A stretch of 64,000 nucleotides of DNA, taken from contig JAKLLB010000001.1 in assembly GCA_023150345.1 (NCBI GenBank), positions 116,224-180,223 of the forward strand, read 5' to 3'. Position 1 is the first letter of the stretch, and every line of letters begins with the position of its first letter. The notes under the pieces are model-generated. The model had not been told where the DNA came from and did no database searches. It saw only the letters and a list, made by a program, of their open reading frames with translations. A program made the translations under genes and the position numbers. Shown one piece after another: positions 1 to 64,000 of the stretch. Source of the DNA: Aquabacterium sp. (lineage in GTDB: Bacteria > Pseudomonadota > Gammaproteobacteria > Burkholderiales > Burkholderiaceae_C).

Positions 1-1105
1 TGCCCCAGCCGCAGTTGATGGCCAGTCCCGGCACCGGCGTGGGGCCGATGATGGGGCTGGAGTCGGCCACCACGTCGACGATGCCGGCCCATTGACGCAG
101 CAGGCGCAGGCGGCCCAGCGTGGGGAACATCTCGGCCGTGGCTGCCAGCACCTGTTGCATGACATCAAAGCTGCCGCGCTGGGCATACGAGGGGAAGTGG
201 TCGAGCGCGCCGCCGATCACGACCTCGCCCTTGTCGCTCTGGCTCCAGTAAGTGCCCAGCGCCGGCGACAGCGTCACCGTGTTGAGCACCGGCTTCACAG
301 GCTCGCTCACCATCGCCTGCAGGGCGTAGCTGGTCACCGGCAGCTCGACGCCGGCCTTACGCGCCAGCACCGACGAATGCCCGGCGACGGCCAGTGCCAC
401 CTGCTCGGCCCGGATCGGTCCGAGCGGCGTCTGCACGCCGACCACGCGCCCGCCCTGCGTCAGGAAGCCGGTCACCGGGCAGTTCTGCACGATTTCCACG
501 CCCAGCGCCGAGGCCGCGCGGGCATAGCCCCAGGCCACCGCGTCGTGGCGCGCCGGCCCGGCGCGACGCTGGACGAAGCCGCCCAGGATGGGAAAGCGCG
601 CATCACGGCCGCAGTTGAGCCGAGGCTCCAGCGCCTGCAGCGCGGGCAAGTCCAGCAGTTCGGCGTCGATGCCGTTGCAGCGCATCGCGTTGGCCCAGCG
701 GCTTTGCGCATCGAGGTCGTGCCGCGAGTGCGCCAGCGTGACGACGCCGCGCGGGCTGAGCATGATGTTGTAGTTGAGCTCGTGCGACAGGCCCTCGTAG
801 AGCTTGAGCGAAAAGTCGTACAGCCGCGCGCTCTCGGGGTACAGGTAGTTCGAGCGGACGATGGTCGTGTTGCGCCCGGTGTTGCCGCCGCCGATCCACC
901 CGGCCTCCACCACCGCGACATTCGTGATGCCGTGGTTCTTCGCCAGGTAGTACGCGGTGGCCAGGCCGTGGCCGCCGCCGCCCACGATCACGATGTCGTA
1001 CGCGGCCTTGGGCTCGGCTTCGCGCCAGGCAGGGGCCCAGTCGGCGTGCCCCCGGCGGGCGGCGGCCAGCAGGTTCCGCAGCGAGTAGCGCGTACGCGGT
1101 GTCAT
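1..1105 (-). CDS. soxB: Sarcosine oxidase subunit beta (3' end outside window)
   Basis: FAD-dependent amine oxidoreductase matching the beta subunit of heterotetrameric sarcosine oxidase, which demethylates sarcosine to glycine. The ATG at 1105 opens a protein whose first 368 residues lie in the window. A Rossmann dinucleotide-binding motif (IVIVGGGGHGLATAYYLA) sits near residue 40, followed by the family signature GWIGGGNTGRNTTIVRSNYL and the LNYN-MLSPRGV segment. The family is about 400-420 residues, so only the C-terminal end is missing. The other subunits would lie to the left. It diverges from the cysteine hydrolase at 1264 across a 158-base gap. Family assignment is firm; related dimethylglycine-type oxidases are the alternative. 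Confidence 0.88.
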   Translation of the reverse strand, partial: MTPRTRYSLRNLLAAARRGHADWAPAWREAEPKAAYDIVIVGGGGHGLATAYYLAKNHGITNVAVVEAGWIGGGNTGRNTTIVRSNYLYPESARLYDFSLKLYEGLSHELNYNIMLSPRGVVTLAHSRHDLDAQSRWANAMRCNGIDAELLDLPALQALEPRLNCGRDARFPILGGFVQRRAGPARHDAVAWGYARAASALGVEIVQNCPVTGFLTQGGRVVGVQTPLGPIRAEQVALAVAGHSSVLARKAGVELPVTSYALQAMVSEPVKPVLNTVTLSPALGTYWSQSDKGEVVIGGALDHFPSYAQRGSFDVMQQVLAATAEMFPTLGRLRLLRQWAGIVDVVADSSPIIGPTPVPGLAINCGWG

Positions 1106-1263
1106 GGATTCGGGCAGTGCCTTGGGACCAGGGATGGCATCAAGCTGGGCATCCGTCACCGCTCCAGTGTGCCGGCGCCCTAGCCGAAGCGCCTGTCGTC
1201 TTCTTGCCATGGCCAAACCGGGCCCGGCCCACTACAACGGCTTCCGTACTGGAGAGTTTCGCC

Positions 1264-1950
1264 GTGATCAAGGCCCGCCCCTTCGACTATCCCTTCGACG
1301 GCCAGTTCGTGCCGGCACGGACAGCCGTGCTCGCCATCGACCTGCAGGTCGACTTCCTGTCCCAGGATGGCTACTTTGCGCGCAAGGGCTATGACACGGC
1401 ACCGCTGCGAAGTGTGATCGGACCCATCAGGCAACTGACCGACGCGGCGCGGCGGGCGGGTTGCCTGGTGATCTGGACGCGCCAGGGTTACCGCGCTGAC
1501 CTGGCCGACGCCAACGAGTACGACCACTGGCGTGCCCGCCGGGCTGGCATCGACATGACCCGCGGCGATCCCGGGTCGCTCCTTCGCGGCAGCCCGGGAT
1601 ACCAGATCGTGCCGGAACTCAGCCCGCACGACGGCGACGTGATCGTCGACAAGACCGCCAACGGTGCCTTCTACCAGACCGACCTCGAACTGGTGTTGCG
1701 TGCTCGCGGCATCACGCACCTGATCTTCTCGGGTTGCACCACGGACGTTTGCGTCCACACGACGCTGCGCGAAGCGGTCGACCGCAAGTACCAGTGCCTG
1801 TTGGTCGAGGATGCATGTGCCAGCGGCGACGCGTACGCGCATGCCGCAGCCTTGCACATGGTCACGGTGGAGGACGGCATCTTCGGCGTCCTGGCAACGC
1901 TGGCCGACGTGCAGATGGCACTGGGGGCCTTGCGCCCGGTGGCCGGGTGA
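1264..1950 (+). CDS. Isochorismatase-family cysteine hydrolase (amidohydrolase type)
   Basis: A 228-residue cysteine hydrolase of the isochorismatase fold, the family that includes biuret, ureidoacrylate and nicotinamide amidases. The expected triad is visible: Asp26 in AIDLQVDF, Lys130 in VDKTANGAF and Cys163 in SGCTTDVCVHTT. A GTG start at 1264 is preferred because GGAGAG (1251-1256) lies seven bases upstream and the family core begins soon after; an upstream ATG in the same frame would add about 55 non-family residues. Its stop overlaps the MFS start at 1950, so the two are co-translated and the carrier may import the hydrolase substrate. The substrate is not determined from sequence. Confidence 0.85.
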   Translation: MIKARPFDYPFDGQFVPARTAVLAIDLQVDFLSQDGYFARKGYDTAPLRSVIGPIRQLTDAARRAGCLVIWTRQGYRADLADANEYDHWRARRAGIDMTRGDPGSLLRGSPGYQIVPELSPHDGDVIVDKTANGAFYQTDLELVLRARGITHLIFSGCTTDVCVHTTLREAVDRKYQCLLVEDACASGDAYAHAAALHMVTVEDGIFGVLATLADVQMALGALRPVAG

Positions 1951-3302
1951 TGGACGCCGCAGCCTCGCAAACCGCACGCGACACGGCCTACAGCCGTGGA
2001 CAGGCCTACGCCGTCCTTGTTGCCATGGTTCTGGCCGCGCTGTGCCTGGACCTGGCCAAATTGCCGATGAACGTCATGGTGGATCCGATCCGCAAGGCAC
2101 TCGGCATCAGCGACGTGCAGATCAGCCTGCTGCTCGGTGCCGTGGGTGTCGTGCCCTTCGTCCTGATGAGCTTGATTGGCGGTTGGCTCAGCGACCGACT
2201 GTCGCGGCGGCGCTTGCTGTCCGTGGCCATCGCCACCTGGACGATGGGCGCCGCGATCTGTGCTTGGTCGAACAGCTTCGAGATGCTCGTGCTGGGACGC
2301 GTGGTGCTGTTCGCGGGTGCCGGCATCAAGCTGCCCGTGGCGATGACGTGGGTGAACGACGCGTTTCCGCCCGAGCAGCGTGGACGGGCCGTTGGAGCGT
2401 TCTTCGTGGTTCTGGGGTCGGGCCCGTCGCTGGCCATCATGCTGGCCGGTGTCGTCCAGCGAGCGGCCGAAGGTGGCGCCTTTGCCGCTTGGGCGGCCTT
2501 CCTTGGCCCCGAATCCTGGCGCAGCACCACCTTGCTGCTGGCGCTGCCCGGCTTGTCGATGCTGCCGCTGGTTGCCGTGTTGCACCACGGGCGCAGCCAT
2601 CCTGGCCAGCGGGCCGCAGCCGAGCAGGCGTCCATGGCACCCGCCGCGCCCATGCCCCTGGGCCTGGTGGCGACCCTGGTCACCGTCGCCGCGCTGATCG
2701 TGATGGTCGACTCCGCCAGCCTGGCCTGGCTACCCACGGTTTTCACGCGCAGCTTCGGCTTCGACGCACAGGAGGCCGGCTTCACCTTCGGCGTGATCAC
2801 GCTGGTGGCGGGGGGACTGGGGCCGCTGGTCGGCGGTTGGTTGGGCGATGCTCTCTACCGCCGCCACGGCTTGGTCGGACGCGTATGGCTGGCCACGGCA
2901 GCCACACTGTGCTGCGTGCCGCTGCTGACGGTGTACCTCATTCACGCGCCGGCCTGGCTCGCGGTGGCGCTCACGCTCAATGGGGCGTGCACCGTGGCTG
3001 CGCTGTCGATCACCTACGTCAACGCGCAATCGCTGCTGCCTCACCGGCATCGTGGTCTGGGCACCGGCATGATCAGCGCCGCCACGAGCATCGTGGGATC
3101 GGCGGGCCCGACGCTGGTGGCCTTGGCGTCGGAGCATCTGCTGGGCGGGCCGATGGCGCTGCCACGCTCCATCGCCCTGGTCGGCGCCGGCGGCAGCCTG
3201 CTGGCGGCGCTGGGCCTGGCGGTGTGCGCTCGTGTGTTCTTGCGACCGGAGGCGGCCGCGCCTGGCCTCAGCCGGCCTGCCGTCTCACCGGTCCATCGAT
3301 GA
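1950..3302 (+). CDS. MFS transporter
   Basis: A 450-residue major facilitator superfamily carrier with about twelve hydrophobic segments. The loop 2-3 signature appears as GGWLSDRLSRRRLL near residue 80, and the second-half equivalent as GGWLGDALYRR near 295. The start ATG shares one base with the hydrolase stop (TGATG), indicating translational coupling. Its 3' end overlaps the convergent isoaspartyl peptidase by about 35 bases. The substrate is unknown; context suggests uptake of a small amide or amino-acid derivative. Confidence 0.85.
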   Translation: MDAAASQTARDTAYSRGQAYAVLVAMVLAALCLDLAKLPMNVMVDPIRKALGISDVQISLLLGAVGVVPFVLMSLIGGWLSDRLSRRRLLSVAIATWTMGAAICAWSNSFEMLVLGRVVLFAGAGIKLPVAMTWVNDAFPPEQRGRAVGAFFVVLGSGPSLAIMLAGVVQRAAEGGAFAAWAAFLGPESWRSTTLLLALPGLSMLPLVAVLHHGRSHPGQRAAAEQASMAPAAPMPLGLVATLVTVAALIVMVDSASLAWLPTVFTRSFGFDAQEAGFTFGVITLVAGGLGPLVGGWLGDALYRRHGLVGRVWLATAATLCCVPLLTVYLIHAPAWLAVALTLNGACTVAALSITYVNAQSLLPHRHRGLGTGMISAATSIVGSAGPTLVALASEHLLGGPMALPRSIALVGAGGSLLAALGLAVCARVFLRPEAAAPGLSRPAVSPVHR

Positions 3303-4215
3303 ACATGGCGCTGGTGATGGTGCCCGCAGCGTCGACAACACCACGCAGCATGGCCGTGGTGTTGAAGTCGATGCACCAGCCGCCTTGCGGAGAGAGGGCG
3401 ATGAGTCCGACATCGGCGCCGGCGGCCGTCAACTCACCCAGCAGGACCGTCACGGCCTCGGCAAGCGACAAGCCCCGCTGCTCGACGAGCGCGGCGAGCC
3501 GGTGACCTGCCACGCTGCGCATCAGGTGCTCGCCGCTGCCCGTGAACGACACCGCCACGCTGCGGTTGCAGGCATAGGTTCCGGCGCCCGGAATCGGTGA
3601 GTCGCCGACCCGGCCAGGCATCTTGCGTGTCAGGCCTCCAGTGGAGGTGGCGACTGCCACGTTGCCCTGCTGGTCGAGTGCCACGGCGCCCACGGTGCCC
3701 CGCTTGCTGGCGGTGCCGCCGGCAGAGACCTCCAGCCGTGGGTCCTCGCTCGGGGCAAGCGACGACCAGTAGGCATACATCTCCGGCGTCACGAAGTGGT
3801 GCGGCGACACGAGCGTGCAACCGTGATCGCGGGCAAAGGCTTCGGCCCCGGTACCCACCAGAAGCACGTGGGGCGAATGCTCCATGACGCTTCGCGCCGC
3901 GCGCACCGGGTTGCGGATGGTGCCGACACAGGCGACGGCCCCAGCCCGCGGGCCGCGTCCGTCCATGATGGCGGCGTCCATCTCGACCCGGCCTTCACGT
4001 GTCAGCACGGAGCCGCGCCCAGCGTTGTACAGGGGGTTGTCCTCCAGGCAGGCGACGGCCTCGGTCACCGCGTCCAGGCTGCTGCCGCCGACGCGCAAGA
4101 TGTCGTGGCCCGTGCGGAGGGCATGCCGCAGGCCCTCGAGCATCTGGGGTTCGAGGCGGCCCAGGTCGCTGTCGCGGCTGAGATTGCCTGCCCCGGCATG
4201 GATGAGCATACGCAC
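3268..4215 (-). CDS. iaaA: Isoaspartyl peptidase / L-asparaginase (Ntn hydrolase)
   Basis: Plant-type asparaginase/isoaspartyl dipeptidase, made as a precursor that cleaves itself before a nucleophilic threonine. The cleavage motif is visible as GTVGAVALD with Thr174, followed by ATSTGG. The N terminus carries the family's HAGAG glycine motif and DNPLYNAGRGSVLT. GTG at 4215 is chosen as start because GGAGG lies eight bases upstream; ATG 4209 is the alternative, and an open frame extends to 4347 with no family similarity. Length of 315 residues fits. It hydrolyses asparagine or beta-aspartyl dipeptides, in keeping with the neighbouring peptidase operon. Confidence 0.88.
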   Translation of the reverse strand: MRMLIHAGAGNLSRDSDLGRLEPQMLEGLRHALRTGHDILRVGGSSLDAVTEAVACLEDNPLYNAGRGSVLTREGRVEMDAAIMDGRGPRAGAVACVGTIRNPVRAARSVMEHSPHVLLVGTGAEAFARDHGCTLVSPHHFVTPEMYAYWSSLAPSEDPRLEVSAGGTASKRGTVGAVALDQQGNVAVATSTGGLTRKMPGRVGDSPIPGAGTYACNRSVAVSFTGSGEHLMRSVAGHRLAALVEQRGLSLAEAVTVLLGELTAAGADVGLIALSPQGGWCIDFNTTAMLRGVVDAAGTITSAMFIDGPVRRQAG

Positions 4216-4343
4216 GTGGATGACCTCCGTGGAGACCGAGCGTAGGTCCCATCGGGGGCCCCCGTCCATGGCAGGTTCCTGCCATCGACGAGGCCGCGCG
4301 GGCGACAGCCAGGCGGTCTGCCGCACGGCATCCTCGGCCCCGG

Positions 4344-5162
4344 TCAACCCATGGACAGGGACCGCAGGAAACGGTCGAACAACTGCGCCTGCGAGTGGAT
4401 GCCGATCTTGGCGTAGATGTTGCGCTTGTGGTTGGTGACCGTGCCTTCCTCGATGTCCAGCACCCGGGCCATCGACTTCGCCGAGTGGCCTTTGAGCATC
4501 AGTTCGATGATGTCGCTCTCGCGCGCAGTGATCTGGCCGGGTTGCATGGCGTGGATCTGCTCGCGAAGGTCGAAGGCAGGGCGCGGTGGCGAGGCCTGTC
4601 GTCGTTGCCGGTCCCGCCGCGCGAAGTGCGCCTCCACGAAGGTCCGCACGAGGGCCTCCACGTCGGCGAAGCGGCCGCGCTCCCCGGCGTCGAAGGCCGA
4701 CAGTGGCGCTTCGCGCTCGACGAACACATGCACACTGCGGCCCGGATGCAGTGGCACCACGTAACGCAGTTCGTCGACGACGCCGGTGGCCTGGTAGTGG
4801 CGCAGGAAGTACTCGGACTGGCGGAAGTCCTCGGGCGCGATGTCGTCCAGCCTCAGCAGGCCGGTCTGGCCTTCGACGACCGTGCGCCAGAACGGGTCGA
4901 GCAGGTACAGGCCGCTGCGGTACTGCGACATCTGGTGCATGAGGTAGTCGAGGTCGTAGTTGCTGTCGATCAGCGCCGGCTGCCGGTCAATGGCGAAGTC
5001 GAAGACGATGAAGCTGGTCAGCGGGGCCAATTCCCCCAATCCTTGGCGCAGCACATGCAGTGCGTGCGGCTCCCGCTGCGCCTGCACCAGCCGCGCCGCC
5101 CAGGACGAGGCCCATGCGAGCGGGCGTTGCAGTGGATCAGGACTCGGGAGTCGGTTGGACAT
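4344..5162 (-). CDS. LuxR-family transcriptional regulator
   Basis: A 272-residue regulator with a C-terminal LuxR-type helix-turn-helix at about residues 205-265 (ITARESDIIELMLKGHSAKSMA, then TVTNHKRNIYAKIG). The N-terminal 200 residues resemble the variable sensory region of helix-turn-helix LuxR proteins common in Burkholderiales. I see no autoinducer-domain signature that would support quorum sensing. It lies directly downstream of the receptor/peptidase operon (41 bases from the SRPBCC gene) on the same strand, so it may regulate that operon. ATG 5162 has no strong ribosome binding site. Confidence 0.85.
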   Translation of the reverse strand: MSNRLPSPDPLQRPLAWASSWAARLVQAQREPHALHVLRQGLGELAPLTSFIVFDFAIDRQPALIDSNYDLDYLMHQMSQYRSGLYLLDPFWRTVVEGQTGLLRLDDIAPEDFRQSEYFLRHYQATGVVDELRYVVPLHPGRSVHVFVEREAPLSAFDAGERGRFADVEALVRTFVEAHFARRDRQRRQASPPRPAFDLREQIHAMQPGQITARESDIIELMLKGHSAKSMARVLDIEEGTVTNHKRNIYAKIGIHSQAQLFDRFLRSLSMG

Positions 5163-5203
5163 GACTGGCAGACTGTATGCCAGTCGCTCGGGAGCACGCG
5201 CCA

Positions 5204-5719
5204 TCAGCGCCGGGCCAGCACCTCGCGCAGGCGCATCAGGTGCCCGTCGATCACCGCCTGCGTGGCCGCGATGTACGTGGCGCGCTGCGCCTGAACGGCC
5301 GGCCAGTCCGTGCCGGTCTCCGGCAGGTCGAGCCAGAAGAGGTTCAGTTCCAGCGTGCAGCCCTCGGTCGCGGGGAACAGGCGCCAATCCGCGAAGGCGG
5401 TGGTGGCACTGTCGTCGGCCAGCGCCAGGCGCAGCACGAGGCGACACTGTGGCACCAGTTCCAGGATCTCTTCCAGACGCGTGTGCACCTGCCCGGCCGC
5501 ATCGCGGCTGCTGTAGAGGGCGCGCTCGCCCACTCCGTCCTCGGGGCCGTCGACCAGGGCCTTGCCGGCGAAGCCCGGTATCCATGCTGCCCGATCGAAT
5601 AGCACGGGCCACGCCACTTCCAAAGGGACCGTCAGCGCGATCCGTGCGGCATTGAAGGCCCCGAAGCCGTACGTGCCAAAGCCGTGGGGCGGTGGGTTTC
5701 GAGCGGGCGGCAGGCTCAT
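5204..5719 (-). CDS. SRPBCC-family hypothetical protein
   Basis: A 171-residue soluble protein with the look of a START/SRPBCC ligand-binding fold: an early ALTVPLEVAWPVLFDRAAWIPG segment and a late helix (AATQAVIDGHLMRLREVLA). ATG 5719 overlaps the stop of the DUF885 gene as ATGA, which decides the start over an in-frame ATG ten codons earlier. It is the last gene of the four-gene receptor/peptidase operon. No enzyme activity can be assigned; binding of a hydrophobic ligand is only a fold-based guess. Confidence 0.6.
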   Translation of the reverse strand: MSLPPARNPPPHGFGTYGFGAFNAARIALTVPLEVAWPVLFDRAAWIPGFAGKALVDGPEDGVGERALYSSRDAAGQVHTRLEEILELVPQCRLVLRLALADDSATTAFADWRLFPATEGCTLELNLFWLDLPETGTDWPAVQAQRATYIAATQAVIDGHLMRLREVLARR

Positions 5720-7467
5720 GCTGAGCTGCCTCCGACACCGGCCATCCACCGGTCGATCTGCGCGGCCAGCACGGGCAATGGGTAGCCGCCGTTGACGAGC
5801 AGCGCGTCGTGGAATTGGCGTACGTCAAACGCGGCGCCCAGCCCGTCCTGCGCATGCTGGCGAATGCGCGCGATGCCGATACGCCCCATCTCGTAGGCCA
5901 GGGCCTGCGCCGGAATGTCCGCACCGTAGCGCAGCAACTCGCTCTCGATGACGCCCTCGCTTTCGACCGTCTGGGTGTGCATGAAGGCACGCGCCTGGTC
6001 AAGCGTCCAGCCCAATGCATTCAGCCCGGTGTCGACGACGAGCCGGGCCGCCATCAAGCCCTGCATCTGCGCATGGCCGTAGAGGTCGAAACCGGTCAGT
6101 GCGCCCATCTCGCAGGCCAGTTCACTGGCATAGACGGCCCAGCCTTCAACGGTGGCAGTCGAGAAGAGCAGCCGTTGCAGCGGGTGGACCAGGGGTGCCC
6201 GATCCTGGATGGACAGTTGCAGGTGGTGCCCCGGCAGCAATTCGTGGCAGATGAGGTGGCCGGCCCCGATCAGCGAGCGCCCGCCCGGGTCGCTGCCGTT
6301 GTAGCGGTAGCGGCCCACCGGATCCGCCGGTGTCGCGCGCTGGAAATAGCCGAAGGTCATGCCGTGTTCGAACGCGGGGTCGGCCCGCGTGACTGCCCAG
6401 GGCGTTGCGGGCCATCGGCCGAACCAGCGCGGCAGCAAGGCCTCCACCCGTCGCACGTGGGCGACGAAACAAGCCTCGATATCGGCAGGCGTCGCAGCCC
6501 TCCAGCGCGTGTCGGCGCGCAAGGCGCGTTCGAAGTCCCGGGCCTCGATGCCCGGCAGCAGCCGGGCGCGAAGGTCCGACTTGATCTCGTGAAGACGGTC
6601 CAGAGCCTGCAGCCCGGTCTGGTGGATGGCCTCCGGCTCCAAGTCCGTTTCGGCATGGCGTCGTATCAGGTGCCGGTAGCAGGCCTCGCCGCCGGGGTAG
6701 CGGTGCAGCCCCAGTTCGTCCGGTCCGCGCATTGCGCCGTCGCCTTCCAGGAGTTCGCAAAGCCGCTGCAGAGGCGGCAGCAATTCGCGCTGCAGGATGG
6801 CACTCACGGTCGCGCGCAAGGCTTCGCGCGCTGTCGGCGTTGTGGACGCGAGCCGATCGTCGGCCGGGAGCACGGCGGTCGACATCGTGTCGATGACGCC
6901 CTTCAGTGCCGCCCTCGCCGCCGGCACGGCAGGTGCGGCCGGGTAGACGCCGCTCGCCTGCTGACGCGAGGTGTGCGCGAGCATCTCACGCGTCAGCCGG
7001 GCATAGTCGCGCAGTAGTTCGACGTAGGCTTCGCGATCGGGCGCGCTTGCCAGAGGGTGTGCCGCGAGCGCCTGCCGTGCCTCGGCATGCAGGTCGCCGC
7101 CGCTGTAGGGCGCGACCACGAAGTCCAGCCCACGATATCGGGCGGCCTCGGCGCGGTGCGACAGGTCGACCACCAATGCCCGGCGGAAGCTGTCCTGCTC
7201 GATGCTCAATTCCGCTGCGGGCAGGGTATCCAGGGTGTCACGTGCTTGCACGAAACAGGCCGCATCGGCGTGCAGGCGGGCTGGGTCCAGCGTCGCGAGG
7301 TGGCGTACCGGCTGGCCGGCCCCCATCGCGATTGACGGCTCCGATGCGAGGCGCCGGGCCAGCACGGCCTCAGCGGTGGCCAAGAGCCGTCCGGCCGCGT
7401 CAGCCGGCGCGCCTTCGTGCTCCGCACTCCGGTACTCGCCCATGAGGCGGCCCGCCGGGGCGCTCAT
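5716..7467 (-). CDS. DUF885 family peptidase-like protein
   Basis: A 583-residue DUF885 protein, a family related in fold to zinc metallopeptidases. The metal-binding motif HELLPGHH is at about residues 407-414, with the downstream Glu region TATVEGWAVYASELA typical of the family. The start ATG overlaps the stop of the S9 peptidase gene as ATGA, and its own stop overlaps the SRPBCC start, so the operon is translationally coupled. No signal peptide is seen, implying cytoplasmic peptide breakdown after import. Family members are usually 550-600 residues, so it looks complete. Confidence 0.85.
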   Translation of the reverse strand: MSAPAGRLMGEYRSAEHEGAPADAAGRLLATAEAVLARRLASEPSIAMGAGQPVRHLATLDPARLHADAACFVQARDTLDTLPAAELSIEQDSFRRALVVDLSHRAEAARYRGLDFVVAPYSGGDLHAEARQALAAHPLASAPDREAYVELLRDYARLTREMLAHTSRQQASGVYPAAPAVPAARAALKGVIDTMSTAVLPADDRLASTTPTAREALRATVSAILQRELLPPLQRLCELLEGDGAMRGPDELGLHRYPGGEACYRHLIRRHAETDLEPEAIHQTGLQALDRLHEIKSDLRARLLPGIEARDFERALRADTRWRAATPADIEACFVAHVRRVEALLPRWFGRWPATPWAVTRADPAFEHGMTFGYFQRATPADPVGRYRYNGSDPGGRSLIGAGHLICHELLPGHHLQLSIQDRAPLVHPLQRLLFSTATVEGWAVYASELACEMGALTGFDLYGHAQMQGLMAARLVVDTGLNALGWTLDQARAFMHTQTVESEGVIESELLRYGADIPAQALAYEMGRIGIARIRQHAQDGLGAAFDVRQFHDALLVNGGYPLPVLAAQIDRWMAGVGGSSA

Positions 7468-9485
7468 GCCAAGGCCTCGTCGAAGAAGTCCCGCAGGGCG
7501 CGTTGGTGGAAGCGCAGCGCATGACCCTCGAACACATGCTCCTGTTCGGCGAAGACCAGGGTCTGGTGCGAGATGTCCGACTCGACCAGCAGCCGCGACA
7601 TGCGCTGCAGGTTCCACTGCTGCGGAGAATCCAGCGTACCGGCCATCAGCAGCACGCGTGCGCGCTGGTCCAGGCGCTGCGGCAGAGACCACGGCTCGGC
7701 GTCCTGGTACGGTTTCGGATCGTCCTGCGGCAGGCCGAGGTATGGCTCGGAGATCAGCCCGCCCCGGGGGTCGAAGCCCGGCACGATGCAGGCTGCTGCA
7801 CGGTACAGGTCCGGGGCATGGGCCAGCAGATGAAGCGCAAACAGCGCGCCCCACGAGCGGCCCAGCACGCCAACGCGCTGCGGGTCGATCCAGGGGTGAC
7901 GCCGCATCAGCTGGCGCAGTGCGCCGGCCTGGTCGGCCACGACGTGGTCGATCATGCTTCGCCAGACGACGTCCTGGAAAGCCTTGGAGCGCTGTGGCGT
8001 GCCGCGCGCATCGAGCACGAGAACGAGATAGCCCGCGTCCGCCAGGGCATGGTGGAGGATGTCGTTGTCGCCACGCGGCGCGAAAGCCGTCGGGGCGGCG
8101 CGCATCTGCGGACCGCCGTAGACCCAGTGGAGCAGTGGGTACCGCCGATCGGGGTCGAAACCGGGTGGGCGGAACAGAACACCGTGCAAGGCGGTCCGGC
8201 CGTCGGCCGCGGTGACGACCACTTCCTCGGGGGCTGACCATCGCGGCCCGAGCATTTGCCCCGAGTCGGGCACCTCCAGCTGGACGAGGGGGGTGCCGTC
8301 GGCGCGGCGCAGCACGCTGCAGGGTGCGACGCAGGGTGTCGAAAAGGTGTCGACGAGGTGCGAGCCATCGGGCGAGAACAGGACCTCATGTTCGCCGTCG
8401 CCATCTGTCAGTCGCCGGGCGGGTCCGCCGGTCAGTGGCACCCGGTACAGGTGCAAGTCGTATGGGCGCGTCCCGCTGCTGCGGGCGCGGAACCACAAGA
8501 ACTCCTCGTCATACCGGACCACGTCGTGCACGACCATCTCGCCGCGTGTGAGCTGGACGAGCGGTACCGTCGGTTCGGCGTCCAGCCTGCCCAGGTACAG
8601 GTGATTCCATCCGTCGCGTTCGGACTGCCAGACATACCGCCGGTCTGGCAGCAGATCGCAGCCCGTGGGGCCGCCCCAGATGATCGGGTCCAAGCGCAGA
8701 AACGTCGCGCACTGCTCGCGCATGACCAGACGGGCGTGCGCGTGCGCTGCATCGACCAGGAACAGCTCAGCCAGATCCAGCCGCCGCGACAGGCGCAGGA
8801 GCACGACCGCGCTGGCGTCGGGCAGCCAGCCGACCAGGCGCAGGAAGTGATCCTGCATCTCGCCAAGATCGATTGGCAGCGCCGGTCCGCCATCCGTGGG
8901 AACCAGGTGGGGCATCACCAGGTCGATGGCCGTGCCGGCGCGCTGCACGCGCGGGTGGTCGACGCGCACGCCACCGTCGGCATCGAATCGCGTTCGCACA
9001 TCCCGCCAGACCGCGCGCCGGTCCATTCGGCAAGCGAAAAGCCACCGACCATCGGGCGACCACGGATCGACTCCCAGGGTCTCCAGATCCCAGGCAATGG
9101 CAACGGTGGCACCCGTTGTCAGCCGACGGCCGGCCCGGCCGCCGGTGTCGCGCAAATGCAGTTCTCCCTGCTGCACCGAGGCGTACCACCGCCCGTCCGG
9201 TGACGGCGCTTCGGGCGCCGGGATCTCCGGCACGAGATAGGTCTCGCGCAGGAAGGCTCGCCCGGACATTGCTTCGGTTTGCGGGTGGCCTGACGGTGCG
9301 GTCGCGACGCGGGGCTCGGCGTCCCCGATCATGCAGACCATCGGGACCGCGGTAGCGCCAGTGCTGCGCGTCCAGCGCAACTCGCACCCGTCGGCAGACC
9401 ACCGGAAGCCCGGCACCAGGTCACGGCGCAAGGCGGCAAACCGGTCCAGTGCGGCGTAGAAGTCGTTTCGGTCGCGCAGGGGCAT
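7464..9485 (-). CDS. S9-family prolyl oligopeptidase-like serine peptidase
   Basis: A 673-residue S9 peptidase of the dipeptidyl-peptidase IV type. A beta-propeller of WD40-like repeats (SPDGRW, FSPDGSHL) fills roughly residues 1-420, and an alpha/beta-hydrolase domain follows. The catalytic triad is visible: Ser about 543 in GRSWGA, Asp about 616 in AGTLDS and His about 648 in EQEHVFEG. There is no signal peptide. It starts 13 bases after the TonB-dependent receptor stop, so peptides taken up by the receptor are the likely substrate. Confidence 0.88.
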   Translation of the reverse strand: MPLRDRNDFYAALDRFAALRRDLVPGFRWSADGCELRWTRSTGATAVPMVCMIGDAEPRVATAPSGHPQTEAMSGRAFLRETYLVPEIPAPEAPSPDGRWYASVQQGELHLRDTGGRAGRRLTTGATVAIAWDLETLGVDPWSPDGRWLFACRMDRRAVWRDVRTRFDADGGVRVDHPRVQRAGTAIDLVMPHLVPTDGGPALPIDLGEMQDHFLRLVGWLPDASAVVLLRLSRRLDLAELFLVDAAHAHARLVMREQCATFLRLDPIIWGGPTGCDLLPDRRYVWQSERDGWNHLYLGRLDAEPTVPLVQLTRGEMVVHDVVRYDEEFLWFRARSSGTRPYDLHLYRVPLTGGPARRLTDGDGEHEVLFSPDGSHLVDTFSTPCVAPCSVLRRADGTPLVQLEVPDSGQMLGPRWSAPEEVVVTAADGRTALHGVLFRPPGFDPDRRYPLLHWVYGGPQMRAAPTAFAPRGDNDILHHALADAGYLVLVLDARGTPQRSKAFQDVVWRSMIDHVVADQAGALRQLMRRHPWIDPQRVGVLGRSWGALFALHLLAHAPDLYRAAACIVPGFDPRGGLISEPYLGLPQDDPKPYQDAEPWSLPQRLDQRARVLLMAGTLDSPQQWNLQRMSRLLVESDISHQTLVFAEQEHVFEGHALRFHQRALRDFFDEALA

Positions 9486-9498
9486 GCCGCTTGGTCAG

Positions 9499-11706
9499 CT
9501 AGAACCGGGTCCCCAGGCGAACTTCAAAGGTCCGCGGCGGGGCGTAGGTCTGCAGATCGTAGAAGCCCTGTGTGTAGTTCCGGTTGGACAGATAGGTCTT
9601 GTCGGTCAGGTTGCGGCCAATCAGCGACACATAGGTCTTGCCGCCGGCGAACGCGTAGCGCAGGCTGGCATTGACGAGGGTTACCGCATCTTCGCGCTCG
9701 AAGGCCGTGTTCTGGAAAGCCGGGAAGATGACGGCGCTCTGGTGGTTGACTTCGGCGCGCATCGTCAACAGGCCACTGCCCAGCGCATGGCGGTATTCGG
9801 CGCCGACCGTGGCCGAGCCCTTCGGCGTCAAGGGCAGCGGCGTTCCGCTCATGTCGGTGCGCGTCGCGGGCGAGATGTAGTTCTTCAACGCGCTGTCGAC
9901 GTAGGCCGCATTGATGTCCAGTGTCAGGTCGCGGGTCGGACGCCCGACCAAGGTGAGCTCCAGGCCCTTGACGCTCGCCTTTGCTGCATTGGAAATCGGC
10001 GTCTGGTTTCCCACCACGGTGCGCAGCTGAAGGTCGGTGTAGCCATAGTAGAACGCTGCCGCGTCCAGCTCGATCCGACCTGCAGCCGCGCTCAGCTTCG
10101 TGCCCAGTTCGTAGGCGCGGATCTTCTCGGGCCTGTAGGTCGACACGGGTGGATTGAAGTTGATCCCGCCGCTCTTGAAGCCCGTGGTGACACTTGCGTA
10201 GATCATCGTCGCCTTGTCCAGGCGGTGCTGCAGCAAGACCTTGGGCGTGAATCGGCTGGAGGTCACGCTGCGATCGCCGCCGAACGGATTGAGCTGAAAG
10301 GTGCTGAAGTCGATCACGTTTCCGCTGGACGCGCCTTGCTGCCGCTCGCGTGTCTGGCGCGCTCCGACCAGCAGCGAGGTCTGGTCCGCAAATTGCCAGG
10401 TCACCTCACCGAACACGGCGCTGTTGCGCGCCGTGGAGTCGTAGGCCAGCTCGAAGAGCGTGAAGGGGCTCAGGTCGACGGGGTAGAAGTTCGAGTCCTC
10501 GATCAAGGAGGTGCCCGAGGTCTTCTCGCGCGAGAAGTACAGGCCGGAAGTCCAGCTGAGGGCGGGCCCCCAGCGGCCGCTGAGTTGGAACTCCTGCGAG
10601 AGGAAGCTGGACTTGTCGCTGCCGGCCGAGTTCTCGAGGAAACCGCCCACACCGTCGGAGTCCTGTGCCGACCGGCTGCGGTAGTTCACGTGCCCGGTGA
10701 TCGATTTGAACTCGAGGTCGCGGCCGAGGTCGGCCGTCACGGTGGCGGCCACCACATGGCCCCGACGCGACGCGTCGGCCGGCGTGTCCAAACGGATCCT
10801 GCGCTCCGATTCCCGTTGCGGCGCACCGGACTGGAACACGAACGCGTCGGTCGTCGCCGGGTTGTGGCTCGCACCCAGGCCCAGCGTGCCCTGGTCGTCG
10901 ACGCCCTGCACCAACAGCTTGAGCCGCACGTCCCGGGTGAGGTCGAACACCCCGTTCATGCGCAGGGCGGAGAAGTCACGGGCGTCGATGTCACCGCCGC
11001 CGGTGCCGATGTTCTTGGTGTAGCCGTTGTCCCTGGTGCGCGCCGCGCTGATCCTCAAGCTGCCGGAGTCGCCCATGCCGACGTTGACCCCGGCCTGCGC
11101 ACGCAACAAGCCAAAAGACCCGGCACCGACGAAACCGTCGAAACCGGTGCCACCCCGCGGGGCACGCGCCACGAAGTTGATGACGCCTGCGGTCGCGTTG
11201 CGACCGTACAAGGTGCCTTCGGGCCCCTTCAACACCTCGACGCGGTCGAGATCGAAGACCTCTCCCAGCGCTAGTGCAGGGCGCGGGAGGTAGATGCCGT
11301 CCAGGTGCACGGCGGTCGATGCAGAGCCACCCCGAGCGCTGGCGTTGTTGCTGACACCGCGGAGCGACACACTGGCCTGACCGATGGCATTCACCACCTT
11401 CAGCCCCGGCGTGCGGTACTGCAGTTCTTCGAGCTGCGTGACGCCGGTGTTCTCCAGCGCGGCGCCCGAGAAGACGTTCATTGACTGCGGTACATCCTGA
11501 CCCCGTTCCTCGCGCTTGCGGGCCGTGACGGTGATGGTCTGCGGGGTTAGCGCTTCTTCGGCAGTGGCACCAGGCGTTGCCCCAGGCGCCGGAGCGCTCT
11601 GTGCCCAGGCCACCAACGTCGGTGAGAGGGTGGTCAGCGCACAGGCAACGCGCACCGCGCGCGCCACGACGGACAAGGCGGTCCGGTTCTGGTATCGATG
11701 AATCAT
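9499..11706 (-). CDS. TonB-dependent outer-membrane receptor
   Basis: A 735-residue TonB-dependent receptor. It has an N-terminal signal peptide (cleavage near ALTTLSPTLVAWAQS), a plug domain beginning QTITVTARKREERGQDVPQS with the VEVLKGPEGTLYGRNATAG signature, and a 22-strand barrel region ending in a terminal Phe (VRLGTRF), as outer-membrane insertion requires. It is the first gene of the minus-strand operon with S9 and DUF885 peptidases. This suggests import of an oligopeptide or peptide-bearing ligand rather than iron, although the iron-complex subfamily signature is similar and the ligand cannot be read from sequence. Confidence 0.92.
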   Translation of the reverse strand: MIHRYQNRTALSVVARAVRVACALTTLSPTLVAWAQSAPAPGATPGATAEEALTPQTITVTARKREERGQDVPQSMNVFSGAALENTGVTQLEELQYRTPGLKVVNAIGQASVSLRGVSNNASARGGSASTAVHLDGIYLPRPALALGEVFDLDRVEVLKGPEGTLYGRNATAGVINFVARAPRGGTGFDGFVGAGSFGLLRAQAGVNVGMGDSGSLRISAARTRDNGYTKNIGTGGGDIDARDFSALRMNGVFDLTRDVRLKLLVQGVDDQGTLGLGASHNPATTDAFVFQSGAPQRESERRIRLDTPADASRRGHVVAATVTADLGRDLEFKSITGHVNYRSRSAQDSDGVGGFLENSAGSDKSSFLSQEFQLSGRWGPALSWTSGLYFSREKTSGTSLIEDSNFYPVDLSPFTLFELAYDSTARNSAVFGEVTWQFADQTSLLVGARQTRERQQGASSGNVIDFSTFQLNPFGGDRSVTSSRFTPKVLLQHRLDKATMIYASVTTGFKSGGINFNPPVSTYRPEKIRAYELGTKLSAAAGRIELDAAAFYYGYTDLQLRTVVGNQTPISNAAKASVKGLELTLVGRPTRDLTLDINAAYVDSALKNYISPATRTDMSGTPLPLTPKGSATVGAEYRHALGSGLLTMRAEVNHQSAVIFPAFQNTAFEREDAVTLVNASLRYAFAGGKTYVSLIGRNLTDKTYLSNRNYTQGFYDLQTYAPPRTFEVRLGTRF

Positions 11707-11984
11707 GGCAACGGTCCTGTCGTCTGGGGATACGGTTCGCCGACTTTCATGGCGAATGCGCCAGCCTAGACGTGCGCGGCCCGGCGAGCCATATCAAAAA
11801 CGTGCTACGTCCGCGCCGGCCGTCGCGGACGGGCCAATCGGCGTGACTTGCCAATGAGCAGCACCGTCAACTGGTAAGCGCGCAGGCGCTCGAACAAAGT
11901 CCCCGGCGGCCGAAGCCGGCAGCGCTGCGGACGCTGGTGATGACCTGGACCATCGGTGCTGGGTAGCATCGCCGACGTACGCCG
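11707..11984. other. Intergenic leader of the receptor operon
   Basis: Non-coding stretch between the receptor start and the enolase-superfamily relic. It should hold the promoter of the receptor/peptidase operon on the minus strand, but I cannot place convincing -35 and -10 boxes. No convincing gene is present. Confidence 0.4.
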
Positions 11985-12213
11985 ACGGGCGAGTGGCTCG
12001 AACGACGAATGCCCGCGCTGTTGGACCTGGACATCGAGTTCGTCGAGCAGCCTGTGCGCCGTGGCGCGGGCCACCAGCTTGACGGCCTGCAGTCGCCGAT
12101 TCCGGCGGTGGCCAACGAGTCGTGCGTGGGCCAGCGGTCGCCGCGGCAGATGGTGAAGCGCTGTGTCGGCGTCAACATCATGCTCCACGAGACCAGCGTA
12201 CGGCTGTGGTCAG
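11985..12213 (+). pseudogene. Relic of an enolase-superfamily (mandelate racemase-like) gene
   Basis: One plus-strand frame reads like the C-terminal barrel of mandelate racemase/muconate cycloisomerase enzymes: GEWLERRMPALLDLDIEFVEQP, then QLDGL, IPAVANES, RQMVKR and GVNIMLHET, in the order and spacing seen in that superfamily. A stop (TAG at 11964) lies just upstream in this frame, and the likely preceding segment is in another frame. No start codon, N-terminal domain or C terminus remains. It ends about 60 bases before the XRE gene, marking an old deletion at the edge of the toxin-antitoxin island. Confidence 0.5.
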
Positions 12214-12271
12214 CTCGCGACCCGCGGTGCCGCTGGCGAGGGCCTGGCGGGTTCGGTCCGGAGGCGCTAGA

Positions 12272-12799
12272 ATGTCCAAAATATTCGACAATTATTCTGG
12301 CCAAGCTGTGGACCTCTCCAACCTGGGCACCATCATCCGCGAGCGGCGCGAGGCGCTGGGACTGACGCAGTCCCGGCTTGCGCAACTGAGCGGGCTTTCG
12401 CGGCAGACGCTGGTCGGCCTGGAAGCGGGCGCCCTGAGCGATCTGGGATTCAACCGGGTCGCCCAGGTGCTGGCCGTGCTGGGGCTGGACCTCGATCCGC
12501 CCAGCCAGGCCGCGCGCGCCCGGAAGCGGGGCCTGTGGATGGCGGCGAAGAACGCCAGCGTGAGCTACGTCCATGAGGTGCCGCCCGACACGCTCGGCCA
12601 TGCGCTGGTCAGCGGCAGCGTACCGAAGGGCTACGCGGCCCACCTGACGCACCTGCTCGACGAGGCGCCGGTGCCCCTGGTGGTGATGGCCGTGGAGGAA
12701 GCCGCCGCGAACGAGGGCGTGGCCCCCAAGGCTGTTTGGCGCAACGTCGCGAAGCTCGCCAGGTCACTGGCCGTGCACCGGCAGGGCCTCTGGGCGTGA
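12272..12799 (+). CDS. XRE-family antitoxin/regulator
   Basis: A 175-residue protein with an N-terminal Cro/CI-type helix-turn-helix at about residues 15-65 (ERREALGLTQSRLAQLSGLS, then QTLVGLEAG). The C-terminal half ([17 protein letters not shown] end) is a conserved partner region. GGAGG at 12260-12264 sits seven bases before the ATG. It lies ten bases upstream of an AbiEii-type nucleotidyltransferase gene, the usual order for an antitoxin-toxin pair. Two decayed copies of its 3' end occur at 13.86 and 14.74 kb, so this module has been duplicated locally. Confidence 0.78.
   Translation: MSKIFDNYSGQAVDLSNLGTIIRERREALGLTQSRLAQLSGLSRQTLVGLEAGALSDLGFNRVAQVLAVLGLDLDPPSQAARARKRGLWMAAKNASVSYVHEVPPDTLGHALVSGSVPKGYAAHLTHLLDEAPVPLVVMAVEEAAANEGVAPKAVWRNVAKLARSLAVHRQGLWA
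12273..12290. promoter_or_regulatory. Candidate autoregulatory operator over the XRE start
   Basis: TGTC-N10-GACA half sites flank an AT-rich core containing AATATT, overlapping the ATG of the XRE regulator in otherwise GC-rich DNA. Antitoxins of this type usually bind their own promoter. If this is the operator and promoter, translation may begin at a later codon, such as the GTG near 12308. Confidence 0.4.
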
Positions 12800-12809
12800 T
12801 GAGCGTGCA

Positions 12810-13469
12810 ATGAGGTCGCTGCCGTCTGGCCCCTGGGAAGTGCTGTTCCAGCGAGCGCTGCAGCTGGTCGACGACATCCAGCGCCATGGGGGGCTTGCGG
12901 ACCCGTTCTGGACCTTCGGAGGCGGGACCGTCCTGATGTTCAGGTACGGACACCGCCTCAGCAAGGACATCGACATCTTCGTGCCGGATCCGCAGTACCT
13001 CGGCTACGTGACGCCCCGACTCAGCGACACGGCGGCATCGCTGACCGAGGAGTACACGGAGATGCCGGGCTCGTTCGTCAAGCTGCAGTTCGAGGAAGGC
13101 GAGATCGACTTCGTGGCCGCACCGAACCTCACCGACGCGGCCTGGGAGCGGTGGGAGATCCAGGGGCGGCCGGTGCGCGTCGAGACGGCTGCGGAGGTGA
13201 TCGCCAAGAAGATGTACCACCGCGGGGACCGTGCGACGGCGCGCGATCTGTTCGACCTCGCCATGGTGGTCGAGCGGGAGCCGGATGCGCTGGCGGCAGC
13301 CGCGCCTTTCCTCGTGCGGCACCGGGACAGGTTCCTGGAGCAGATCAGGCAACCCGGGGCCGGGTTTGTGGCGACCTTCGAGGCGATCGCTGCGACCGGG
13401 TATCAGCCGAGCATGGAGCACTGCGCAGAGGTTGCCACCGCCTACCTTTCCGCGTTGAAGGACGGATAA
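12810..13469 (+). CDS. AbiEii/AbiGii-type nucleotidyltransferase toxin
   Basis: A 219-residue protein of the AbiEii/AbiGii (DUF1814-like) nucleotidyltransferase family, whose known members are toxins or abortive phage-infection effectors that modify RNA. The glycine motif GGGTVLMF (from residue 37) and the metal-binding acidic pair Asp53 and Asp55 in RLSKDIDIF are present. A helical region with RDLFDLAMV follows, typical of the family. It is paired with the XRE gene just upstream, not with the more common AbiEi antitoxin. ATG 12810 has no clear Shine-Dalgarno, consistent with low translation of a toxin. Confidence 0.78.
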   Translation: MRSLPSGPWEVLFQRALQLVDDIQRHGGLADPFWTFGGGTVLMFRYGHRLSKDIDIFVPDPQYLGYVTPRLSDTAASLTEEYTEMPGSFVKLQFEEGEIDFVAAPNLTDAAWERWEIQGRPVRVETAAEVIAKKMYHRGDRATARDLFDLAMVVEREPDALAAAAPFLVRHRDRFLEQIRQPGAGFVATFEAIAATGYQPSMEHCAEVATAYLSALKDG

Positions 13470-13520
13470 GCATCGCGACGTTGCGGGCGACGGGCAGGAC
13501 CGCCAGAATGTCGTTGCTGA

Positions 13521-13643
13521 TGGTCTCAAGACGTCCCATGCGGACAAGGGGAACAGACGGGGGAACAAGTCAGTTTTCCTCGGCGCTTTTCCCAATGAGA
13601 TCAACAGCTTAGGTCGCCGTTTTGGATCCCATCAGCCACCCCA
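13521..13643. repeat. 123-bp direct repeat, copy 1 (att-like)
   Basis: Matches 15984-16106 over its full length with scattered substitutions and no length change. It contains two GGGGAACA boxes 12 bases apart (13548 and 13560). Its end, AGGTCGCCG-TTTT-GGATCCCATCAGCCACCCC in pattern, looks like a decayed tRNA T-arm and acceptor strand, which is where many integrases insert. Together with copy 2 it brackets the VapBC and DUF1778/GNAT modules. Confidence 0.65.
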
Positions 13644-13767
13644 TCCCAGCGTTTCATCAGGTCCCATGCCGGACCGAACTTCCCGCCAAATCAACGACTT
13701 TGCCGGTCGCTTGAGTCGGGTAGGTTCCTGCCGTCCCACGGCAGCGCAGCGAAGGTGGGGAAACATG

Positions 13768-13816
13768 TAGGGGAACAAATGGCGTTCGTCATGCCAATTG
13801 GAGTTCTGTTCCCCTA
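13768..13816. repeat. Inverted repeat ahead of an integrase start remnant
   Basis: TAGGGGAACA (13768-13777) and its exact complement TGTTCCCCTA (13807-13816) are separated by 29 bases, ending at the ATG of the integrase remnant. The GGGGAACA core is the same as in the flanking direct repeats. This could be an integrase arm-binding or operator site. Confidence 0.5.
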
Positions 13817-13923
13817 TGCTCACCGACAAGCAGTGCAAGAACGCGTCCTGTCCAGAGGTATGGCGCCATGGTGCGAAGCTCGCCAAGTCACTGGCGGTGC
13901 ACCGGCAGGGCCTGTGGGCGTGA
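13816..13923 (+). pseudogene. Chimeric remnant: integrase start joined to XRE antitoxin tail
   Basis: A 35-codon frame opens with MLTDKQCKNASCPE, which closely resembles the first residues of tyrosine integrases with an Arm-type DNA-binding domain. It continues without a frame break into [21 protein letters not shown], the tail of the XRE protein encoded at 12272-12799. The join is near 13858. It records a recombination or deletion that removed the rest of an integrase. Whether the 35-residue peptide is made is unknown. Confidence 0.55.
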
Positions 13924-13976
13924 TGCCCGCTTGATGAACTCGCTGCCGTCCGGCCCCTGGGAAGTGCTGTTCCAGC
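13924..13976 (+). pseudogene. Duplicated 5' end of the AbiEii-type toxin gene
   Basis: ATG at 13934 opens MNSLPSGPWEVLFQ, nearly identical to the first residues of the toxin at 12810, then runs into unrelated sequence at the vapC stop (13977). Together with the preceding antitoxin tail it is a second copy of the antitoxin/toxin junction, cut by the vapBC module. Confidence 0.6.
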
Positions 13977-14387
13977 TCAGGTCAGGTTGGAAACCCAGTT
14001 CTCCGCCATAAGGCCGGGCACGCGCTCGAACTCGCCGAGATTGTTGGTCACCAGGGTGAGGCCTTCGCTTCGCGCATGGGCGGCGATGTGCAGGTCGTTC
14101 ACGCCGATTGTCCGGCCCACCTTCTCGAGCGCGCTGCGGATGGCGCCATAGTGCTGCGAGGCCTTGGCGGTGTAGGGCAGCACCTCCAGCAAGCTGGCGA
14201 ATTCCTCCACCACCGCCAGGTTCTGAGCCACCTTCGCGCTCTTCTCGGCGCCATAGAACAGTTCGCTCAGCGTGATGGCGGAGATCGCCATGCGGCCAGC
14301 GTTCTCGTTGAAGATGCCCATCACCTCGATCGGCCGCCGCTTGATGACGTAGATGACGATGTTGGTGTCGAGCATGAACTTCAGCAT
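13977..14387 (-). CDS. vapC: VapC-type PIN-domain toxin
   Basis: A 136-residue PIN-domain ribonuclease, the toxin of a type II VapBC system. The acidic metal-binding residues are visible: Asp7 in MLDTNIVIY, Glu42 in TLSELFYGAEK and Asp in GVNDLHIAAHA, followed by TNNLGEFERVPGL. Known VapC toxins cleave tRNA or rRNA when freed from VapB. It follows vapB by 13 bases on the minus strand, the normal order. It appears intact, unlike most material around it. Confidence 0.93.
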   Translation of the reverse strand: MLKFMLDTNIVIYVIKRRPIEVMGIFNENAGRMAISAITLSELFYGAEKSAKVAQNLAVVEEFASLLEVLPYTAKASQHYGAIRSALEKVGRTIGVNDLHIAAHARSEGLTLVTNNLGEFERVPGLMAENWVSNLT

Positions 14388-14400
14388 CGCGGGTACCTTG

Positions 14401-14634
14401 TCAAAGGGACTCGCGTTCGGGCTGTTGCTGAGAGGCGCGCTCGACCAGGAAGTCGTCGGACGCCTTGGGGCCGTTCAAGAAGAACTCGTCCCACGTGTGT
14501 CCCACCGGGGAGATGATGCGATCGACCCCCCGGGCTCGCACCTGAACCTTCTTCACGCCTTCGGGCAGGCGCACATCGGCGGGCAGGCGCACGGCCTGCG
14601 AGCGGTTGTTGGTGAAGACGGAGGTGATGCTCAT
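14401..14634 (-). CDS. vapB: VapB-type antitoxin
   Basis: A 77-residue antitoxin with the AbrB/VapB N-terminal fold ([18 protein letters not shown], then [13 protein letters not shown]) and a C-terminal toxin-binding tail ([18 protein letters not shown]). ATG 14634 is chosen because homologues start MSITxVFxNNRSQA. An in-frame GTG four codons earlier is possible and neither has a clear ribosome binding site. A frame-shifted copy of this gene lies at 27.4-27.6 kb. Confidence 0.9.
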
Positions 14635-15056
14635 TGGAGTCGGCACGAGTTGGGATATGGCATGAGTATATGGCGGAACGTGCCCTTCGCGTACTTCATC
14701 GACGGCGGTGCGGATGACGGACGGGTTGTCACGCGGAAGCCGCCGCGAAGGAGGGCGTGCCCCCGAAGACCGTGTGGCGCAACGTCGCGAAGCTCGCCAG
14801 GTCGCTGGCCGTGCATCGGCAAGGCCTGCGGGCGTGATGACCTCGTGATGAAGCCGCTGCCATCTGCGCTCGGTCAGCCATGCGATGGCGGCGCGGCCCG
14901 CGTCTTCGTGGTCGCGCGGGCGCAGCGGGTGAAAGTTCATGCGTGAGCTCAGGTTTGGTGCATGCAGGTGGCCGGGCTGTTGCCGAACGAAGCCGCGGCA
15001 AGGCACTGTGCTGGGCGCTGGTGGGGTATGGACGAAGAACAGCGTTTCGTGGTCTT
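14635..15056. other. Relic-bearing spacer between vapB and the DUF1778 gene
   Basis: No intact gene. It contains the antitoxin-tail relic at 14739-14870 and, to its right, sequence I cannot assign. The vapBC promoter should lie in the first part, on the minus strand. Confidence 0.4.
14739..14870 (+). pseudogene. Third copy of the XRE-antitoxin tail and toxin start
   Basis: This segment aligns with 12692-12830: GCGGAAGCCGCCGCGAA, then GTGTGGCGCAACGTCGCGAA and GCTCGCCAGGTCGCTGG, through the TGATGA stop region to the first toxin codons. It diverges after the toxin start. No functional frame remains. Confidence 0.65.
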
Positions 15057-15073
15057 GTATGCTATTGTCATAC
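15057..15073. promoter_or_regulatory. Candidate operator of the DUF1778/GNAT module
   Basis: Perfect inverted repeat GTATG-N7-CATAC lying 20 bases before the DUF1778 start, in a locally AT-richer stretch. Ribbon-helix-helix antitoxins of this family bind such short palindromes to repress their own operon. Confidence 0.5.
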
Positions 15074-15092
15074 GCCTCTCGGGAGAGTCCTC

Positions 15093-15365
15093 ATGCCAAC
15101 CGCTTCCGCCGCCGTTCTGAGTGTTCGCGTCAGTGCCAGCGAGCGTGCCTTGCTGGAGGCCGCGGCCGAACAGGCCAGTACCAATCTCAGTGACTTCGTG
15201 AGGCGGCGCGCTCTCGAAGCCGCCGAGACCGACCTGCTCAATCGCCGTATCGTGACGATCGCGGCGAAGGACTGGGCCAAGTTCGAGGCGTGGGCCAGTG
15301 CGCCGGCGAGGGAAGTTTCGGCGCTTCGAAGACTGTCCAAGACTCGCCCCGTCTGGCAGAAGTGA
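15093..15365 (+). CDS. DUF1778 antitoxin (TacA-like)
   Basis: A 90-residue type II antitoxin with an N-terminal ribbon-helix-helix (VLSVRVSASERALLEAAAEQ, then NLSDFVRRRALEAA) and a C-terminal toxin-binding segment ending TRPVWQK. GGGAGAG (15081-15087) precedes the ATG. Its stop overlaps the GTG start of the acetyltransferase as GTGA. A decayed copy is found at 25.1 kb with an internal stop. Confidence 0.92.
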   Translation: MPTASAAVLSVRVSASERALLEAAAEQASTNLSDFVRRRALEAAETDLLNRRIVTIAAKDWAKFEAWASAPAREVSALRRLSKTRPVWQK

Positions 15366-15895
15366 CCTCAGACACAACGGCCGCTTTCACGCCGCCGCGA
15401 CCTCTGGCGGCCGATGACGACACGGCGGCGTTCGATTGCGGGCGCGACGCATTGAACCACTGGTTCCGCCGCCACGCCTGGCGCAACCAGGAACTGGGGG
15501 TCTCGCGGACGACCGTGATCTGCGATGGGGAAGCTGGCGGCATCGTTGGCTACGTGAGCCTGTCGACGGCGCAGGTCGAGCGAGCTTGGTTGCCCAAGGC
15601 GAAGCAACGCCATCGACCTGATCCGTTGCCCGCCATCCTGCTGGGGCAGTTGGCGGTCGACCTGCGGTGGCAGGGGCAGGGCATTGCGCGATCGCTGATG
15701 TTCTATGCGCTCACAACGGCAGTGCGCCTGTCCGACCAGGTCGGCTGCTTCTGCGTGCTGACGCATCCGCTGGATGACGATGTGCGGGCGCTCTATGCGG
15801 CCTTTGGATTCGAGGACCTTCCGTTCGATCCTGGGCACAGCATGGCGGTTCGGATCGCGGATCTGGTTCGCAGCGGCTTCGGGGCAGCTGGCTGA
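15362..15895 (+). CDS. GNAT acetyltransferase toxin (TacT-like)
   Basis: A 177-residue GNAT-fold protein of the kind that pairs with DUF1778 antitoxins. Characterised relatives acetylate the amino group of charged tRNAs and stop translation. The acetyl-CoA-binding motif is visible as QLAVDLRWQGQGIARSLM, with the upstream AAFDCGRDALNHWFRRHA segment and the Tyr-containing LYAAFGFEDLP end typical of the family. GTG 15362 overlaps the antitoxin stop, which decides the start. A truncated, frame-shifted copy lies at 25.36 kb. Confidence 0.9.
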   Translation: MTSDTTAAFTPPRPLAADDDTAAFDCGRDALNHWFRRHAWRNQELGVSRTTVICDGEAGGIVGYVSLSTAQVERAWLPKAKQRHRPDPLPAILLGQLAVDLRWQGQGIARSLMFYALTTAVRLSDQVGCFCVLTHPLDDDVRALYAAFGFEDLPFDPGHSMAVRIADLVRSGFGAAG

Positions 15896-15983
15896 GATTG
15901 CATCTCCCAGCTCAATGACGTCGATGTGCCAGGGAGGAGCCGTTGCGACGGCCGCGGGATCGCACCAGAATGGAAGCTGTTGG

Positions 15984-16106
15984 TGGTCTCATGAAGTCCC
16001 GCGCGGACTGGGGGAACAGACAGGGGAACAGCGCGCGATGCTTCCTTTATTTCCTCAATGAGATCAACAACTCAGGTCGCCGTTTCGTATCCCATCAGCC
16101 ACCCCA
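15984..16106. repeat. 123-bp direct repeat, copy 2 (att-like)
   Basis: Partner of 13521-13643, same length and orientation, 2463 bases away. It carries two GGGGAACA boxes (16011 and 16023), again 12 bases apart, and the same tRNA-3'-end-like tail finishing CCCATCAGCCACCCCA. The surrounding 15896-16333 stretch holds no gene I can support. Confidence 0.65.
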
Positions 16107-16333
16107 AGCAACAACGGGCGCAAGCCCCGCTGTCGTTGGAGTGCTGCTTGGCCGAATGCTCTCGCCGGCAGGCTGCGCCAGCGAGGCGAAACGGCGGGCA
16201 CTTGAGGGGGCTTTCGGCAGCGACTCTTGCTTAGGGGTATCCACGCTGGCGCGCACTGCGGTTTGAGCCCGGGAGCCTCCACCAAGCCTAGGCAGAAACG
16301 GCCCGGCCAGCGGTTGATCATGGCTTGGCTCGT

Positions 16334-16834
16334 TCAGGTTCCCATCAGATAGGCCCGTACCACCACGGTTTCGCGTTCGGGCCGCAGAGTCTTCAGCGTA
16401 CCGACGAAGATCCGCCTGTTCAGCCAATGGTGGGAGCCGGCTGGCGCATGCACGGACAGGTGTGAGATGGCGTAGCGCTCCGGCGTCACCGTGTCGTCGA
16501 TGAGGACCCGGTTGTCCACCGTGAGTACGGAACCATCGTCGATGGCCATCTCGTAAAGGGCGTGCAGTTCCTTCACTCCATCGCGCCGCAGCAGTTGCCG
16601 GTCGGCCCCGCCCGGTCGGACGCTGCCGCGCAGGGCTTCGAAGCCCGGCCCGCCCCAGAATCGCCCGCCGCGGATGGGCACGATGAAGCGCTCGCCCTGC
16701 GGGCCAGCGCCGAGCGACTCGCGCTGGTCGATGTCGATCAGCGCGGTCCAGGCGAGGCGGGCAAGAGGTGGTGGTGTCGACCGGCTGTCGGCCAAGGCCA
16801 AGAGGTGGGCAAGGTCGTCGTCGTGGGTACTCAT
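16334..16834 (-). CDS. DUF3237 domain protein
   Basis: A 166-residue protein of the DUF3237 family, a small beta-barrel of unknown function. The family pattern is clear: PIRGGRFWGGPGFEALRGSV, GGADRQLLRRDGV, then ALYEMAIDDGSVLTVDNRV and a late LNRRIFVG. It is the nearest downstream gene of the LysR regulator on the same strand (87-base gap), so the two may be co-transcribed. No enzymatic role can be given. Confidence 0.8.
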   Translation of the reverse strand: MSTHDDDLAHLLALADSRSTPPPLARLAWTALIDIDQRESLGAGPQGERFIVPIRGGRFWGGPGFEALRGSVRPGGADRQLLRRDGVKELHALYEMAIDDGSVLTVDNRVLIDDTVTPERYAISHLSVHAPAGSHHWLNRRIFVGTLKTLRPERETVVVRAYLMGT

Positions 16835-16921
16835 TCGAGGCTCTCATTGAAGGGGTGCGAGGGAACGTCGAGGCGTCGCCGCGGCTGTGCTGCAGGGTGG
16901 GCGCCTGGTGCGCCGGGCGCC

Positions 16922-17866
16922 TCAAGAAGGCGTGCGGGCGAAACGGTCTAGGTGGTCGATGACGCGCTGCGTGGCCTCGCTCACGTCGGCCGGCCTGACC
17001 AACAAGCCGAGCGGCGAGAAAGTCAGCGGCGGCTGCGCATCGACGATGGCCAGCTGTCCCGCCTCGCAGAGCTGCCTCACCACGCTCTGGGGCACCAGCG
17101 TGAGCAGGCGGCCGCCCTGCAGCATCGCCCAGGTAAGGGCCGACACGCGCGTGACGACCGGGCTGGTGGGCGGCTCTGCGCCGAGTGCGGCCATGCGCTC
17201 GTCGAATGCGCGCCGCGCGGCACTCTGTACCGGCGGCAGCAGCCAGCGCTCGCGGGCCAGAATGGACCAAGCCACGCGCTTGCGGCTCGCCAGAGGGTGG
17301 GTCAGGCCGCAGGCCACCACGAAGTCGTCGGCCAGCCGTGGGTGGAACGCGCAGTCCGAGGGCAGCGACACCGGCTCGCGGCACAGCGCCAGATCGACTT
17401 CGCGGCGCGCCACCAACTCGGTGCAACGGTCGGCGTCGCACTCCTGGACCTGCACTTGAATGGTCGGCCGGACCTGCGACAGAGAGGGCAGAGCCCGCGC
17501 CAGCCAGCCCGAGATGGCGCCCGTGATCCCGGCGATGCGCACCACGCCCTCGGCTTTGCGTTGGATGGCGTTGAGCGACTCGCTGGCGTCTGCCATGGCG
17601 TCCAGCACGCGCCGAGCCGCCGGCGCGAGCGCCTGGCCGGCCACCGTGATGCGCACGCCGCGCGCGTGGCGGTCGAACAGCGGCATCTCCACCAGCCGCT
17701 CCAGGTCGGCCAGCAGCTGCGTGGCTGCAGGCTGGCTGATGTGCAGCGCCTCGGCCGAGCGCTTGAGGTTGCCGAGTTCGGTGAGCTTGACAAACAGCTG
17801 CAGGTGCCGCAGCCGTGCCCGCGCTGCCAAGCGCGACAACAGGACCGATGCGCTGCGCGTATCCAT
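16922..17866 (-). CDS. LysR-family transcriptional regulator
   Basis: A 314-residue LysR regulator with an N-terminal winged helix-turn-helix (LRHLQLFVKLTELGNLKRSA, then LHISQPAATQLLADLERL) and a substrate-binding effector domain from about residue 105. It diverges from a Bug receptor gene at 17972 across 105 bases. LysR proteins usually control the divergent operon, so it likely regulates the receptor/hydrolase/esterase genes. Confidence 0.9.
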   Translation of the reverse strand: MDTRSASVLLSRLAARARLRHLQLFVKLTELGNLKRSAEALHISQPAATQLLADLERLVEMPLFDRHARGVRITVAGQALAPAARRVLDAMADASESLNAIQRKAEGVVRIAGITGAISGWLARALPSLSQVRPTIQVQVQECDADRCTELVARREVDLALCREPVSLPSDCAFHPRLADDFVVACGLTHPLASRKRVAWSILARERWLLPPVQSAARRAFDERMAALGAEPPTSPVVTRVSALTWAMLQGGRLLTLVPQSVVRQLCEAGQLAIVDAQPPLTFSPLGLLVRPADVSEATQRVIDHLDRFARTPS

Positions 17867-17869
17867 GGG

Positions 17870-17886
17870 CTTTCAGTATAAGAAAG
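17870..17886. promoter_or_regulatory. Candidate LysR-binding palindrome
   Basis: Inverted repeat CTTTC-N7-GAAAG immediately upstream of the LysR start, in the AT-rich part of the divergent region. The position fits an autoregulatory LysR site. Confidence 0.35.
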
Positions 17887-17971
17887 TCAGATAGCTCAAG
17901 CGCATTATTGGACGCTCAGTGATCGCTCGTCGCCACAATCGCAGCCCAGACAACAGCGACGGAGACAGACG

Positions 17972-18961
17972 ATGCAACACGCTGCCGCGGCACGGCGCCG
18001 CTGGGTGCTGGGATTGGCCGCAGTCTCGATGGCCTTGTCGGCAGGCGCAGCCAGGTCGCAGGCCGGCTATCCGGACAAGCCCATCACGCTGGTCGTGCCC
18101 AACGCCGCTGGCGGCGCCGCCGACAATCTGGCCCGCAGCATTGCCGAGGAACTGAGCAAGCGGCTCGGGCAGACGGTCATCGTCGAGAACATCGGTGGCG
18201 CCTCGGGTGCCATTGGCGCGCAACGCGTGTTGCGCAGCGCACCCGATGGCTACACGCTGCTCTTCGGCACCACCAGCGACATGGTGGTGACGCCGATCGC
18301 CAACCGTACCGCCGGCTACAGCGTGCGCGATTTCACCCCCATTGCCAAGGTCGGCGTCACGCCGATGACGCTGGTGGCGCGCCCCGGTCTCGGCGCGACC
18401 ACGCTGGATCAGATGGTCGAGTTGGCGCGCCGCAAGCTCAATGGCCTGAGCGTGGGCACCACAGGATCGGCGTCACTGCAGGCCTTTGCCACCGTGGCGC
18501 TGCAGCGCGCCGCCGGTATCGACCTGCTCGGCGTGCCCTACAAGGGCGGCGCGCCATTGCTCAACGATCTGTTGGGCGGCCAACTGGACTTGGGCGTGCT
18601 CACGCTGCCGGCTGCGCTCGCGCAGGTGCGCGCAGGCAAGCTTGCGATGCTCGGCGTGCTGGCCGACAAGCGACCCTCGTCGGCGCCTGACCTCCCAACG
18701 GTGAACGAATCGACGTCGGTGAAAGGGGTCGACGTCGCGATCTGGGCCGCGATCGCCGGCCCCGCGAACCTGCCACCCCCGGTCGTCGATCGGCTGAGCA
18801 AGGCCGTGCAGGCCGTCCTCGCCGACGCCGAGTTCACCGAGCGCCGCGCCAAGCTCGGCGACATGGCCGTGCCCTACCAGACGGCGGCCGAATTCGGCCG
18901 TTTCCTGGCGGCTGAGGACGAGCGTTATCGCGCGCTGGCCACTGGCCTGAAGCTCGAGTGA
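17972..18961 (+). CDS. Bug/TctC-family periplasmic solute receptor
   Basis: A 329-residue extracytoplasmic receptor of the Bug (TctC) family, which binds carboxylates and related acids. A signal peptide ends near AGAARSQA, followed by the family's YPDKPITLVVPNAAGGAADN motif, PDGYTLLFGT, and VPYKGGAPLLNDLLGGQLD. GGAGAC lies just before the ATG. No TctA/TctB membrane subunits are nearby, as is common for the many orphan Bug receptors of Burkholderiales. Its stop overlaps the GTG of the alpha/beta hydrolase. The ligand may be an ester-derived acid, given the two downstream hydrolases. Confidence 0.92.
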   Translation: MQHAAAARRRWVLGLAAVSMALSAGAARSQAGYPDKPITLVVPNAAGGAADNLARSIAEELSKRLGQTVIVENIGGASGAIGAQRVLRSAPDGYTLLFGTTSDMVVTPIANRTAGYSVRDFTPIAKVGVTPMTLVARPGLGATTLDQMVELARRKLNGLSVGTTGSASLQAFATVALQRAAGIDLLGVPYKGGAPLLNDLLGGQLDLGVLTLPAALAQVRAGKLAMLGVLADKRPSSAPDLPTVNESTSVKGVDVAIWAAIAGPANLPPPVVDRLSKAVQAVLADAEFTERRAKLGDMAVPYQTAAEFGRFLAAEDERYRALATGLKLE

Positions 18962-19845
18962 GTGGCGCAGCAGTGCTGTCGAAGCGATTCGAGGCGCCCG
19001 TGCAGTGCGCGGCGCTGCCTTCCGGCGTCGAACTGCACTACGCGCAGGGCGGCGCCGGCGCGCCGCTGATCTTCGTGCACGGCGTGATGGGCGACTGGGA
19101 GTCCTGGGCGCCGCAGTGGGAGGCGTTTTGCGCGCACTTTCGCTGCACCACCTATAGCCGCCGCTACAACCACCCCAACCGCAACACGATGCCCTCGCCG
19201 GCGCACTCGGCGCTGGTGGAGGCCGAGGACCTCGCCCAGTTCATGGACGTGCTCGGCATCGGTCGTGCGGTGATCGTGGCCAGTTCCTACGGCGCCTTTA
19301 TCGCGCTGGCCTTGGCTGTGCGCGAGCCGCAACGCGTGGCCGCGCTCGTTGGCGTGGAGCCGGCGATGCTTTGCTACGCCGAGTTCAGCGCCTCCGGTCG
19401 GAACCAGCTCGAGCGCTTCCGGCAAGAGGTGGTGGAGCCTGCCAACGCGGCCTTCCGGCGCGGCGACGACGCGCTCGGCGCACGGCTGATGACCGGCGGC
19501 ATTCACGGCGCGGGCAGCGCGGCACTGCAGGGCGCTGCGCTGCAGCGTCGGCTGCAGAACGCCCGCGCGATGCGCATGCTGGCGCTGTCGAGCAACGAGT
19601 TCCCGTTGCTGCCGTCCGGAGCATTGGCAGCCATCACCGCCCCCGTGCTGCTGATGTCGGGCAAGGACACGGCAGCCATCCACGCCGAGGTCTTTCGCAA
19701 CGTGTGCGCGGCCATGCCGCAGGCACGGCGCGAGCTCATCGCCGGCGCGGGGCACCCGGTGGCGCGCGACCGGCCGGATCGCTTCAACGAACTCGCGCTG
19801 AAGTTCCTGCTCGAGACGTGCCCGAACACCAAGGAGACAACATGA
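18958..19845 (+). CDS. Alpha/beta hydrolase
   Basis: A 295-residue alpha/beta hydrolase. The HGVMGDWESW oxyanion-loop motif is near residue 40, the nucleophile Ser is in VASSYGAF (a slightly altered nucleophile elbow), Asp in MSGKDTAAI and His in GAGHPVARD. GTG 18958 overlaps the receptor stop by four bases, and the gene's end overlaps the tannase-family start (ATGA), so all three genes form one coupled operon. It probably cleaves an ester or a ring-fission product; the substrate is unknown. Confidence 0.85.
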   Translation: MSGAAVLSKRFEAPVQCAALPSGVELHYAQGGAGAPLIFVHGVMGDWESWAPQWEAFCAHFRCTTYSRRYNHPNRNTMPSPAHSALVEAEDLAQFMDVLGIGRAVIVASSYGAFIALALAVREPQRVAALVGVEPAMLCYAEFSASGRNQLERFRQEVVEPANAAFRRGDDALGARLMTGGIHGAGSAALQGAALQRRLQNARAMRMLALSSNEFPLLPSGALAAITAPVLLMSGKDTAAIHAEVFRNVCAAMPQARRELIAGAGHPVARDRPDRFNELALKFLLETCPNTKETT

Positions 19846-21575
19846 TGATCCGATCCCATGTCCTGATCACCCCCATCGCCACGTCGCTGGCGGCCGCGGC
19901 CCTGCTGCTCGGTTGCGGCGGTGGCGACGACGAAGAAGCGCTGCCGCAGCTCGCCGCAGCCCAGGCTGGCACGCTCGCCAACTGCACAGCGCTCACGAGC
20001 TTCAGCTTCGCCAGCACCACCATCACGGCTGCGAGCGTTGTGGCCGTGGGCACGCTCACCAACGCCGGGCAGCCGGTGGGTGAGCACTGCCTGGTCACTG
20101 GCCGGATGAACGAGCGCACCAGCACGGTCGATGGCCAGGCCTATGCCATCGGCTTTCAGATGCGGCTGCCCAAGGAGTGGAGCGGCCGCTTCCTCTATCA
20201 AGGCAACGGTGGCATCGACGGGGCCGTCGCCACGGCCGACGGAGGCGCGTCCATCGGCAGCGGGGGGCTGCTGCGTAACGGCCTGCAGCGGGGCTTCGCG
20301 ATCATCAGCTCGGACGCGGGCCACACCAATGCGCAGAACCCACTGTTCGGCGTCGACCCGCAGGCGCGGCTGGACTACGGCTACCAGGCGGTGGGCACCC
20401 TGACGCCCATGGCCAAGGCGCTCATCCGCGCGGCCTACGGCAAGGGCCCCGATCGTTCCTACATCGCGGGCAGTTCCAACGGCGGCCGCCACGCCATGGT
20501 GGCCGCGGCGCGCCTGCCTGCGGAGTACGACGGCATCCTGGCCAACTCGCCCGGCTTCAACCTGCCCAAGGCGGCGGTGGCGCAACTGTGGGGCGCGCAG
20601 CAATGGAACCGCGTGGCCACCAGCACGGGCACGGCGCCCAACCACGACCTGGAGTCGGCCTTCACGCAGGCCGAGCGCCGCGTGGTGGCCAACGCCATCC
20701 TGTCGAAGTGCGACGCGCTGGACGGTCTCGCCGACGGACTGGTGCAGGACGTCAGCGCCTGTCGCAGCGCCTTCAACCTGACGCGCGATGTGCCCACCTG
20801 CGCCGGCGCACGAGACGGCGCCTGCCTGACAGACGCGCAGAAGACCGTGATGACCGATGTATTCACGGGCGCGCGCAACTCGCGCAGAGAATCACTGTAC
20901 AGCGGCTGGGCCTACGACCCGGGCCTGGCGTCCACCGACTGGGCCAACTGGAAGTTCCGCAACTCAGTGCGTGGCGGGCGCGACCCGGTAGCGGTGGCGC
21001 ACATCTTCACGGCACCTCCGGTGACCACCGCGCTGACCGATACGCTGGCCTACGCGCTGGCCTTCAACGTCGACACCGACGCGCCGAAGATCTTCGCCAC
21101 CAGCGGCGTCTACACGGAGAGTGCGATGTCGTTCATGACGCCGCCCGACCCCACCAACCTGGACGCGCTGCGCAAGCGCGGCGGCAAACTGATCGTGGTG
21201 CACGGCATCGCCGACGGCGTGTTCTCGGTGGAGGACACCGCCAACTGGTACGACGCGCTGGATGCGCGGTTGAAGGGCCGCGCCGCCGACGCGGTGCGCT
21301 TCTTCCGCGTGCCGGGCATGGGCCATTCGCGCGGCGGCCCGGCCACCGACCAATACGACGCGCTGGCGGCGCTGGTGGACTGGGTGGAACGCGGTGTGGC
21401 GCCCGACCGCATCGTGGCCGGCGCCCGCGGCGCGGGCAACGCGGGTGGCGTGAACGCCGACGTGCCGTCTACCTGGTCGGCCACGCGCACACGCCCGCTG
21501 TGCCCCTATCCGCTGGTGGCGCGCTACAGGAGCGGCGACGTGGAGCAGGAGGCGAGCTTCGCCTGCGAGCGCTGA
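19842..21575 (+). CDS. Tannase/feruloyl esterase family lipoprotein
   Basis: A 577-residue member of the tannase and feruloyl esterase family, which cleaves gallate or hydroxycinnamate esters. A lipoprotein signal is visible (AAAALLLGCGGGD, lipobox LLGC), so it should be membrane-anchored in the periplasm or on the surface. The nucleophile elbow is AGSSNGGRHAM, the acid lies in VVHGIADGVFS, and the His in PGMGHSRGG. AAGGAG precedes the tandem ATGs at 19842 and 19845. With the Bug receptor and hydrolase it suggests use of plant phenolic esters. Confidence 0.88.
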   Translation: MMIRSHVLITPIATSLAAAALLLGCGGGDDEEALPQLAAAQAGTLANCTALTSFSFASTTITAASVVAVGTLTNAGQPVGEHCLVTGRMNERTSTVDGQAYAIGFQMRLPKEWSGRFLYQGNGGIDGAVATADGGASIGSGGLLRNGLQRGFAIISSDAGHTNAQNPLFGVDPQARLDYGYQAVGTLTPMAKALIRAAYGKGPDRSYIAGSSNGGRHAMVAAARLPAEYDGILANSPGFNLPKAAVAQLWGAQQWNRVATSTGTAPNHDLESAFTQAERRVVANAILSKCDALDGLADGLVQDVSACRSAFNLTRDVPTCAGARDGACLTDAQKTVMTDVFTGARNSRRESLYSGWAYDPGLASTDWANWKFRNSVRGGRDPVAVAHIFTAPPVTTALTDTLAYALAFNVDTDAPKIFATSGVYTESAMSFMTPPDPTNLDALRKRGGKLIVVHGIADGVFSVEDTANWYDALDARLKGRAADAVRFFRVPGMGHSRGGPATDQYDALAALVDWVERGVAPDRIVAGARGAGNAGGVNADVPSTWSATRTRPLCPYPLVARYRSGDVEQEASFACER

Positions 21576-21589
21576 GTTCACTGGCGGCG

Positions 21590-22513
21590 CTACCGGGCCG
21601 CTGCAGGGGGCTGCGCGAAGGCCTCCGCCACAAAGCCGACGAACACCCGCAGGCGAGGCAAGGCGTGCATCGCGTGCGGGTACACCGCGTAGATGTCCGC
21701 ATCCGGCGTGTCGAACTGCGTCAGCACCCGCACCAGGCGGCCGCTTGCCAGGTGCTGCGCGATGTCCCACTCGGCGCGCATCAGGATCCCGTGTCCATCG
21801 AGCGCCCAGCTCACCGCGATGCCGCCGTCGTTGGTCGACAGCGCGCCGCGCACCTTCACGTTGTGCGGTGCGGCTCCTCGCTTGCGTGGCGACAGTCGCC
21901 ACAATCCGTAGGCCTCGTCGCCCTGTCGAATGGTGATGCATTGGTGCTCCATCAGATCGGCCGGCACGCGCGGTGCCGGATGGCTCGCGAGGTAGGCAGG
22001 CGCGGCGCACAGGAGCCTGCGGTTGGACGCCAGACGCTGCGCGACGAGCCTGGAGTCCGGCGGTGCGCCGAAGCGGATGCAGACGTCGAAGGCATCGTCG
22101 GTCAGCGGAGGCGGGTTGACCGACAGCTGCAACTGCACCTCCATCTCCGGATGCCGGCGCACGAAGCGCGACACCAGCGGCGCGACGTGGCTGCGACCGA
22201 AGCCAAGCGTCGCGTTCACGCGCAGAAGGCCCGTGGGGCCGGCCTTGGTCAGGCCCAGCGCCTGCTCCAGCTCGTCGATGGTGCCGGACACGCGGCGTGC
22301 ATGCGCCAGGTAGAGCTCACCCTCGGGCGTGAGGCTCATCCGTCGAGTGGTGCGGTTGACCAGCGGGATGCCGATGCGCGACTCCATCTGCGCCAGGTGC
22401 TTGCTCACCGCGGCGGTGGAGATGCCGAGCTCGCGGCTGGCGGCGCTGAGGCTGCCGGCACGCGCCAGCACCGCGAAGAAGCCGAGATCGGCGGGGAGCA
22501 CGTTGCGGCTCAT
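21590..22513 (-). CDS. LysR-family regulator (DmlR-like)
   Basis: A 307-residue LysR regulator with the N-terminal helix-turn-helix (FFAVLARAGSLSAASRELGI, then STAAVSKHLAQMESRIG) and the RLTRRMSLTPEG-type linker seen in the DmlR/AaeR group. It diverges from a D-malate/tartrate dehydrogenase gene, the same arrangement as E. coli dmlR-dmlA, so it is the likely activator of that gene. Confidence 0.9.
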   Translation of the reverse strand: MSRNVLPADLGFFAVLARAGSLSAASRELGISTAAVSKHLAQMESRIGIPLVNRTTRRMSLTPEGELYLAHARRVSGTIDELEQALGLTKAGPTGLLRVNATLGFGRSHVAPLVSRFVRRHPEMEVQLQLSVNPPPLTDDAFDVCIRFGAPPDSRLVAQRLASNRRLLCAAPAYLASHPAPRVPADLMEHQCITIRQGDEAYGLWRLSPRKRGAAPHNVKVRGALSTNDGGIAVSWALDGHGILMRAEWDIAQHLASGRLVRVLTQFDTPDADIYAVYPHAMHALPRLRVFVGFVAEAFAQPPAAAR

Positions 22514-22535
22514 GGATCATCCTCGCTTCATTGTT

Positions 22536-22550
22536 AACCAGAGGTTGATG
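22536..22550. promoter_or_regulatory. Candidate LysR box between regulator and dehydrogenase
   Basis: AACC-AGA-GGTT is a perfect interrupted palindrome set within TTAACCAGAGGTTGA, 23 bases upstream of the LysR start and about 85 bases upstream of the dehydrogenase start. The position suits a LysR recognition site. Confidence 0.4.
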
Positions 22551-22634
22551 ATGCCTTGAGTCGAGCCGCGGCCGCTGTCCGGCTCCCGCGCCTACAGTGC
22601 ACGGCATCCGCAACCTTCGCCCCGACGAGCAGCC

Positions 22635-23711
22635 TTGAAGACCTATCGCATCGCCACCCTCCCTGGAGATGGCATCGGCAAGGAGGTGGTCCCTGCCGGC
22701 CGCCGCGTGCTGGAGGCCGTGGCCGCTGCGAGCGGCAGCTTTGCCTTTGAGTTCGAGGACTTCGCCTGGGGCGGCGACTGGTACCGCGCGCACGGCGAGA
22801 TGATGCCCGCCGACGGACTGGATGCGCTTCGAGGCAAGGACGCCATCCTGTTCGGATCGGCCGGCGACCCGCACATTCCCGACCACGTCTCGCTGTGGGG
22901 CTTGAGGTTGAAGATCTGCCAGGGCTTCGACCAGTACGCCAATGTGCGGCCGACGCGCATCCTGCCGGGCATCGATGCGCCGCTCAAGCGCTGTGCGCAG
23001 CAGGACCTGGACTGGGTCATCGTGCGCGAGAACTCCGAGGGCGAATACGCCGGCGTCGGCGGCCGGGCCCACCAGGGTCACCCGATCGAAGTGGCGACCG
23101 ATGTCACGGTGATGACGCGCGCCGGCGTCGAACGCATCCTGCGCTTCGCATTCGGGCTCGCCCGCTCGCGGCCCCGCCGGCAGCTGACGGTGGTGACCAA
23201 GAGCAACGCGCAGCGCCATGCGATGGTGATGTGGGACGAGATCGCGTCGCGGGTGGCGGCCGAGTTCCCGGACGTGCGCTGGGACAAGGAGCTCGTGGAC
23301 GCGATGACGGCGCGCATGGTCAACCGGCCGGCGTCGATCGACACCGTGGTTGCCACCAACCTGCACGCCGACATCCTGAGTGACCTGGCGGCGGCGCTGG
23401 CCGGCAGCCTGGGCATTGCGCCGACGGCCAATCTCGACCCCGAGCGGCGTTACCCGAGCATGTTCGAGCCGATCCACGGCTCGGCCTTCGACATCATGGG
23501 GCAGGGCGTTGCCAACCCGGTGGGCACCTTCTGGAGCTGCGTGATGCTGCTCGAGCACCTGGGAGAGGTTGGCGCAGCGCAGCGGCTGATGCAGGCCATC
23601 GAAGCCGTCACCGCCACCCCTGAGCTGCACACGCGCGATCTCGGCGGCAAAGCGACAACTGCCGAGGTGACTCAGGCGGTGATCCACCACATCGCTGCCG
23701 CCGCGGGCTGA
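22635..23711 (+). CDS. D-malate / tartrate dehydrogenase (decarboxylating)
   Basis: A 358-residue beta-decarboxylating dehydrogenase of the isopropylmalate dehydrogenase superfamily. It shows LPGDGIGKEVVPAG at the N terminus, the substrate-loop arginines in YANVRPTRILPG, the tartrate/malate-type VRENSEGEYAGVGGRAHQG, the Lys in VTKSNAQRHAM and the NAD-binding EPIHGSAFDIMGQG near residue 280. This matches DmlA/TtuC rather than LeuB. It starts with TTG at 22635. The next gene is a Bug receptor, which may bring in the C4 hydroxyacid substrate. Confidence 0.88.
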   Translation: MKTYRIATLPGDGIGKEVVPAGRRVLEAVAAASGSFAFEFEDFAWGGDWYRAHGEMMPADGLDALRGKDAILFGSAGDPHIPDHVSLWGLRLKICQGFDQYANVRPTRILPGIDAPLKRCAQQDLDWVIVRENSEGEYAGVGGRAHQGHPIEVATDVTVMTRAGVERILRFAFGLARSRPRRQLTVVTKSNAQRHAMVMWDEIASRVAAEFPDVRWDKELVDAMTARMVNRPASIDTVVATNLHADILSDLAAALAGSLGIAPTANLDPERRYPSMFEPIHGSAFDIMGQGVANPVGTFWSCVMLLEHLGEVGAAQRLMQAIEAVTATPELHTRDLGGKATTAEVTQAVIHHIAAAAG

Positions 23712-23754
23712 TCAGATGTTCGCATCGGCTGGACAACAGACGGGACAGGCAGGC

Positions 23755-24753
23755 ATGAACTCCACTGACTTCACCCCACACCCGATACTTCGTCGCACCT
23801 TGCTGGCCGCCGCCGCGGCGGCGCTCGGCCTCGCTGCCGGCATCGCCCAGGCGCAAACCTGGCCCGACAAGGCCGTGACGCTGGTCGTTCCGTTCCCGCC
23901 CGGCGGAACCACCGACGTGCTCGCCCGTGCGCTGGCCGAGAGGCTGCAGCAGGCCCTGGGCCAACCAGTGGTCGTCGAGAGCAAGCCGGGCGCCGGAGCG
24001 ACGCTGGGCGCCGACTACGTCGCCAAAGCGCGCCCTGATGGCTACACACTGCTGGTTGGCGCGGTGCACCACACCATCGCCACCAGTGTGTACAAGAAGC
24101 TCGCCTACGACTTCCAGAAGGACTTCCAGGCGCTCACCATGATCGCGATGGTTCCCAACGTGCTGACGGTCTCCGCCAGCTCGCCAGCGAAGACGGTGGC
24201 CGAGTTGGTGACGCAGGCCAAGGCGGCCAAGCCCGAGCTGAGCTACGGCTCCAACGGCAATGGAACGGCGCAGCATCTGATCGGCACGCAGTTCCAGAAC
24301 CAGACCGGCACCACGCTGCTGCACATCCCCTACAAGGGCAGCGGGCCGCTGACCACCGACCTGTTGGGCGGCCAGGTGACGATGTCCTTCGACACTATCA
24401 CGCCAGTTCTGCAGCACATCCAGGTCGGCAAGCTGAGGGCGTTGGCGGTGACGACGGCCAAGCGCTCGTCAGCGCTTCCGCAGGTCCCGACACTGGCCGA
24501 GTCGGGCCTGGCCGGCTTCGACATCGGTACCTGGTTCGGCGTGCTGGCCCCGGCGGCCACGCCCAAGGACGTGACCGCGCGGCTTTCGGAGGAGATGCGC
24601 AAGATCATCCGCTCGCCAGAGTTCGGCAAGCGCATGGCCGACATCGGTGCCGAGCCCATCGGCAACGCGCCCGAGCAGATGGCCCAGCAGATCAAGGTAG
24701 ACACCGAGAAGTTCGCGCGCTTGGTGAAAGACGCGAGAGTGACCATCGACTGA
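23755..24753 (+). CDS. Bug/TctC-family periplasmic solute receptor
   Basis: A 332-residue Bug receptor: twin-arginine-like signal peptide (RRTLLAAAAAALGLAAGIAQAQ), then TWPDKAVTLVVPFPPGGTTD, PDGYTLLVGAVHH, HIPYKGSGPLTTDLLGGQV and VPTLAESG, all standard for the family. The start at 23755 gives a normal signal peptide; an in-frame ATG at 23716 would add 13 residues. It follows the dehydrogenase closely on the same strand, so D-malate or tartrate is a reasonable ligand guess. No TctAB genes are present. Confidence 0.9.
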   Translation: MNSTDFTPHPILRRTLLAAAAAALGLAAGIAQAQTWPDKAVTLVVPFPPGGTTDVLARALAERLQQALGQPVVVESKPGAGATLGADYVAKARPDGYTLLVGAVHHTIATSVYKKLAYDFQKDFQALTMIAMVPNVLTVSASSPAKTVAELVTQAKAAKPELSYGSNGNGTAQHLIGTQFQNQTGTTLLHIPYKGSGPLTTDLLGGQVTMSFDTITPVLQHIQVGKLRALAVTTAKRSSALPQVPTLAESGLAGFDIGTWFGVLAPAATPKDVTARLSEEMRKIIRSPEFGKRMADIGAEPIGNAPEQMAQQIKVDTEKFARLVKDARVTID

Positions 24754-24795
24754 GCGGCAGCCCATGAACCCGAGCGTGCTGCGCTGCACGCCGGG

Positions 24796-24957
24796 TCAAG
24801 GGTGCGCTGAAGCCGGGCCGTGCCCGCCCCCGACTCGGCGCGCGGCACGGGCCAGCCGGGCGTGTGGTGACGTCCTGAACTTCTCGCGGAAAGCACGGCT
24901 GAAGTGGCTCAAGTCGTTGAAGCCGAGTTCCAGAGCGAACGTCGAGATCGACGCATG
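24796..24957 (-). pseudogene. AraC-family helix-turn-helix remnant
   Basis: One minus-strand frame reads SISTFALELGFNDLSHFSRAFREKF followed by RTSPHARLARAARR and a stop (24796-24798). This is the second helix-turn-helix and end of an AraC/XylS regulator. Everything upstream is missing, and the sequence changes character at about 24960, next to the decayed toxin-antitoxin copy. It marks a deletion or insertion junction. Confidence 0.7.
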
Positions 24958-25096
24958 GGTCCAAGCCTAGTCACGCAGGTGCAGCGCACACCGATCCAAA
25001 CGATGCTGCCAAATGTAGCGGCCCAATGACGTGTGCTCGGCCTCGCTTCGTGGCGGTGCATGCTTTGTCAAACATCCGCTGGGCGATGACCTCTTG

Positions 25097-25365
25097 CTGC
25101 CGCTTCCGCGGCAGTTCTCAGTGCTCGTGCCAGTGGCAGCGAACGTGCCTTGCTGGAGGCCGCGGCCAAGCAGAACAGTACCAGTCTCAGTGACTTCGTC
25201 AGGCGGCGCGCCCTCGAAGCCGCCGAGCCCGACCTGCTCGATCGCCGCATCGTAACGATTCCGGCGAAGGACTGGGCCAGGTTCGAGGCCTGGGCCGGTT
25301 AGCTGGCGAGGGAAGTCCCGCCGCTTCGAGAACCGTCCACGACCCGCCCCGTCTGGCAGAAGTGA
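25097..25365 (+). pseudogene. Decayed DUF1778 antitoxin gene
   Basis: Aligned with the intact antitoxin at 15093, the frame reads AASAAVLSARASGSERALLE and continues through SLSDFVRRRALEAAE and RRIVTIPAKDWARFEAWAG. An in-frame TAG at 25300-25302 then cuts it before the conserved TRPVWQK end. The ATG is lost. A clear duplicate that no longer encodes a full antitoxin. Confidence 0.8.
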
Positions 25366-25545
25366 ACTCGGGCGCACCGGCCGCCTTCACGCCGCCCCGA
25401 CCTCTGGCGGGTGATGACGAAACGGCGGCGTTCGATTGCGGGCGCGACGCGATGAACCACTGGTTCAGCCGCCACGCCTGGCGCAACCAGGAGCTTGGGG
25501 GTTTCGCGAACAACCGTGATCTGCGATTGCGATCGCGACCCGGTC
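25362..25545 (+). pseudogene. Decayed GNAT toxin gene
   Basis: Starts with the same GTGA overlap as the intact copy at 15362 and keeps AAFTPPRPLAGDDETAAFDC and MNHWFSRHAWRNQELG. It then shifts frame by an extra T at about 25495 and loses similarity after about 25545. The acetyl-CoA-binding half is missing. 25546-25704 holds nothing I can identify. Confidence 0.8.
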
Positions 25546-25704
25546 GCACCAGAGTGGCGGTTGCTTTCGGTCTGGCGGCTGACAACGATCTTGAGTGCCG
25601 CATTGACTCAGCCTGTTCGCTAACCGTGCCGGCCTGTTGCCTCACGTGGTCTGCTAGCCGGGTATTGGGAGAACAGGTCACCTCGTGCATCGCGCCTCGG
25701 TGGC

Positions 25705-26061
25705 TCAGCGCTTGGTACGGCGGCCCCGCGTTCGGGCGGGGGCATGGGCCTTGGCCTCGGGAAGTGCTTCGCCCACCAGTTCGGCCAGTCGGGGCTGCAG
25801 TTCGGTCAGTACGGCCCGCCCGCGCTCGGTCGCCACGTAGTACTTGCGCACCTTGCCGGCCACCACCTCGGGCTCGCTCTCCAGCAGGCCGTCCAGCTCC
25901 AGGCGGTGCAGCAGCGGGTAGAGCGTGCCCGGGCTGAGCTGGTAGCCATGGCGCGCGAGTTCCTCGGCCATGCCCACGCCGTAGACCCGCTCTGAGGCCG
26001 CGTGGTGAAGCACGTGGACTCTGACGAAGGCCAAGAGAATGTCGCGTACTGTATCGGTCAT
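25705..26061 (-). CDS. PadR-family transcriptional regulator
   Basis: A 118-residue PadR-type repressor: winged helix-turn-helix with the family's YGVGMAEELARHGYQLSPGT, LYPLLHRLELDGLL and GKVRKYYVATERGRA. ATG 26061 gives the usual start. It diverges from an MFS transporter at 26115 and has a strong palindrome in the 53-base gap, so it most likely represses itself and the transporter until a small ligand is present. Confidence 0.9.
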   Translation of the reverse strand: MTDTVRDILLAFVRVHVLHHAASERVYGVGMAEELARHGYQLSPGTLYPLLHRLELDGLLESEPEVVAGKVRKYYVATERGRAVLTELQPRLAELVGEALPEAKAHAPARTRGRRTKR

Positions 26062-26063
26062 CG

Positions 26064-26080
26064 TTATCGAAGTCCGATAA
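26064..26080. promoter_or_regulatory. Probable PadR operator
   Basis: Perfect inverted repeat TTATCG-N5-CGATAA starting three bases upstream of the padR start, inside a longer region framed by TGTATCG and CGATAATACA. It lies between the two divergent starts, where one bound repressor could block both genes. Confidence 0.6.
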
Positions 26081-26114
26081 TACAGGAAGAACAACTTCGC
26101 GTCTGACCCCTGCC

Positions 26115-27332
26115 ATGCGCCACCAGCCGATACGCGACGGGGCCTCGCCCCGGCCGCCACTGCCACGTGCCATCTGGGTGCTCGGGTTCGTCAGCCTGCT
26201 GATGGACATCTCCTCGGAGCTCATCCATAGCCTGCTTCCGCTGTTCCTAGTGGGCACGCTGGGCGTGAGCGTGCTGGTGGTCGGGTTCATCGAGGGTGTG
26301 GCCGAGTCGACCGCGTTGATCGTCAAGGTCTTCTCCGGTGCGCTCAGCGACTACTTCCGTCGGCGCAAGCTGTTGGCCGTGATCGGCTATGCCCTGGGCG
26401 CATTGACGAAACCGGCCTTTGCACTGGCTCAGGGCGCCGGGGTGGTCGTCGCGGCACGCTTCGTCGACCGCATCGGCAAGGGCATCCGTGGGGCCCCGCG
26501 CGATGCGCTGGTGGCCGATCTGGTCGGCGCCGATCAGCGCGGTGCGGCCTATGGGTTGCGCCAGTCGCTCGACACGGTCGGCGCCTTCGTCGGCCCGCTG
26601 TTCGCCACTGCGTTGATGCTGCTGTTCGTCGGCGATTTCCGTGCAGTATTCTGGGTCGCTGTGGTGCCGGCCGTGCTGGCGGTGATGCTGCTGCTGTTCG
26701 GCGTGCGGGAACCCGAGCCTGCGGCTGAAGGTGCAGCTGGCAGCCCGATTCGCCGCGAGTTGCTGGGGCGCCTGGGCCGTGCTTACTGGGCCGTGGTGGC
26801 GATCGGTGGCGTCTTCACGCTGGCGCGCTTCAGCGAGGCCTTTCTGGTGCTGCGGGCCGAGCAGTTGGGGGTGGCGGCCAGCTTCGTGCCACTGGTGATG
26901 GTGGCGATGAACCTCGTCTACGCGCTCAGCGCCTACCCGTTTGGCAAGCTTGCGGACACGATGAGCCACGCCACCTTGCTGGCCTGGGGGCTTGTGGTGC
27001 TGGTAGCCGCCGATGTCGTGCTGGCGCTTGCGTCGAGCTGGCCGGCGATGCTGCTCGGCATGGCCCTGTGGGGCCTGCACATGGGCATGACCCAGGGGCT
27101 GCTCTCTGCGATGGTGGCGGACACGGCACCGCAGGACCTGCGCGGAACGGCATTCGGCTTGTTCAACCTGGTCAGCGGCCTGGCCATGCTGGCGGCCAGC
27201 GGCATCGCCGGTCTGCTGTGGGACCGGCTCGGTGCTTCGAGCACCTTCTTGGCAGGCGCCATGTTCGCAGTCGCTGCGCTCGTGGCGTTGGTCGGCTGGG
27301 CGGCGAGTCGTACCGCGACACGCGCCACGTGA
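26115..27332 (+). CDS. MFS transporter
   Basis: A 405-residue major facilitator with about twelve hydrophobic segments. The early DISSELIHSLLPLF motif marks a distinct MFS subgroup common in proteobacteria, and the loop 2-3 signature is GALSDYFRRRKLL. RIGKGIRGAPRDALVAD is also characteristic. Controlled in all likelihood by the divergent PadR gene. An export role is plausible because PadR often governs efflux; the substrate is unknown. Confidence 0.87.
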   Translation: MRHQPIRDGASPRPPLPRAIWVLGFVSLLMDISSELIHSLLPLFLVGTLGVSVLVVGFIEGVAESTALIVKVFSGALSDYFRRRKLLAVIGYALGALTKPAFALAQGAGVVVAARFVDRIGKGIRGAPRDALVADLVGADQRGAAYGLRQSLDTVGAFVGPLFATALMLLFVGDFRAVFWVAVVPAVLAVMLLLFGVREPEPAAEGAAGSPIRRELLGRLGRAYWAVVAIGGVFTLARFSEAFLVLRAEQLGVAASFVPLVMVAMNLVYALSAYPFGKLADTMSHATLLAWGLVVLVAADVVLALASSWPAMLLGMALWGLHMGMTQGLLSAMVADTAPQDLRGTAFGLFNLVSGLAMLAASGIAGLLWDRLGASSTFLAGAMFAVAALVALVGWAASRTATRAT

Positions 27333-27341
27333 TCCGGAGCA

Positions 27342-27372
27342 CCGGTCCGGGGCGCGCCGCGGCCCGGACCGG
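27342..27372 (+). terminator. Strong hairpin after the MFS gene
   Basis: CCGGTCCGGG (27342-27351) and CCCGGACCGG (27363-27372) form a perfect 10-bp GC stem with an 11-base loop, starting nine bases after the MFS stop. There is no T tract, so it may act as a weak or Rho-assisted terminator or protect the transcript end. Confidence 0.5.
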
Positions 27373-27439
27373 CCTAGCGTGAGCTCAGTAGCCCTTGATC
27401 GCCTGCGAGAACGCCGGCGTCAACGGCGCTTCGTTGTGC

Positions 27440-27598
27440 ACCAGGTGCCTTGGGGTCGTTCAGCAATGCACTCGTCCCATGTGTGGCCCGCTGGGGAGAT
27501 GATGCGATCAACCGCCTTGCCCGCACCTGAACCTTCCTTACGCCTTCGGGCAGGTGCACATCGGCGGGCAGGCGGACAGATTGGGAGCGTGCACTGGG
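27440..27598 (-). pseudogene. Decayed VapB antitoxin gene
   Basis: Minus-strand frame RSQSVRLPADVHLPEGVRKV, then QVRA, matches the intact VapB at 14401-14634. A one-base deletion near 27525 then shifts the frame, and similarity (GHTWDE, LNDPKA) continues in another frame. The start region and the partner toxin are absent. The rest of the 27373-27692 gap shows no gene. Confidence 0.75.
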
Positions 27599-27692
27599 TC
27601 TCATGACGGCCCGCTGCGCGGCCTTCAGACTTGCAGCACGCGGCAGGCGGGGCCGGGGGACAATACAGCGCCTACAGCGGAACCAACCTGTG

Positions 27693-28076
27693 ATGAACGA
27701 GAGCCTGCCCCTGCTGAAGCTGCAGTCCGTGATGCCGGGCCTGCCCGAGTCCGACCGCCCGAAGCCCGAGCGGCTGCTGCAGGGTAACCCGAAGCGCGAC
27801 ACCTGGAACTGCGTGGACGCCGACCTGGGTGGCAGCCGCCTTTATTGCGGCGTCTGGCGTTGCGAGCCTGGCCATTGGCGCATCGAGATGGCGGCCGGCG
27901 AGCACGAGCTTTTCACGGTGCTGCAAGGGCGCTGCCGCGTGCACTGTGAGGACGGCACCTGCCAGGAGGCCGGTGCGGGCGAGGCGATCTACATTCCCGC
28001 GGGTTTCCGTGGCTCGTTCGAAGTGTTGGAAGCGGTCACCAAGACCTACGCCATCGTTGTGGCCCAAACCGATTGA
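27693..28076 (+). CDS. Cupin-domain protein
   Basis: A 127-residue single-domain cupin, probably of the DUF861-like group: GVWRCEPGHWRIEMAAGEHE, LFTVLQGRCRVHCEDG and GEAIYIPAGFRGSFEVLE form the barrel motifs. The metal-ligand histidines of classical cupins are reduced. ATG 27693 begins the conserved region. It is followed after 22 bases by the Epd/GAPDH gene. Function unknown. Confidence 0.75.
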   Translation: MNESLPLLKLQSVMPGLPESDRPKPERLLQGNPKRDTWNCVDADLGGSRLYCGVWRCEPGHWRIEMAAGEHELFTVLQGRCRVHCEDGTCQEAGAGEAIYIPAGFRGSFEVLEAVTKTYAIVVAQTD

Positions 28077-28098
28077 GTGTTGGCTCGACCGCGGCACC

Positions 28099-29133
28099 AT
28101 GACCCTGCGCATTGCGATCAATGGCTATGGCCGCATCGGCCGCTGCTTTCTGCGCGCTTTGCAGGAGTCGGGACTGGGCGATGAACTTGCCGTCGTGGCC
28201 ATCAACGAGCCCGCTGACATCGAGAGCATGGCCTACCTGACGCGCTTCGACTCCACGCATGGCCGCTTCCGGGGCCAGGTCGAGGTCGCAGGCGAGCGGC
28301 TGGTCATCGATGGGCGAACCGTTGCGGTATCACACGCCACATCGCCCGAGGCGGTTGACTGGGCAGGACTCGGCATCGACCTGTTGGTCGAGTGCTCGGG
28401 AGTCTATGGCCGCCGCCACGAATTGGAAGCGTTCCTCGCTGCCGGCTGCCCGCGGCTGCTGCTTTCGCACCCGGGGAACAGCGCCAGCGATGTCGATCGC
28501 ACCATCGTCTTTGGCCTCAACCAGGTGTCGCTGGGCCCCGGTGACAGGCTGGTCTCTGCCGCTTCCTGCACCACCAATGCCATCGTTCCCGTGCTCGACA
28601 TCCTGGATCGTGCGTTCGGCATCGAGCACGGCCTGATGACGACGCTGCACTCGGTGATGAACGACCAGCCGCTCATCGACGGCTACCACCATGCGGACCT
28701 GCGGCGCACGCGTTCGGCCATGCAGTCGATGATTCCGGTGTCCACAGGGTTGGCCCGCGGGGTCGAGCGCCTACTGCCGCAACTGGCTGGCCGGGTCGAG
28801 GCCAAGGCCATACGCGTGCCGGTGGTCAATGTGTCGGCGATCGATCTGGTCGTCACGCTGGCCCGGCCGGCCACAGCGGCCGCAATCAACGCCTGCATGC
28901 GGCATGAAGGCGAGGCGGTCTACGGCAGCCGCCTGGCGTGTTCGGGCGACCCGCACGCGTCGATCGACTTCAACCACAGCGCGCACTCTGCCATCGTCGA
29001 CACCAGCCAGACGCGCATGAGCGGCGAGCGGCTGGCCAACCTGCTGGTCTGGTTCGACAACGAATGGGGCTTCGCCAACCGCATGGTGGAATTGGCTGCG
29101 GTTTGGAAGGGTCGCATGGGGCGCGGTGGATAG
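28099..29133 (+). CDS. Erythrose-4-phosphate dehydrogenase / type I GAPDH
   Basis: A 344-residue NAD-dependent aldehyde-phosphate dehydrogenase. It has the Rossmann motif RIAINGYGRIGRCFLRAL, catalytic Cys157 in SAASCTTNAIVP, His184 in TTLHSVMND, and the C-terminal WFDNEWGFANRM. The segments ADLRRTRSAMQSMIPV and DFNHSAHSAIVDTSQTR are closer to E. coli Epd, which oxidises erythrose-4-phosphate toward pyridoxal phosphate synthesis, than to GapA. Both activities remain possible. Neighbours give no pathway clue. Confidence 0.82.
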   Translation: MTLRIAINGYGRIGRCFLRALQESGLGDELAVVAINEPADIESMAYLTRFDSTHGRFRGQVEVAGERLVIDGRTVAVSHATSPEAVDWAGLGIDLLVECSGVYGRRHELEAFLAAGCPRLLLSHPGNSASDVDRTIVFGLNQVSLGPGDRLVSAASCTTNAIVPVLDILDRAFGIEHGLMTTLHSVMNDQPLIDGYHHADLRRTRSAMQSMIPVSTGLARGVERLLPQLAGRVEAKAIRVPVVNVSAIDLVVTLARPATAAAINACMRHEGEAVYGSRLACSGDPHASIDFNHSAHSAIVDTSQTRMSGERLANLLVWFDNEWGFANRMVELAAVWKGRMGRGG

Positions 29134-29156
29134 GCCGACCGGCGCGCCGGAGACCA

Positions 29157-29720
29157 TCAGCCACCGCTCGTCGCTGCAGGTGCGACCGGTTGCGGAGGCG
29201 TGACGCCGGACCGCGCCGCTTTCGCGCGCGCGGCATGCAGCGCCACCACGAAGGGCTTGTAGTCTGCTGTGTCCTGATGCTCGAGCACCTTGCCGTCGCG
29301 CACCTGCAGGCGCACCACGAAGGGCATGCGGGTGTCCACGATCAAGCCGTCCGGTAGACCCAGGCTCCACTCCAGCTCACCCACGAATACCATGTGTTCG
29401 CCAGATGCGAACTGGCTGACCGGGTGATAGCGCATGTCGCGTATGGCGGCGTAGGTCTCACGCAGCGCCTTCATGAGCTCGGCTTTCCCCTGCTTGCCGA
29501 CGGCGCCAAAGACGACGCTGGCAGTGGCGTCGTCGAACCGGATGTGGTCATCCAAGAGTGGTTCCAGACGGGCCCAGTCGCGGGCAATGTAGGCGTCGAA
29601 GTACGGCTGGGCGATGGCCTCGGTCTGCGCCGACAGGTCGGCCAGGCTGGGGCGCTTCGCTTGGGCGCAGGAGGGCTGGGCGATGGCCAGCAGGAACAGG
29701 CAGAGGATCCAGGTCTTCAT
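29157..29720 (-). CDS. Exported NTF2-like (SnoaL-type) protein
   Basis: A 187-residue protein with a signal peptide (MKTWILCLFLLAIAQPSCAQA) and an NTF2-like fold: IAQPYFDAYIARDWARLEPL, then DDHIRFDDAT, followed by beta strands ending in VRDGKVLEHQDTADY. Proteins of this fold are isomerases, binding proteins or immunity factors; no catalytic residues can be fixed. It converges on the Epd gene and diverges from the histidine kinase. The 29721-29925 gap should hold both promoters. Confidence 0.72.
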   Translation of the reverse strand: MKTWILCLFLLAIAQPSCAQAKRPSLADLSAQTEAIAQPYFDAYIARDWARLEPLLDDHIRFDDATASVVFGAVGKQGKAELMKALRETYAAIRDMRYHPVSQFASGEHMVFVGELEWSLGLPDGLIVDTRMPFVVRLQVRDGKVLEHQDTADYKPFVVALHAARAKAARSGVTPPQPVAPAATSGG

Positions 29721-29925
29721 GTGTGCGGGCGTGTCGTGAATCGGTTGTCAGGCCGTGTCGGGCAGCGATGCCGGTAACCGAGGCATGCTCAAGCCGAAGT
29801 TGCGGGCTGCTGCGTGCAATGGTGGCCCGGGCCTGGTCATTTGTGCACTCCTCAGTGATGGAAACCCTGTCCGCTGACGTGGGCGCTGCCACGGCAGCTC
29901 AGGCGAACCCGTAAAGTGGGGCGAA

Positions 29926-31044
29926 ATGCCGAGTACCGAATCGCGCCCAGCCGTCCAGTCGTTGCGGCAGGACCTGGCCGTCGTTCTGCTGTTCTGGATC
30001 CTGGTGACACTGGGCCTGGTGCTGAGCAGCTACCTGGACGCCCGGCACTCCGGCAACGCCATCTCGGTGGTCCGGGCGGCCAGTGTCGTGGCGCCGCTGA
30101 TGCTCCCGCAGGTCTGCTTCAGCACAGTGGTGGCATGGGTGCTGCACCGCCAGCCGCACCGGCTGAACCGACCGCTGCTGCTGCTCGCCGGCGCCTGGGC
30201 GGCGATTCCGGTCTACCTGGCGCTGGCCACGCCGGCCGTGGTGGCCATCGGCCTGCTGACACGCGGCAAACCGTGGGCGGACTTCAGCCAGGCTCTCGGC
30301 GATTGGGCGGCGATGAACATCTGGGTCGACGCCATGATGGCCAGCGCCGGCATGGCCTTGCAGATTGGTTGGGCGTTCTGGCGCCACGCCCAGCGGCAGC
30401 GCGAGGCTGCGCTGTACGCGTGCGCCGAAAACCTGAACTTGCGCCTGACCCTGCTGCAAGGCCAGTTGGAGCCGCATTTCCTGTTCAACACCTTGAATGG
30501 CATTGCCGCCCTGGTTCGGGGTGCCGACCGCGAGGTGGCGCTGCAAGCGCTCAGCCGGCTATCGGAACTGCTGCGGTATGCGCTGCGCGCCAGCCAGCAG
30601 CGGTGGGTCAGCGTTGCCGACGAACTGCGATTCGTCGACGACTATGTGGCCCTGCAACGGCTGCGCTTTGGCGAGAGCCTGCAGTGGCTGGCCGAGATCG
30701 AGCCGGCCGACTGGGCCCGCTGGGCCTGCCCCCCGTTGCTCTTGCAACCGCTGGTGGAAAACGCCATGCGACATGGGTTGGAAAGCGGGCTGCAGGGCGC
30801 ACTGCGGCTGCACGTGCGGTGGCATGAAGGCACTGTGCAGGTGACGCTCGACAACCCCCACGACCCCACTGCCGCGCTGTTGCCAGGGCATGGCGTAGGC
30901 TTGTCCAAGACGCGCGAACGTCTGCACGTCTTGTACGGCGACAGGGCGCAATTGCAGACCGACGTCGCATCGGACCGGTTCCGGCTGCGCTTGAGCATGC
31001 CCCTGGAGGACCTGGATGTCGCCTTGGAAACTCCTGGTCGTTGA
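29926..31044 (+). CDS. LytS/AlgZ-type sensor histidine kinase
   Basis: A 372-residue membrane histidine kinase of the His_kinase (PF06580) class. About four transmembrane segments fill residues 15-160, the phospho-acceptor His is near residue 182 in QLEPHFLFNTLNGI, and the ATP-binding part shows LLLQPLVENAMRHG and GVGLSKTRERLHVLYG. There is no obvious periplasmic sensor domain. The 3' end overlaps the response regulator by 29 bases, so they form a two-component pair. Confidence 0.92.
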   Translation: MPSTESRPAVQSLRQDLAVVLLFWILVTLGLVLSSYLDARHSGNAISVVRAASVVAPLMLPQVCFSTVVAWVLHRQPHRLNRPLLLLAGAWAAIPVYLALATPAVVAIGLLTRGKPWADFSQALGDWAAMNIWVDAMMASAGMALQIGWAFWRHAQRQREAALYACAENLNLRLTLLQGQLEPHFLFNTLNGIAALVRGADREVALQALSRLSELLRYALRASQQRWVSVADELRFVDDYVALQRLRFGESLQWLAEIEPADWARWACPPLLLQPLVENAMRHGLESGLQGALRLHVRWHEGTVQVTLDNPHDPTAALLPGHGVGLSKTRERLHVLYGDRAQLQTDVASDRFRLRLSMPLEDLDVALETPGR

Positions 31045-31798
31045 CGACGAACCGCTGGCGCGCCGAAACCTGCAGTTGGCCCTGGCCGAGCACGTCGGCT
31101 GGACGTTGACCGGGCTGGCAGCCAGCGCAGCCGAGGCCCGCGTGATGCTGGCGCAGAACCCGGCGGACCTGGTGCTGCTGGACATCCAGATGCCACGCCA
31201 GCACGGGCTGTCCTTTGCTGCCGAACTCGCTGCTCAGGCGAACCCGCCACTGGTGGTCTTCGTCACCGCGCACGACGAGCACGCGCTGGCGGCATTCGAG
31301 GTGCATGCGCTCGACTACCTGCTCAAGCCCGTGAACGACCGGCGCCTGGCCGAGGCCCTGCAACGCGCTGCGCAGTTGCTCGGTCAGCAGCTACGTTGCG
31401 GCTACGCAGCCAGCGTTCAGGCCCTGCTGCGCGAGCGCGAGGCGCAGCAGCGTGGCGGCAGTCCGCCGCCGCTGCAGCAACTGGTGGTGCGCTCGGTTGG
31501 CACGCTGGAACGGGTCCAGGTGGACGACATCCGCTGGCTCGCTTCGGCTGGGAACTACGTCGAGCTGCATTTGTCTGGGCGTTGCCTGCTTCACCGTGCC
31601 ACCCTGGCCGCGCTCGAACAACGCCTGCCCGCGGGCGAGTTCCTGCGGGTGCACCGAACGGCCCTGGTGCGGCCGCGCGAGGTCGCGGCGCTGAGCGTCG
31701 TCGGCGACGGCGTCTATAGTGCCCAGCTGCGCGACGGCGTTCGGGTGCCGGTGAGCGAGCGCTACGTGGCAGCGGTGCGCGCGTTGTTCGAGGGTTAG
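31016..31798 (+). CDS. LytTR-family response regulator
   Basis: A 260-residue regulator with a receiver domain (LLVVDDEPLARRNL, phospho-acceptor Asp near residue 58 in LVLLDIQMP, Lys in LDYLLKPVND) and a C-terminal LytTR DNA-binding domain at about 155-255 (VDDIRWLASAGNYVELHL, then FLRVHRTALVRPREV). The partner kinase lies upstream and overlaps. LytTR regulators commonly control surface or secreted functions; no target is evident here. Confidence 0.93.
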   Translation: MSPWKLLVVDDEPLARRNLQLALAEHVGWTLTGLAASAAEARVMLAQNPADLVLLDIQMPRQHGLSFAAELAAQANPPLVVFVTAHDEHALAAFEVHALDYLLKPVNDRRLAEALQRAAQLLGQQLRCGYAASVQALLREREAQQRGGSPPPLQQLVVRSVGTLERVQVDDIRWLASAGNYVELHLSGRCLLHRATLAALEQRLPAGEFLRVHRTALVRPREVAALSVVGDGVYSAQLRDGVRVPVSERYVAAVRALFEG

Positions 31799-31840
31799 GG
31801 GCGGGTCATCGGGCGGCGCAACGCCACGTGGACCCAGGCG

Positions 31841-32065
31841 TCAGGCAGCAGGGCTCGCACGCAAACCCCTGGCCGCGCGGCGGGCCAGACGATGGGCCAG
31901 TCGCTGCGCCGATCGCAGCGCGTTCGAGCCAGCAGTGGCCAGCGCCGCGTTCGCGCCGCGCCACACATCGTCCATGGCGGCCCGGCGCTGTGCCTCGGCC
32001 TCCCGGTACGCAGCATCGAAGTCGAAGTCTGTGAGGTCCGCGGACGGGTTCGGCGTTCGGTTCAT
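31841..32065 (-). CDS. Small basic hypothetical protein
   Basis: A 74-residue protein, acidic at the start (SADLTDFDFDAAYREAEAQR) and strongly basic and helical at the end (SAQRLAHRLARRAARGLRAS). GGAGAG lies a few bases before ATG 32065, supporting translation. It diverges from a LysR regulator 104 bases away and shares its palindrome-rich region, so it may be the regulated gene. No family recognised. Confidence 0.55.
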   Translation of the reverse strand: MNRTPNPSADLTDFDFDAAYREAEAQRRAAMDDVWRGANAALATAGSNALRSAQRLAHRLARRAARGLRASPAA

Positions 32066-32111
32066 GGTGCTCTCCGGTGGTGATGGTTTGCAATGTATTG
32101 ACAGACATTGC

Positions 32112-32140
32112 GGTCGGAAACCGACCAAATTGCCAATTGG
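32112..32140. promoter_or_regulatory. Palindromes in the LysR divergent region
   Basis: Two perfect palindromes lie side by side: GGTCGG-AAA-CCGACC (32112-32126) and CCAATTGG (32133-32140), with a TTGACA hexamer at 32098-32103 just before. They sit between the small minus-strand gene and the LysR gene and are likely binding sites for that regulator. Confidence 0.45.
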
Positions 32141-32169
32141 TTTTGCGATAGATGCAATACCATGGCGAC

Positions 32170-33090
32170 ATGGACCTGAACCTCAACCTGGACGATGTAC
32201 GGTTGTTCATTCGCGTGGTGGAGCTTGGAACGCTCTCGGCGGCGGCGCGTGAGCGCGACGTGCCGGTCAGCCAGGTGACGCGCGCCCTGGCGCGGCTGGA
32301 GGCGCGCTGTGGCGTACGGCTGCTGCATCGCAGCACGCACGGTCTGAGCCTGACCGATGAAGGCGACCTGTTTCAGTCGGCGGCCCGCCGCATGCTGGAA
32401 ACGGCGGAGGTGCTGCACAGCGAGCTCACAGGCAAACTGGCAGGGCCCAGTGGCTGGGTGCGGGTCAGCGTGTCCAGCGTCATCGCGCAGGCGCTGATCG
32501 CGCCGAGCCTGCCGTCGCTGTATGAACGCCATCCGCAGTTGCACCTGGACATCCTGGCCGATGACCGGGTGGTGGACATGGCACGCGAGGGCGTGGACAT
32601 CGCCATTCGCACCGGTTCGCCCGCCAGCGACACGCTGGTGGCGCGTGAGATCGGCGAGTTGTCGCGTGGGCTGTATGCGTCGCCGGCGTACCTGAAGAAC
32701 CACGGTCGACCGCGTCGCATCGACGACCTCGGCAAGCACCGCCTGATCGGGAACAGCGCCAGCCCCGCGTTGAACGAATGGCAGCTGGGTCGGGGCCGCG
32801 ATGCGACCACGTTACACGTCAGTGGCCATACCCGCACCGACAACACCGCGGTGGTGCTCTCGCTGGTGCGCGAGGGAGTGGGCATCGGTCGAGTCGTGAA
32901 CATCGTGGCCGGCCCGCTGGTGGCGCGAGGGGAGCTGGTGCCGGTGCTGGAAGAACTGGCAGCCGAAACCCCCGTGCCGGTTTACGCCGTGATGCTGCAT
33001 GAGCGACAGCGCTTGCCCAAGATGCGGGCCTGCACCGACCACTGGGCGGCCTGGCTCGCCGCCGCGCCGTTCAATCCATCCGCCGATTGA
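32170..33090 (+). CDS. LysR-family transcriptional regulator
   Basis: A LysR regulator of 306 residues from ATG 32170 (312 if ATG 32152 is used; neither has a clear ribosome binding site). The winged helix-turn-helix is at the N terminus (VRLFIRVVELGTLSAAARER, then QVTRALARLEARCGVRLL), with the effector domain following. It belongs to the broad DmlR-like group. It diverges from a small hypothetical gene and is not obviously linked to the downstream glutathione reductase. Confidence 0.88.
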   Translation: MDLNLNLDDVRLFIRVVELGTLSAAARERDVPVSQVTRALARLEARCGVRLLHRSTHGLSLTDEGDLFQSAARRMLETAEVLHSELTGKLAGPSGWVRVSVSSVIAQALIAPSLPSLYERHPQLHLDILADDRVVDMAREGVDIAIRTGSPASDTLVAREIGELSRGLYASPAYLKNHGRPRRIDDLGKHRLIGNSASPALNEWQLGRGRDATTLHVSGHTRTDNTAVVLSLVREGVGIGRVVNIVAGPLVARGELVPVLEELAAETPVPVYAVMLHERQRLPKMRACTDHWAAWLAAAPFNPSAD

Positions 33091-33226
33091 GCCTCCCGTG
33101 TCGCGAGAAAAGGGCAAGTCAGGCCACTCGGACCCGCGCTGCGTTTCGGCGTGCTGCCAGGCGTGACCAACAGGCGAGGCCCTGGTGTGCCAGGTGCTCG
33201 GGCGCGCCGGGCTCTTGCGGCGGTGT

Positions 33227-34603
33227 CTACCGCACTGCTGCAGGTTCGCCGGCCAGGCGACGCACAGGCTCGCGCATCAGCACGAACTCCTCGGCGGCAG
33301 TGGGGTGCACGGCCACCGTGCGATCGAAGTCGCGCTTGGTGGCGCCGCACGTCAGCGCGACGGCCAGGCTCTGGACGATCTCCGGTGCATCGGCACCGAT
33401 CATGTGTACACCGAGCACACGGTCGCCCAGGCCATCGACCACCAGTTTCATGTAGGTGCGGGCCGCCGAACCGGCGAAGGCGGTTTTCATTGGCCGGAAC
33501 TCCGACTCGTAGATGTCGACCGGTCCGCGCTTCGCGGCCTCGGCTTCGCTCAGGCCCACGGTGGCGATGGGCGGGTCGGAGAAGACAGCCGACGCCACCG
33601 TGCGGTGGTCCACCCGAGTGGGGCGCCTGCCGAATTCCGTATCGGCGAACGCCCGGCCCTCGGCGATGGCCACCGGTGTGAGGTTCACACGCTGGGTCAC
33701 GTCTCCGATGGCCCAGATGCCCGGTGCGCTGGTGCGACTGTCCGCATCCACGGCAATGGCGCCCCGGCTGTCGAGTTGCACGCCGGCCACTTCGAGGCCC
33801 AGATCGGATGTGTTCGGTCGTCGACCCGTTGCGTTGAGCGCCGCTGACGCCTGGACTGCCGAACCATCGGCGCGGTGCAGCGTATAGCCGTCTGCTCCGT
33901 TGGACAACGACTCCAGGGCGACTCCCGCAGCCAGAGGGATGCCGCGGGCCGTCAACGCCTGCGCCAGGCGCTGGCGCAGGTCGAGGTCGAAGCCGCGCAG
34001 GGGCAGCGTGTCGCGAAAGGCGAGCGACACCTTCGCGCCGAGCCCGGCAAGGATGGTGGCGAACTCCACTGCGATGTAACCGCCTCCCACCACGAGCAGG
34101 CTGGCGGGCAAGACGCGCATGTCGAGCACGTCGTTGGATGTCATCGCGGTCGCGAGTCCCGGCAGGGCGTCGTGCGCGGGTGCGCCGCCGGTTGCTACCA
34201 ATATGCGCGTGGCGCGCACGATGCGGCTTCCGATCGCGACACGGCCCCCGCCCAGCAGTCGCGCGCGGCCTTGCGCCAGCTCGACGCCCGAGTCTGACAG
34301 CAGCTTGCGGTAGATGGCTTCGAGCCGGTCGATTTCGGCAGCCTTGGCGTCGGCCCAGCGGTGCATCTCGAACGACGGGTCGGTACCGCTCCAGCCATAG
34401 CTGCGTGCTTCATCGAACGCCTGTGCGTAGCCGGCCGCGTACATCATCAGCTTCTTGGGTACGCAGCCCCGAATGACGCAGGTGCCACCGGCACGGCTGG
34501 CCTCGGCGATGAGCACGCGCGCCCCATGGGCCGCCGCCCTCCGCGAGGCGGCCACGCCGCCCGAGCCGGCACCGAGTACCACGAGGTCGAAATCGTCGCT
34601 CAT
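33227..34603 (-). CDS. gor: Glutathione-disulfide reductase
   Basis: A 458-residue FAD/NADPH disulfide reductase. FAD motif VVLGAGSGGVAASRRAA, redox-active CxxxxC in GGTCVIRGCVPKKLMMYAAG (about residues 40-58), NADP-site glycine motif VVGGGYIAVEFA and the C-terminal catalytic His-Glu in HPTAAEEFVLMR mark it as Gor rather than lipoamide or mercuric reductase. It keeps glutathione reduced and so fits the adjacent metal/thiol-stress region, but no GTAAG-N16-CGTCTA promoter is seen upstream. Confidence 0.92.
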   Translation of the reverse strand: MSDDFDLVVLGAGSGGVAASRRAAAHGARVLIAEASRAGGTCVIRGCVPKKLMMYAAGYAQAFDEARSYGWSGTDPSFEMHRWADAKAAEIDRLEAIYRKLLSDSGVELAQGRARLLGGGRVAIGSRIVRATRILVATGGAPAHDALPGLATAMTSNDVLDMRVLPASLLVVGGGYIAVEFATILAGLGAKVSLAFRDTLPLRGFDLDLRQRLAQALTARGIPLAAGVALESLSNGADGYTLHRADGSAVQASAALNATGRRPNTSDLGLEVAGVQLDSRGAIAVDADSRTSAPGIWAIGDVTQRVNLTPVAIAEGRAFADTEFGRRPTRVDHRTVASAVFSDPPIATVGLSEAEAAKRGPVDIYESEFRPMKTAFAGSAARTYMKLVVDGLGDRVLGVHMIGADAPEIVQSLAVALTCGATKRDFDRTVAVHPTAAEEFVLMREPVRRLAGEPAAVR

Positions 34604-34689
34604 GTCATCTCCTTCGATGGGTCACAAACCGTGAAGTCATACAGCGGCAGGGCGAGGCTGCCGCAAGTCGGGCGAACCGGGCCGAGCCG

Positions 34690-35820
34690 TCATGTGGAGG
34701 AGTCCGGTTGCGATGCGGCGTACCGCTGCACGAAGCGCCGATCGATCCAGGCTTTCCAGTGCCACACCCACTCCCCGCTCCAGGACCAACCCCCCCGAGT
34801 GGCCCACGCGTGGCGATGGCCTGAACTGATGAGGGACAGCGCCCGCTGCTGCGGACGCCAGGATGCCAGGGGCCGACCCTCGCAGAAGGCTCGCAGGTTG
34901 TGCGACAACGCGGGGCCGGCGCGTACCGCGTAAACACCCGACTTCGGGCGCGGGTCGGCGTAGGCCGCCACGTCGCCGGCGGCGAAGACCTGCGGGTGTG
35001 ACAGGCATTGCAGCTCGCGGTTGACCCGGATGAAGCCGCGGTCGTCGGTGGCAAGGCCGGATGCCGCTGGCCACGAGGGCGCGGCAGCGCCTGTCGCAAC
35101 GAGGCAGGCGTCGAAGTCGAGTGCCAGGGCTTCTTCCAGGTGAAGTCGGTGGGCGTCCAGGCCTGTCGCGCGCTGGCCACCGCGCCAGACGACACCGCGT
35201 TCAGCCAGCAGCGCCATGACCGACAACCGTGTGGCGTGCGGCATGCCCGGCAGCGGCAAGGCGTCGCTGCCGACGATGGTCAGGTGCAGGGCCCGACAGC
35301 CCTCACGAGACGCGCGGTACTGGATCGCAAACGCGAGTTCCACGCCCGCGGCGCCGCCGCCCAGCATCAGCAGGTCGAAGCGCCCGTGCGTGCGCCTGAT
35401 GCGATCGGACAACTTCGGCCAGGCCGCGATGAAGCGCTCGATCGGCCGCACCGCCAGCGCGTGCTCGGCTGCGCCGGGCAGGCCATCGAGCGCGGGCATG
35501 GGCCCGGTGTCGATGGACACCGTGTCGAAGGGCAACGCGGTGCCATCGGCGCATTGCACCACCTGAGCCCGCATGTCGAGTGCGACTGCCGACGTTTCGT
35601 GCAAGGCAATACCCGCACGACCGGCCAGCCGATCCAATGCAATGGCGCAGGCCTCGATCGGGTAGTGCCCGGCAATCCAGCCCGGCAGCATGCCGGAGTA
35701 GATCTGCCGCCGGTACGGAGATACGAGATGCACCTCCCATCCGGTCAGAGGCCGCTCGGCCAGGTCGGCCAGTACCCGGACGTGGGCATGGCCACCGCCA
35801 AGCAGAACCACGCGCTTCAC
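34690..35820 (-). CDS. TIGR03169-type pyridine nucleotide-disulfide oxidoreductase
   Basis: A 376-residue FAD-dependent oxidoreductase resembling the group found fused to or near selenide water dikinase. It opens VKRVVLLGGGHAHVRVLADL and has SPYRRQIYSGMLPGWIAGHY, LLMLGGGAAGVELAFAI and the FAD-closing VFAAGDVAAYADPRPKSGVY. GTG 35820 overlaps the stop of the transferase gene upstream. It is the last gene of a four-gene operon with two rSAM/selenodomain-associated transferases. Substrate unknown. Confidence 0.82.
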   Translation of the reverse strand: MKRVVLLGGGHAHVRVLADLAERPLTGWEVHLVSPYRRQIYSGMLPGWIAGHYPIEACAIALDRLAGRAGIALHETSAVALDMRAQVVQCADGTALPFDTVSIDTGPMPALDGLPGAAEHALAVRPIERFIAAWPKLSDRIRRTHGRFDLLMLGGGAAGVELAFAIQYRASREGCRALHLTIVGSDALPLPGMPHATRLSVMALLAERGVVWRGGQRATGLDAHRLHLEEALALDFDACLVATGAAAPSWPAASGLATDDRGFIRVNRELQCLSHPQVFAAGDVAAYADPRPKSGVYAVRAGPALSHNLRAFCEGRPLASWRPQQRALSLISSGHRHAWATRGGWSWSGEWVWHWKAWIDRRFVQRYAASQPDSST

Positions 35821-36479
35821 CGGGCCAGCCCCAGAGCCACCGACTGCGCAGGGGACAGCCGTGAGAGATCGGCGGGTTCGTCCAGGTCCCACAGGGTCTC
35901 GAGTTCGCACCAGGTGAGTCCCGCATCGCGGGCGCGCGCCCGGGTCTCGGCCATCACCGTGTCGGTGCTCCATCGCATGCCGGTGAACAGGTTCACCTGA
36001 GGCGTGCGCAGCCCGACCATGGCGTAGCCACCGTCCTCGGTCGGGTGAAAGACAGCGTCCGGGCCTGTGCGCAAGGCGTACGCTGCCGTGCGCAGGTGCG
36101 CCGGCGTGAGCGGTGGGCAGTCGGTGCCGATCAACAGCAGCGGGCCCTGGGCGCAGTGCATCCGAAACGCCATGTGCATGCGTTCGCCCAAATCGCCGCT
36201 GCACTGCGTGAGGCAGGGTATGCCACTCGTCTGGTTCAGGGCGCGAAAGAAGCGATGCCGGGGATCGGGTGTGCACCACAGCGTGACCGGGCCCAGGCGA
36301 GCAGCCTGGGCGGTGCGAACCGCCTGGCGGGTGAGGTGTCGCTGCAGCCGCGCGGCGCCTTCGGCCCCGAGCGCCGGAATCAGCCGCGTCTTGGCCAGTC
36401 CGGGGATGGGCGCCTTTGCCAGCACGGCCACCTGCACGCCGGCGATGTTGCCTGTCGCTTCAGCGCGGCCGGTAGCCAT
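35817..36479 (-). CDS. TIGR04282-type transferase (rSAM/selenodomain-associated 1)
   Basis: A 220-residue GT-A-like nucleotidyl/glycosyl transferase of the DUF2064 type: VQVAVLAKAPIPGLAKTRLI near the N terminus, then LLLIGTDCPPLTPAHL with its acidic metal site, and FHPTEDGGYAMVGLR. ATG 36479 is used; the gene begins inside the last codons of the TIGR04283 gene and its stop overlaps the next start, showing translational coupling. Family members co-occur with ArsS-type radical SAM proteins, as here. The acceptor is unknown. Confidence 0.85.
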   Translation of the reverse strand: MATGRAEATGNIAGVQVAVLAKAPIPGLAKTRLIPALGAEGAARLQRHLTRQAVRTAQAARLGPVTLWCTPDPRHRFFRALNQTSGIPCLTQCSGDLGERMHMAFRMHCAQGPLLLIGTDCPPLTPAHLRTAAYALRTGPDAVFHPTEDGGYAMVGLRTPQVNLFTGMRWSTDTVMAETRARARDAGLTWCELETLWDLDEPADLSRLSPAQSVALGLAR

Positions 36480-37149
36480 ACCGCACCGCCAATCGGCGCG
36501 GATCCGCGCCCAGGAAGTACGCGGCACGCAGCCGCCACATCAGGAAGACCGTGCGCCACACGCCGTGCCGCTCCCAGCGCCGCGCCGACGTGGTGACGCG
36601 CTCGCGCAGGCAGGCCGGATGGCCGTGTCGCTTGAGCAGGCGGCAGATGGCGATGTCCTCCATCAGCGGCAGTTCGGGGTACCCGCCGACGCGCCAGAAC
36701 AGCTCATGTTGCACGAACAGTGCCTGATCGCCCGTGGCGATGCCCGACCAGCGCGAGCGCAAGTTCATGGCCGAGCCCACGACCCTCAGGATGCTGCGGC
36801 TGCTGTCGATGTGCACATCGAACCGGCCCCACGCCCGGCCGCTCGAGATGGCCCTGTGGATCACGTGGTCGGCATCGGCTGGCAGGGCAGTGTCGGCATG
36901 CAGGAACAGCAGCACGTCGGCGGGACAAGCCGCGGCGCCCGCGTTCATCTGCGAGGCCCGCCCACGCGGTGCGACCAGGGCCAGATCGGCATGCTCACGC
37001 GCAATTGCGAAGGTGTCGTCCGCGCTGCCGCCGTCGACCACGACCACCCGCGCGCCGCGCCGCCGCAGTGGCTCCAGCGCACCCAGGCGTTCGGTCAGGG
37101 ATGCGGCCTCGTCCAGCACCGGAACGACGATACACAGCGCGGGCTTCAT
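36460..37149 (-). CDS. TIGR04283-type glycosyltransferase (rSAM/selenodomain-associated 2)
   Basis: A 229-residue family 2 glycosyltransferase: CIVVPVLDEAASLTERLGAL, VVVVDGGSADDTF and LLFLHADTALPADAD (DxD-like), with LPLMEDIAICRLLKRHG late. It matches the group associated with rSAM/selenodomain genes. ATG 37149 overlaps the stop of the fused VTT/reductase gene as ATGA. An arsenosugar or related glycolipid pathway is the best family-based guess. Confidence 0.87.
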   Translation of the reverse strand: MKPALCIVVPVLDEAASLTERLGALEPLRRRGARVVVVDGGSADDTFAIAREHADLALVAPRGRASQMNAGAAACPADVLLFLHADTALPADADHVIHRAISSGRAWGRFDVHIDSSRSILRVVGSAMNLRSRWSGIATGDQALFVQHELFWRVGGYPELPLMEDIAICRLLKRHGHPACLRERVTTSARRWERHGVWRTVFLMWRLRAAYFLGADPRRLAVRYGYRPR

Positions 37150-39293
37150 GCGCGCCTCCACGCATGGAAGCGCTCGACCCACGCCAGCAGCGCCTTCGGT
37201 GCGTGGGCGCGCTTCCACGCGCCGGCTGCGTACTTGTTGGCTTCGGCCAGCGTGGGGTAGGTGTGGATCGTGCCGAGGATCTTGTTCAGGCCGATGCCGT
37301 GCTTCATGGCCAGAACATACTCGGCCAACAAGTCGCCGGCATGCTCGCCGACGATGGTTGCGCCCAGGATGCGGTCCCTGCCCGGCACGGTGAGCACCTT
37401 CACGAACCCATGTGCCTCGCTGTCGGCGATCGCGCGGTCAAGGTCGTCCAGGCCGTACACCGTCACCTCATGAGGGATGCCTCGTTCCTTGGCCTCGATC
37501 TCGTTGAGGCCTACCCGCGCGACCTCGGGTTCCACGAACGTTGCCCAGGGGACGACGCGGTAGTCGGCGCTGAACTTCTTGAACGGATCGAACAGTGCGT
37601 TGACCGCGGCATACCAGGCCTGGTGCGCGGCCGTGTGCGTGAACTGATAGGGACCTGCGACATCGCCTGCGGCGTAGATGTTCGGGAAGTTGGTCTGCAG
37701 GTAGCCGTTGACCTCCACCGTGCGGCCCGTGGCCACGCCGAGCTCTTCCAGCCCATAGCCCGTGAGGTTGGCCGATCGGCCGACTGCGACCAGGATGGCG
37801 TCGAAGGCGATGCGCCGCTCCTGCCCATCCGCCTCGACGACGAGAGCCTTCTCGTGGCCACCGATCTCGACCCGCACCGCCTTGTGTCCCGTGAGCACCT
37901 CGATGCCCTCGGCCCGGAAGCGCGCAGCCACGAGCGCGGAAACGTCGGGGTCTTCGCGGGCCAGTATGCGCGGCAGCATCTCGACCTGCGTGACCTTGGA
38001 ACCCAGCCGCGCAAATGCCTGGGTGAGCTCGCTGCCGATGGGGCCGCCGCCCAGTACGACCAGCCGTTCGGGCCGCTCGCGCAGCTGCCAGACGTTGTCG
38101 GAGGTCAGTACGTCCACCTGGTCGAGGCCGGGTATCGGTGGCACGAGCGGGCGCGCACCGGCAGCGATCACGATGGCGCGGGTCGTCAACCGCTGCACGC
38201 GGCCATCGGCTTGGGTGACTTCCACCTCCCAAGGCGAGACGATGCGCGCCGCACCGTGCGCCACGTCCACGCCCAGCCTGGTGTAGCGCTCGACCGAGTC
38301 GTGAGGCTCGATGGTCTCGACGATGCGCTGCACGCGTTCCATCACCTCGCCGAAGTTGAACTCCACCTGCGCCGCGCGCATGCCGAACTCGGGGGCGCGC
38401 TGGATGTGCGAAAGGAATTTGGCCGAGCGGATCAGCGCCTTGGACGGCACGCAGCCGGTGTTCAGGCAGTCGCCGCCGAGCGCATGCTTCTCGACCAAGG
38501 TGACCCTGGCCTTGATGGCGGCCGCGATATAGGCGGTGACCAAGCCCGCCGAGCCGCCGCCGATGACGACGAGGTTGCGGTCGAAACGGGCGGGCCTGTC
38601 GAAGCGGGCGTAGACCTGGCGCGACTGAAAGATGCCGATCGCCTTCTTGGCAGCGAGAGGGAAGACCCCGAGCAACACGAGCGAGCCCAGCACGCCAGGT
38701 GAGATGATGCCGGCGAGCGAATCGATGCGTGCGATCTGCGTGCCGGCGTTCACGTACACCAGCGTGCCGGCCAGCATGCCCAGCTGGCTCACCCAGTAGA
38801 ACGTCCAGGTGCGCAGTGTCGTCAGACCCATTGCGAGGTTGACGAGGAAGAACGGGAACACGGGTACCAGGCGCAGCGTGAACAGGTAGAAACCGCCTTC
38901 GCGGGCGATGCCCGCGTTCAGCGAGGCCAGGCGATCGCCGAAGCGGGCCTGTACGGCATCGCGCAGTACCCAGCGCGCAGCCAGGAAAGCCAGCGTGGCA
39001 CCGATCGACGAGGCGAACGACACGACCAGCGTACCCCAAGCCAGTCCGAAAACGGCGCCGGCGGCCAGGGTCAGTGCTGCGGCGCCGGGCAGGGACAGCG
39101 CGGTAACGGCCACGTAGACGCCCAGGAATGCCAGCGCGGCGGCCCACGGCCTGGCGTCGCGCCAGGCGAGCAGCTCGGTCTGGTGGCTCTTGATGCTGTC
39201 CAGGCTCAGAACCTGGCCGAGATCCAGCGCGACGAACACGCCCACAACCGCCAGTGCCGACGCAACCACTACCCATCGCTTGTCCAGACGCAT
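37146..39293 (-). CDS. Fused VTT-domain membrane / disulfide-reductase protein
   Basis: A 715-residue two-part protein. Residues 1-220 form a multi-pass TVP38/VTT (DedA-like) membrane domain ([20 protein letters not shown], then [17 protein letters not shown]). From about 230 a mercuric-reductase-like FAD domain follows: [17 protein letters not shown], redox [16 protein letters not shown] (about 274-289), NAD-site [16 protein letters not shown] and C-terminal [12 protein letters not shown]. There is no mercury-binding N-terminal domain or C-terminal Cys pair. It is the first gene of the operon and has a near-perfect ECF-type promoter. ATG 39293 replaces an upstream in-frame start with no family match. 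Confidence 0.9.
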
Positions 39294-39344
39294 CGAGCAG
39301 CCCTTCGGTCCCGTGCCAGGCCGACGCGCCTGGGGCTGTCGACA

Positions 39345-39372
39345 TAGACGCAGACGCAACGGTCTTTCTTAC
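39345..39372 (-). promoter_or_regulatory. ECF-type promoter of the reductase operon
   Basis: On the minus strand GTAAGA (39367-39372) and CGTCTA (39345-39350) are separated by exactly 16 bases, 52 bases before the reductase start. It matches the promoters of the bufferin operon and arsS in both hexamers and spacing. Confidence 0.7.
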
Positions 39373-39386
39373 GGCAGGTCGGTGGT

Positions 39387-39414
39387 GTAAGGACTCGGAC
39401 CCCAAGCCCGTCTA
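39387..39414 (+). promoter_or_regulatory. ECF-type promoter of the bufferin operon
   Basis: GTAAGG (39387-39392) and CGTCTA (39409-39414) are separated by 16 bases, about 95 bases before the DUF2282 start. It lies back to back with the minus-strand copy, only 14 bases apart, so one sigma factor could fire both operons. Confidence 0.7.
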
Positions 39415-39508
39415 TGCCTCACGTCGGACGTGTGGCCTCCCAGCCAACCGACTCGCCGGCGGGGCGTCGCCTCGCGGCGCTTTCCACTTGAATCACGCAG
39501 GAGATTTC

Positions 39509-39808
39509 ATGAACCACGCTACCACCAAGCTTCCGGCCGCCGCACTCGCACTTGCCCTGGGCGCGGCATTCACCGCGCTGCCGGCCGCGGCGCAATCAAG
39601 CGACAAGGAGAAGTGCTATGGCATTGCGCTGAAAGGCAAGAACGATTGCGCCGCCGGCCCGGGCACCACTTGTGCAGGTACGTCGAAGATCGACTATCAG
39701 GGCAATGCCTGGAGCTTCGTGGCCAAGGGGACCTGCGAGAAGACGGCCTCGAAGTCATCGCCCAGCGGTTTCGGCATGCTCGAGGCATTCAAGGAGAAGA
39801 AGGCCTGA
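39509..39808 (+). CDS. bufA1: DUF2282 bufferin-type copper-binding RiPP precursor
   Basis: A 99-residue secreted DUF2282 protein. A signal peptide ends near ALPAAAQ (residue 29), and the mature part holds four cysteines (36, 47, 55, 76) in [20 protein letters not shown] and FVAKGTCEK. Characterised relatives, the bufferins, are exported peptides whose cysteines are modified by a DUF692 enzyme and which bind copper. The gene order bufA-bufB-bufC-bufD here supports the same role. AGGAG precedes ATG 39509. Modification is inferred, not visible. Confidence 0.9.
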
Positions 39809-39848
39809 TCGGCAGGAGCTGCCCGCACCGATTGAGAGAGCCCGCGCC

Positions 39849-40763
39849 ATGCAGCCATCCCGCATTGCAGATCTGCCGCGTTCCCGATCGGCCCTGCGGG
39901 TCGGGCTGCCAGCCAAGGCTGGAATCGGGCTGAAGCCGCAGCACTTCCAGGAGGTGCTCGCGACGCGGCCCGAGCTGGGCTTCTTCGAGGTCCACGCCGA
40001 GAACTACATGGTCGACGGCGGACCGCTGCACCACTGGCTCGGACGCATCCGCGAGCACTACCCGCTGTCGTTGCACGGCGTGGGGCTCTCACTCGGAGCC
40101 GAGGTGCCGCCCGACGAGGCTCACCTCGACCGACTGGCTCGGCTGATCGACCGCTACCAGCCGGCATCGTTCTCGGAACACCTCGCGTGGTCCACCCATG
40201 GCGACGTCTTCCTGAACGACCTGCTGCCCGTGGCGTACGACAGCGAAACCTTCGCCCGCGTGTGCCGGCACATCGACCGGGTGCAGGAGCGATTGGGCCT
40301 GTGCATGCTGCTCGAGAATCCGTCGACCTATGTCGAGTTCGAGCGCTCGACGATGGACGAAGCCACGTTCCTGGCAGAGGTGGTGCAGCGCACCGGCTGC
40401 GGCCTGCTGCTGGACGTGACCAATGCGCATGTGTCCTGCACCAATCACGGGCGAGACGTGCGTGCCTACCTGGACGCCCTGCCGTTGGAAGCTGTGGGCG
40501 AAATCCACTTGGCCGGGTACGCCGAGGACACCGATGCGGCCGGCGATCCCCTGCTCATCGACCACCACGGCAGTGCGGTGGCCGAGATCGTCTGGGGGCT
40601 GTACGAGAACGTCATCGACCGCATCGGCGCTCGGCCGACGCTGCTCGAGCGCGACAACGATGTGCCTTCGTTCGGCACCTTGAAGGCCGAGGCGCTGCAG
40701 GCGCAAGCGCTGCTGGCTGCGCGAGGACCGGGTTGCCTGCATCCAGTCCGCAGCCACCTATGA
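39849..40763 (+). CDS. bufB1: DUF692 multinuclear iron oxidative enzyme (bufferin maturase)
   Basis: A 304-residue DUF692 (MNIO) enzyme, a TIM barrel with two or three irons that oxidises cysteines of its precursor peptide. Typical motifs: VGLPAKAGIGLKPQHFQEVL, FFEVHAENYM, LSLHGVGLSLG, SEHLAWS, LLENPSTYVEF, LLLDVTNAHVSCTNHG, EIHLAGYAED and LLIDHHGSAV; the His, Glu and Asp in these are the metal ligands of the family. The stop overlaps the DUF2063 start (ATGA). Confidence 0.92.
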   Translation: MQPSRIADLPRSRSALRVGLPAKAGIGLKPQHFQEVLATRPELGFFEVHAENYMVDGGPLHHWLGRIREHYPLSLHGVGLSLGAEVPPDEAHLDRLARLIDRYQPASFSEHLAWSTHGDVFLNDLLPVAYDSETFARVCRHIDRVQERLGLCMLLENPSTYVEFERSTMDEATFLAEVVQRTGCGLLLDVTNAHVSCTNHGRDVRAYLDALPLEAVGEIHLAGYAEDTDAAGDPLLIDHHGSAVAEIVWGLYENVIDRIGARPTLLERDNDVPSFGTLKAEALQAQALLAARGPGCLHPVRSHL

Positions 40764-41563
40764 GCATCCGCTTGCCATCGACCGTGCCCAGCCAGGCCAC
40801 CTTCGCGGCCGCACTGCTGGATCCGCTTGCCCCTTGCCCGCCTGGGCTGCGCGCCTGGAACGGCAGCGATCCGCTGCGCCGGCTGGCGGTCTATCGCAAC
40901 AACGTGGTGAGCTCGCTCATCGACGCGCTCGCCGACACCTACCCGGTGACACAGCAACTCGTGGGCAGCGAGTTCTTTCGCGCCATGGCCAGCGTCTTCG
41001 TTCGACAGCAGCCACCTGAGTCGCGCATCCTCGCGCACTATGGTGCGGCGTTACCTGCTTTCGTCGCCGGCTTTGCGCCGGCCGCGCCGCTGCCGTACCT
41101 TCCAGACGTGGCGCGGCTCGAGTTTGCGCGCCTGCGGGCCCTGCATGCCGGCGAAGCCGAGCCGATTTCCGAAGCCGCATTGACGCGGGCCCTCGCAGAT
41201 CCGCCTGCACTGGCGCGCTCGCATCTGGTGTGGCATCCGTCGCTGGCGGTGATCGAGTCGCCTCATGCCGTGGTGTCGCTGTGGGCAGCACATCAGACCG
41301 AAGGCGAGATCACCCCGGTGGAGATCGATTGCGCGGAGCAGGCCATCGTCTTGCGCGAGGGTCTGGATGTACTGGTTCTGCCGGTCGATCCGGGCACGGC
41401 ATGTTTCACCGCCCGCACGCTGGCGGGCGAGGCGTTTTCGAATGCGGCCGAAGCCGCCACTGCCATTGACGCGTCGTTCGACCTGGGCGCTGCACTGTCG
41501 TTGCTCCTGCAACGCCGCGCGCTCCTCGAACTGCGCATACATGCCGGGCCAGCACTCGGCTGA
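40760..41563 (+). CDS. bufC1: DUF2063 RiPP-recognition partner of the DUF692 enzyme
   Basis: A 267-residue DUF2063 protein. The N-terminal family core is clear (LRRLAVYRNNVVSSLIDALA, then YPVTQQLVGSEFFRAMASVF and FVAGFAPAAPLPYLPDVARL). These proteins accompany DUF692 enzymes and are thought to present the precursor peptide. ATG 40760 overlaps the maturase stop. Confidence 0.9.
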   Translation: MSIRLPSTVPSQATFAAALLDPLAPCPPGLRAWNGSDPLRRLAVYRNNVVSSLIDALADTYPVTQQLVGSEFFRAMASVFVRQQPPESRILAHYGAALPAFVAGFAPAAPLPYLPDVARLEFARLRALHAGEAEPISEAALTRALADPPALARSHLVWHPSLAVIESPHAVVSLWAAHQTEGEITPVEIDCAEQAIVLREGLDVLVLPVDPGTACFTARTLAGEAFSNAAEAATAIDASFDLGAALSLLLQRRALLELRIHAGPALG

Positions 41564-41573
41564 GGAGCGATTC

Positions 41574-42110
41574 ATGGGCCGCGCTACGATGTCCAACCTC
41601 GATGCCAACCCCGCCGGGGCGGGTGGGATCGCCGGTGTCCTCACCTGGGCCCAGGGCTGCATGGCCCGAATTCCCTACACCGTGGTCGCCCTGCTGGCGC
41701 GCTTTTCCATCGCAGCGGTGTTCTGGAACTCGGGCCAGACCAAGGTCAGCGGCTTCGCCCTCAACATCCTCACCGGTGAGTTCGAACTTGGCTGGCCGCG
41801 ATTGTCCGAATCGGCGCTGGCGCTGTTCCAGGACGAGTACAAGCTACCGCTACTCGCGCCCGCCGTGGCGGCGCCGATGGCGGCCTTCGCCGAGCATCTG
41901 TTCCCGCTGCTGTTGCTGCTTGGGCTGGCCACGCGCTTTTCGGCACTGGCGCTGCTGGCCATGACGGCGGTGATTCAGTTCCTCGTCTACCCTGGGGCTT
42001 ATGCCACGCATGGCACATGGGCGGCGCTGCTGTTGCTGCTGATGCGGCAGGGGCCCGGGGCCGTGTCGCTCGATCATTGGATCGCCAGCCGCCGGCACAC
42101 ACGGCGCTGA
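41574..42110 (+). CDS. bufD: DoxX-family membrane protein (BufD-like)
   Basis: A 178-residue DoxX-type protein with four hydrophobic segments (for example TVVALLARFSIAAVFWNSG and LFPLLLLLGLATRFSALALL). GAGGAG at 41562-41567 precedes ATG 41574. DoxX proteins are regular fourth genes of bufferin operons; the role is undefined, possibly respiratory or redox support. Last gene of the operon. The 42111-42249 gap has no gene. Confidence 0.85.
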   Translation: MGRATMSNLDANPAGAGGIAGVLTWAQGCMARIPYTVVALLARFSIAAVFWNSGQTKVSGFALNILTGEFELGWPRLSESALALFQDEYKLPLLAPAVAAPMAAFAEHLFPLLLLLGLATRFSALALLAMTAVIQFLVYPGAYATHGTWAALLLLLMRQGPGAVSLDHWIASRRHTRR

Positions 42111-42249
42111 GGCGTCGCTGGCCACGGCCAGCTGCTGCTCGTCTCGTCTTGCCGCCATCCGAGGGTGAGGCCCTGCGTTGCGCGATGCTCGGTCGTTCAA
42201 AGCACGCCGGGCTGGGGCAGGGCGCTCGTGTTCATGGCGAGCGTCCGTT

Positions 42250-43443
42250 TCAGGGCAGCGCGGTGAGCGGATGAAGCGCGAGCCCGGCGATCGCCGCGAC
42301 CACCACGATCGCGGGCTCTGGGACCTTCTTGAAGCGCCAAAGCACCCCGGCGGTGAACAGTGCGAGCACAGCAGTGGCGAAATCGGATATCGACCGTTGA
42401 CCGATGACGACCACAGCCCCGGCGATGGCGCCGATCGCGGCGGCGGTCACCCCATCGACGAAGGCGACGACGCCCGGATGCTTGCCATGCTTCTTGAAGT
42501 ACGGTGCGGGAAAGATGGTGAGCAGGTAGCAGGGCAGGAAGGTGGCAACGGCAGCGACCACAGCGCCCCAGAAGCCCTGTACCAAGTAGCCGATGAAACC
42601 GGTGGTGATGACGACCGGGCCGGGCGTGATCATGGCCACGGCAACGGCGTCGACGAACTGGCGGTCGTTGAGCCAGTGATGTTCCTGGACGACGCCGCTG
42701 TAAAGGAAGGGCACGATGGCCAGACCACTGCCGAAGACGAAGCTGCCGGCATAGGCGAAGAAGGCGCCGATTTGCGCCAGCTGCGGCCAGTCCGTCGAGC
42801 CCGCTGCTGCTGCGGCCAGCATTGGCGCCGAGGCCGCCACGCCATGCAGCCGCCCTCCAAACCAACTGGCGGGTGGCGCGCGAACCAGCCACACCAGCAC
42901 CCCCGCGCCGAGGAAGAGCCAGACGATCTCGGACTTGGTGATCACCGTGACGGCCGCGCTCACGCCAAAGATGGCCCACAGCAGTGGATCCTTGCCGATG
43001 TTCTTGCTGGTGAGCTTGTAGGCACTCGTCGCAATGATGCCGATCACCGCTGCGCCCACGCCGTAGAAGACGGATTGCATCCAGGCGATGCCACCATAGG
43101 CCACGTAGGCCGCGCCGATGGCCACCACGATGAGGAACGATGGCAAGACGAAGGCCAGGCCCGCGAGCGTGGCGCCGGCGACGCGGTAGTGCACGTAGCC
43201 GAGGTAGATCGCCAGTTGCGCCGCCAGTGGGCCAGGCATCAGCTGGGCCAGCACCATGCCTTCCTTGTAGTCGGCCTCGCCGATCCAGCGCCGCTTCTCG
43301 ACCAGATCGCGGTACATGTAGCCGACCAGCGCAACCGGCCCTCCGAAGCCCCAGGTCCCAAGTGCCATCATGTAGCGCACGAGTTCCCAGAGGGTGTAGG
43401 GGGTGAGGGACGCGGGCGGGGCCGCGGGCTCGGGGTGAGTCAT
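42250..43443 (-). CDS. chrA: Chromate transporter ChrA
   Basis: A 397-residue CHR-family chromate efflux protein of the long, two-domain type. N-terminal half: GTWGFGGPVALVGYMYRDLV, EGMVLAQLMPGPLAAQLAIY. C-terminal half: GSGLAIVPFLYSGVV, DAVAVAMITPGPVVITTGFI. These paired GFGGP and MxPGP motifs mark both halves. The start overlaps the chrB stop (ATGA), so chrB and chrA are co-translated. Confidence 0.95.
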   Translation of the reverse strand: MTHPEPAAPPASLTPYTLWELVRYMMALGTWGFGGPVALVGYMYRDLVEKRRWIGEADYKEGMVLAQLMPGPLAAQLAIYLGYVHYRVAGATLAGLAFVLPSFLIVVAIGAAYVAYGGIAWMQSVFYGVGAAVIGIIATSAYKLTSKNIGKDPLLWAIFGVSAAVTVITKSEIVWLFLGAGVLVWLVRAPPASWFGGRLHGVAASAPMLAAAAAGSTDWPQLAQIGAFFAYAGSFVFGSGLAIVPFLYSGVVQEHHWLNDRQFVDAVAVAMITPGPVVITTGFIGYLVQGFWGAVVAAVATFLPCYLLTIFPAPYFKKHGKHPGVVAFVDGVTAAAIGAIAGAVVVIGQRSISDFATAVLALFTAGVLWRFKKVPEPAIVVVAAIAGLALHPLTALP

Positions 43444-44432
43444 CGTTCAGTGCCTTTGGGGTTGCGCTTGCGGCGCCCGGATTCGCGCTCGAAGTGCGCA
43501 AGCAGCGAGTCGAGCACGGTGCACATCTCGTCGAGCAAGGCGTTGTCGTCGGAAAGACGCACGTGGGCGCCCGACAGCACGGCCTCGAGGCCGCGGGCCT
43601 CGGCCATCGGCTCGCCGCCGACGTCGAGTGTGTGCACGATTTCGGCCAGCCGCCGCAGCGCGGCGTGGCCTTCCAGCCCGAAGCTGGCCATCAGCGTTTC
43701 GAATGTGACGCGATTGCCGACGTGCGTGAACGTGCCGCCGTCGAAGTCGAACCCCAGTGCGGTCTTGGGGCAGTCCGATGGCTGGACCAGCCACCGAAAG
43801 TGTGCCTCTGGGTCGATGTAGCGGCGGATCAGCCAGGCGCTGGCGACGCGGTCGATCCAGGGTCGTCGGCGCGTTGCCCACGTGCGCCCGCGGTAATCGG
43901 CGGCGTCCAGGCGACGGACATGCCCGGATCCGGGCTGCGGCTCGCCGGGGGAGAGCAGTTCGGCGATGCGGTTGCCGAACTCCGTCCATGCCGCCTCGGC
44001 TTCCAGACTCGCTTCGCCGGGAAAGAAGTCGATTGCGCGCACGGCGTCGAACTCACGCTGCAGCCTGCGCTGCATGCGTGCGAGCTCGGGGGCAGCCAAC
44101 CCGGCCAGGCCTCGATTGGCCTCCTTCCAGGACTTTCGCAGCTCGGCGTAGTCGTCGCTGCGATCGAACAGCTGGCGGTAGGCGTCGGCTTCCTCTGCGG
44201 AACGTGGCTGCACGGACATGAGCCAGGCGTTGCCGCCCTCGGCGGTGCACTCGTCGGCAAGCTCCTGCAGTGCGCGTTCGTGATCGGCGTGTGCGGGCAG
44301 CAGGTAGGCGCCGTCGCGCAGGGCCATGCAACCCAATGCCTTCAGGGCGCGCCACACGCGCATGCGGGCGGTGGCGCCGGACGTGGGCAGCGACACGACC
44401 AGAAGGTACCAGGTTGGCACGGGCAGTGACAT
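43440..44432 (-). CDS. chrB: Chromate resistance regulator ChrB
   Basis: A 330-residue ChrB protein, the chromate-responsive regulator paired with ChrA. The N-terminal part (TWYLLVVSLPTSGATARMRV, then WRALKALGCMALRDGAYLLP) is the winged-helix-like domain; the C-terminal part (RPWIDRVASAWLIRRYIDPE, then ARFRWL-like and FTHVGNRVTFETLMASFGL) is the ChrB C-terminal domain. ATG 44432 is chosen; an in-frame ATG 13 codons earlier lies over the palindrome and inside the divergent gene's leader. Confidence 0.92.
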   Translation of the reverse strand: MSLPVPTWYLLVVSLPTSGATARMRVWRALKALGCMALRDGAYLLPAHADHERALQELADECTAEGGNAWLMSVQPRSAEEADAYRQLFDRSDDYAELRKSWKEANRGLAGLAAPELARMQRRLQREFDAVRAIDFFPGEASLEAEAAWTEFGNRIAELLSPGEPQPGSGHVRRLDAADYRGRTWATRRRPWIDRVASAWLIRRYIDPEAHFRWLVQPSDCPKTALGFDFDGGTFTHVGNRVTFETLMASFGLEGHAALRRLAEIVHTLDVGGEPMAEARGLEAVLSGAHVRLSDDNALLDEMCTVLDSLLAHFERESGRRKRNPKGTER

Positions 44433-44443
44433 GTAGAGAAGTA

Positions 44444-44455
44444 TACTGAACAGTA
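44444..44455. promoter_or_regulatory. Candidate ChrB operator
   Basis: Perfect palindrome TACTG-AA-CAGTA inside the 28-base gap between chrB and the divergent MFS gene. Direct GTAGAGA repeats flank it. The site could serve both divergent promoters. Confidence 0.5.
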
Positions 44456-44460
44456 GAGAT

Positions 44461-45726
44461 ATGGACACCATGGCCTCTTGGTGCTCGACATTGCTGCTGC
44501 CCCGAGGCGTCGATCCCGCTGCGCTGCCGTTGCTCGCCGCGCGGGCGCTGCGGGCGTTTGCTGACGGCTACATGGCGGTCTTGCTGCCGGCCTACCTGCT
44601 CGCGGTGGGTTTGGGCACGCTGGAGGTCGGTGTCATCGCGACGACGACCATGCTGGGTTCCGCCCTGGCAACCATCGCTGTCGGCACTTGGGGTCATCGA
44701 TTCGGCTCGGGGCACCTGCTGCGGGCCGCCGCGTTGCTGATGGCCGCTACCGGAGTCGGGTTCGCCGGGTTTGCGTCGTTCTGGCCCTTGTTGCTGGTGG
44801 CCTTCGTCGGCACGCTCAACCCGAGTTCGGGCGACGTGAGCGTGTTCCTTCCACTCGAGCACGCCCGTCTGGCTGGCGCAGCCAGTGGTCATGCACGAAC
44901 GGCCCTGTTCGCGCGCTACAGCGTGGTCGGCGCCGTGTGCGCTGCTGCCGGCGCACTGGCCGCTGGCTTGCCCGACTGGTTGTCCAGCCACACCGGGTCG
45001 GCTGCGGTGGTCATGCTGCGAGCGATGTTCGTGCTCTATGCCGCGATCGGCCTGGCGGTCTGGTTGCTTTATCGGCGGCCCGCCATCGAGCCGCCGGGCG
45101 GCGAAGTGCCGGGCGCGGCGGTGGCCCTGGGCCCGTCGCGGCGCATCGTTGTGCGACTGGCCGCGCTGTTCAGCATCGATGCGTTTGCCGGCGGACTGGT
45201 CGTGAACTCGTTGCTGGCGCTGTGGTTGCTTCAGCGCTTCGGTCTGTCGCTGGCACAAGCCGGCGCGTTCTTCTTCTGGGCGGGCCTGCTGAGTGCGGCC
45301 TCGCAACTGGTGGCGCCGTGGGTGGCACAGCGCATCGGTCTGCTCAACACCATGGTGTTCACGCACATTCCGGCCAACGTCTGCCTCATTCTGGCGGCAA
45401 TGGCATCGAACCTGGCCACTGTGCTGGTGCTGCTGTTCGTGCGCAGTGCCTTGTCGCAGATGGACGTGCCCACGAGAACCGCATACGTGATGTCGGTGGT
45501 GACGCCGCAGGAGCGACCGGCAGCGGCGGGCTTCACGGCCGTACCCCGGAGCCTGGCCGCCGCACTGAGCCCGACGATCAGCGGCGCCCTGCTGGCCGCA
45601 GGCTACGTTGCGCTGCCGCTGGTGGCCTGCGGCGTGCTCAAGATCGCCTACGATCTGGCGCTGTGGCGGGGCATGCGCGGCGTGCTCGTGCCTGAGCAGC
45701 ACGACCATGCAGTCGCCGACGACTGA
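44461..45726 (+). CDS. MFS transporter linked to chromate resistance
   Basis: A 421-residue MFS protein with about twelve membrane segments (AARALRAFADGYMAVLLPAY, then TTTMLGSALATIAVGTWGHR; GGLVVNSLLALWLLQRFGLS). It diverges from chrB over 28 bases that contain the palindrome, and MFS genes of this type often accompany chrBA. Probably efflux. ATG 44461 or 44470 could be the start. Confidence 0.83.
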   Translation: MDTMASWCSTLLLPRGVDPAALPLLAARALRAFADGYMAVLLPAYLLAVGLGTLEVGVIATTTMLGSALATIAVGTWGHRFGSGHLLRAAALLMAATGVGFAGFASFWPLLLVAFVGTLNPSSGDVSVFLPLEHARLAGAASGHARTALFARYSVVGAVCAAAGALAAGLPDWLSSHTGSAAVVMLRAMFVLYAAIGLAVWLLYRRPAIEPPGGEVPGAAVALGPSRRIVVRLAALFSIDAFAGGLVVNSLLALWLLQRFGLSLAQAGAFFFWAGLLSAASQLVAPWVAQRIGLLNTMVFTHIPANVCLILAAMASNLATVLVLLFVRSALSQMDVPTRTAYVMSVVTPQERPAAAGFTAVPRSLAAALSPTISGALLAAGYVALPLVACGVLKIAYDLALWRGMRGVLVPEQHDHAVADD

Positions 45727-45804
45727 GGCCCACGCAGGGCCAGCGCAGTTGCCGACACCGCGCGGGCATTGATGGCGTGCCTCGCGGCTGGACGATGGCC
45801 TGCG

Positions 45805-46506
45805 TCATCGGGTCGCGAGGACGTGCTCTCGCAACTCGTCGAACCCAGAGACCACGAAGGTGTAGTCCATGTTCGGCTCGGGTTCGGGCGGGCCTTCAGG
45901 TCCCCATTCGTCGGGCCTGCGCACAAACGCGGTCTTGAAGCCCGCGGCATGCGCCGCGTTGAGGTCGAAGTTGTGGCAGGCCACCATCAGGATGTCCTGC
46001 GGCGGCAGACCGATCCAGCGTGCGGCGGTGGTGTAGGCCTGCGCGTGCGGTTTGTACACACCGATCATTTCGCAGGAGACGATCGCGTCCCAATCCAGCG
46101 CGTTGCGTCGCGAGACGCTCATCACCAGGGCCGTGGGCAACATGGTGAACGACACCACCGGTACGGCGCTGCGCAAGATGGCCAGCGCCGGGGCGAAGTC
46201 GGACCAGGCGTCGAGTTGGTACCAGACGCTCCAGATGGCCTCGCGCTGCGTGGCGTTCAGGTCTCCCAGACCGTAGGCAGACAGGGTATCGCGGAGGCTC
46301 TCGCGGTGCGCGTCGTCCATGTTGAACGCGGGATGCACTTGTCCCACGATGCGCTTCATGGCACGCCGCCGCCAGTCGTTGGCCACCTGGTCCAGGTCCA
46401 GACCCGCAACGCGTTCGCCGCACACGGCAGCCAGGCGCGCAACGATGCCGCCATGCCAGTCGAGCACGGTGCCGCCGGTGTCGAAGCTCAGAGCGCGGAT
46501 TGTCAT
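45805..46506 (-). CDS. HAD-superfamily hydrolase (haloacid dehalogenase type II-like)
   Basis: A 233-residue HAD hydrolase of the type II 2-haloacid dehalogenase group. Nucleophile motif SFDTGGTVLDWHGG near residue 9 (Asp in FDTGGT), motif II Ser in VVSFTMLPTAL, motif III Lys in GVYKPHAQAY, and the terminal CHNFDLNAA. The usual FDxFGT(V/L) is changed to FDTGGTV, so substrate preference may differ. It lies at the end of the arsS operon strand and its start overlaps a small upstream open frame as ATGA. Confidence 0.85.
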   Translation of the reverse strand: MTIRALSFDTGGTVLDWHGGIVARLAAVCGERVAGLDLDQVANDWRRRAMKRIVGQVHPAFNMDDAHRESLRDTLSAYGLGDLNATQREAIWSVWYQLDAWSDFAPALAILRSAVPVVSFTMLPTALVMSVSRRNALDWDAIVSCEMIGVYKPHAQAYTTAARWIGLPPQDILMVACHNFDLNAAHAAGFKTAFVRRPDEWGPEGPPEPEPNMDYTFVVSGFDELREHVLATR

Positions 46507-46784
46507 GCGGTACTCCCGAGTTCCGGCTTCCAGCCGTAGAGGTGTGCACGGGCGCTGGCATCGAAACGGCCGGCAGGCAGGCCGACGGCTGGCCGAGGGG
46601 GCGCCATGCCCAGTATCCGGTTTGCCCGACTGCGTGCCAACTCCACCTGATGCAGGCTGCAGACCCCAAGCGCAGCCTGCGAGCCTGGGCGAAGACGGCG
46701 GGCGTCGCGAACGTGGCCGACAGGGTGCGCGACAGGGCGGCGCCGCAGAGCAGGGATCGCCAGCGTGACACGGGATTCTCCCAA
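46503..46784 (-). CDS. Uncertain small ORF between arsS and the HAD gene
   Basis: A 93-residue frame starts 13 bases after the arsS stop and ends overlapping the HAD start (ATGA), which looks like an operon gene. The protein (for example SARAHLYGWKPELGSTA at its end) matches no family I know. A competing frame starting at a GTG near 46772 has a signal-peptide-like beginning (SRWRSLLCGAALSRTLSATF). One may be real, or an old gene may have shifted frame. Confidence 0.3.
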   Translation of the reverse strand: MGESRVTLAIPALRRRPVAHPVGHVRDARRLRPGSQAALGVCSLHQVELARSRANRILGMAPPRPAVGLPAGRFDASARAHLYGWKPELGSTA

Positions 46785-46797
46785 GGGGGGAGGGCGT

Positions 46798-47766
46798 TCA
46801 GTGGTCGAGTGCGCCGCCGCAGCTCGAGCCCTGGCCGGCGGTGCAGCCGAAGCAATGGTCGGCCACCCGGATCGGTTGGTCGTCCAGGTCGGCGGCGGTG
46901 ATGTCGGTGATGTGCGTGCGCCGGCGCTCGGATGCGTGGATGGGCAGCCCCAACTGCTGATTGAAGTCGCAGTCGTACAGGTAGCCCTGCCAATCCACGC
47001 TGAGCAGACTTCGGCACATCACCTGTTCGAGGTTCGCCTCGCGGTGGGCGCCACGCAGCATGTCCATGTAGCGATTGAACTGCCCCTTGGACACCAGCAT
47101 CGAGCCGAAACGCTGGATGGGCATGTTGGCCAGCGTGAACAAGCTGTTGAACGCGATGCCGAAGCGGGCGCCGAGGTGGCGCTTGTAGTCGTGCTCCAGC
47201 GCGTCCTGCGCGGGTGGCAGGCTGGGGCCCTGGGGGTTGTAGACGAGGTTGAGCACCAGGCCGGTGTCGGCTTGGCCATAGCCCAGTGCGTTCAGGCGCT
47301 GCAGGCCGCGGATGCTGGCGTCGAACACGCCCTTGCCGCGCTGCCGGTCGACGTTGTCTTCCAGGTAGCACGGCATCGAGGCCACGACCTCGACACGATG
47401 CAGGGCGAGGAAGCCAGCCAGGTCGTCACGGCCGGGCTCCTCCAGGATGGTGAGGTTGCACCGATCGATGACCTTGACGCCGCGGCTGCAGGCGGCGGTG
47501 ACCAGGTGTCGGAAGTGCGGGTTGAGCTCCGGGGCGCCGCCGGTCAGGTCCAGTGTGCGCACGTCCGGGCTGTCGGTCAGGAAGGCGATCACGGCATCCA
47601 CCGTTTCGCGCGACATTTCCTCGGCGCGGTTCGGTCCGGCGTTGACGTGGCAGTGCTGGCAGCTCTGGTTGCAGCGGTAGCCGAGGTTGACCTGGAGGGT
47701 CGAGATGGATCTGCGGCGCAGAGGCGGGAAGTCGGACCGGGCAAGCAGGGGCAGGGTGGGGTGCAT
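46798..47766 (-). CDS. arsS: ArsS-type radical SAM/Cys-rich protein
   Basis: A 322-residue radical SAM protein of the arsenosugar biosynthesis (TIGR04167) family. The [4Fe-4S]/SAM motif is C32-C36-C39 in GYRCNQSCQHCH, followed by LDLTGGAPELNPHF. The C-terminal Cys-rich tail CFGCTAGQGSSCGGALDH (residues 305-322) is the family hallmark. Some relatives carry selenocysteine in this region; here all codons are Cys. It has its own GTAAG-N16-CGTCTA promoter and diverges from the ECF sigma gene. The two associated transferases are in the operon at 34.7-39.3 kb. Confidence 0.9.
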   Translation of the reverse strand: MHPTLPLLARSDFPPLRRRSISTLQVNLGYRCNQSCQHCHVNAGPNRAEEMSRETVDAVIAFLTDSPDVRTLDLTGGAPELNPHFRHLVTAACSRGVKVIDRCNLTILEEPGRDDLAGFLALHRVEVVASMPCYLEDNVDRQRGKGVFDASIRGLQRLNALGYGQADTGLVLNLVYNPQGPSLPPAQDALEHDYKRHLGARFGIAFNSLFTLANMPIQRFGSMLVSKGQFNRYMDMLRGAHREANLEQVMCRSLLSVDWQGYLYDCDFNQQLGLPIHASERRRTHITDITAADLDDQPIRVADHCFGCTAGQGSSCGGALDH

Positions 47767-47793
47767 GGTGGATTCAGCCGTGGGATGATGTCG

Positions 47794-47821
47794 TAGACGC
47801 GGTGACCGGTGAACAACTTAC
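47794..47821 (-). promoter_or_regulatory. ECF-type promoter of arsS
   Basis: Minus-strand GTAAGT (47816-47821) and CGTCTA (47794-47799) with a 16-base spacer, 28 bases before the arsS start. Third instance of this promoter in the window, next to an ECF sigma gene. Confidence 0.65.
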
Positions 47822-47827
47822 AGCCCT

Positions 47828-47849
47828 GCGCGCGCGCGCGCGCCGCGCG
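47828..47849. repeat. Alternating GC tract before the sigma gene
   Basis: Sixteen bases of uninterrupted GC dinucleotides (47828-47843), then CGCGCG after one slip. It lies between the arsS promoter and the sigma-factor start. Such tracts are prone to length change and to Z-form DNA. Confidence 0.6.
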
Positions 47850-47891
47850 ATCGGGCTACAGTGCGGCGCGCAACAAGGTGCAAGCCGGTCC

Positions 47892-48533
47892 ATGCCCATG
47901 ACGAACAGCCGCCATGACCACACCTCGGGCGAAAGACCGTCCGAGTCCATGCAGGGCATCAGCGCACAGGCGCTGCTGTCGCTGCGCGCCGACATGCTGC
48001 GCTTTGCGCAACTGCAGCTGCGCGATCATGCTGCTGCCGAAGACATGGTGCAGGAATCGATCGAGGCGGCGCTGAGGAAGTCGTCGTCGTTCACCGGCCA
48101 GTCCACGCTGAAGACCTGGGTGTTCGCCATCTTGCGCAACCGCATCGTGGATCACCTGAGACAGGCCTCGCGCACGGTGAACCTGTCCAGTCTCGTCGAC
48201 GACGACGAGGATTGGCAGGAGCGCATGGAGGCGATGTTCGACGAACGCGGGCATTGGCGTGATGGGCCTCGGCCTGCGGCGTGGCCCGACCCCGAGACAT
48301 CGCTGCAGTCTCGCCAGTTCTGGGCGGTGTTCGAAGCCTGCCTCGGCCACCTGCCGCCGGCCACCGGGCGCGTCTTCATGATGCGCGAGTTCCTGGGCTT
48401 CGAGTCCGACGAGATCTGTCGGCAGTTGTCCATCACCACGAGCAACTGCCACGTGATCCTGCACCGTGCCCGCATGAAGCTGCGCGCCTGCATGGACACG
48501 GGTTGGGGCAAACCGGGGGGCGCGCCATGTTGA
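47892..48533 (+). CDS. ECF-subfamily RNA polymerase sigma factor
   Basis: A 213-residue ECF sigma factor. Region 2 is visible at about residues 30-100 (RFAQLQLRDHAAAEDMVQES, then STLKTWVFAILRNRIVDHLR) and region 4 at about 140-200 (LPPATGRVFMMREFLGFESD, then SITTSNCHVILHRARMKLRA), separated by an acidic linker. ATG 47892 is used; an ATG two codons later is possible. It overlaps a zinc-finger anti-sigma-like gene and is the best candidate to recognise the three GTAAG-N16-CGTCTA promoters. Confidence 0.9.
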   Translation: MPMTNSRHDHTSGERPSESMQGISAQALLSLRADMLRFAQLQLRDHAAAEDMVQESIEAALRKSSSFTGQSTLKTWVFAILRNRIVDHLRQASRTVNLSSLVDDDEDWQERMEAMFDERGHWRDGPRPAAWPDPETSLQSRQFWAVFEACLGHLPPATGRVFMMREFLGFESDEICRQLSITTSNCHVILHRARMKLRACMDTGWGKPGGAPC

Positions 48534-48742
48534 GCTGCAAGGAAGTGGCGCGTCTGTGTTCCGAGGAACTCGAGCGTCCGCTGGGCTTGGGCGAGCGCAC
48601 GGCGTTGCGGGTGCACCTGATGATGTGCAGGGGCTGCACCAACTACCGGATTCAGCTCGGTACCCTGCGGCGGGCCATGCAGGCCTATGCGCAGGGCAAG
48701 GCCGGCCCGGATGGCGATCAGGCTCCGAAGAACGAGCCCTGA
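48527..48742 (+). CDS. Zinc-finger (zf-HC2) anti-sigma-like protein
   Basis: A 71-residue protein with the HCC zinc-finger of anti-sigma factors: H30-N3-C34-N2-C37 in VHLMMCRGC, plus Cys4 and Cys11, and a following helix QLGTLRRAMQAYAQ. It overlaps the sigma gene by seven bases, the normal arrangement for a sigma/anti-sigma pair. No membrane segment, so it would be a soluble, perhaps redox-sensitive, regulator. 48743-48823 holds the hox operon leader. Confidence 0.82.
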   Translation: MLSCKEVARLCSEELERPLGLGERTALRVHLMMCRGCTNYRIQLGTLRRAMQAYAQGKAGPDGDQAPKNEP

Positions 48743-48823
48743 CCGCCGATCGGCGGCGACCTGCGGTGCGCATCGCCGGATTCGGCGAACCGTCATCGGG
48801 CCACGGTATGCTCGACGACAGCC

Positions 48824-50632
48824 ATGAACTGCACTGCCCTGCAGACCCAAGCCGTCGACGCTGCGCTGCAGCGTCACTCGGGCGAGCGCCATGCGTTGGT
48901 TCAGATCCTGCGCGAGGTGCAGGTGCACACGCATTGGCTGCCGCGCCCGGTTTTGCACCGCATTGCCCAGGGCGTGGGGCTGACGCCGGCCATCGTCGAG
49001 GGCGTGGCCGGCTTCTACCGCTTCTTCCACCTGCAACCGGTGGGGCGGGTGCACCTGCTGGCCAGCGACAACGTCACCGACCGCATGCAGGGCAGCCGCG
49101 AACTCGCGGCCGAGCTGTGCGAGCGGCTGGGCATCGTGCCCGGGCAGGTGGCGGCCGATGGCTCGGTATCGCTGGGCTTCACGTCGTGCACCGGGTTGTG
49201 TGACCAAGGCCCGGCGCTGCTCGTCAACCAGCACCAGGTGGTGACGCGGCTCGATGCATCGCGTGTGGCGGCGCTGGCCGACCTGATCCGGGCTGGCGTG
49301 CCGCCCGCCCGATGGCCTGCCGAGTGGCAGGGCGTTGACCCGAACATCCGCCGCTCGGGCCCGCTGCTCGGCGCCGAGCCCATGACGGGGCAAGCCCTGC
49401 GGGCCGCGTCGGCACGCGGTGCCGACGCGACGCTGGCAGAGCTTGCGGCGTCGGGTCTGCGCGGTCGCGGAGGTGCCGGCTTCGACACCGCCCGCAAGTG
49501 GCAGCTGTGCCGCGTCGCACCGCTGAACGAAGGCGGCACGCGGGTGGTGGTGTGCAATGCCGACGAAGGCGAGCCCGGCACCTTCAAGGACCGTGTGTTG
49601 CTGGCCGAGCACGCCGACACCGTGATCGAGGGCATGACCGTGGCGGCGCGGCTGCTGGGCGCGCGCGCGGGCTTCGTCTATCTGCGCGGCGAGTACCGCT
49701 TCATGCTGGAACATCTGCAGGCGGTGCTCGCACGCCGGCGCGCCGCCGGGCTGCTGGGCGCCGGCATCCTCGGCATGCCTGGTTTCGACTTCGACATCGC
49801 CATCCATCTGGGTGCCGGGGCCTACGTGTGTGGCGAGGAGAGCGCGCTCATCGAGTCGCTCGAAGGCAAGCGCGGCCAGCCGCGCATCCGCCCACCGTTT
49901 CCGGTGGAATCGGGCTACCTCGGACAGCCGACGGTGGTCAACAACGTCGAGACCTTCGCCGCTGCGGCGCACATCGCCCTGCACGGTGGGGCCTGGTGGG
50001 CCACCTTGGGCGTGCCCGGCAGCACCGGCAGCAAGCTGCACTCGGTCAGTGGCGACGTGGCGCGCCCAGGCGTCTACGAATGGCCGTTCGGCGTCACGGT
50101 GGCCGAGATCCTGGCCGAGGCCGGCGCCACCGATGTGCAGGCGGTACAGGTCGGCGGGCCCTCGGGGCTGTGCCTGGCGGCGCATGAGTTCGGCCGCCGC
50201 ATCGCCTTCGACGATGTACCGACCGCAGGCGCGTTCATGGTGTTCGGCGCCGGCCGCGACATGTTCGAAGTGGCCCGAGGCTTCGCGCAGTTCTTCGCCC
50301 ACGAGAGCTGCGGCTTCTGCACGCCGTGCCGGGTGGGCACCGAGCTCGTGCGGCGGCGCTTCGACAAGCTCGCCGCGGGCTATGGCTCGATCTTCGACGA
50401 GGCCGAACTGCGCGCACTCGAGTCGCTGCTGCACGGCAGCACCCACTGCGGACTGGGTGCCAGCGCCACCAACCCGTTGCGTGACACGCTGAAGCGCTTT
50501 CGCCCCGCCTACGAGAGCCGGCTGGGGTCGCCGCGCTTCGTGCCGGCATTCGACCTCGACGCCGAGCTGGAGCCGGCGCGCCGCGTGACCGGCCGCGACG
50601 ATGCGCGAGCGCACTTGGAGCGCCAGGGATGA
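48824..50632 (+). CDS. hoxF: NAD-reducing hydrogenase diaphorase subunit HoxF
   Basis: A 602-residue HoxF, the NADH-binding diaphorase subunit of the soluble bidirectional [NiFe] hydrogenase. N-terminal NuoE-like part with TSCTGLCDQGPALL (about residue 120), then the NuoF-like part: FMN/NADH motifs GLRGRGGAGFDTARKW and NADEGEPGTFKDR, GAYVCGEESALIESLEG and the [4Fe-4S] site ESCGFCTPCRVGT (about 495) with THCGLG. Length equals the Cupriavidus protein as I recall it. First gene of a tightly overlapping hoxFUYHW operon. Confidence 0.95.
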   Translation: MNCTALQTQAVDAALQRHSGERHALVQILREVQVHTHWLPRPVLHRIAQGVGLTPAIVEGVAGFYRFFHLQPVGRVHLLASDNVTDRMQGSRELAAELCERLGIVPGQVAADGSVSLGFTSCTGLCDQGPALLVNQHQVVTRLDASRVAALADLIRAGVPPARWPAEWQGVDPNIRRSGPLLGAEPMTGQALRAASARGADATLAELAASGLRGRGGAGFDTARKWQLCRVAPLNEGGTRVVVCNADEGEPGTFKDRVLLAEHADTVIEGMTVAARLLGARAGFVYLRGEYRFMLEHLQAVLARRRAAGLLGAGILGMPGFDFDIAIHLGAGAYVCGEESALIESLEGKRGQPRIRPPFPVESGYLGQPTVVNNVETFAAAAHIALHGGAWWATLGVPGSTGSKLHSVSGDVARPGVYEWPFGVTVAEILAEAGATDVQAVQVGGPSGLCLAAHEFGRRIAFDDVPTAGAFMVFGAGRDMFEVARGFAQFFAHESCGFCTPCRVGTELVRRRFDKLAAGYGSIFDEAELRALESLLHGSTHCGLGASATNPLRDTLKRFRPAYESRLGSPRFVPAFDLDAELEPARRVTGRDDARAHLERQG

Positions 50633-51333
50633 GCGGGCACTTCAGCTTCGATGGCGCGGCCGTGCCGTTCGAGGATGGCGAGACGTTGATCGCCGCTGCC
50701 ACGCGTGCCGGCCACCACGTGCCGCATCTGTGCTGGCACCCGGCACTGGGGCCCAGCGGCGCCTGCAGGCTGTGCACGGTGCGTGTGGATGGCCGGCTGG
50801 CCGCCGCCTGCACCACGCGCGCCGCCGCTGGCCAGGTGGTGGAGTGCCGCACGCCCGATCTCGACGAGCGCCGCCGCCTGCTGGTTCAGCTGCTGTTCGT
50901 CGAGGGCAACCACTTCTGCCCCGGCTGCGAGAAGAGCGGCGACTGCCGCCTGCAGGACGCGGGCTATGCGCTGGGCGCCACCGGCCCGGGATTCGAGGAG
51001 TTCTATCCGCGTCGACCGATCGACGCCAGTCACCCCGATGTCTGGCTGGACTTGAACCGATGCATCCTGTGCAAGCTGTGCCTGCGAGCCAGCCACGAGG
51101 TCGACCGCAAGGGCGTGTTCGCCATCAGTGGGCATGGTGTGGCCACGCACGTGGTGGTCGACTCGCCGAGCGGCCGTCTGGGCGACAGTCGCCTCGCCGC
51201 CGACGACATGGCGGCCCGCATCTGCCCGGTGGGCGCCATCCTGCCCAAGCGGCGTGGCTACGCCGTGCCCATCGGCGCGCGACCCGCCGACACGCAACCC
51301 GACGGCCCGTCGAACGGTGGCGACGATGATTGA
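50629..51333 (+). CDS. hoxU: NAD-reducing hydrogenase electron-transfer subunit HoxU
   Basis: A 234-residue NuoG-like subunit. N-terminal [2Fe-2S] ferredoxin domain (HLCWHPALGPSGACRLCTV), the His-Cys cluster segment EGNHFCPGCEKSGDCRLQD, and a [4Fe-4S] site (LNRCILCKLCLRASHEVD with late CPVGAI). It carries electrons between hydrogenase and diaphorase. Four-base overlap with hoxF. Confidence 0.95.
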   Translation: MSGHFSFDGAAVPFEDGETLIAAATRAGHHVPHLCWHPALGPSGACRLCTVRVDGRLAAACTTRAAAGQVVECRTPDLDERRRLLVQLLFVEGNHFCPGCEKSGDCRLQDAGYALGATGPGFEEFYPRRPIDASHPDVWLDLNRCILCKLCLRASHEVDRKGVFAISGHGVATHVVVDSPSGRLGDSRLAADDMAARICPVGAILPKRRGYAVPIGARPADTQPDGPSNGGDDD

Positions 51334-51883
51334 TGCGGCCCCCGCCGCCACACGCAAAGTGCGCGTCGCCACGGTTTCACTGGCCGGCTGCTTCGGCTGC
51401 CACATGTCGTTCCTCGATCTGGACGAGCACCTGTTCGAGCTCTTCTCCCGGGTGGAGTTCGACCGCACGCCGCTCAATGATGTCAAGACGCTGGCGCCGT
51501 GCGACATCGGTCTCGTGGAAGGCGGGCTGTGCAACGCCGAGAACGTGCATGTGCTGCGTGAGTTCCGTGCCCGCTGCAGGTTGTTGGTCGCGGTGGGCGC
51601 CTGCGCGATCAACGGCGGACTGCCGGCGCAGCGCAATGCGCTGGACGTGGGCCAGATGCTGGTGGAGGTCTATCGCGACCGCCCAGGCCTGGCACCCGGC
51701 AGCGCGGTGCCGTCCGACCCCGAGCTGCCGCTGCCGCTCGCACGCGTGCACCCCATCCACGAAGTGGTGCACGTCGACCACTTCCTGCCCGGGTGCCCAC
51801 CGAGTGCCGCCACCATCGGCGAGTTGCTTTTCGCGCTGCTGGACGGCCGCCCGCCGAATCTGCCCCCGCTGCGGTACGACTGA
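51326..51883 (+). CDS. hoxY: NAD-reducing hydrogenase small subunit HoxY
   Basis: A 185-residue [NiFe]-hydrogenase small subunit of the soluble type with a single proximal [4Fe-4S] cluster: CFGCHMSFLDLDE (about residue 20), VAVGACAINGGLP and LPGCPPSAATIGEL. ATG 51326 overlaps the end of hoxU by eight bases. Confidence 0.94.
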   Translation: MIDAAPAATRKVRVATVSLAGCFGCHMSFLDLDEHLFELFSRVEFDRTPLNDVKTLAPCDIGLVEGGLCNAENVHVLREFRARCRLLVAVGACAINGGLPAQRNALDVGQMLVEVYRDRPGLAPGSAVPSDPELPLPLARVHPIHEVVHVDHFLPGCPPSAATIGELLFALLDGRPPNLPPLRYD

Positions 51884-53397
51884 TGCCATCCACCCAACCT
51901 GCCGCCCCGCCCGGCCTGCGCCGAGTGGCCATCGATCCGGTCTCGCGCGTCGAGGGTCACGGCAAGGTCACCCTGTTGCTCGACGAGGCCGGCCACGTGC
52001 AGCAGGCCCGGCTGCACATCGTCGAATTCCGCGGCTTCGAGCGCTTCATCGTCGGCCGGCCCTACTGGGAAGTGCCGGTGATGGTGCAGCGGCTGTGCGG
52101 CATCTGCCCGGTGTCGCATCACCTGGCGGCGTGCAAGGCGCTGGACGTGGCCCTGGGCGTGGCCGACGTGGTGCCGCCCTCGGCGCAGGCGCTGCGCCGG
52201 CTGATGCACCACGGCCAGATCCTGCAGTCGCACGCGCTGCACTTCTTCCACCTGGCTTCGCCCGACCTGCTGTTCGGCTTCGACAGCGAGCGCGAGCGGC
52301 GCAGCATCATGGCGGTGGCCGAGGCGCACCCCGACATCGCCCGACAGGGCGTGCTGCTGCGCAAGTTCGGGCAGGAGGTGATCCGGCTCACCGCCGGCAA
52401 GCGTGTGCACGGCACGGGTTCGGTGCCTGGTGGCGTCAACCGGCAGCTCGCGCCGGCTGAGCGCAGCGAACTGGCCGCGCAGCTGCCGCAGGTGCTCGAT
52501 TGGTGCGAGCGCGCCGTCGACCTGGTGGATGCGCTGCACGCGCAGCAAGGCGCGCTCTACGACGGCTTCGCGACGATGCGGTCGCACTGGCTGTCGCTGG
52601 TGGCCGATGGCCGCACCGCTGGTGTTCCAGCCGGTGCGATGGACCTCTACGACGGTGTGCTGCGCTGGCGCGACGCCTATGGCGCGCTGCTGCTCGACGG
52701 GGTCGACGCGCAACGCTATGCCGATCACATCGAGGAAGCGGTGGAGCCCTGGACCTACATGAAGTTCCCCTACCTGCGCCACCTCGGGCGTGCCACGGGC
52801 TGGTACCGGGTGGGGCCGCTGGCGCGGGTTCAGAACGTCGATGCCATCCCGACGCCGCGTGCCGAGGCCCGCCGGCGTGCGTTCGTGGCGCGCGGCATGG
52901 TGCACGGTACGCTCGCCTACCACGCCGCGCGCATGATCGAGATGCTGCATGCGGCCGAGGTCATGGCCGCGCTGCTCGAAGGCGACGATGTGGTGCAGGG
53001 CGAGCGCCTGGCGCCGCTGCCAGGCGCGCAGAACGCCGTGCGCGAGGGCGTGGGCATCATCGAGGCGCCGCGTGGCACGCTCATCCACCACTACGCGATC
53101 GGCCCGGACGATCTCGTCACGGCATGCAACCTCATCGTCAGCACGACGCACAACAACGAGGCGATGAATGAAGCCGTGCGCAGTGTGGCCCGCGAGTACC
53201 TGGACGGCCACGAGCTGACCGAAGCCCTTCTGTCGCGCGTGGAAATTGCCGTGCGCGCCTACGATCCGTGCCTGAGCTGCGCCACCCACGCCCTGGGTCG
53301 CATGCCGTTGGAGCTGACGCTGGTGAACGCGGCCGGCACGCTGTGCGACCGCGTGCGGCGCGGCGCGGATGGGTGCCTGGTGCACGAGGTCGGGTGA
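51883..53397 (+). CDS. hoxH: NAD-reducing hydrogenase large subunit HoxH
   Basis: A 504-residue [NiFe]-hydrogenase large subunit. Both nickel motifs are intact: RLCGICPVSHH (Cys72, Cys75) and DPCLSCATH (Cys463, Cys466). About 35 residues follow His469, the extension removed by the HoxW protease after nickel insertion, so this is a normal precursor. ATG shares a base with the hoxY stop. Confidence 0.96.
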   Translation: MPSTQPAAPPGLRRVAIDPVSRVEGHGKVTLLLDEAGHVQQARLHIVEFRGFERFIVGRPYWEVPVMVQRLCGICPVSHHLAACKALDVALGVADVVPPSAQALRRLMHHGQILQSHALHFFHLASPDLLFGFDSERERRSIMAVAEAHPDIARQGVLLRKFGQEVIRLTAGKRVHGTGSVPGGVNRQLAPAERSELAAQLPQVLDWCERAVDLVDALHAQQGALYDGFATMRSHWLSLVADGRTAGVPAGAMDLYDGVLRWRDAYGALLLDGVDAQRYADHIEEAVEPWTYMKFPYLRHLGRATGWYRVGPLARVQNVDAIPTPRAEARRRAFVARGMVHGTLAYHAARMIEMLHAAEVMAALLEGDDVVQGERLAPLPGAQNAVREGVGIIEAPRGTLIHHYAIGPDDLVTACNLIVSTTHNNEAMNEAVRSVAREYLDGHELTEALLSRVEIAVRAYDPCLSCATHALGRMPLELTLVNAAGTLCDRVRRGADGCLVHEVG

Positions 53398-53405
53398 CGC
53401 TCACG

Positions 53406-53933
53406 ATGAGTGGCCACGCATGCGACCCGTCCGTGGCGCCGCTGCTGGTTCTGGCGATCGGCAACCCCAGCCGGGGCGACGATGCGGTCGGGCCCGTGCT
53501 GATCGAGGCGCTGCGTGCCGCCGGCGTGGGCGGTGATGGCGCGGTCGAGCTGATGACCGACTTCCAGCTCCAGGTGGAACACGCGCTCGACCTGTGTGGC
53601 CGCAGTGCCGTGCTGTTCGTCGACGCAGCGCGGCCGGGCGCTCGCGGCGATGGTGGCGTGGCACTCGAACCCGTGGACCCGGATGCCGCGCCTCTCGTTC
53701 TCAGCCATGCGATCACGCCGGCCGCAGTATTGCAGGTGGCGCTGCGCCTGGGCGTTACACTGCCGCCATGTTGGCTGCTGTCGATCGAGGGCGAGTCATT
53801 CGATCTGGGCACCGAGCTCAGCCTGGCGGTGCGCCAGCGGCTGTCGCGGGCTTGCATGCTGGCGCGCGGCTGGATCGGCCTGCACGCTAGCGACAGCGAC
53901 AGTTCCGTGATTGCCACCCATCCGGTGACCTGA
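53406..53933 (+). CDS. hoxW: Hydrogenase maturation endopeptidase HoxW
   Basis: A 175-residue endopeptidase of the HybD/HyaD family: LVLAIGNPSRGDDAVGP at the N terminus, then ELMTDFQLQVEHALDL (nickel-ligand acidic residue) and LSHAITPAA (His). It trims the HoxH C terminus. ATG 53406 is used; a GTG at 53394 overlapping the hoxH stop would add four residues. No hyp assembly genes are in the window. Confidence 0.9.
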   Translation: MSGHACDPSVAPLLVLAIGNPSRGDDAVGPVLIEALRAAGVGGDGAVELMTDFQLQVEHALDLCGRSAVLFVDAARPGARGDGGVALEPVDPDAAPLVLSHAITPAAVLQVALRLGVTLPPCWLLSIEGESFDLGTELSLAVRQRLSRACMLARGWIGLHASDSDSSVIATHPVT

Positions 53934-54043
53934 CCACGGTGCCGTGCGCGGTGCCACCGGGCGCCGTGCAGGTGGCGCCGGCGGCTTTCAGGTCCGATGG
54001 ACCGGCACCTGACGAGGCATCGCGTATTGCCGATACTGGGCCT

Positions 54044-55519
54044 GTGGACATTCTGAACCTGCCTCTGTTCGCCGCTGCCGCACTGGTGTTCGCCAGCGTT
54101 CTGGCGGGCCTGTATTCGGCGCGGATCGGGTTCTCGTTCCTGCTGGTCTTCCTCTTCGCCGGCCTGCTGGCAGGCGAAGACGGGCCCGGTGGATACGTGT
54201 TCAACGATGTGCGCTTGAGCTTCTGGGTGGGCAATGTGGCGTTGGCCGTGATCCTGCTCGACGGTGGCCTGCGCACGCGCTTCTCGACCTTTCGCACGGG
54301 CCTGAAACCGGCGGCACTGTTGGCCACGTTGGGTGTCGCGCTGACCGCGTGTCTCACGGCGCTGGCCGGAATGGCCATGCTCGACTTACCCTGGGGACCG
54401 GCGCTTCTGCTGGGGGCGATCGTCGGTTCCACCGACGCGGCAGCCGTCTTCGCGCTGCTCACACGCTCGGGCGTGACGCTCAACGAACGGGTGGCGTCCA
54501 CACTCGAAATCGAGTCGGGTGTGAACGACCCGATGGCCGTCTACCTCACGATCGGGATGATCGGCCTGTTGTCAGCGGGCAGTGCCACCGCTGCACTTCC
54601 TGGGCAGCAGGCCTTCGCCGTGCTGGCCCTGACCTTCGTCGAGCAGTTCGGCTGGGGTACGGCCATCGGTGCTGTCAGCGGCTTGGCATGCGCCGAGTTG
54701 CTGCGGCAGGTGGCGGCACGTGATGCCGGGGGCGGCGTGCTGGCGCTGCTGCTCACTGCGGCGGGTCTGTCGGTGTTCGCTGGCACGGGTTGGCTCGGGG
54801 GGTCGGGGTTCCTCGCGGTGTATCTGTTCGGCCTGATCGTGGCCAACCGCGCGGCGGCCGCCGCGGCGCCGGCACTGTCGGCCCTGGACGGCTATGCGTG
54901 GCTGGCACAGGCCGGCATGTTCGTGTTGCTGGGTCTGCTGGCCACGCCGACGCGCCTGCTGCCCGAACTCCTGCCAGCCCTGGGCGTGGCGCTCGTGCTG
55001 ATGTTCATCGCCCGGCCGCTGGCGGTCGCGCTGTGCCTGCGTCCATTTCGCTTCTCCGTGCGTGAGACGACCTTCATTGCCTGGGTCGGGCTGCGTGGGG
55101 CGGTTCCCATCGTGCTGGCGATGTTTCCCCTGTTGGCTGGCACGCCACATGCCGTGCTGCTGTTCGACGTGGCCTTCGTGGTCGTGCTGACTTCGCTGCT
55201 GGTTCAAGGCGGCACCATCGGCTGGCTGGCGCGGCGGCTCGGCGTGGTATTGCCCGATTCGCAGGACGAGCGGGCAACCCGGGCGGTCTTCCGCGACTTC
55301 GAACTTGACCCAAGGCTCCCGGTGGGCGAGGTGTGCGCTTTCTATGGGCTGCCGCGACCGGAGGATGCCTCGCTGCCTGTGGCCGCATGGATGGAACGGG
55401 CGATCGGCCGTCCACCCGTTGTCGGTGATGCGGTGCCTCTGGGGGCAGCCGTGCTGGCAGTGCGTGCGCTCGAGCCCGATGGCCGGATCGCCGGGGTCGG
55501 ACTGGGACTGTCCGGCTGA
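54044..55519 (+). CDS. NhaP2/CvrA-type potassium (sodium)/proton antiporter
   Basis: A CPA1 antiporter of 491 residues from GTG 54044, chosen because the family starts directly with the first membrane helix (VDILNLPLFAAAALVFASVL). About twelve membrane segments follow, with LALAVILLDGGLRTRF, GAIVGSTDAAAVFALL and STLEIESGVNDPMAV as signatures. A C-terminal cytoplasmic TrkA-C-like tail (from about 410) fits NhaP2. Just downstream of the hydrogenase operon, but no clear functional link. Confidence 0.9.
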   Translation: MDILNLPLFAAAALVFASVLAGLYSARIGFSFLLVFLFAGLLAGEDGPGGYVFNDVRLSFWVGNVALAVILLDGGLRTRFSTFRTGLKPAALLATLGVALTACLTALAGMAMLDLPWGPALLLGAIVGSTDAAAVFALLTRSGVTLNERVASTLEIESGVNDPMAVYLTIGMIGLLSAGSATAALPGQQAFAVLALTFVEQFGWGTAIGAVSGLACAELLRQVAARDAGGGVLALLLTAAGLSVFAGTGWLGGSGFLAVYLFGLIVANRAAAAAAPALSALDGYAWLAQAGMFVLLGLLATPTRLLPELLPALGVALVLMFIARPLAVALCLRPFRFSVRETTFIAWVGLRGAVPIVLAMFPLLAGTPHAVLLFDVAFVVVLTSLLVQGGTIGWLARRLGVVLPDSQDERATRAVFRDFELDPRLPVGEVCAFYGLPRPEDASLPVAAWMERAIGRPPVVGDAVPLGAAVLAVRALEPDGRIAGVGLGLSG

Positions 55520-55561
55520 GCGGCTGGGCCGGGCGAGCGGTCGTCCAGGCGCCTGCAGTGC

Positions 55562-56839
55562 TCAGGGCGCCGGTTCTGGGGTGCCCGTTCCCTTGCGCGG
55601 CAGGCTGGGTGCCAGAAGCATGTGCGCATGGCAGACCAGCCAGGCCACAAAGCAGCCGACCCAGACCAAGGCGGCAAGACCAATGGCGCCAGCGCCCAGA
55701 TGGTGGGTGCCGGCGAGTATTCGCGCGAGCGCTGCAACGCTCACCAAGGCCAGCCACACGCCCAGCGCACGGGGCGCGGCCAACGGCCGGCCGGTGTGCC
55801 GCAGGGCCACACGGGTCATCAGGCCAAGCATCATGGTGCCCAATGCGCCCATGGTGAAGGCATGCATCCAGGCCGATTCAGGAAATGGTGCGCCCATGGC
55901 CGCAGCGCTGCGCAGGGCCAGTGCCGCGAGCAGCCAGAGAAAGCCTAGGTTCATGGCCGTGACCAGGGGTTCGTCGAGCACCCGCCAGCCCCGCCAACGC
56001 GCCACGCGCCACGCTTGCGCGATGCACGCGGCCCAGCCCAGCAGTGCGATGACTGCCGGCGGTGCGCCGCCGACATCTGCGGCGCCCAGGGCCACGAGGG
56101 TGAGCAGGGCGGCAAGTTCGAGTGCAGGGCGAAACGTGGGCGCCATACCGCGACCACTGGCCACCAGGGCGTTGCCGGTGAAGGTGGGCGTGAGCACACC
56201 GCCTTTGAGCGAATACAGCACGATGAGGGCCCACAGCGCCGCACGAAGTGCTGTCGCGGCGCCAACCGCGTCGAGGCCGGCCACGGCCGCGTGGAACACC
56301 AGGTTGGCCATGGCCAGCACGGCCAGCACGGGCAGCAGCAATGCGTAGCGGCGATCGGCGCAGCGCGTGAGCTGCGGCGTCAGCAACACCAGCAGGGCCA
56401 AGGGCAGCGCGGTGTCCACAATGGCGGCAACCAGCGTGGCTATGCCTGGGCCCCACAGCCCGACGACGTGAAAGCCCAGACGCCCTGCGAACCACAGGCC
56501 GGCCAGCAAGGCCAACTGCCTATCGCGAACTTCGGGTGTGCCGGCCCAGCTGGGCAGGGCAGTGAGCACGGTTCCGGTCACGACTGCCATCGCGAAGCCG
56601 AAGAGCATCTCGTGCCCATGCCAGAGCGCCACGCCCCCGGGAAGGGGCAGGGTGCCCGGACCGGAGCGCACGAAGCCCGACCAGGCAGCTGCCCCGGTGA
56701 GGATCACCCACACGAGGTACACCGCCGCGAGCAGGTAGAAGGGGCGGAAGGCACTGACCCACAGCGCGGCACGGCCGCGGGGCGCGCCCGCCGAGCCCGC
56801 GCCAGGGGCAGATGAAGACGGGGACAGGGGATCGGTCAC
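55562..56839 (-). CDS. NnrS-family membrane protein
   Basis: A 425-residue protein with about twelve membrane segments. NnrS hallmarks include SAFRPFYLLAAVYLVW, LWHGHEMLFGFAMAVVTG, LVFHAAVAG and HAFTMGALGTMMLGLMTRV. NnrS proteins bind heme and copper and are linked to nitric oxide tolerance. It starts seven bases after the indolepyruvate oxidoreductase stop, possibly as part of that operon. Confidence 0.92.
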   Translation of the reverse strand: MTDPLSPSSSAPGAGSAGAPRGRAALWVSAFRPFYLLAAVYLVWVILTGAAAWSGFVRSGPGTLPLPGGVALWHGHEMLFGFAMAVVTGTVLTALPSWAGTPEVRDRQLALLAGLWFAGRLGFHVVGLWGPGIATLVAAIVDTALPLALLVLLTPQLTRCADRRYALLLPVLAVLAMANLVFHAAVAGLDAVGAATALRAALWALIVLYSLKGGVLTPTFTGNALVASGRGMAPTFRPALELAALLTLVALGAADVGGAPPAVIALLGWAACIAQAWRVARWRGWRVLDEPLVTAMNLGFLWLLAALALRSAAAMGAPFPESAWMHAFTMGALGTMMLGLMTRVALRHTGRPLAAPRALGVWLALVSVAALARILAGTHHLGAGAIGLAALVWVGCFVAWLVCHAHMLLAPSLPRKGTGTPEPAP

Positions 56840-56846
56840 ACCCCGA

Positions 56847-59800
56847 TCATGCCGCGTGTGGCAGTGTTGCCGCGCTGCGGGCAGAAACGTCGCCTTGGCT
56901 GTGCTCGACGGTGGTCACCGTGGCAGCAGCTTCGTAGGCCTGGAGTCGGGCGGCGATGTGCTCGCGGGTGCGCCGCGCGTGGCCCATCTTCACCGCGCCG
57001 AAGCCGCGAATTCGGTCCGGCAGGCTGGCGATCTCCACCGCTGCGTCCAGCAACGCCGGTTGCAGGTGTGCCAGCAGCCGCCCAACCACCGTCTCGTACT
57101 CCGCCACGAGCTCGCGCTCCATGCGTCGCTCCGCGCTGTAGCCGAAGGGATCGAACGGCGTGCCCCGCAGACCTTTCAAGTGGGCCAGCAACCCCAATGC
57201 GCGTCGCATCCAAGGACCGAACGTGCGCTTGGGCAGAGGCTGGCGAGCGGAGTCGGCGTTGGCGTTCGATCGCTGCCACGGCATCACCAGATGCAAGTGG
57301 ACGCTGTAGTTGCCTTCGAACATCTGGTCCAGCGCGGCGTCGAACGACGCATCGGCCAGCAGGCGCGCAACCTCGAATTCATCTTTCACGGCGAGCAGTC
57401 GCCATGCCTGCTGGGCCACGGCGTGCGCGAGGCGCTCGCTGCCCGGTTGCACTGCCTGCTCGGCCTGGCGCACGCGTTGCACCAATGCCAGGTAGCGTTG
57501 CGCCAGGGCCGGGCCCTGGTAGTCCACCAGCGACCGGCGCCGCCGCTCGATCACTTCGTCGAGCGTGCTCGACAGACGGTGCGCTTCGGTCACCACCTCC
57601 GCCTGCATCGCCAGGCGCTCGGCCAATACCGGATCGTGCGAGGCATGGCGGCCCCAGGCAAAGGCCCGCAGGTTGTCGGCAACGGCCACGCCGTTCATTT
57701 CGATGGCCCGGGTGATGGCCTCGTGGCCGACCGGAACCAGGCCGCGCTGCCAGGCGTAGCCCAGCATGAACATGTTGGTGGCGATCGAGTGCCCGGCCAG
57801 CCGCGTGGCCAGCCGCGTGGCATCGAGTGTCTCGGCATCAGCCAGCTTGGAACGCAGGGTCGCCAGCGTGGCTTCGTGCGGAAACGTCTGCTCCGGGTGC
57901 CGGATGAAGTCGCCGGTGATGACGTCGGCGGTGTTGACGATGGCTCGGGTGCGTCCGGGCACCATGCGTCCCATGGCGTCGGCACCTGCGGCCACCAGCA
58001 TGTCGCAGGCCAGCACCACGTCGGCCTGCACGATGCGCGGTGCGTGCAGCTCGTCTTGCGTGCGCGCGAAACGCACATGCGTGAGCACTGCACCACCTTT
58101 CTGGGCCAGGCCGGTCTGATCGAGAACTGTGACTCCCTTGCCATCGAGGTGAGCGGCCATACCCAGCAGGGCGCCGATGGTCACCACGCCGGTGCCGCCC
58201 ACGCCCGCGATCAGCAATGCATGAGGCTCGGTCAATGGCGGCAGCGCGGGCTCAGGCAAGCTGCCGGTGTCCGGCGGGGGCAGCCCATGTGCGCGACGCA
58301 GCGTGGCGCCCTCCACGGTCACCAGCGCCGGGCAACATCCTTGCAGGCAGCTCAGGTCGAGGTTGCAGGTGAAGGGGTCGATCGCACGCTTGCGGCCGAA
58401 CTCGGTTTCGACCGGCACGATGGACAGGCAGTTCGACTGGATGCCGCAATCGCCGCAGCCCTCGCAGACCGCCTCGTGGATCACCACCTGCCGCCGGGGC
58501 GTGGGCATGCTGCCGCGCTTGCGGCGGCGCCGCGCCTCGGTGGCGCAGGTCTGGTCGTAGATGAGCACGGTGGTGCCAGCCACGGCGCGCAGCTCCCGCT
58601 GCATGGCATCGAGCTGCTCGCGCGGCAGCACCCGTACGCCGGGTGCGAAGGCATGGTCGGCTTGCCGCTGGTACTTGGCGGTGTCGTCGGCCAGCACGGC
58701 GATGCGGGCCACCCCCTCGGCGGCGAGCTGGCGGGTGATCTGCGGCACTGTCAGCTGGCCATCCACCGGTTGCCCGCCGGTCATGGCCACTGCGTCGTTG
58801 TAGAGGATCTTGTAGGTGATGTTGACGCCGGCGGCCACGGCCGCGCGGATCGCGAGCAGCCCCGAGTGGAAGTAGGTGCCGTCGCCCATGTTGGCGAACA
58901 CATGCTGCGCACCGGCATGCTCGGCCATTCCGATCCAGGTTGCGCCTTCGCCACCCATCTGGCTGATGGTCAGCGTGCGTCGCTCCATCCACACCGCCAT
59001 GAGGTGGCAGCCCACGCCACCCAAGGCGCAGCTGCCTTCGGGCACGCGGGTGGAGCGGTTGTGCGGGCAGCCCGAGCAGAAGTAGGGCGTGCGCGCCAAT
59101 GGAGCGGCAATCGAGGTGCTGCTCGTCCGCGTGGTGATGGGGTCGTTCCATCCACCTGCGGGATCGAGTCGGGTGAGCCGCGAGGCCAGCGCACGGGCGA
59201 CGATGGTGGGCGTCAGGTCGCCGGTGGGCGGCAGCAGCCACTGCCCCGGCGGCGCCGGCCACTCGCCGCCTTCATCGAACTTGCCCAGCACGCGCGGGCG
59301 CACGTCGTCGCGCCAGTCGTAGAGCATCTCCTTCAGCTGGTACTCGATGATCTGGCGCTTTTCCTCGACGACGAGAATCTCGTCCAGGCCCGTGGCGAAC
59401 CGGCGCACCGAGTCGGCCTCCAGCGGCCAGGGCATGCCCACCTTCATCACGCGCACGCCCAGGGTGGCGGCGCGCTCGTCGGTCAGGCCGATGTCGTGCA
59501 TGGCCTGCCGCAGATCGAGCCAGGCCTTGCCACAGGCCACCAAGCCCAGCCGTGCGTTCGGGCTGTCGACCTCCACCCGGTTCAGGCCGTTGGCGCGGGC
59601 ATAAGCGACCGCGGCGTAGATCTTGGTGGCCTGCATGCGCAGTTCTTGCGCGGCCTGCGGGTCTGGCCAGCGGATGTGCACGCCTTCGGGAGGCAGCGTG
59701 TAGTCGGCAGGCATGCGCGGCCGTACGCGGGTGGCGTCGATCTCGACCGTGGCCGAGCTCTCGACGATGTCGGCCGACAGCTTCAAACCCACCCACAATC

Positions 59801-60380
59801 CGGCATAGCGCGACATCGCCCAGCCGTGCAGTCCGAAATCGAGGATCTCCTGTACGCCCGCGGGCGCCAGCACCGGGATGCCGCAGGCCGAGAAGATGTG
59901 CTCGCTCTGGTGCGCGACGGCCGACGAACGCGCGGCATGGTCGTCACCGGCCACCACCAATACCCCGCCATGTGGTGAGGTGCCGGCATGGTTGGCATGC
60001 TTGAAGACATCGGCGCTGCGGTCTACCCCCGGTCCCTTGCCGTACCACATGGCGAATATGCCGTCGCGCCTGGCGCCCGGCATCAGGTGCAACTGCTGCG
60101 TGCCCCAGACCGCGGTGGCGGCGAGGTCTTCATTGACGCCGGGTTGAAAGCGGATGTCGTGCGCCGAGAGGTGCACCTGCGCCTCGTGCAGTGCGGTGTC
60201 CAGGCCCCCCAGCGGCGAGCCGCGATAGCCGCTGACGTAGCCCGCGGTGTTCAGGCCTGCGGCCCGATCGACCTCTTGCTGGAGCATGGGCAGTCGCGCC
60301 AGCGCCTGCACGCCGGTGATGAAGACGCGGCCGCTCGACAGCCTGTACTTGTCGTCGAGGCTGACTTGGGCGATGGGCAT
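56847..60380 (-). CDS. Indolepyruvate:ferredoxin oxidoreductase, fused
   Basis: A 1177-residue single-chain 2-oxoacid:ferredoxin oxidoreductase. Order: pyruvate-type domain (VSGYRGSPLGGLDTAL, then VNEDLAATAVWGTQQ), TPP domain with CSGCPHNRST (about 437) and GDGTYFHSG, two Cys-rich [4Fe-4S] segments (CEGCGDCGIQSNC and CNLDLSCLQGCCPA, about 635-685), and the gamma-type domain AGVGGTGVVTIGALLG. It converts aryl-pyruvates to aryl-acetyl-CoA. It sits in line with a TRAP transporter for acid uptake. Confidence 0.93.
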   Translation of the reverse strand: MPIAQVSLDDKYRLSSGRVFITGVQALARLPMLQQEVDRAAGLNTAGYVSGYRGSPLGGLDTALHEAQVHLSAHDIRFQPGVNEDLAATAVWGTQQLHLMPGARRDGIFAMWYGKGPGVDRSADVFKHANHAGTSPHGGVLVVAGDDHAARSSAVAHQSEHIFSACGIPVLAPAGVQEILDFGLHGWAMSRYAGLWVGLKLSADIVESSATVEIDATRVRPRMPADYTLPPEGVHIRWPDPQAAQELRMQATKIYAAVAYARANGLNRVEVDSPNARLGLVACGKAWLDLRQAMHDIGLTDERAATLGVRVMKVGMPWPLEADSVRRFATGLDEILVVEEKRQIIEYQLKEMLYDWRDDVRPRVLGKFDEGGEWPAPPGQWLLPPTGDLTPTIVARALASRLTRLDPAGGWNDPITTRTSSTSIAAPLARTPYFCSGCPHNRSTRVPEGSCALGGVGCHLMAVWMERRTLTISQMGGEGATWIGMAEHAGAQHVFANMGDGTYFHSGLLAIRAAVAAGVNITYKILYNDAVAMTGGQPVDGQLTVPQITRQLAAEGVARIAVLADDTAKYQRQADHAFAPGVRVLPREQLDAMQRELRAVAGTTVLIYDQTCATEARRRRKRGSMPTPRRQVVIHEAVCEGCGDCGIQSNCLSIVPVETEFGRKRAIDPFTCNLDLSCLQGCCPALVTVEGATLRRAHGLPPPDTGSLPEPALPPLTEPHALLIAGVGGTGVVTIGALLGMAAHLDGKGVTVLDQTGLAQKGGAVLTHVRFARTQDELHAPRIVQADVVLACDMLVAAGADAMGRMVPGRTRAIVNTADVITGDFIRHPEQTFPHEATLATLRSKLADAETLDATRLATRLAGHSIATNMFMLGYAWQRGLVPVGHEAITRAIEMNGVAVADNLRAFAWGRHASHDPVLAERLAMQAEVVTEAHRLSSTLDEVIERRRRSLVDYQGPALAQRYLALVQRVRQAEQAVQPGSERLAHAVAQQAWRLLAVKDEFEVARLLADASFDAALDQMFEGNYSVHLHLVMPWQRSNANADSARQPLPKRTFGPWMRRALGLLAHLKGLRGTPFDPFGYSAERRMERELVAEYETVVGRLLAHLQPALLDAAVEIASLPDRIRGFGAVKMGHARRTREHIAARLQAYEAAATVTTVEHSQGDVSARSAATLPHAA

Positions 60381-60393
60381 GGTGTTTGCGGGC

Positions 60394-61686
60394 CTAGCGC
60401 ACGAACTGGGTGAGCACCAGCGTGATGGCCGGGAACAGGACCAGCAGCGTCAACCGAACGACATCGGCGGCCACGAAGGGCATGACACCGCGGAACACCG
60501 TTTGCGTTGGAATATCGGGCAGCACGCTGCGCAAGACGAAGACGTTCAGTCCGACCGGCGGCGTGATCAGGCTGATCTCGGTGACCACCACGACGATGAT
60601 CCCGAACCAGATGAGATCGAACCCGAGATGCTGAACGACCGGGTAGAAGATCGGCACGGTCAGGAGGATCATGGACATGCTCTCGAGCACGCACCCGAGC
60701 AGGACATAGATGACGCAGATCGCCGCGATGACTGCCAGCGGGTTGGCCGCCAGGCTCTCGCTGGCGGCGATCAACTCGCCAGGCATGGTGGTCAGGTTCA
60801 CGAAGTTGGCGAACACCAGTGCGCCGATCAGGATGGTGAACACCATGCCGGTCGTCGCCGCGCTCTCGACCAGTACATCGAACAACCACCGTGCCGACCA
60901 ACCATGCCGCCAGATGGCGAACACGAACGCACCGGCGCAACCGATGCCTGCCGCTTCGGTGGGCGTGAACACCCCGCCGTAGATGCCTCCGAGGACAAGC
61001 AGGAACAACGCCAATACACCCCACACACTGCGCAGGGCGCCCAGCCGCTCGGTCCAGCTGCTGCGCGGTCCTGGAGGGCCGGCAGCGGGGTCGCGCCAGA
61101 CCGTGAATGCGACGGCGCCGATGTAGCAGGCAACGGCCAGCAGCCCTGGCAGGATGCCGGCGATGAACAGTTTGCCGATGTTCTGCTGCGTCAGGATGCC
61201 GTAGATGACCAGCACGACCGATGGCGGGATCAGGATGCCCAAGGTGCCGCCTGCGGCCACCGAACCGGACGCGAGGGCTTGCGAATAGCCGAATCGGCGC
61301 ATCGGCGGCACGGCCACCTTGGCCATGGTGGCGGCGGTTGCGATCGAAGAACCGCAGATGGCGGAAAACCCACCGCAAGCCACGATGGTGGCCATTGCGA
61401 GGCCACCGCGGCGGTGGCCCAAAAACGCGTGTGACGCGTTGTAGAGCTCCTCGGACAAACCGGCGCGTGTGACCAGATTGCCCATCAGCACGAACAGGGG
61501 CACGATGGAGAGCTGGTACGACAGGCCCGTCTCATAGGCCACCGCGCCGACCATGGCCAACGCGGCCGGCGCGCTGGTCTTCAGTGCGAACCCGGCAAAG
61601 CCCACCAGCCCCATGGCGAACGCGATGGGCAGGCGTGCAAAGGCCAGTGCCAGCATCGCCGCAAAGGCGATCAGGGCCTCGGTCAT
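60394..61686 (-). CDS. dctM: TRAP transporter large permease
   Basis: A 430-residue DctM-type permease with about twelve membrane helices: FALMGLVGFAGF-like start, FVLMGNLVTRAGLSEELYNA, GGLAMATIVACGGFSAICGS and GTLGILIPPSVVLVIYGIL are typical. It overlaps dctQ by four bases (ATGA). It imports an organic acid using the sodium gradient together with DctQ and DctP. Confidence 0.94.
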   Translation of the reverse strand: MTEALIAFAAMLALAFARLPIAFAMGLVGFAGFALKTSAPAALAMVGAVAYETGLSYQLSIVPLFVLMGNLVTRAGLSEELYNASHAFLGHRRGGLAMATIVACGGFSAICGSSIATAATMAKVAVPPMRRFGYSQALASGSVAAGGTLGILIPPSVVLVIYGILTQQNIGKLFIAGILPGLLAVACYIGAVAFTVWRDPAAGPPGPRSSWTERLGALRSVWGVLALFLLVLGGIYGGVFTPTEAAGIGCAGAFVFAIWRHGWSARWLFDVLVESAATTGMVFTILIGALVFANFVNLTTMPGELIAASESLAANPLAVIAAICVIYVLLGCVLESMSMILLTVPIFYPVVQHLGFDLIWFGIIVVVVTEISLITPPVGLNVFVLRSVLPDIPTQTVFRGVMPFVAADVVRLTLLVLFPAITLVLTQFVR

Positions 61687-62243
61687 TGACCCCCCCCCAT
61701 GTGCTCGAGCGGCGCTTGCGATTCCCTGGCGTCGAGTGCCCCTGACGCGTCACCCCAGGCCATGAGCAGCATCACGGCCACTGTCAAGCCACCCAGCAGA
61801 GCCATGGTGTAGACGAGCGGATAGACCACGATCTGCAACACGGCCGTGGTCTCGCCGGCGGAAGCCATGTGTCCTGCCTTGGTCCAGAGCATGGCCGTGA
61901 TCACGGCCATGCACGCTGCTGCGATCAGATCGAACAGGGCTCGCTGCGCCCGACGCCAGGCCGTGGGCACGAGCGACTCCAGCAGGTCCACGGTGACTTG
62001 CTGGCGTCGCAGCGTCACCAGGGGCAGGCTTGAGAACACCATTGCGCCCATCGCCAGTTCGGTCAGCTCGAACGAGCCCGGCAACGGGCGGTTCAGGAAG
62101 TAGCGCCCGATCACGTCGATGGTGGTCAGGAGCACCATCGCCACCAGCAGCAGCGCCGCGATCAGTCCAAGGACGAGTTCGGCGCGAGCCAGAGCCTGAG
62201 CCAGACGCGACGCAGGACCTGCGGTGGCGGCGGTCACGGACAT
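61683..62243 (-). CDS. dctQ: TRAP transporter small permease
   Basis: A 186-residue DctQ-type subunit with four membrane helices (LGLIAALLLVAMVLLTTIDV, then IGRYFLNRPLPGSFELTELA). ATG 62243 follows the dctP stop by one base, preferred over an in-frame ATG inside dctP. Coupled to dctM. Confidence 0.92.
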   Translation of the reverse strand: MSVTAATAGPASRLAQALARAELVLGLIAALLLVAMVLLTTIDVIGRYFLNRPLPGSFELTELAMGAMVFSSLPLVTLRRQQVTVDLLESLVPTAWRRAQRALFDLIAAACMAVITAMLWTKAGHMASAGETTAVLQIVVYPLVYTMALLGGLTVAVMLLMAWGDASGALDARESQAPLEHMGGGQ

Positions 62244-62244
62244 C

Positions 62245-63270
62245 TCACTTGCCTGCGGCAACCTTGGCGATCTCGGCGCGGAACTCCTTCATCACGGCAT
62301 TGCCGTCAATGCCCTTGGCCTTGATCTGCTCCACCCACGCCTGCTCGACGGGCGCGACCTTCGACTTGGCCTCATTGATGAAGGTGTCGTTGGCCTTGCG
62401 GATCTCGATGCCGGCTGCCTTCATGGCATCGATGCCGGTTGCATCGGCGGCATCCCAGGCCTTGCCTGCCAGGCGGGCGAAGTGCTCGCCCGAGAGCTTG
62501 TCGATCGCGGCCTTGTCGGCCGCGGGCAGGGCGTTGTACTTGGCCTCGTTCATCATCATGACGAAGCTGGTGTTGTACAGACCGCCCGGAACGAGCGTTG
62601 CATGCTTGATCAGGCTGGTGAGCTTGAAGCCTGCGATGGACTCACCGGGAAAGAAGATGCCGTCGGCCACGCCGCTCTGCAGCATCTGGAAGGACTCGCT
62701 CGCCGGCTTGAGCAAGGGGCTCGCGCCCAGTGCCTTGGTGTAGTCGTTCACCACGCCGCCGCCCACGCGGATTTTCATGTTGGCAAGGTCGGCCACGGAC
62801 ATGATCGGGCTCTTGATGGAGTACATGTGGCCCGGGCCGTGCGAGAACACGGCGATCACCTTGACGCCCTTGTGTTCGTCGAGCTTGGCGAGGTGCTTCT
62901 CGTGCATGCGCTGGTAGGCCACCGAGATCGACTCGGCGGAGTCCCCGAGGAAGCCGAACTCGGTCATCTTGGTCAGCACGAATCGACCGGGCGTGTAGCC
63001 CTGCACCGTGAACGACACATCGATCACGCCGTCCTTGACCGCATCGAACGTTTGGGGCGGTGCCACGGGCGCCTTGGGCAAAACGTTGAACTTCACGCGC
63101 CCCTGCGTGGCCTGCTCGACTTCCTTGGCCCAGGCAACGAGGATGTTCTCGGTCAGCGGATGCTTGGGCGGCACCCACGACGAGGCGGTCAGCGTCGTCT
63201 GTGCCCGAGCAGGCGCTGCGGCCAGCACCCCGACGAGTGCAGCCGTGGCGATGAGAGTAAGCGTGCGCAT
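62245..63270 (-). CDS. dctP: TRAP transporter substrate-binding protein
   Basis: A 341-residue DctP-type receptor with a signal peptide (LIATAALVGVLAAAPARAQ), then LTASSWVPPKHPLTENILVA and a central segment MKIRVGGGVVNDYTKALGAS with the conserved carboxylate-binding Arg. The ligand may be an aromatic or branched acid, given the fused oxidoreductase and hydratase nearby. Confidence 0.93.
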   Translation of the reverse strand: MRTLTLIATAALVGVLAAAPARAQTTLTASSWVPPKHPLTENILVAWAKEVEQATQGRVKFNVLPKAPVAPPQTFDAVKDGVIDVSFTVQGYTPGRFVLTKMTEFGFLGDSAESISVAYQRMHEKHLAKLDEHKGVKVIAVFSHGPGHMYSIKSPIMSVADLANMKIRVGGGVVNDYTKALGASPLLKPASESFQMLQSGVADGIFFPGESIAGFKLTSLIKHATLVPGGLYNTSFVMMMNEAKYNALPAADKAAIDKLSGEHFARLAGKAWDAADATGIDAMKAAGIEIRKANDTFINEAKSKVAPVEQAWVEQIKAKGIDGNAVMKEFRAEIAKVAAGK

Positions 63271-63367
63271 CGATCGTCTCCTGTTGATGAGGCCCTTGTG
63301 TGCCGGGCCGGGCGGGTCGGAAGCGGGACCAGCACCGCGTGGGTTCGAGTGGGCCGTACCCTAACGG

Positions 63368-64000
63368 TCAACCGGTGGCTGTGAAATCGGGGTTTCGCCG
63401 CTCCATGAATGCCTGGATACCCTCGCGGGCAGCCGGGGTGCAGGCCACCTCGCCGAAGGCGCGGTAGCCGACTTCGAGCGCAGCGGCCAGCGACGGCGCG
63501 GCCGCCGCATCACGCACGCCCTGCTCGATCAGTCGAACCACTGCGGCCGACACCACCCGGCCATCGGCGGCGCGGCCCTCGAATGGCGGGAACGCCGGCA
63601 GCGGGACCGGGCCGTCGCCCGGGCGCGGCGGCACACCGCCTCGCGCCAGCAGTCGAACCTGAGCGCAGGCGCGCGCCATCAGGTCATCGATGCCGTCGGC
63701 GAGTTCGGCGACGATGCCGGCTTCGTGCGCTTCGGTTGCGCGCAATCGGGCTGCGGTGGTCAGCATGCGCTGGAAGGTTGCCGAGGCACCGTTCCAGCGC
63801 CTGAAAGGCACGGCCATCGCGCCGATTGCGGGCAGGATACCCAGTGAGACCTCGGGCAGCTGGAACCACGCGCGGCGGTGCGCCACGAGCGCGTGGCAGC
63901 GCATGGCCATCTCGAAGCCACCGCCCAGCGCCATGCCGTTGATGGCCGCGACCACCGGCTTGGTTGCGGTATCCAGGTGCACGAGCAGTCGCGAGCAGTC
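63368..64000 (-). CDS. Enoyl-CoA hydratase/isomerase family (5' end outside window)
   Basis: The C-terminal 210 residues of a crotonase-family enzyme are present. TKPVVAAINGMALGGGFEMA holds an oxyanion-hole loop, FQLPEVSLGILPAIGA the second family motif and the end reads CTPAAREGIQAFMERRNPDF. It lies 97 bases upstream of dctP on the same strand and could be the first gene of that transport/catabolic operon. The start is beyond 64000. Confidence 0.9.
   Translation of the reverse strand, partial: DCSRLLVHLDTATKPVVAAINGMALGGGFEMAMRCHALVAHRRAWFQLPEVSLGILPAIGAMAVPFRRWNGASATFQRMLTTAARLRATEAHEAGIVAELADGIDDLMARACAQVRLLARGGVPPRPGDGPVPLPAFPPFEGRAADGRVVSAAVVRLIEQGVRDAAAAPSLAAALEVGYRAFGEVACTPAAREGIQAFMERRNPDFTATG

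Follow-up and report, generated by a model that had tools for sequence, protein, structure and literature searches.

A probable ECF sigma factor regulon of the neisserial σE/MseR kind linking a bufferin operon, arsS and a VTT-reductase operon in Aquabacterium sp.

Described systems and the sigma/anti-sigma pair beside arsS

In Neisseria, σE and its anti-sigma factor MseR are NMB2144/NMB2145, and the operon includes the DoxX-like NMB2140 (PMC2893595, PMC3240639). The known targets of this pair include the DoxX-containing operon; the promoter consensus is GTMAGBWTT, a gap of 12-13 nt and CGTCTAAH, and for gonococcal msrA/msrB the transcript start was mapped for a σE -35/-10 pair (PMC2893595). 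Caulobacter SigF (ECF16) controls bufferin operons of the composition DUF2282/DUF692/DUF2063/DoxX under metal stress, with a GTAACC-N16-CGAA promoter and a six-helix DUF1109 negative regulator (PMC3511200). In Cupriavidus metallidurans, the copper-induced bufferin-type operon gigPABT adjoins the ECF sigma/anti-sigma genes rpoQ-rsqA, whereby the anti-sigma factor is predicted to be membrane-bound and sigma control is unproven; the main text contains the word arsenosugar 0 times (PMC10304878). No sigma control of the arsenosugar pathway was found in the literature searched.

The window, a stretch of 64,000 nt from Aquabacterium sp. (contig JAKLLB010000001.1), encodes an ECF sigma factor of the TIGR02943 family beside arsS (47892..48533, plus strand, ATG at 47892; 251.5 bits, cut-off 162.2). 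It is followed by a zinc-finger anti-sigma factor of 71 AA with a zf-HC2 domain (48527..48742, plus strand; NF052368, 72.6 bits, cut-off 50). Both exceed their profile cut-offs, in agreement with the preliminary description, which had placed an ECF sigma factor with a zinc-finger partner here. Genome-wide, the TIGR02943 profile exceeds its cut-off for this sigma gene only, with four weaker ECF matches elsewhere, and the anti-sigma factor is the sole NF052368 match. By eye, its translation contains Cys4 and H30-x3-C34-x2-C37. An Hx3Cx2C motif and an N-terminal Cys are kept in 28 of 28 related hits from 90 loci (one duplicate), which is partly expected as the hits were found by similarity.

In the order of the two genes, in the Hx3Cx2C-type zinc site and in Cys4 (essential in Neisseria), the pair resembles σE/MseR according to the published description of the latter. 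The neisserial σE is presumably a TIGR02943 member, and we take NMB2140-2143 to be the neisserial bufferin operon, of which only the DoxX-like NMB2140 stems from the publication; the DoxX-containing operon is accordingly read as a bufferin operon. The arrangement differs in that sigma and anti-sigma genes lie inside the autoregulated DoxX operon in Neisseria, whereas in the window they stand apart from it, beside arsS, and the motif search of the window gave no site upstream of the sigma gene, so autoregulation is not visible. An identity with the SigF regulon was rejected, because neither the boxes nor the membrane-type regulator fits the small zf-HC2 protein and the sites of the window.

Three promoter sites and the genes behind them

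Exact matches to the ECF-type promoter GTAAG-N17-CGTCTA were found at 39345..39372 (minus strand) before the VTT-reductase/glycosyltransferase operon, at 39387..39414 (plus strand) before the bufferin operon and at 47794..47821 (minus strand) before arsS, all at the coordinates and on the strands first proposed. The spacing, initially given as 16 bases, is indeed constant at all three sites, but amounts to 17 nt when five -35 bases are taken as fixed (16 plus a variable sixth base). Each site is oriented towards its own gene, and the first base of GTAAG precedes the start codon of the VTT-reductase gene by 79 nt, that of bufA by 122 nt and that of arsS by 55 nt. The first two promoters lie back to back with 14 nt between their GTAAG boxes.

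The genome scan proposed beforehand gave three exact matches in the whole 4.58 Mb genome, which are the three sites, and 0 for the reversed pattern. A relaxed form (gap 15-18, CGWCTA) recovered the same three sites only, with 11 matches for the reversed control. With one mismatch allowed, 12 matches were obtained in the genome, the nine additional ones being dispersed over other contigs; since the control gave 50, it is the exact motif that is informative. At ≤ 2 mismatches the signal in the window is weak, with 6 matches compared to 2.2 expected by shuffling and 2 of 100 shuffles reaching 6. Mismatch-tolerant searches (one or two positions), whether of the genome or of the window, were therefore discarded as giving nothing clear beyond control.

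Compared with the neisserial consensus, the core GTAAG/CGTCTA and its distance are matched at all three sites (CGTC to the first G: 21-22 nt in Neisseria, 22 nt in the window; PMC2893595), and the outer WTT and AH partly. Two boxes at a fixed spacing could also be the binding site of a DNA-binding regulator, i.e., an operator instead of a sigma promoter. This reading is extremely unlikely, as the boxes are non-palindromic, point towards the gene and equal a published -35/-10 pair with a transcript start mapped for gonococcal msrA/msrB (PMC2893595); the constant position before arsS given below also argues against it.

The bufferin operon comprises the DUF2282 precursor gene bufA (39509..39808, plus strand; PF10048, 83.5 bits, cut-off 22.4), the MNIO maturase gene bufB (39849..40763, plus strand; NF050167, 374.7 bits, cut-off 310), a gene for a DUF2063 partner protein (40760..41563, plus strand; PF09836) and one for a DoxX-family protein (41574..42110, plus strand; PF07681). 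With four Cys in the precursor, counted by eye, and MNIO, DUF2063 and DoxX proteins next to it, the locus has the composition of a bufferin cluster. The precursor matches DUF2282 strongly but scores 25.6 with the BufA2 model (cut-off 60); likewise, the HvfC and HvfX models do not reach their cut-offs with the DUF2063 and DoxX proteins, whereas the Pfam models do.

The site at 47794..47821 precedes arsS, encoding a radical SAM arsenosugar enzyme (46798..47766, minus strand; TIGR04167, 464 bits, cut-off 300). Behind the site at 39345..39372, all on the minus strand, follow a gene for a pyridine-nucleotide disulfide reductase with a fused VTT membrane domain (37146..39293; PF09335, PF07992 and PF02852), two genes for arsenosugar-type glycosyltransferases, TIGR04283 (36460..37218; 259.7 bits, cut-off 182) and the cofC-like TIGR04282 (35817..36527; 193.4 bits, cut-off 134), and an ORF with an Nterm_to_SelD-type oxidoreductase (34690..36279; TIGR03169, 367.9 bits, cut-off 310). 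The true start of the latter is probably near 35811, because the TIGR03169 match begins at residue 157. A gene for a glutathione-reductase-like protein (33227..34603; NF004776, 536.9 bits, cut-off 480) is possibly the last gene of this operon.

ArsS and both glycosyltransferases thus exceed their cut-offs, and the window encodes the same enzyme families as the arsenosugar pathway with ArsS (TIGR04167, TIGR04282, TIGR04283), known here from the genes. The preliminary description had joined a radical SAM pathway, a reductase and the bufferin in one regulon. While this link is supported, the glycosyltransferases belong with arsS to arsenosugar biosynthesis according to their NCBIfam names; as the three genes bear the names of one pathway, the number of functions united by the regulon seems to be two, not three.

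Recurrence in related genomes and at other arsS loci

Among 21 genomes of the genus, 13 exact sites were found; 11 are in the genome of the window and in three others (G019, G020, G012), and the remaining two are near no query gene. In these three relatives, exact sites precede arsS, bufA, the VTT-reductase gene, doxX and a DUF547 gene heading glycosyltransferase genes. The arsS boxes are exact in G019 and G020, with spacers barely like that of the window. Boxes before bufA occur in G012, G019, G020 and at locus L083, and boxes upstream of the VTT-reductase gene in G019 (spacer 17) as well as in G020 and L083 (spacer 16). G012 has a bufA site, yet its sigma factor is only 46% identical. A site with one mismatch is present at the MTA phosphorylase gene in G020 and Pseudogulbenkiania. 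Up to two mismatches allowed, 7 of 11 arsS copies in the genus are without an upstream site. Across 300 genomes of the order, TGTAAG-N17-CGTCTA gave 19 matches, of which two are those of the window, two others precede bufferin-type genes and 15 show no query gene; hence, a lone match elsewhere means little.

For the survey of arsS loci, the best 80 of 591 confirmed hits were used and L081 was dropped (same genome as G020), leaving 79. In 17 of these 79 loci, the promoter matrix exceeded the 1% null (0.8 expected); this number was reached by 0 of 60 permuted matrices, and four wrong spacings gave 0-3. The site lies 53-65 nt before the start codon in 13 of the 17, comparable to the 55 nt in the window. 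The promoter-bearing loci are distinct from one another, the two most similar ArsS sequences among them sharing 83% identity, and among the best 80 no other locus has an ArsS more than 90% identical to the genus copies; L149, L153 and L155 are mutually more than 95% identical and none is among the 17. VTT-reductase promoters exceeded the null in 5 of 42 loci and 1 of 60 permuted matrices was equally good, which is suggestive only. For TIGR04283 genes, 0 of 54 regions were above the null, and among 30 bufferin loci some have a matrix match before bufA and many do not.

One could assume that the bufferin site alone is a true sigma promoter and that the sites before arsS and the VTT-reductase gene are coincidences or relics. 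The experimental precedent found concerns just a bufferin-type operon (PMC2893595), most arsS copies in the genus lack a site, and the window holds 6 matches at two mismatches for 2.2 expected. Nevertheless, we consider this assumption very improbable given the exact sites before both genes in G019 and G020 and the recurrence of arsS promoters at a constant distance in 13 loci from the best 80 of 591.

All components, i.e., arsS, bufferin operon, VTT-reductase, sigma and anti-sigma genes, occur together at L131, L134 and L151. Among culturable relatives, the module is carried by Roseateles puraquae CCUG 52769 (L082) and Pseudogulbenkiania subflava DSM 22618 (L125). Within the fetched flank (up to 10 kb), sigma and anti-sigma genes were both found in 16 of the 79 arsS loci. 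The promoter exceeded the threshold in 8 of 21 loci with a sigma or anti-sigma gene in the flank and in 14 of 57 without (Fisher p 0.18; best 80 of 591). Among 31 genomes hand-picked from the 79, the 21 promoter-bearing ones include 15 with TIGR02943 over the cut-off, and the 10 promoter-lacking ones include 7. Sigma presence was hence abandoned as a promoter predictor.

This lack of a significant association, the four weak TIGR02943 matches elsewhere in the genome and the missing site at the local sigma gene would suit a different ECF sigma factor reading the promoters, with the arsS-adjacent one controlling something else. We regard this as improbable: the boxes equal the published consensus of a σE which has a zinc anti-sigma factor of like make (PMC2893595), only one sigma factor of the genome exceeds the TIGR02943 cut-off, the pair recurs in arsS flanks, and sites precede a short gene before the sigma gene in G020 (exact) and Roseateles puraquae (L082, one mismatch).

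Matrix hits inside TIGR02943 sigma genes were rejected as sites, since in all seven checked (L190, L191, L201-L204, L223) the matched letters encode, in frame, a conserved Cys-Lys-Glu stretch of the protein; because such coding hits were set aside, the count of 35 real compared to 5-11 shuffled matrix hits overstates the case. In a tree of the sigma factors, arsS-linked and bufferin-only labels cluster (3 changes, shuffled mean 8.6), with many weak branches and 25 of 51 rows unlabelled. Identical rows were merged, which leaves some labels incomplete, and the tree was kept out of the evidence.

Proposed regulon and its significance

Very probably, the three sites are promoters that belong to a single ECF regulon of the σE/MseR kind known from Neisseria; a common regulon had been suggested for the bufferin operon, the VTT-reductase operon and arsS; the related genomes and 17 of the 79 arsS loci agree. 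Judged from the sequence, the sigma factor beside arsS would itself read them. The combination had been put forward as undescribed, which does not hold for the bufferin part: σE/MseR matches in sigma type, -35 and -10 boxes and spacing and targets a DoxX operon, so sigma control of bufferins is already known. The new part, which is supported, is that the regulon takes in arsS and the VTT-reductase/glycosyltransferase operon. The other direct target in Neisseria is msrA/msrB; the window adds these two units. The link indicated by the promoter before arsS in part of the other bacteria sampled also looks new.

For release mechanism, transcript units and inducer, we infer the following course. In the unstressed cell, the zinc anti-sigma factor would hold the sigma factor. 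Oxidation or metal attack on the anti-sigma cysteines would free it, and RNA polymerase could then be directed to GTAAG-N17-CGTCTA, switching on three transcripts. The first, from the bufferin operon, would supply a copper-chelating peptide for the periplasm together with the means to mature it, the second arsS, and the third the VTT-reductase, glycosyltransferases and oxidoreductase, presumably serving the arsenosugar-type pathway of arsS.

Tentatively, in many beta- and gammaproteobacteria, the ArsS pathway may be one arm of a cysteine/zinc-sensed envelope stress response and not mainly a reply to arsenic, the copper-chelating bufferin forming the other arm and the VTT-fused reductase holding thiols or arsenicals in reduced form at the membrane; we give this the lesser chance. 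If true, the cell would produce a RiPP metallophore and, alongside it, an arsenosugar or a related adenosyl-derived sugar as a stress metabolite. The regulon connects two metal-related natural-product systems, for which no connection was found in the literature searched, and broadens what was a small regulon of Neisseria to a module that, going by record titles, occurs in beta- and gammaproteobacteria. An organoarsenic pathway of unclear purpose thereby gains a candidate regulator and, with it, a testable physiological setting.

Promoter motif in the window genome

The preliminary description placed one ECF-type promoter upstream of three transcription units, and all three sites were confirmed as GTAAG-N17-CGTCTA at 39345-39372 (minus strand), 39387-39414 (plus strand) and 47794-47821 (minus strand). 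The genome-wide motif scan it had proposed was performed on the window's own assembly (4.58 Mb, 251 contigs, 94% complete). Three exact copies were found, all of them the claimed sites, and none of the reversed pattern. With gaps of 15-18 nt and CGWCTA allowed, the same three sites only were recovered (reversed control, 11), and one mismatch gave 12 matches versus 50 for the control; thus, the exact motif is special and the loose motif is not. By eye, the three spacers are barely alike, so that no copied segment is obvious.

The plus-strand site precedes the bufferin operon (DUF2282 precursor, BufB maturase, DUF2063 protein and DoxX protein). The minus-strand genes behind the divergent site encode a VTT-domain/disulfide-reductase fusion, TIGR04283, TIGR04282, an Nterm_to_SelD-type oxidoreductase and a glutathione-reductase-like protein. 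The third site precedes arsS (46798-47766, minus strand; TIGR04167, 464 bits), which is divergent from the genes for the sigma factor and the anti-sigma factor. The claimed ECF sigma factor with a zinc-finger partner beside arsS was identified as TIGR02943 (251.5 bits) with an NF052368 anti-sigma, which has Cys4 and a Hx3Cx2C motif. In the window genome, these two are the only TIGR02943 match over the cut-off and the single NF052368 match. The stretch separating the bufferin operon from arsS holds a chromate transporter gene (chrA) and one of ChrB type (42250-44471), neither with the promoter motif.

Conservation within the genus

Exact sites were present in 6 of 21 genus genomes: three in the window genome, four in G019, three in G020 and one each in G012, G006 and G015, the last two with no query gene nearby. 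The eight sites of G019, G020 and G012 precede bufA (3), arsS (2), VTT-reductase (1), doxX (1) and a DUF547 gene heading TIGR04283 genes (1). Between the window and G020, only 4 of 17 arsS spacer positions agree by eye, with all box bases retained. Compared with G019, 5 of 17 positions of the bufA spacer and 3 of 17 of the divergent, back-to-back site's spacer differ (by eye). The arsS sites of G019 and G020 are alike, and their ArsS proteins are 93% identical. G020 has spacer-16 sites upstream of VTT-reductase and of a short gene ahead of the sigma gene; a site with one mismatch stands upstream of MTA phosphorylase.

Among the genus anti-sigma loci fetched, only those of G019, G020 and the window genome itself had a sigma factor with 80% identity or more to the window's. 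G012 has a site upstream of bufA, yet its sigma factor is only 46% identical, which counts against a strict one-to-one link of site and sigma factor. Of 11 genus arsS copies over the cut-off, three have an exact site, the second G020 copy reads GTAAC for GTAAG, and seven have no upstream site at ≤ 2 mismatches. One of the arsS copies in G006 lies divergent to the bufferin operon, and the site is absent there.

The short gene between promoter and sigma gene in G020 (L071:1968-2423) has a counterpart in the same place in Roseateles puraquae (L082:9372-9875) and none beside the window's sigma gene. Both proteins share an ARPHAFIVN stretch and match no Pfam or NCBIfam family. Downstream of arsS, G020 and G019 carry phosphonate-type ABC transporter genes (PhnD- and PhnE-like; L071:3600-6291, L073:10623-11576, L075:14773-16679), a candidate importer of an arsenate-like substrate; the PhnC-like gene in the G020 set is below the cut-off.

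Wider arsS loci

The best 80 of 591 arsS loci from one genome scan were taken and the G020 genome was left out, giving 79. On both strands of these, GTAAG-N16/17-CGWCTA matched 18 times; the 254 windows upstream of query genes accounted for 10 of these matches. Five control patterns (two wrong spacings, reversed, swapped, permuted) gave no upstream match each and 0, 0, 6, 0 and 6 in total. With a matrix built from the 13 window and genus sites and nothing else, 17 of the 79 arsS upstream regions exceeded the 1% null (0.8 expected). None of 60 column-permuted matrices reached 17 (maximum 3), and four wrong spacings gave 0-3. The distance to the arsS start codon was 53-65 nt in 13 of the 17 loci, whose most alike ArsS pair is 83% identical. 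When the null was defined slightly differently, in an earlier run, the count was 22 of 78. The -10 box varies across arsS loci (CGTCTA, CGACTA, CGACCA, CGTCAA and others).

Sigma and anti-sigma genes were both in the fetched flank in 16 of the 79 loci, and a bufferin gene in five (L083, L125, L131, L134, L151). A single cluster of arsS, bufferin operon, VTT-reductase, sigma and anti-sigma was found in L131 (Thiobacillus), L134 (Contendobacter) and L151 (Burkholderiaceae). Back-to-back CGACTA sites separate MTA phosphorylase and an Nterm_to_SelD-type gene in Pseudogulbenkiania subflava (L125), where a further site precedes a TIGR04282 gene. ArsS attaches a deoxyadenosyl group, from which the adenine would probably be cleaved at a later step; MTA phosphorylase therefore fits the pathway chemically.

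Across arsS loci, the promoter was not significantly commoner with a sigma or anti-sigma gene in the flank (8/21) than without (14/57; p 0.18). In 31 genomes hand-picked from the 79, TIGR02943 exceeded the cut-off in 15 of the 21 that carry the promoter and in 7 of the 10 that lack it; this sigma factor is simply common there. A stricter pattern matched 19 times in 300 order genomes, 15 times without any query gene. Some matrix matches inside TIGR02943 sigma genes were rejected as promoters, being codons of the sigma protein itself: TGTAAGGAA...CGACCAA (L190:1940, L191:1601, L201-L204, L223) is in frame and encodes a conserved Cys-Lys-Glu stretch. Such look-alikes are a trap for genome-wide motif scans.

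Two further loci were noted. L158 has back-to-back promoter-like sites (6372, minus; 6389, plus) with GGTCTA as -10 boxes; by eye, another frame of the gene after one of them may encode Asn-Pro-Cys repeats, perhaps another MNIO-type precursor. In a Chromatiales arsS locus (L099:3077-4057), a DUF3179 gene begins right behind a CGACTA-type site.

Likeness to neisserial sigmaE and novelty

In Neisseria meningitidis, MseR holds sigmaE (NMB2144); both the cysteines of the MseR zinc site and Cys4 are required (PMC2893595, PMC3240639). The former study gives the promoter consensus as GTMAGBWTT, 12-13 nt, CGTCTAAH, the targets as NMB2140-2145 and msrA/msrB, and NMB2140 as DoxX-like (PMC2893595); the latter adds four genes without a sigmaE promoter (PMC3240639). 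From the first base of the GTAAG-type box to CGTC, the distance is 21-22 nt in Neisseria, compared with 22 nt at the window sites. The remainder of the NMB2140-2145 operon we take to be, probably, a bufferin operon. At L173, an exact match among the 300 sampled order genomes, the site precedes a small membrane protein, DoxX-like by eye, and then a BufB relative (34% identity); the neisserial operon would be expected to show this gene order.

The preliminary description knew of no earlier account of the combination. Sigma genes in bufferin clusters have already been described. According to a 2025 landscape paper, additional conserved genes are present in extremely low proportions (PMC12452194). 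ArsS, VTT and pyridine nucleotide do not occur in its main text. In the literature searched, mostly by title and with PMC13097082 and PMC12159101 included, no paper among those listed was found to join arsenosugar or ArsS to an ECF sigma factor, or DUF692, MNIO and DUF2282 to arsenosugar and selenium. The link of a TIGR02943-type sigma system to arsS is, within that literature, not in print. Judged from sequence, the window's system would extend a known kind of regulon, with the arsS link as its new element.
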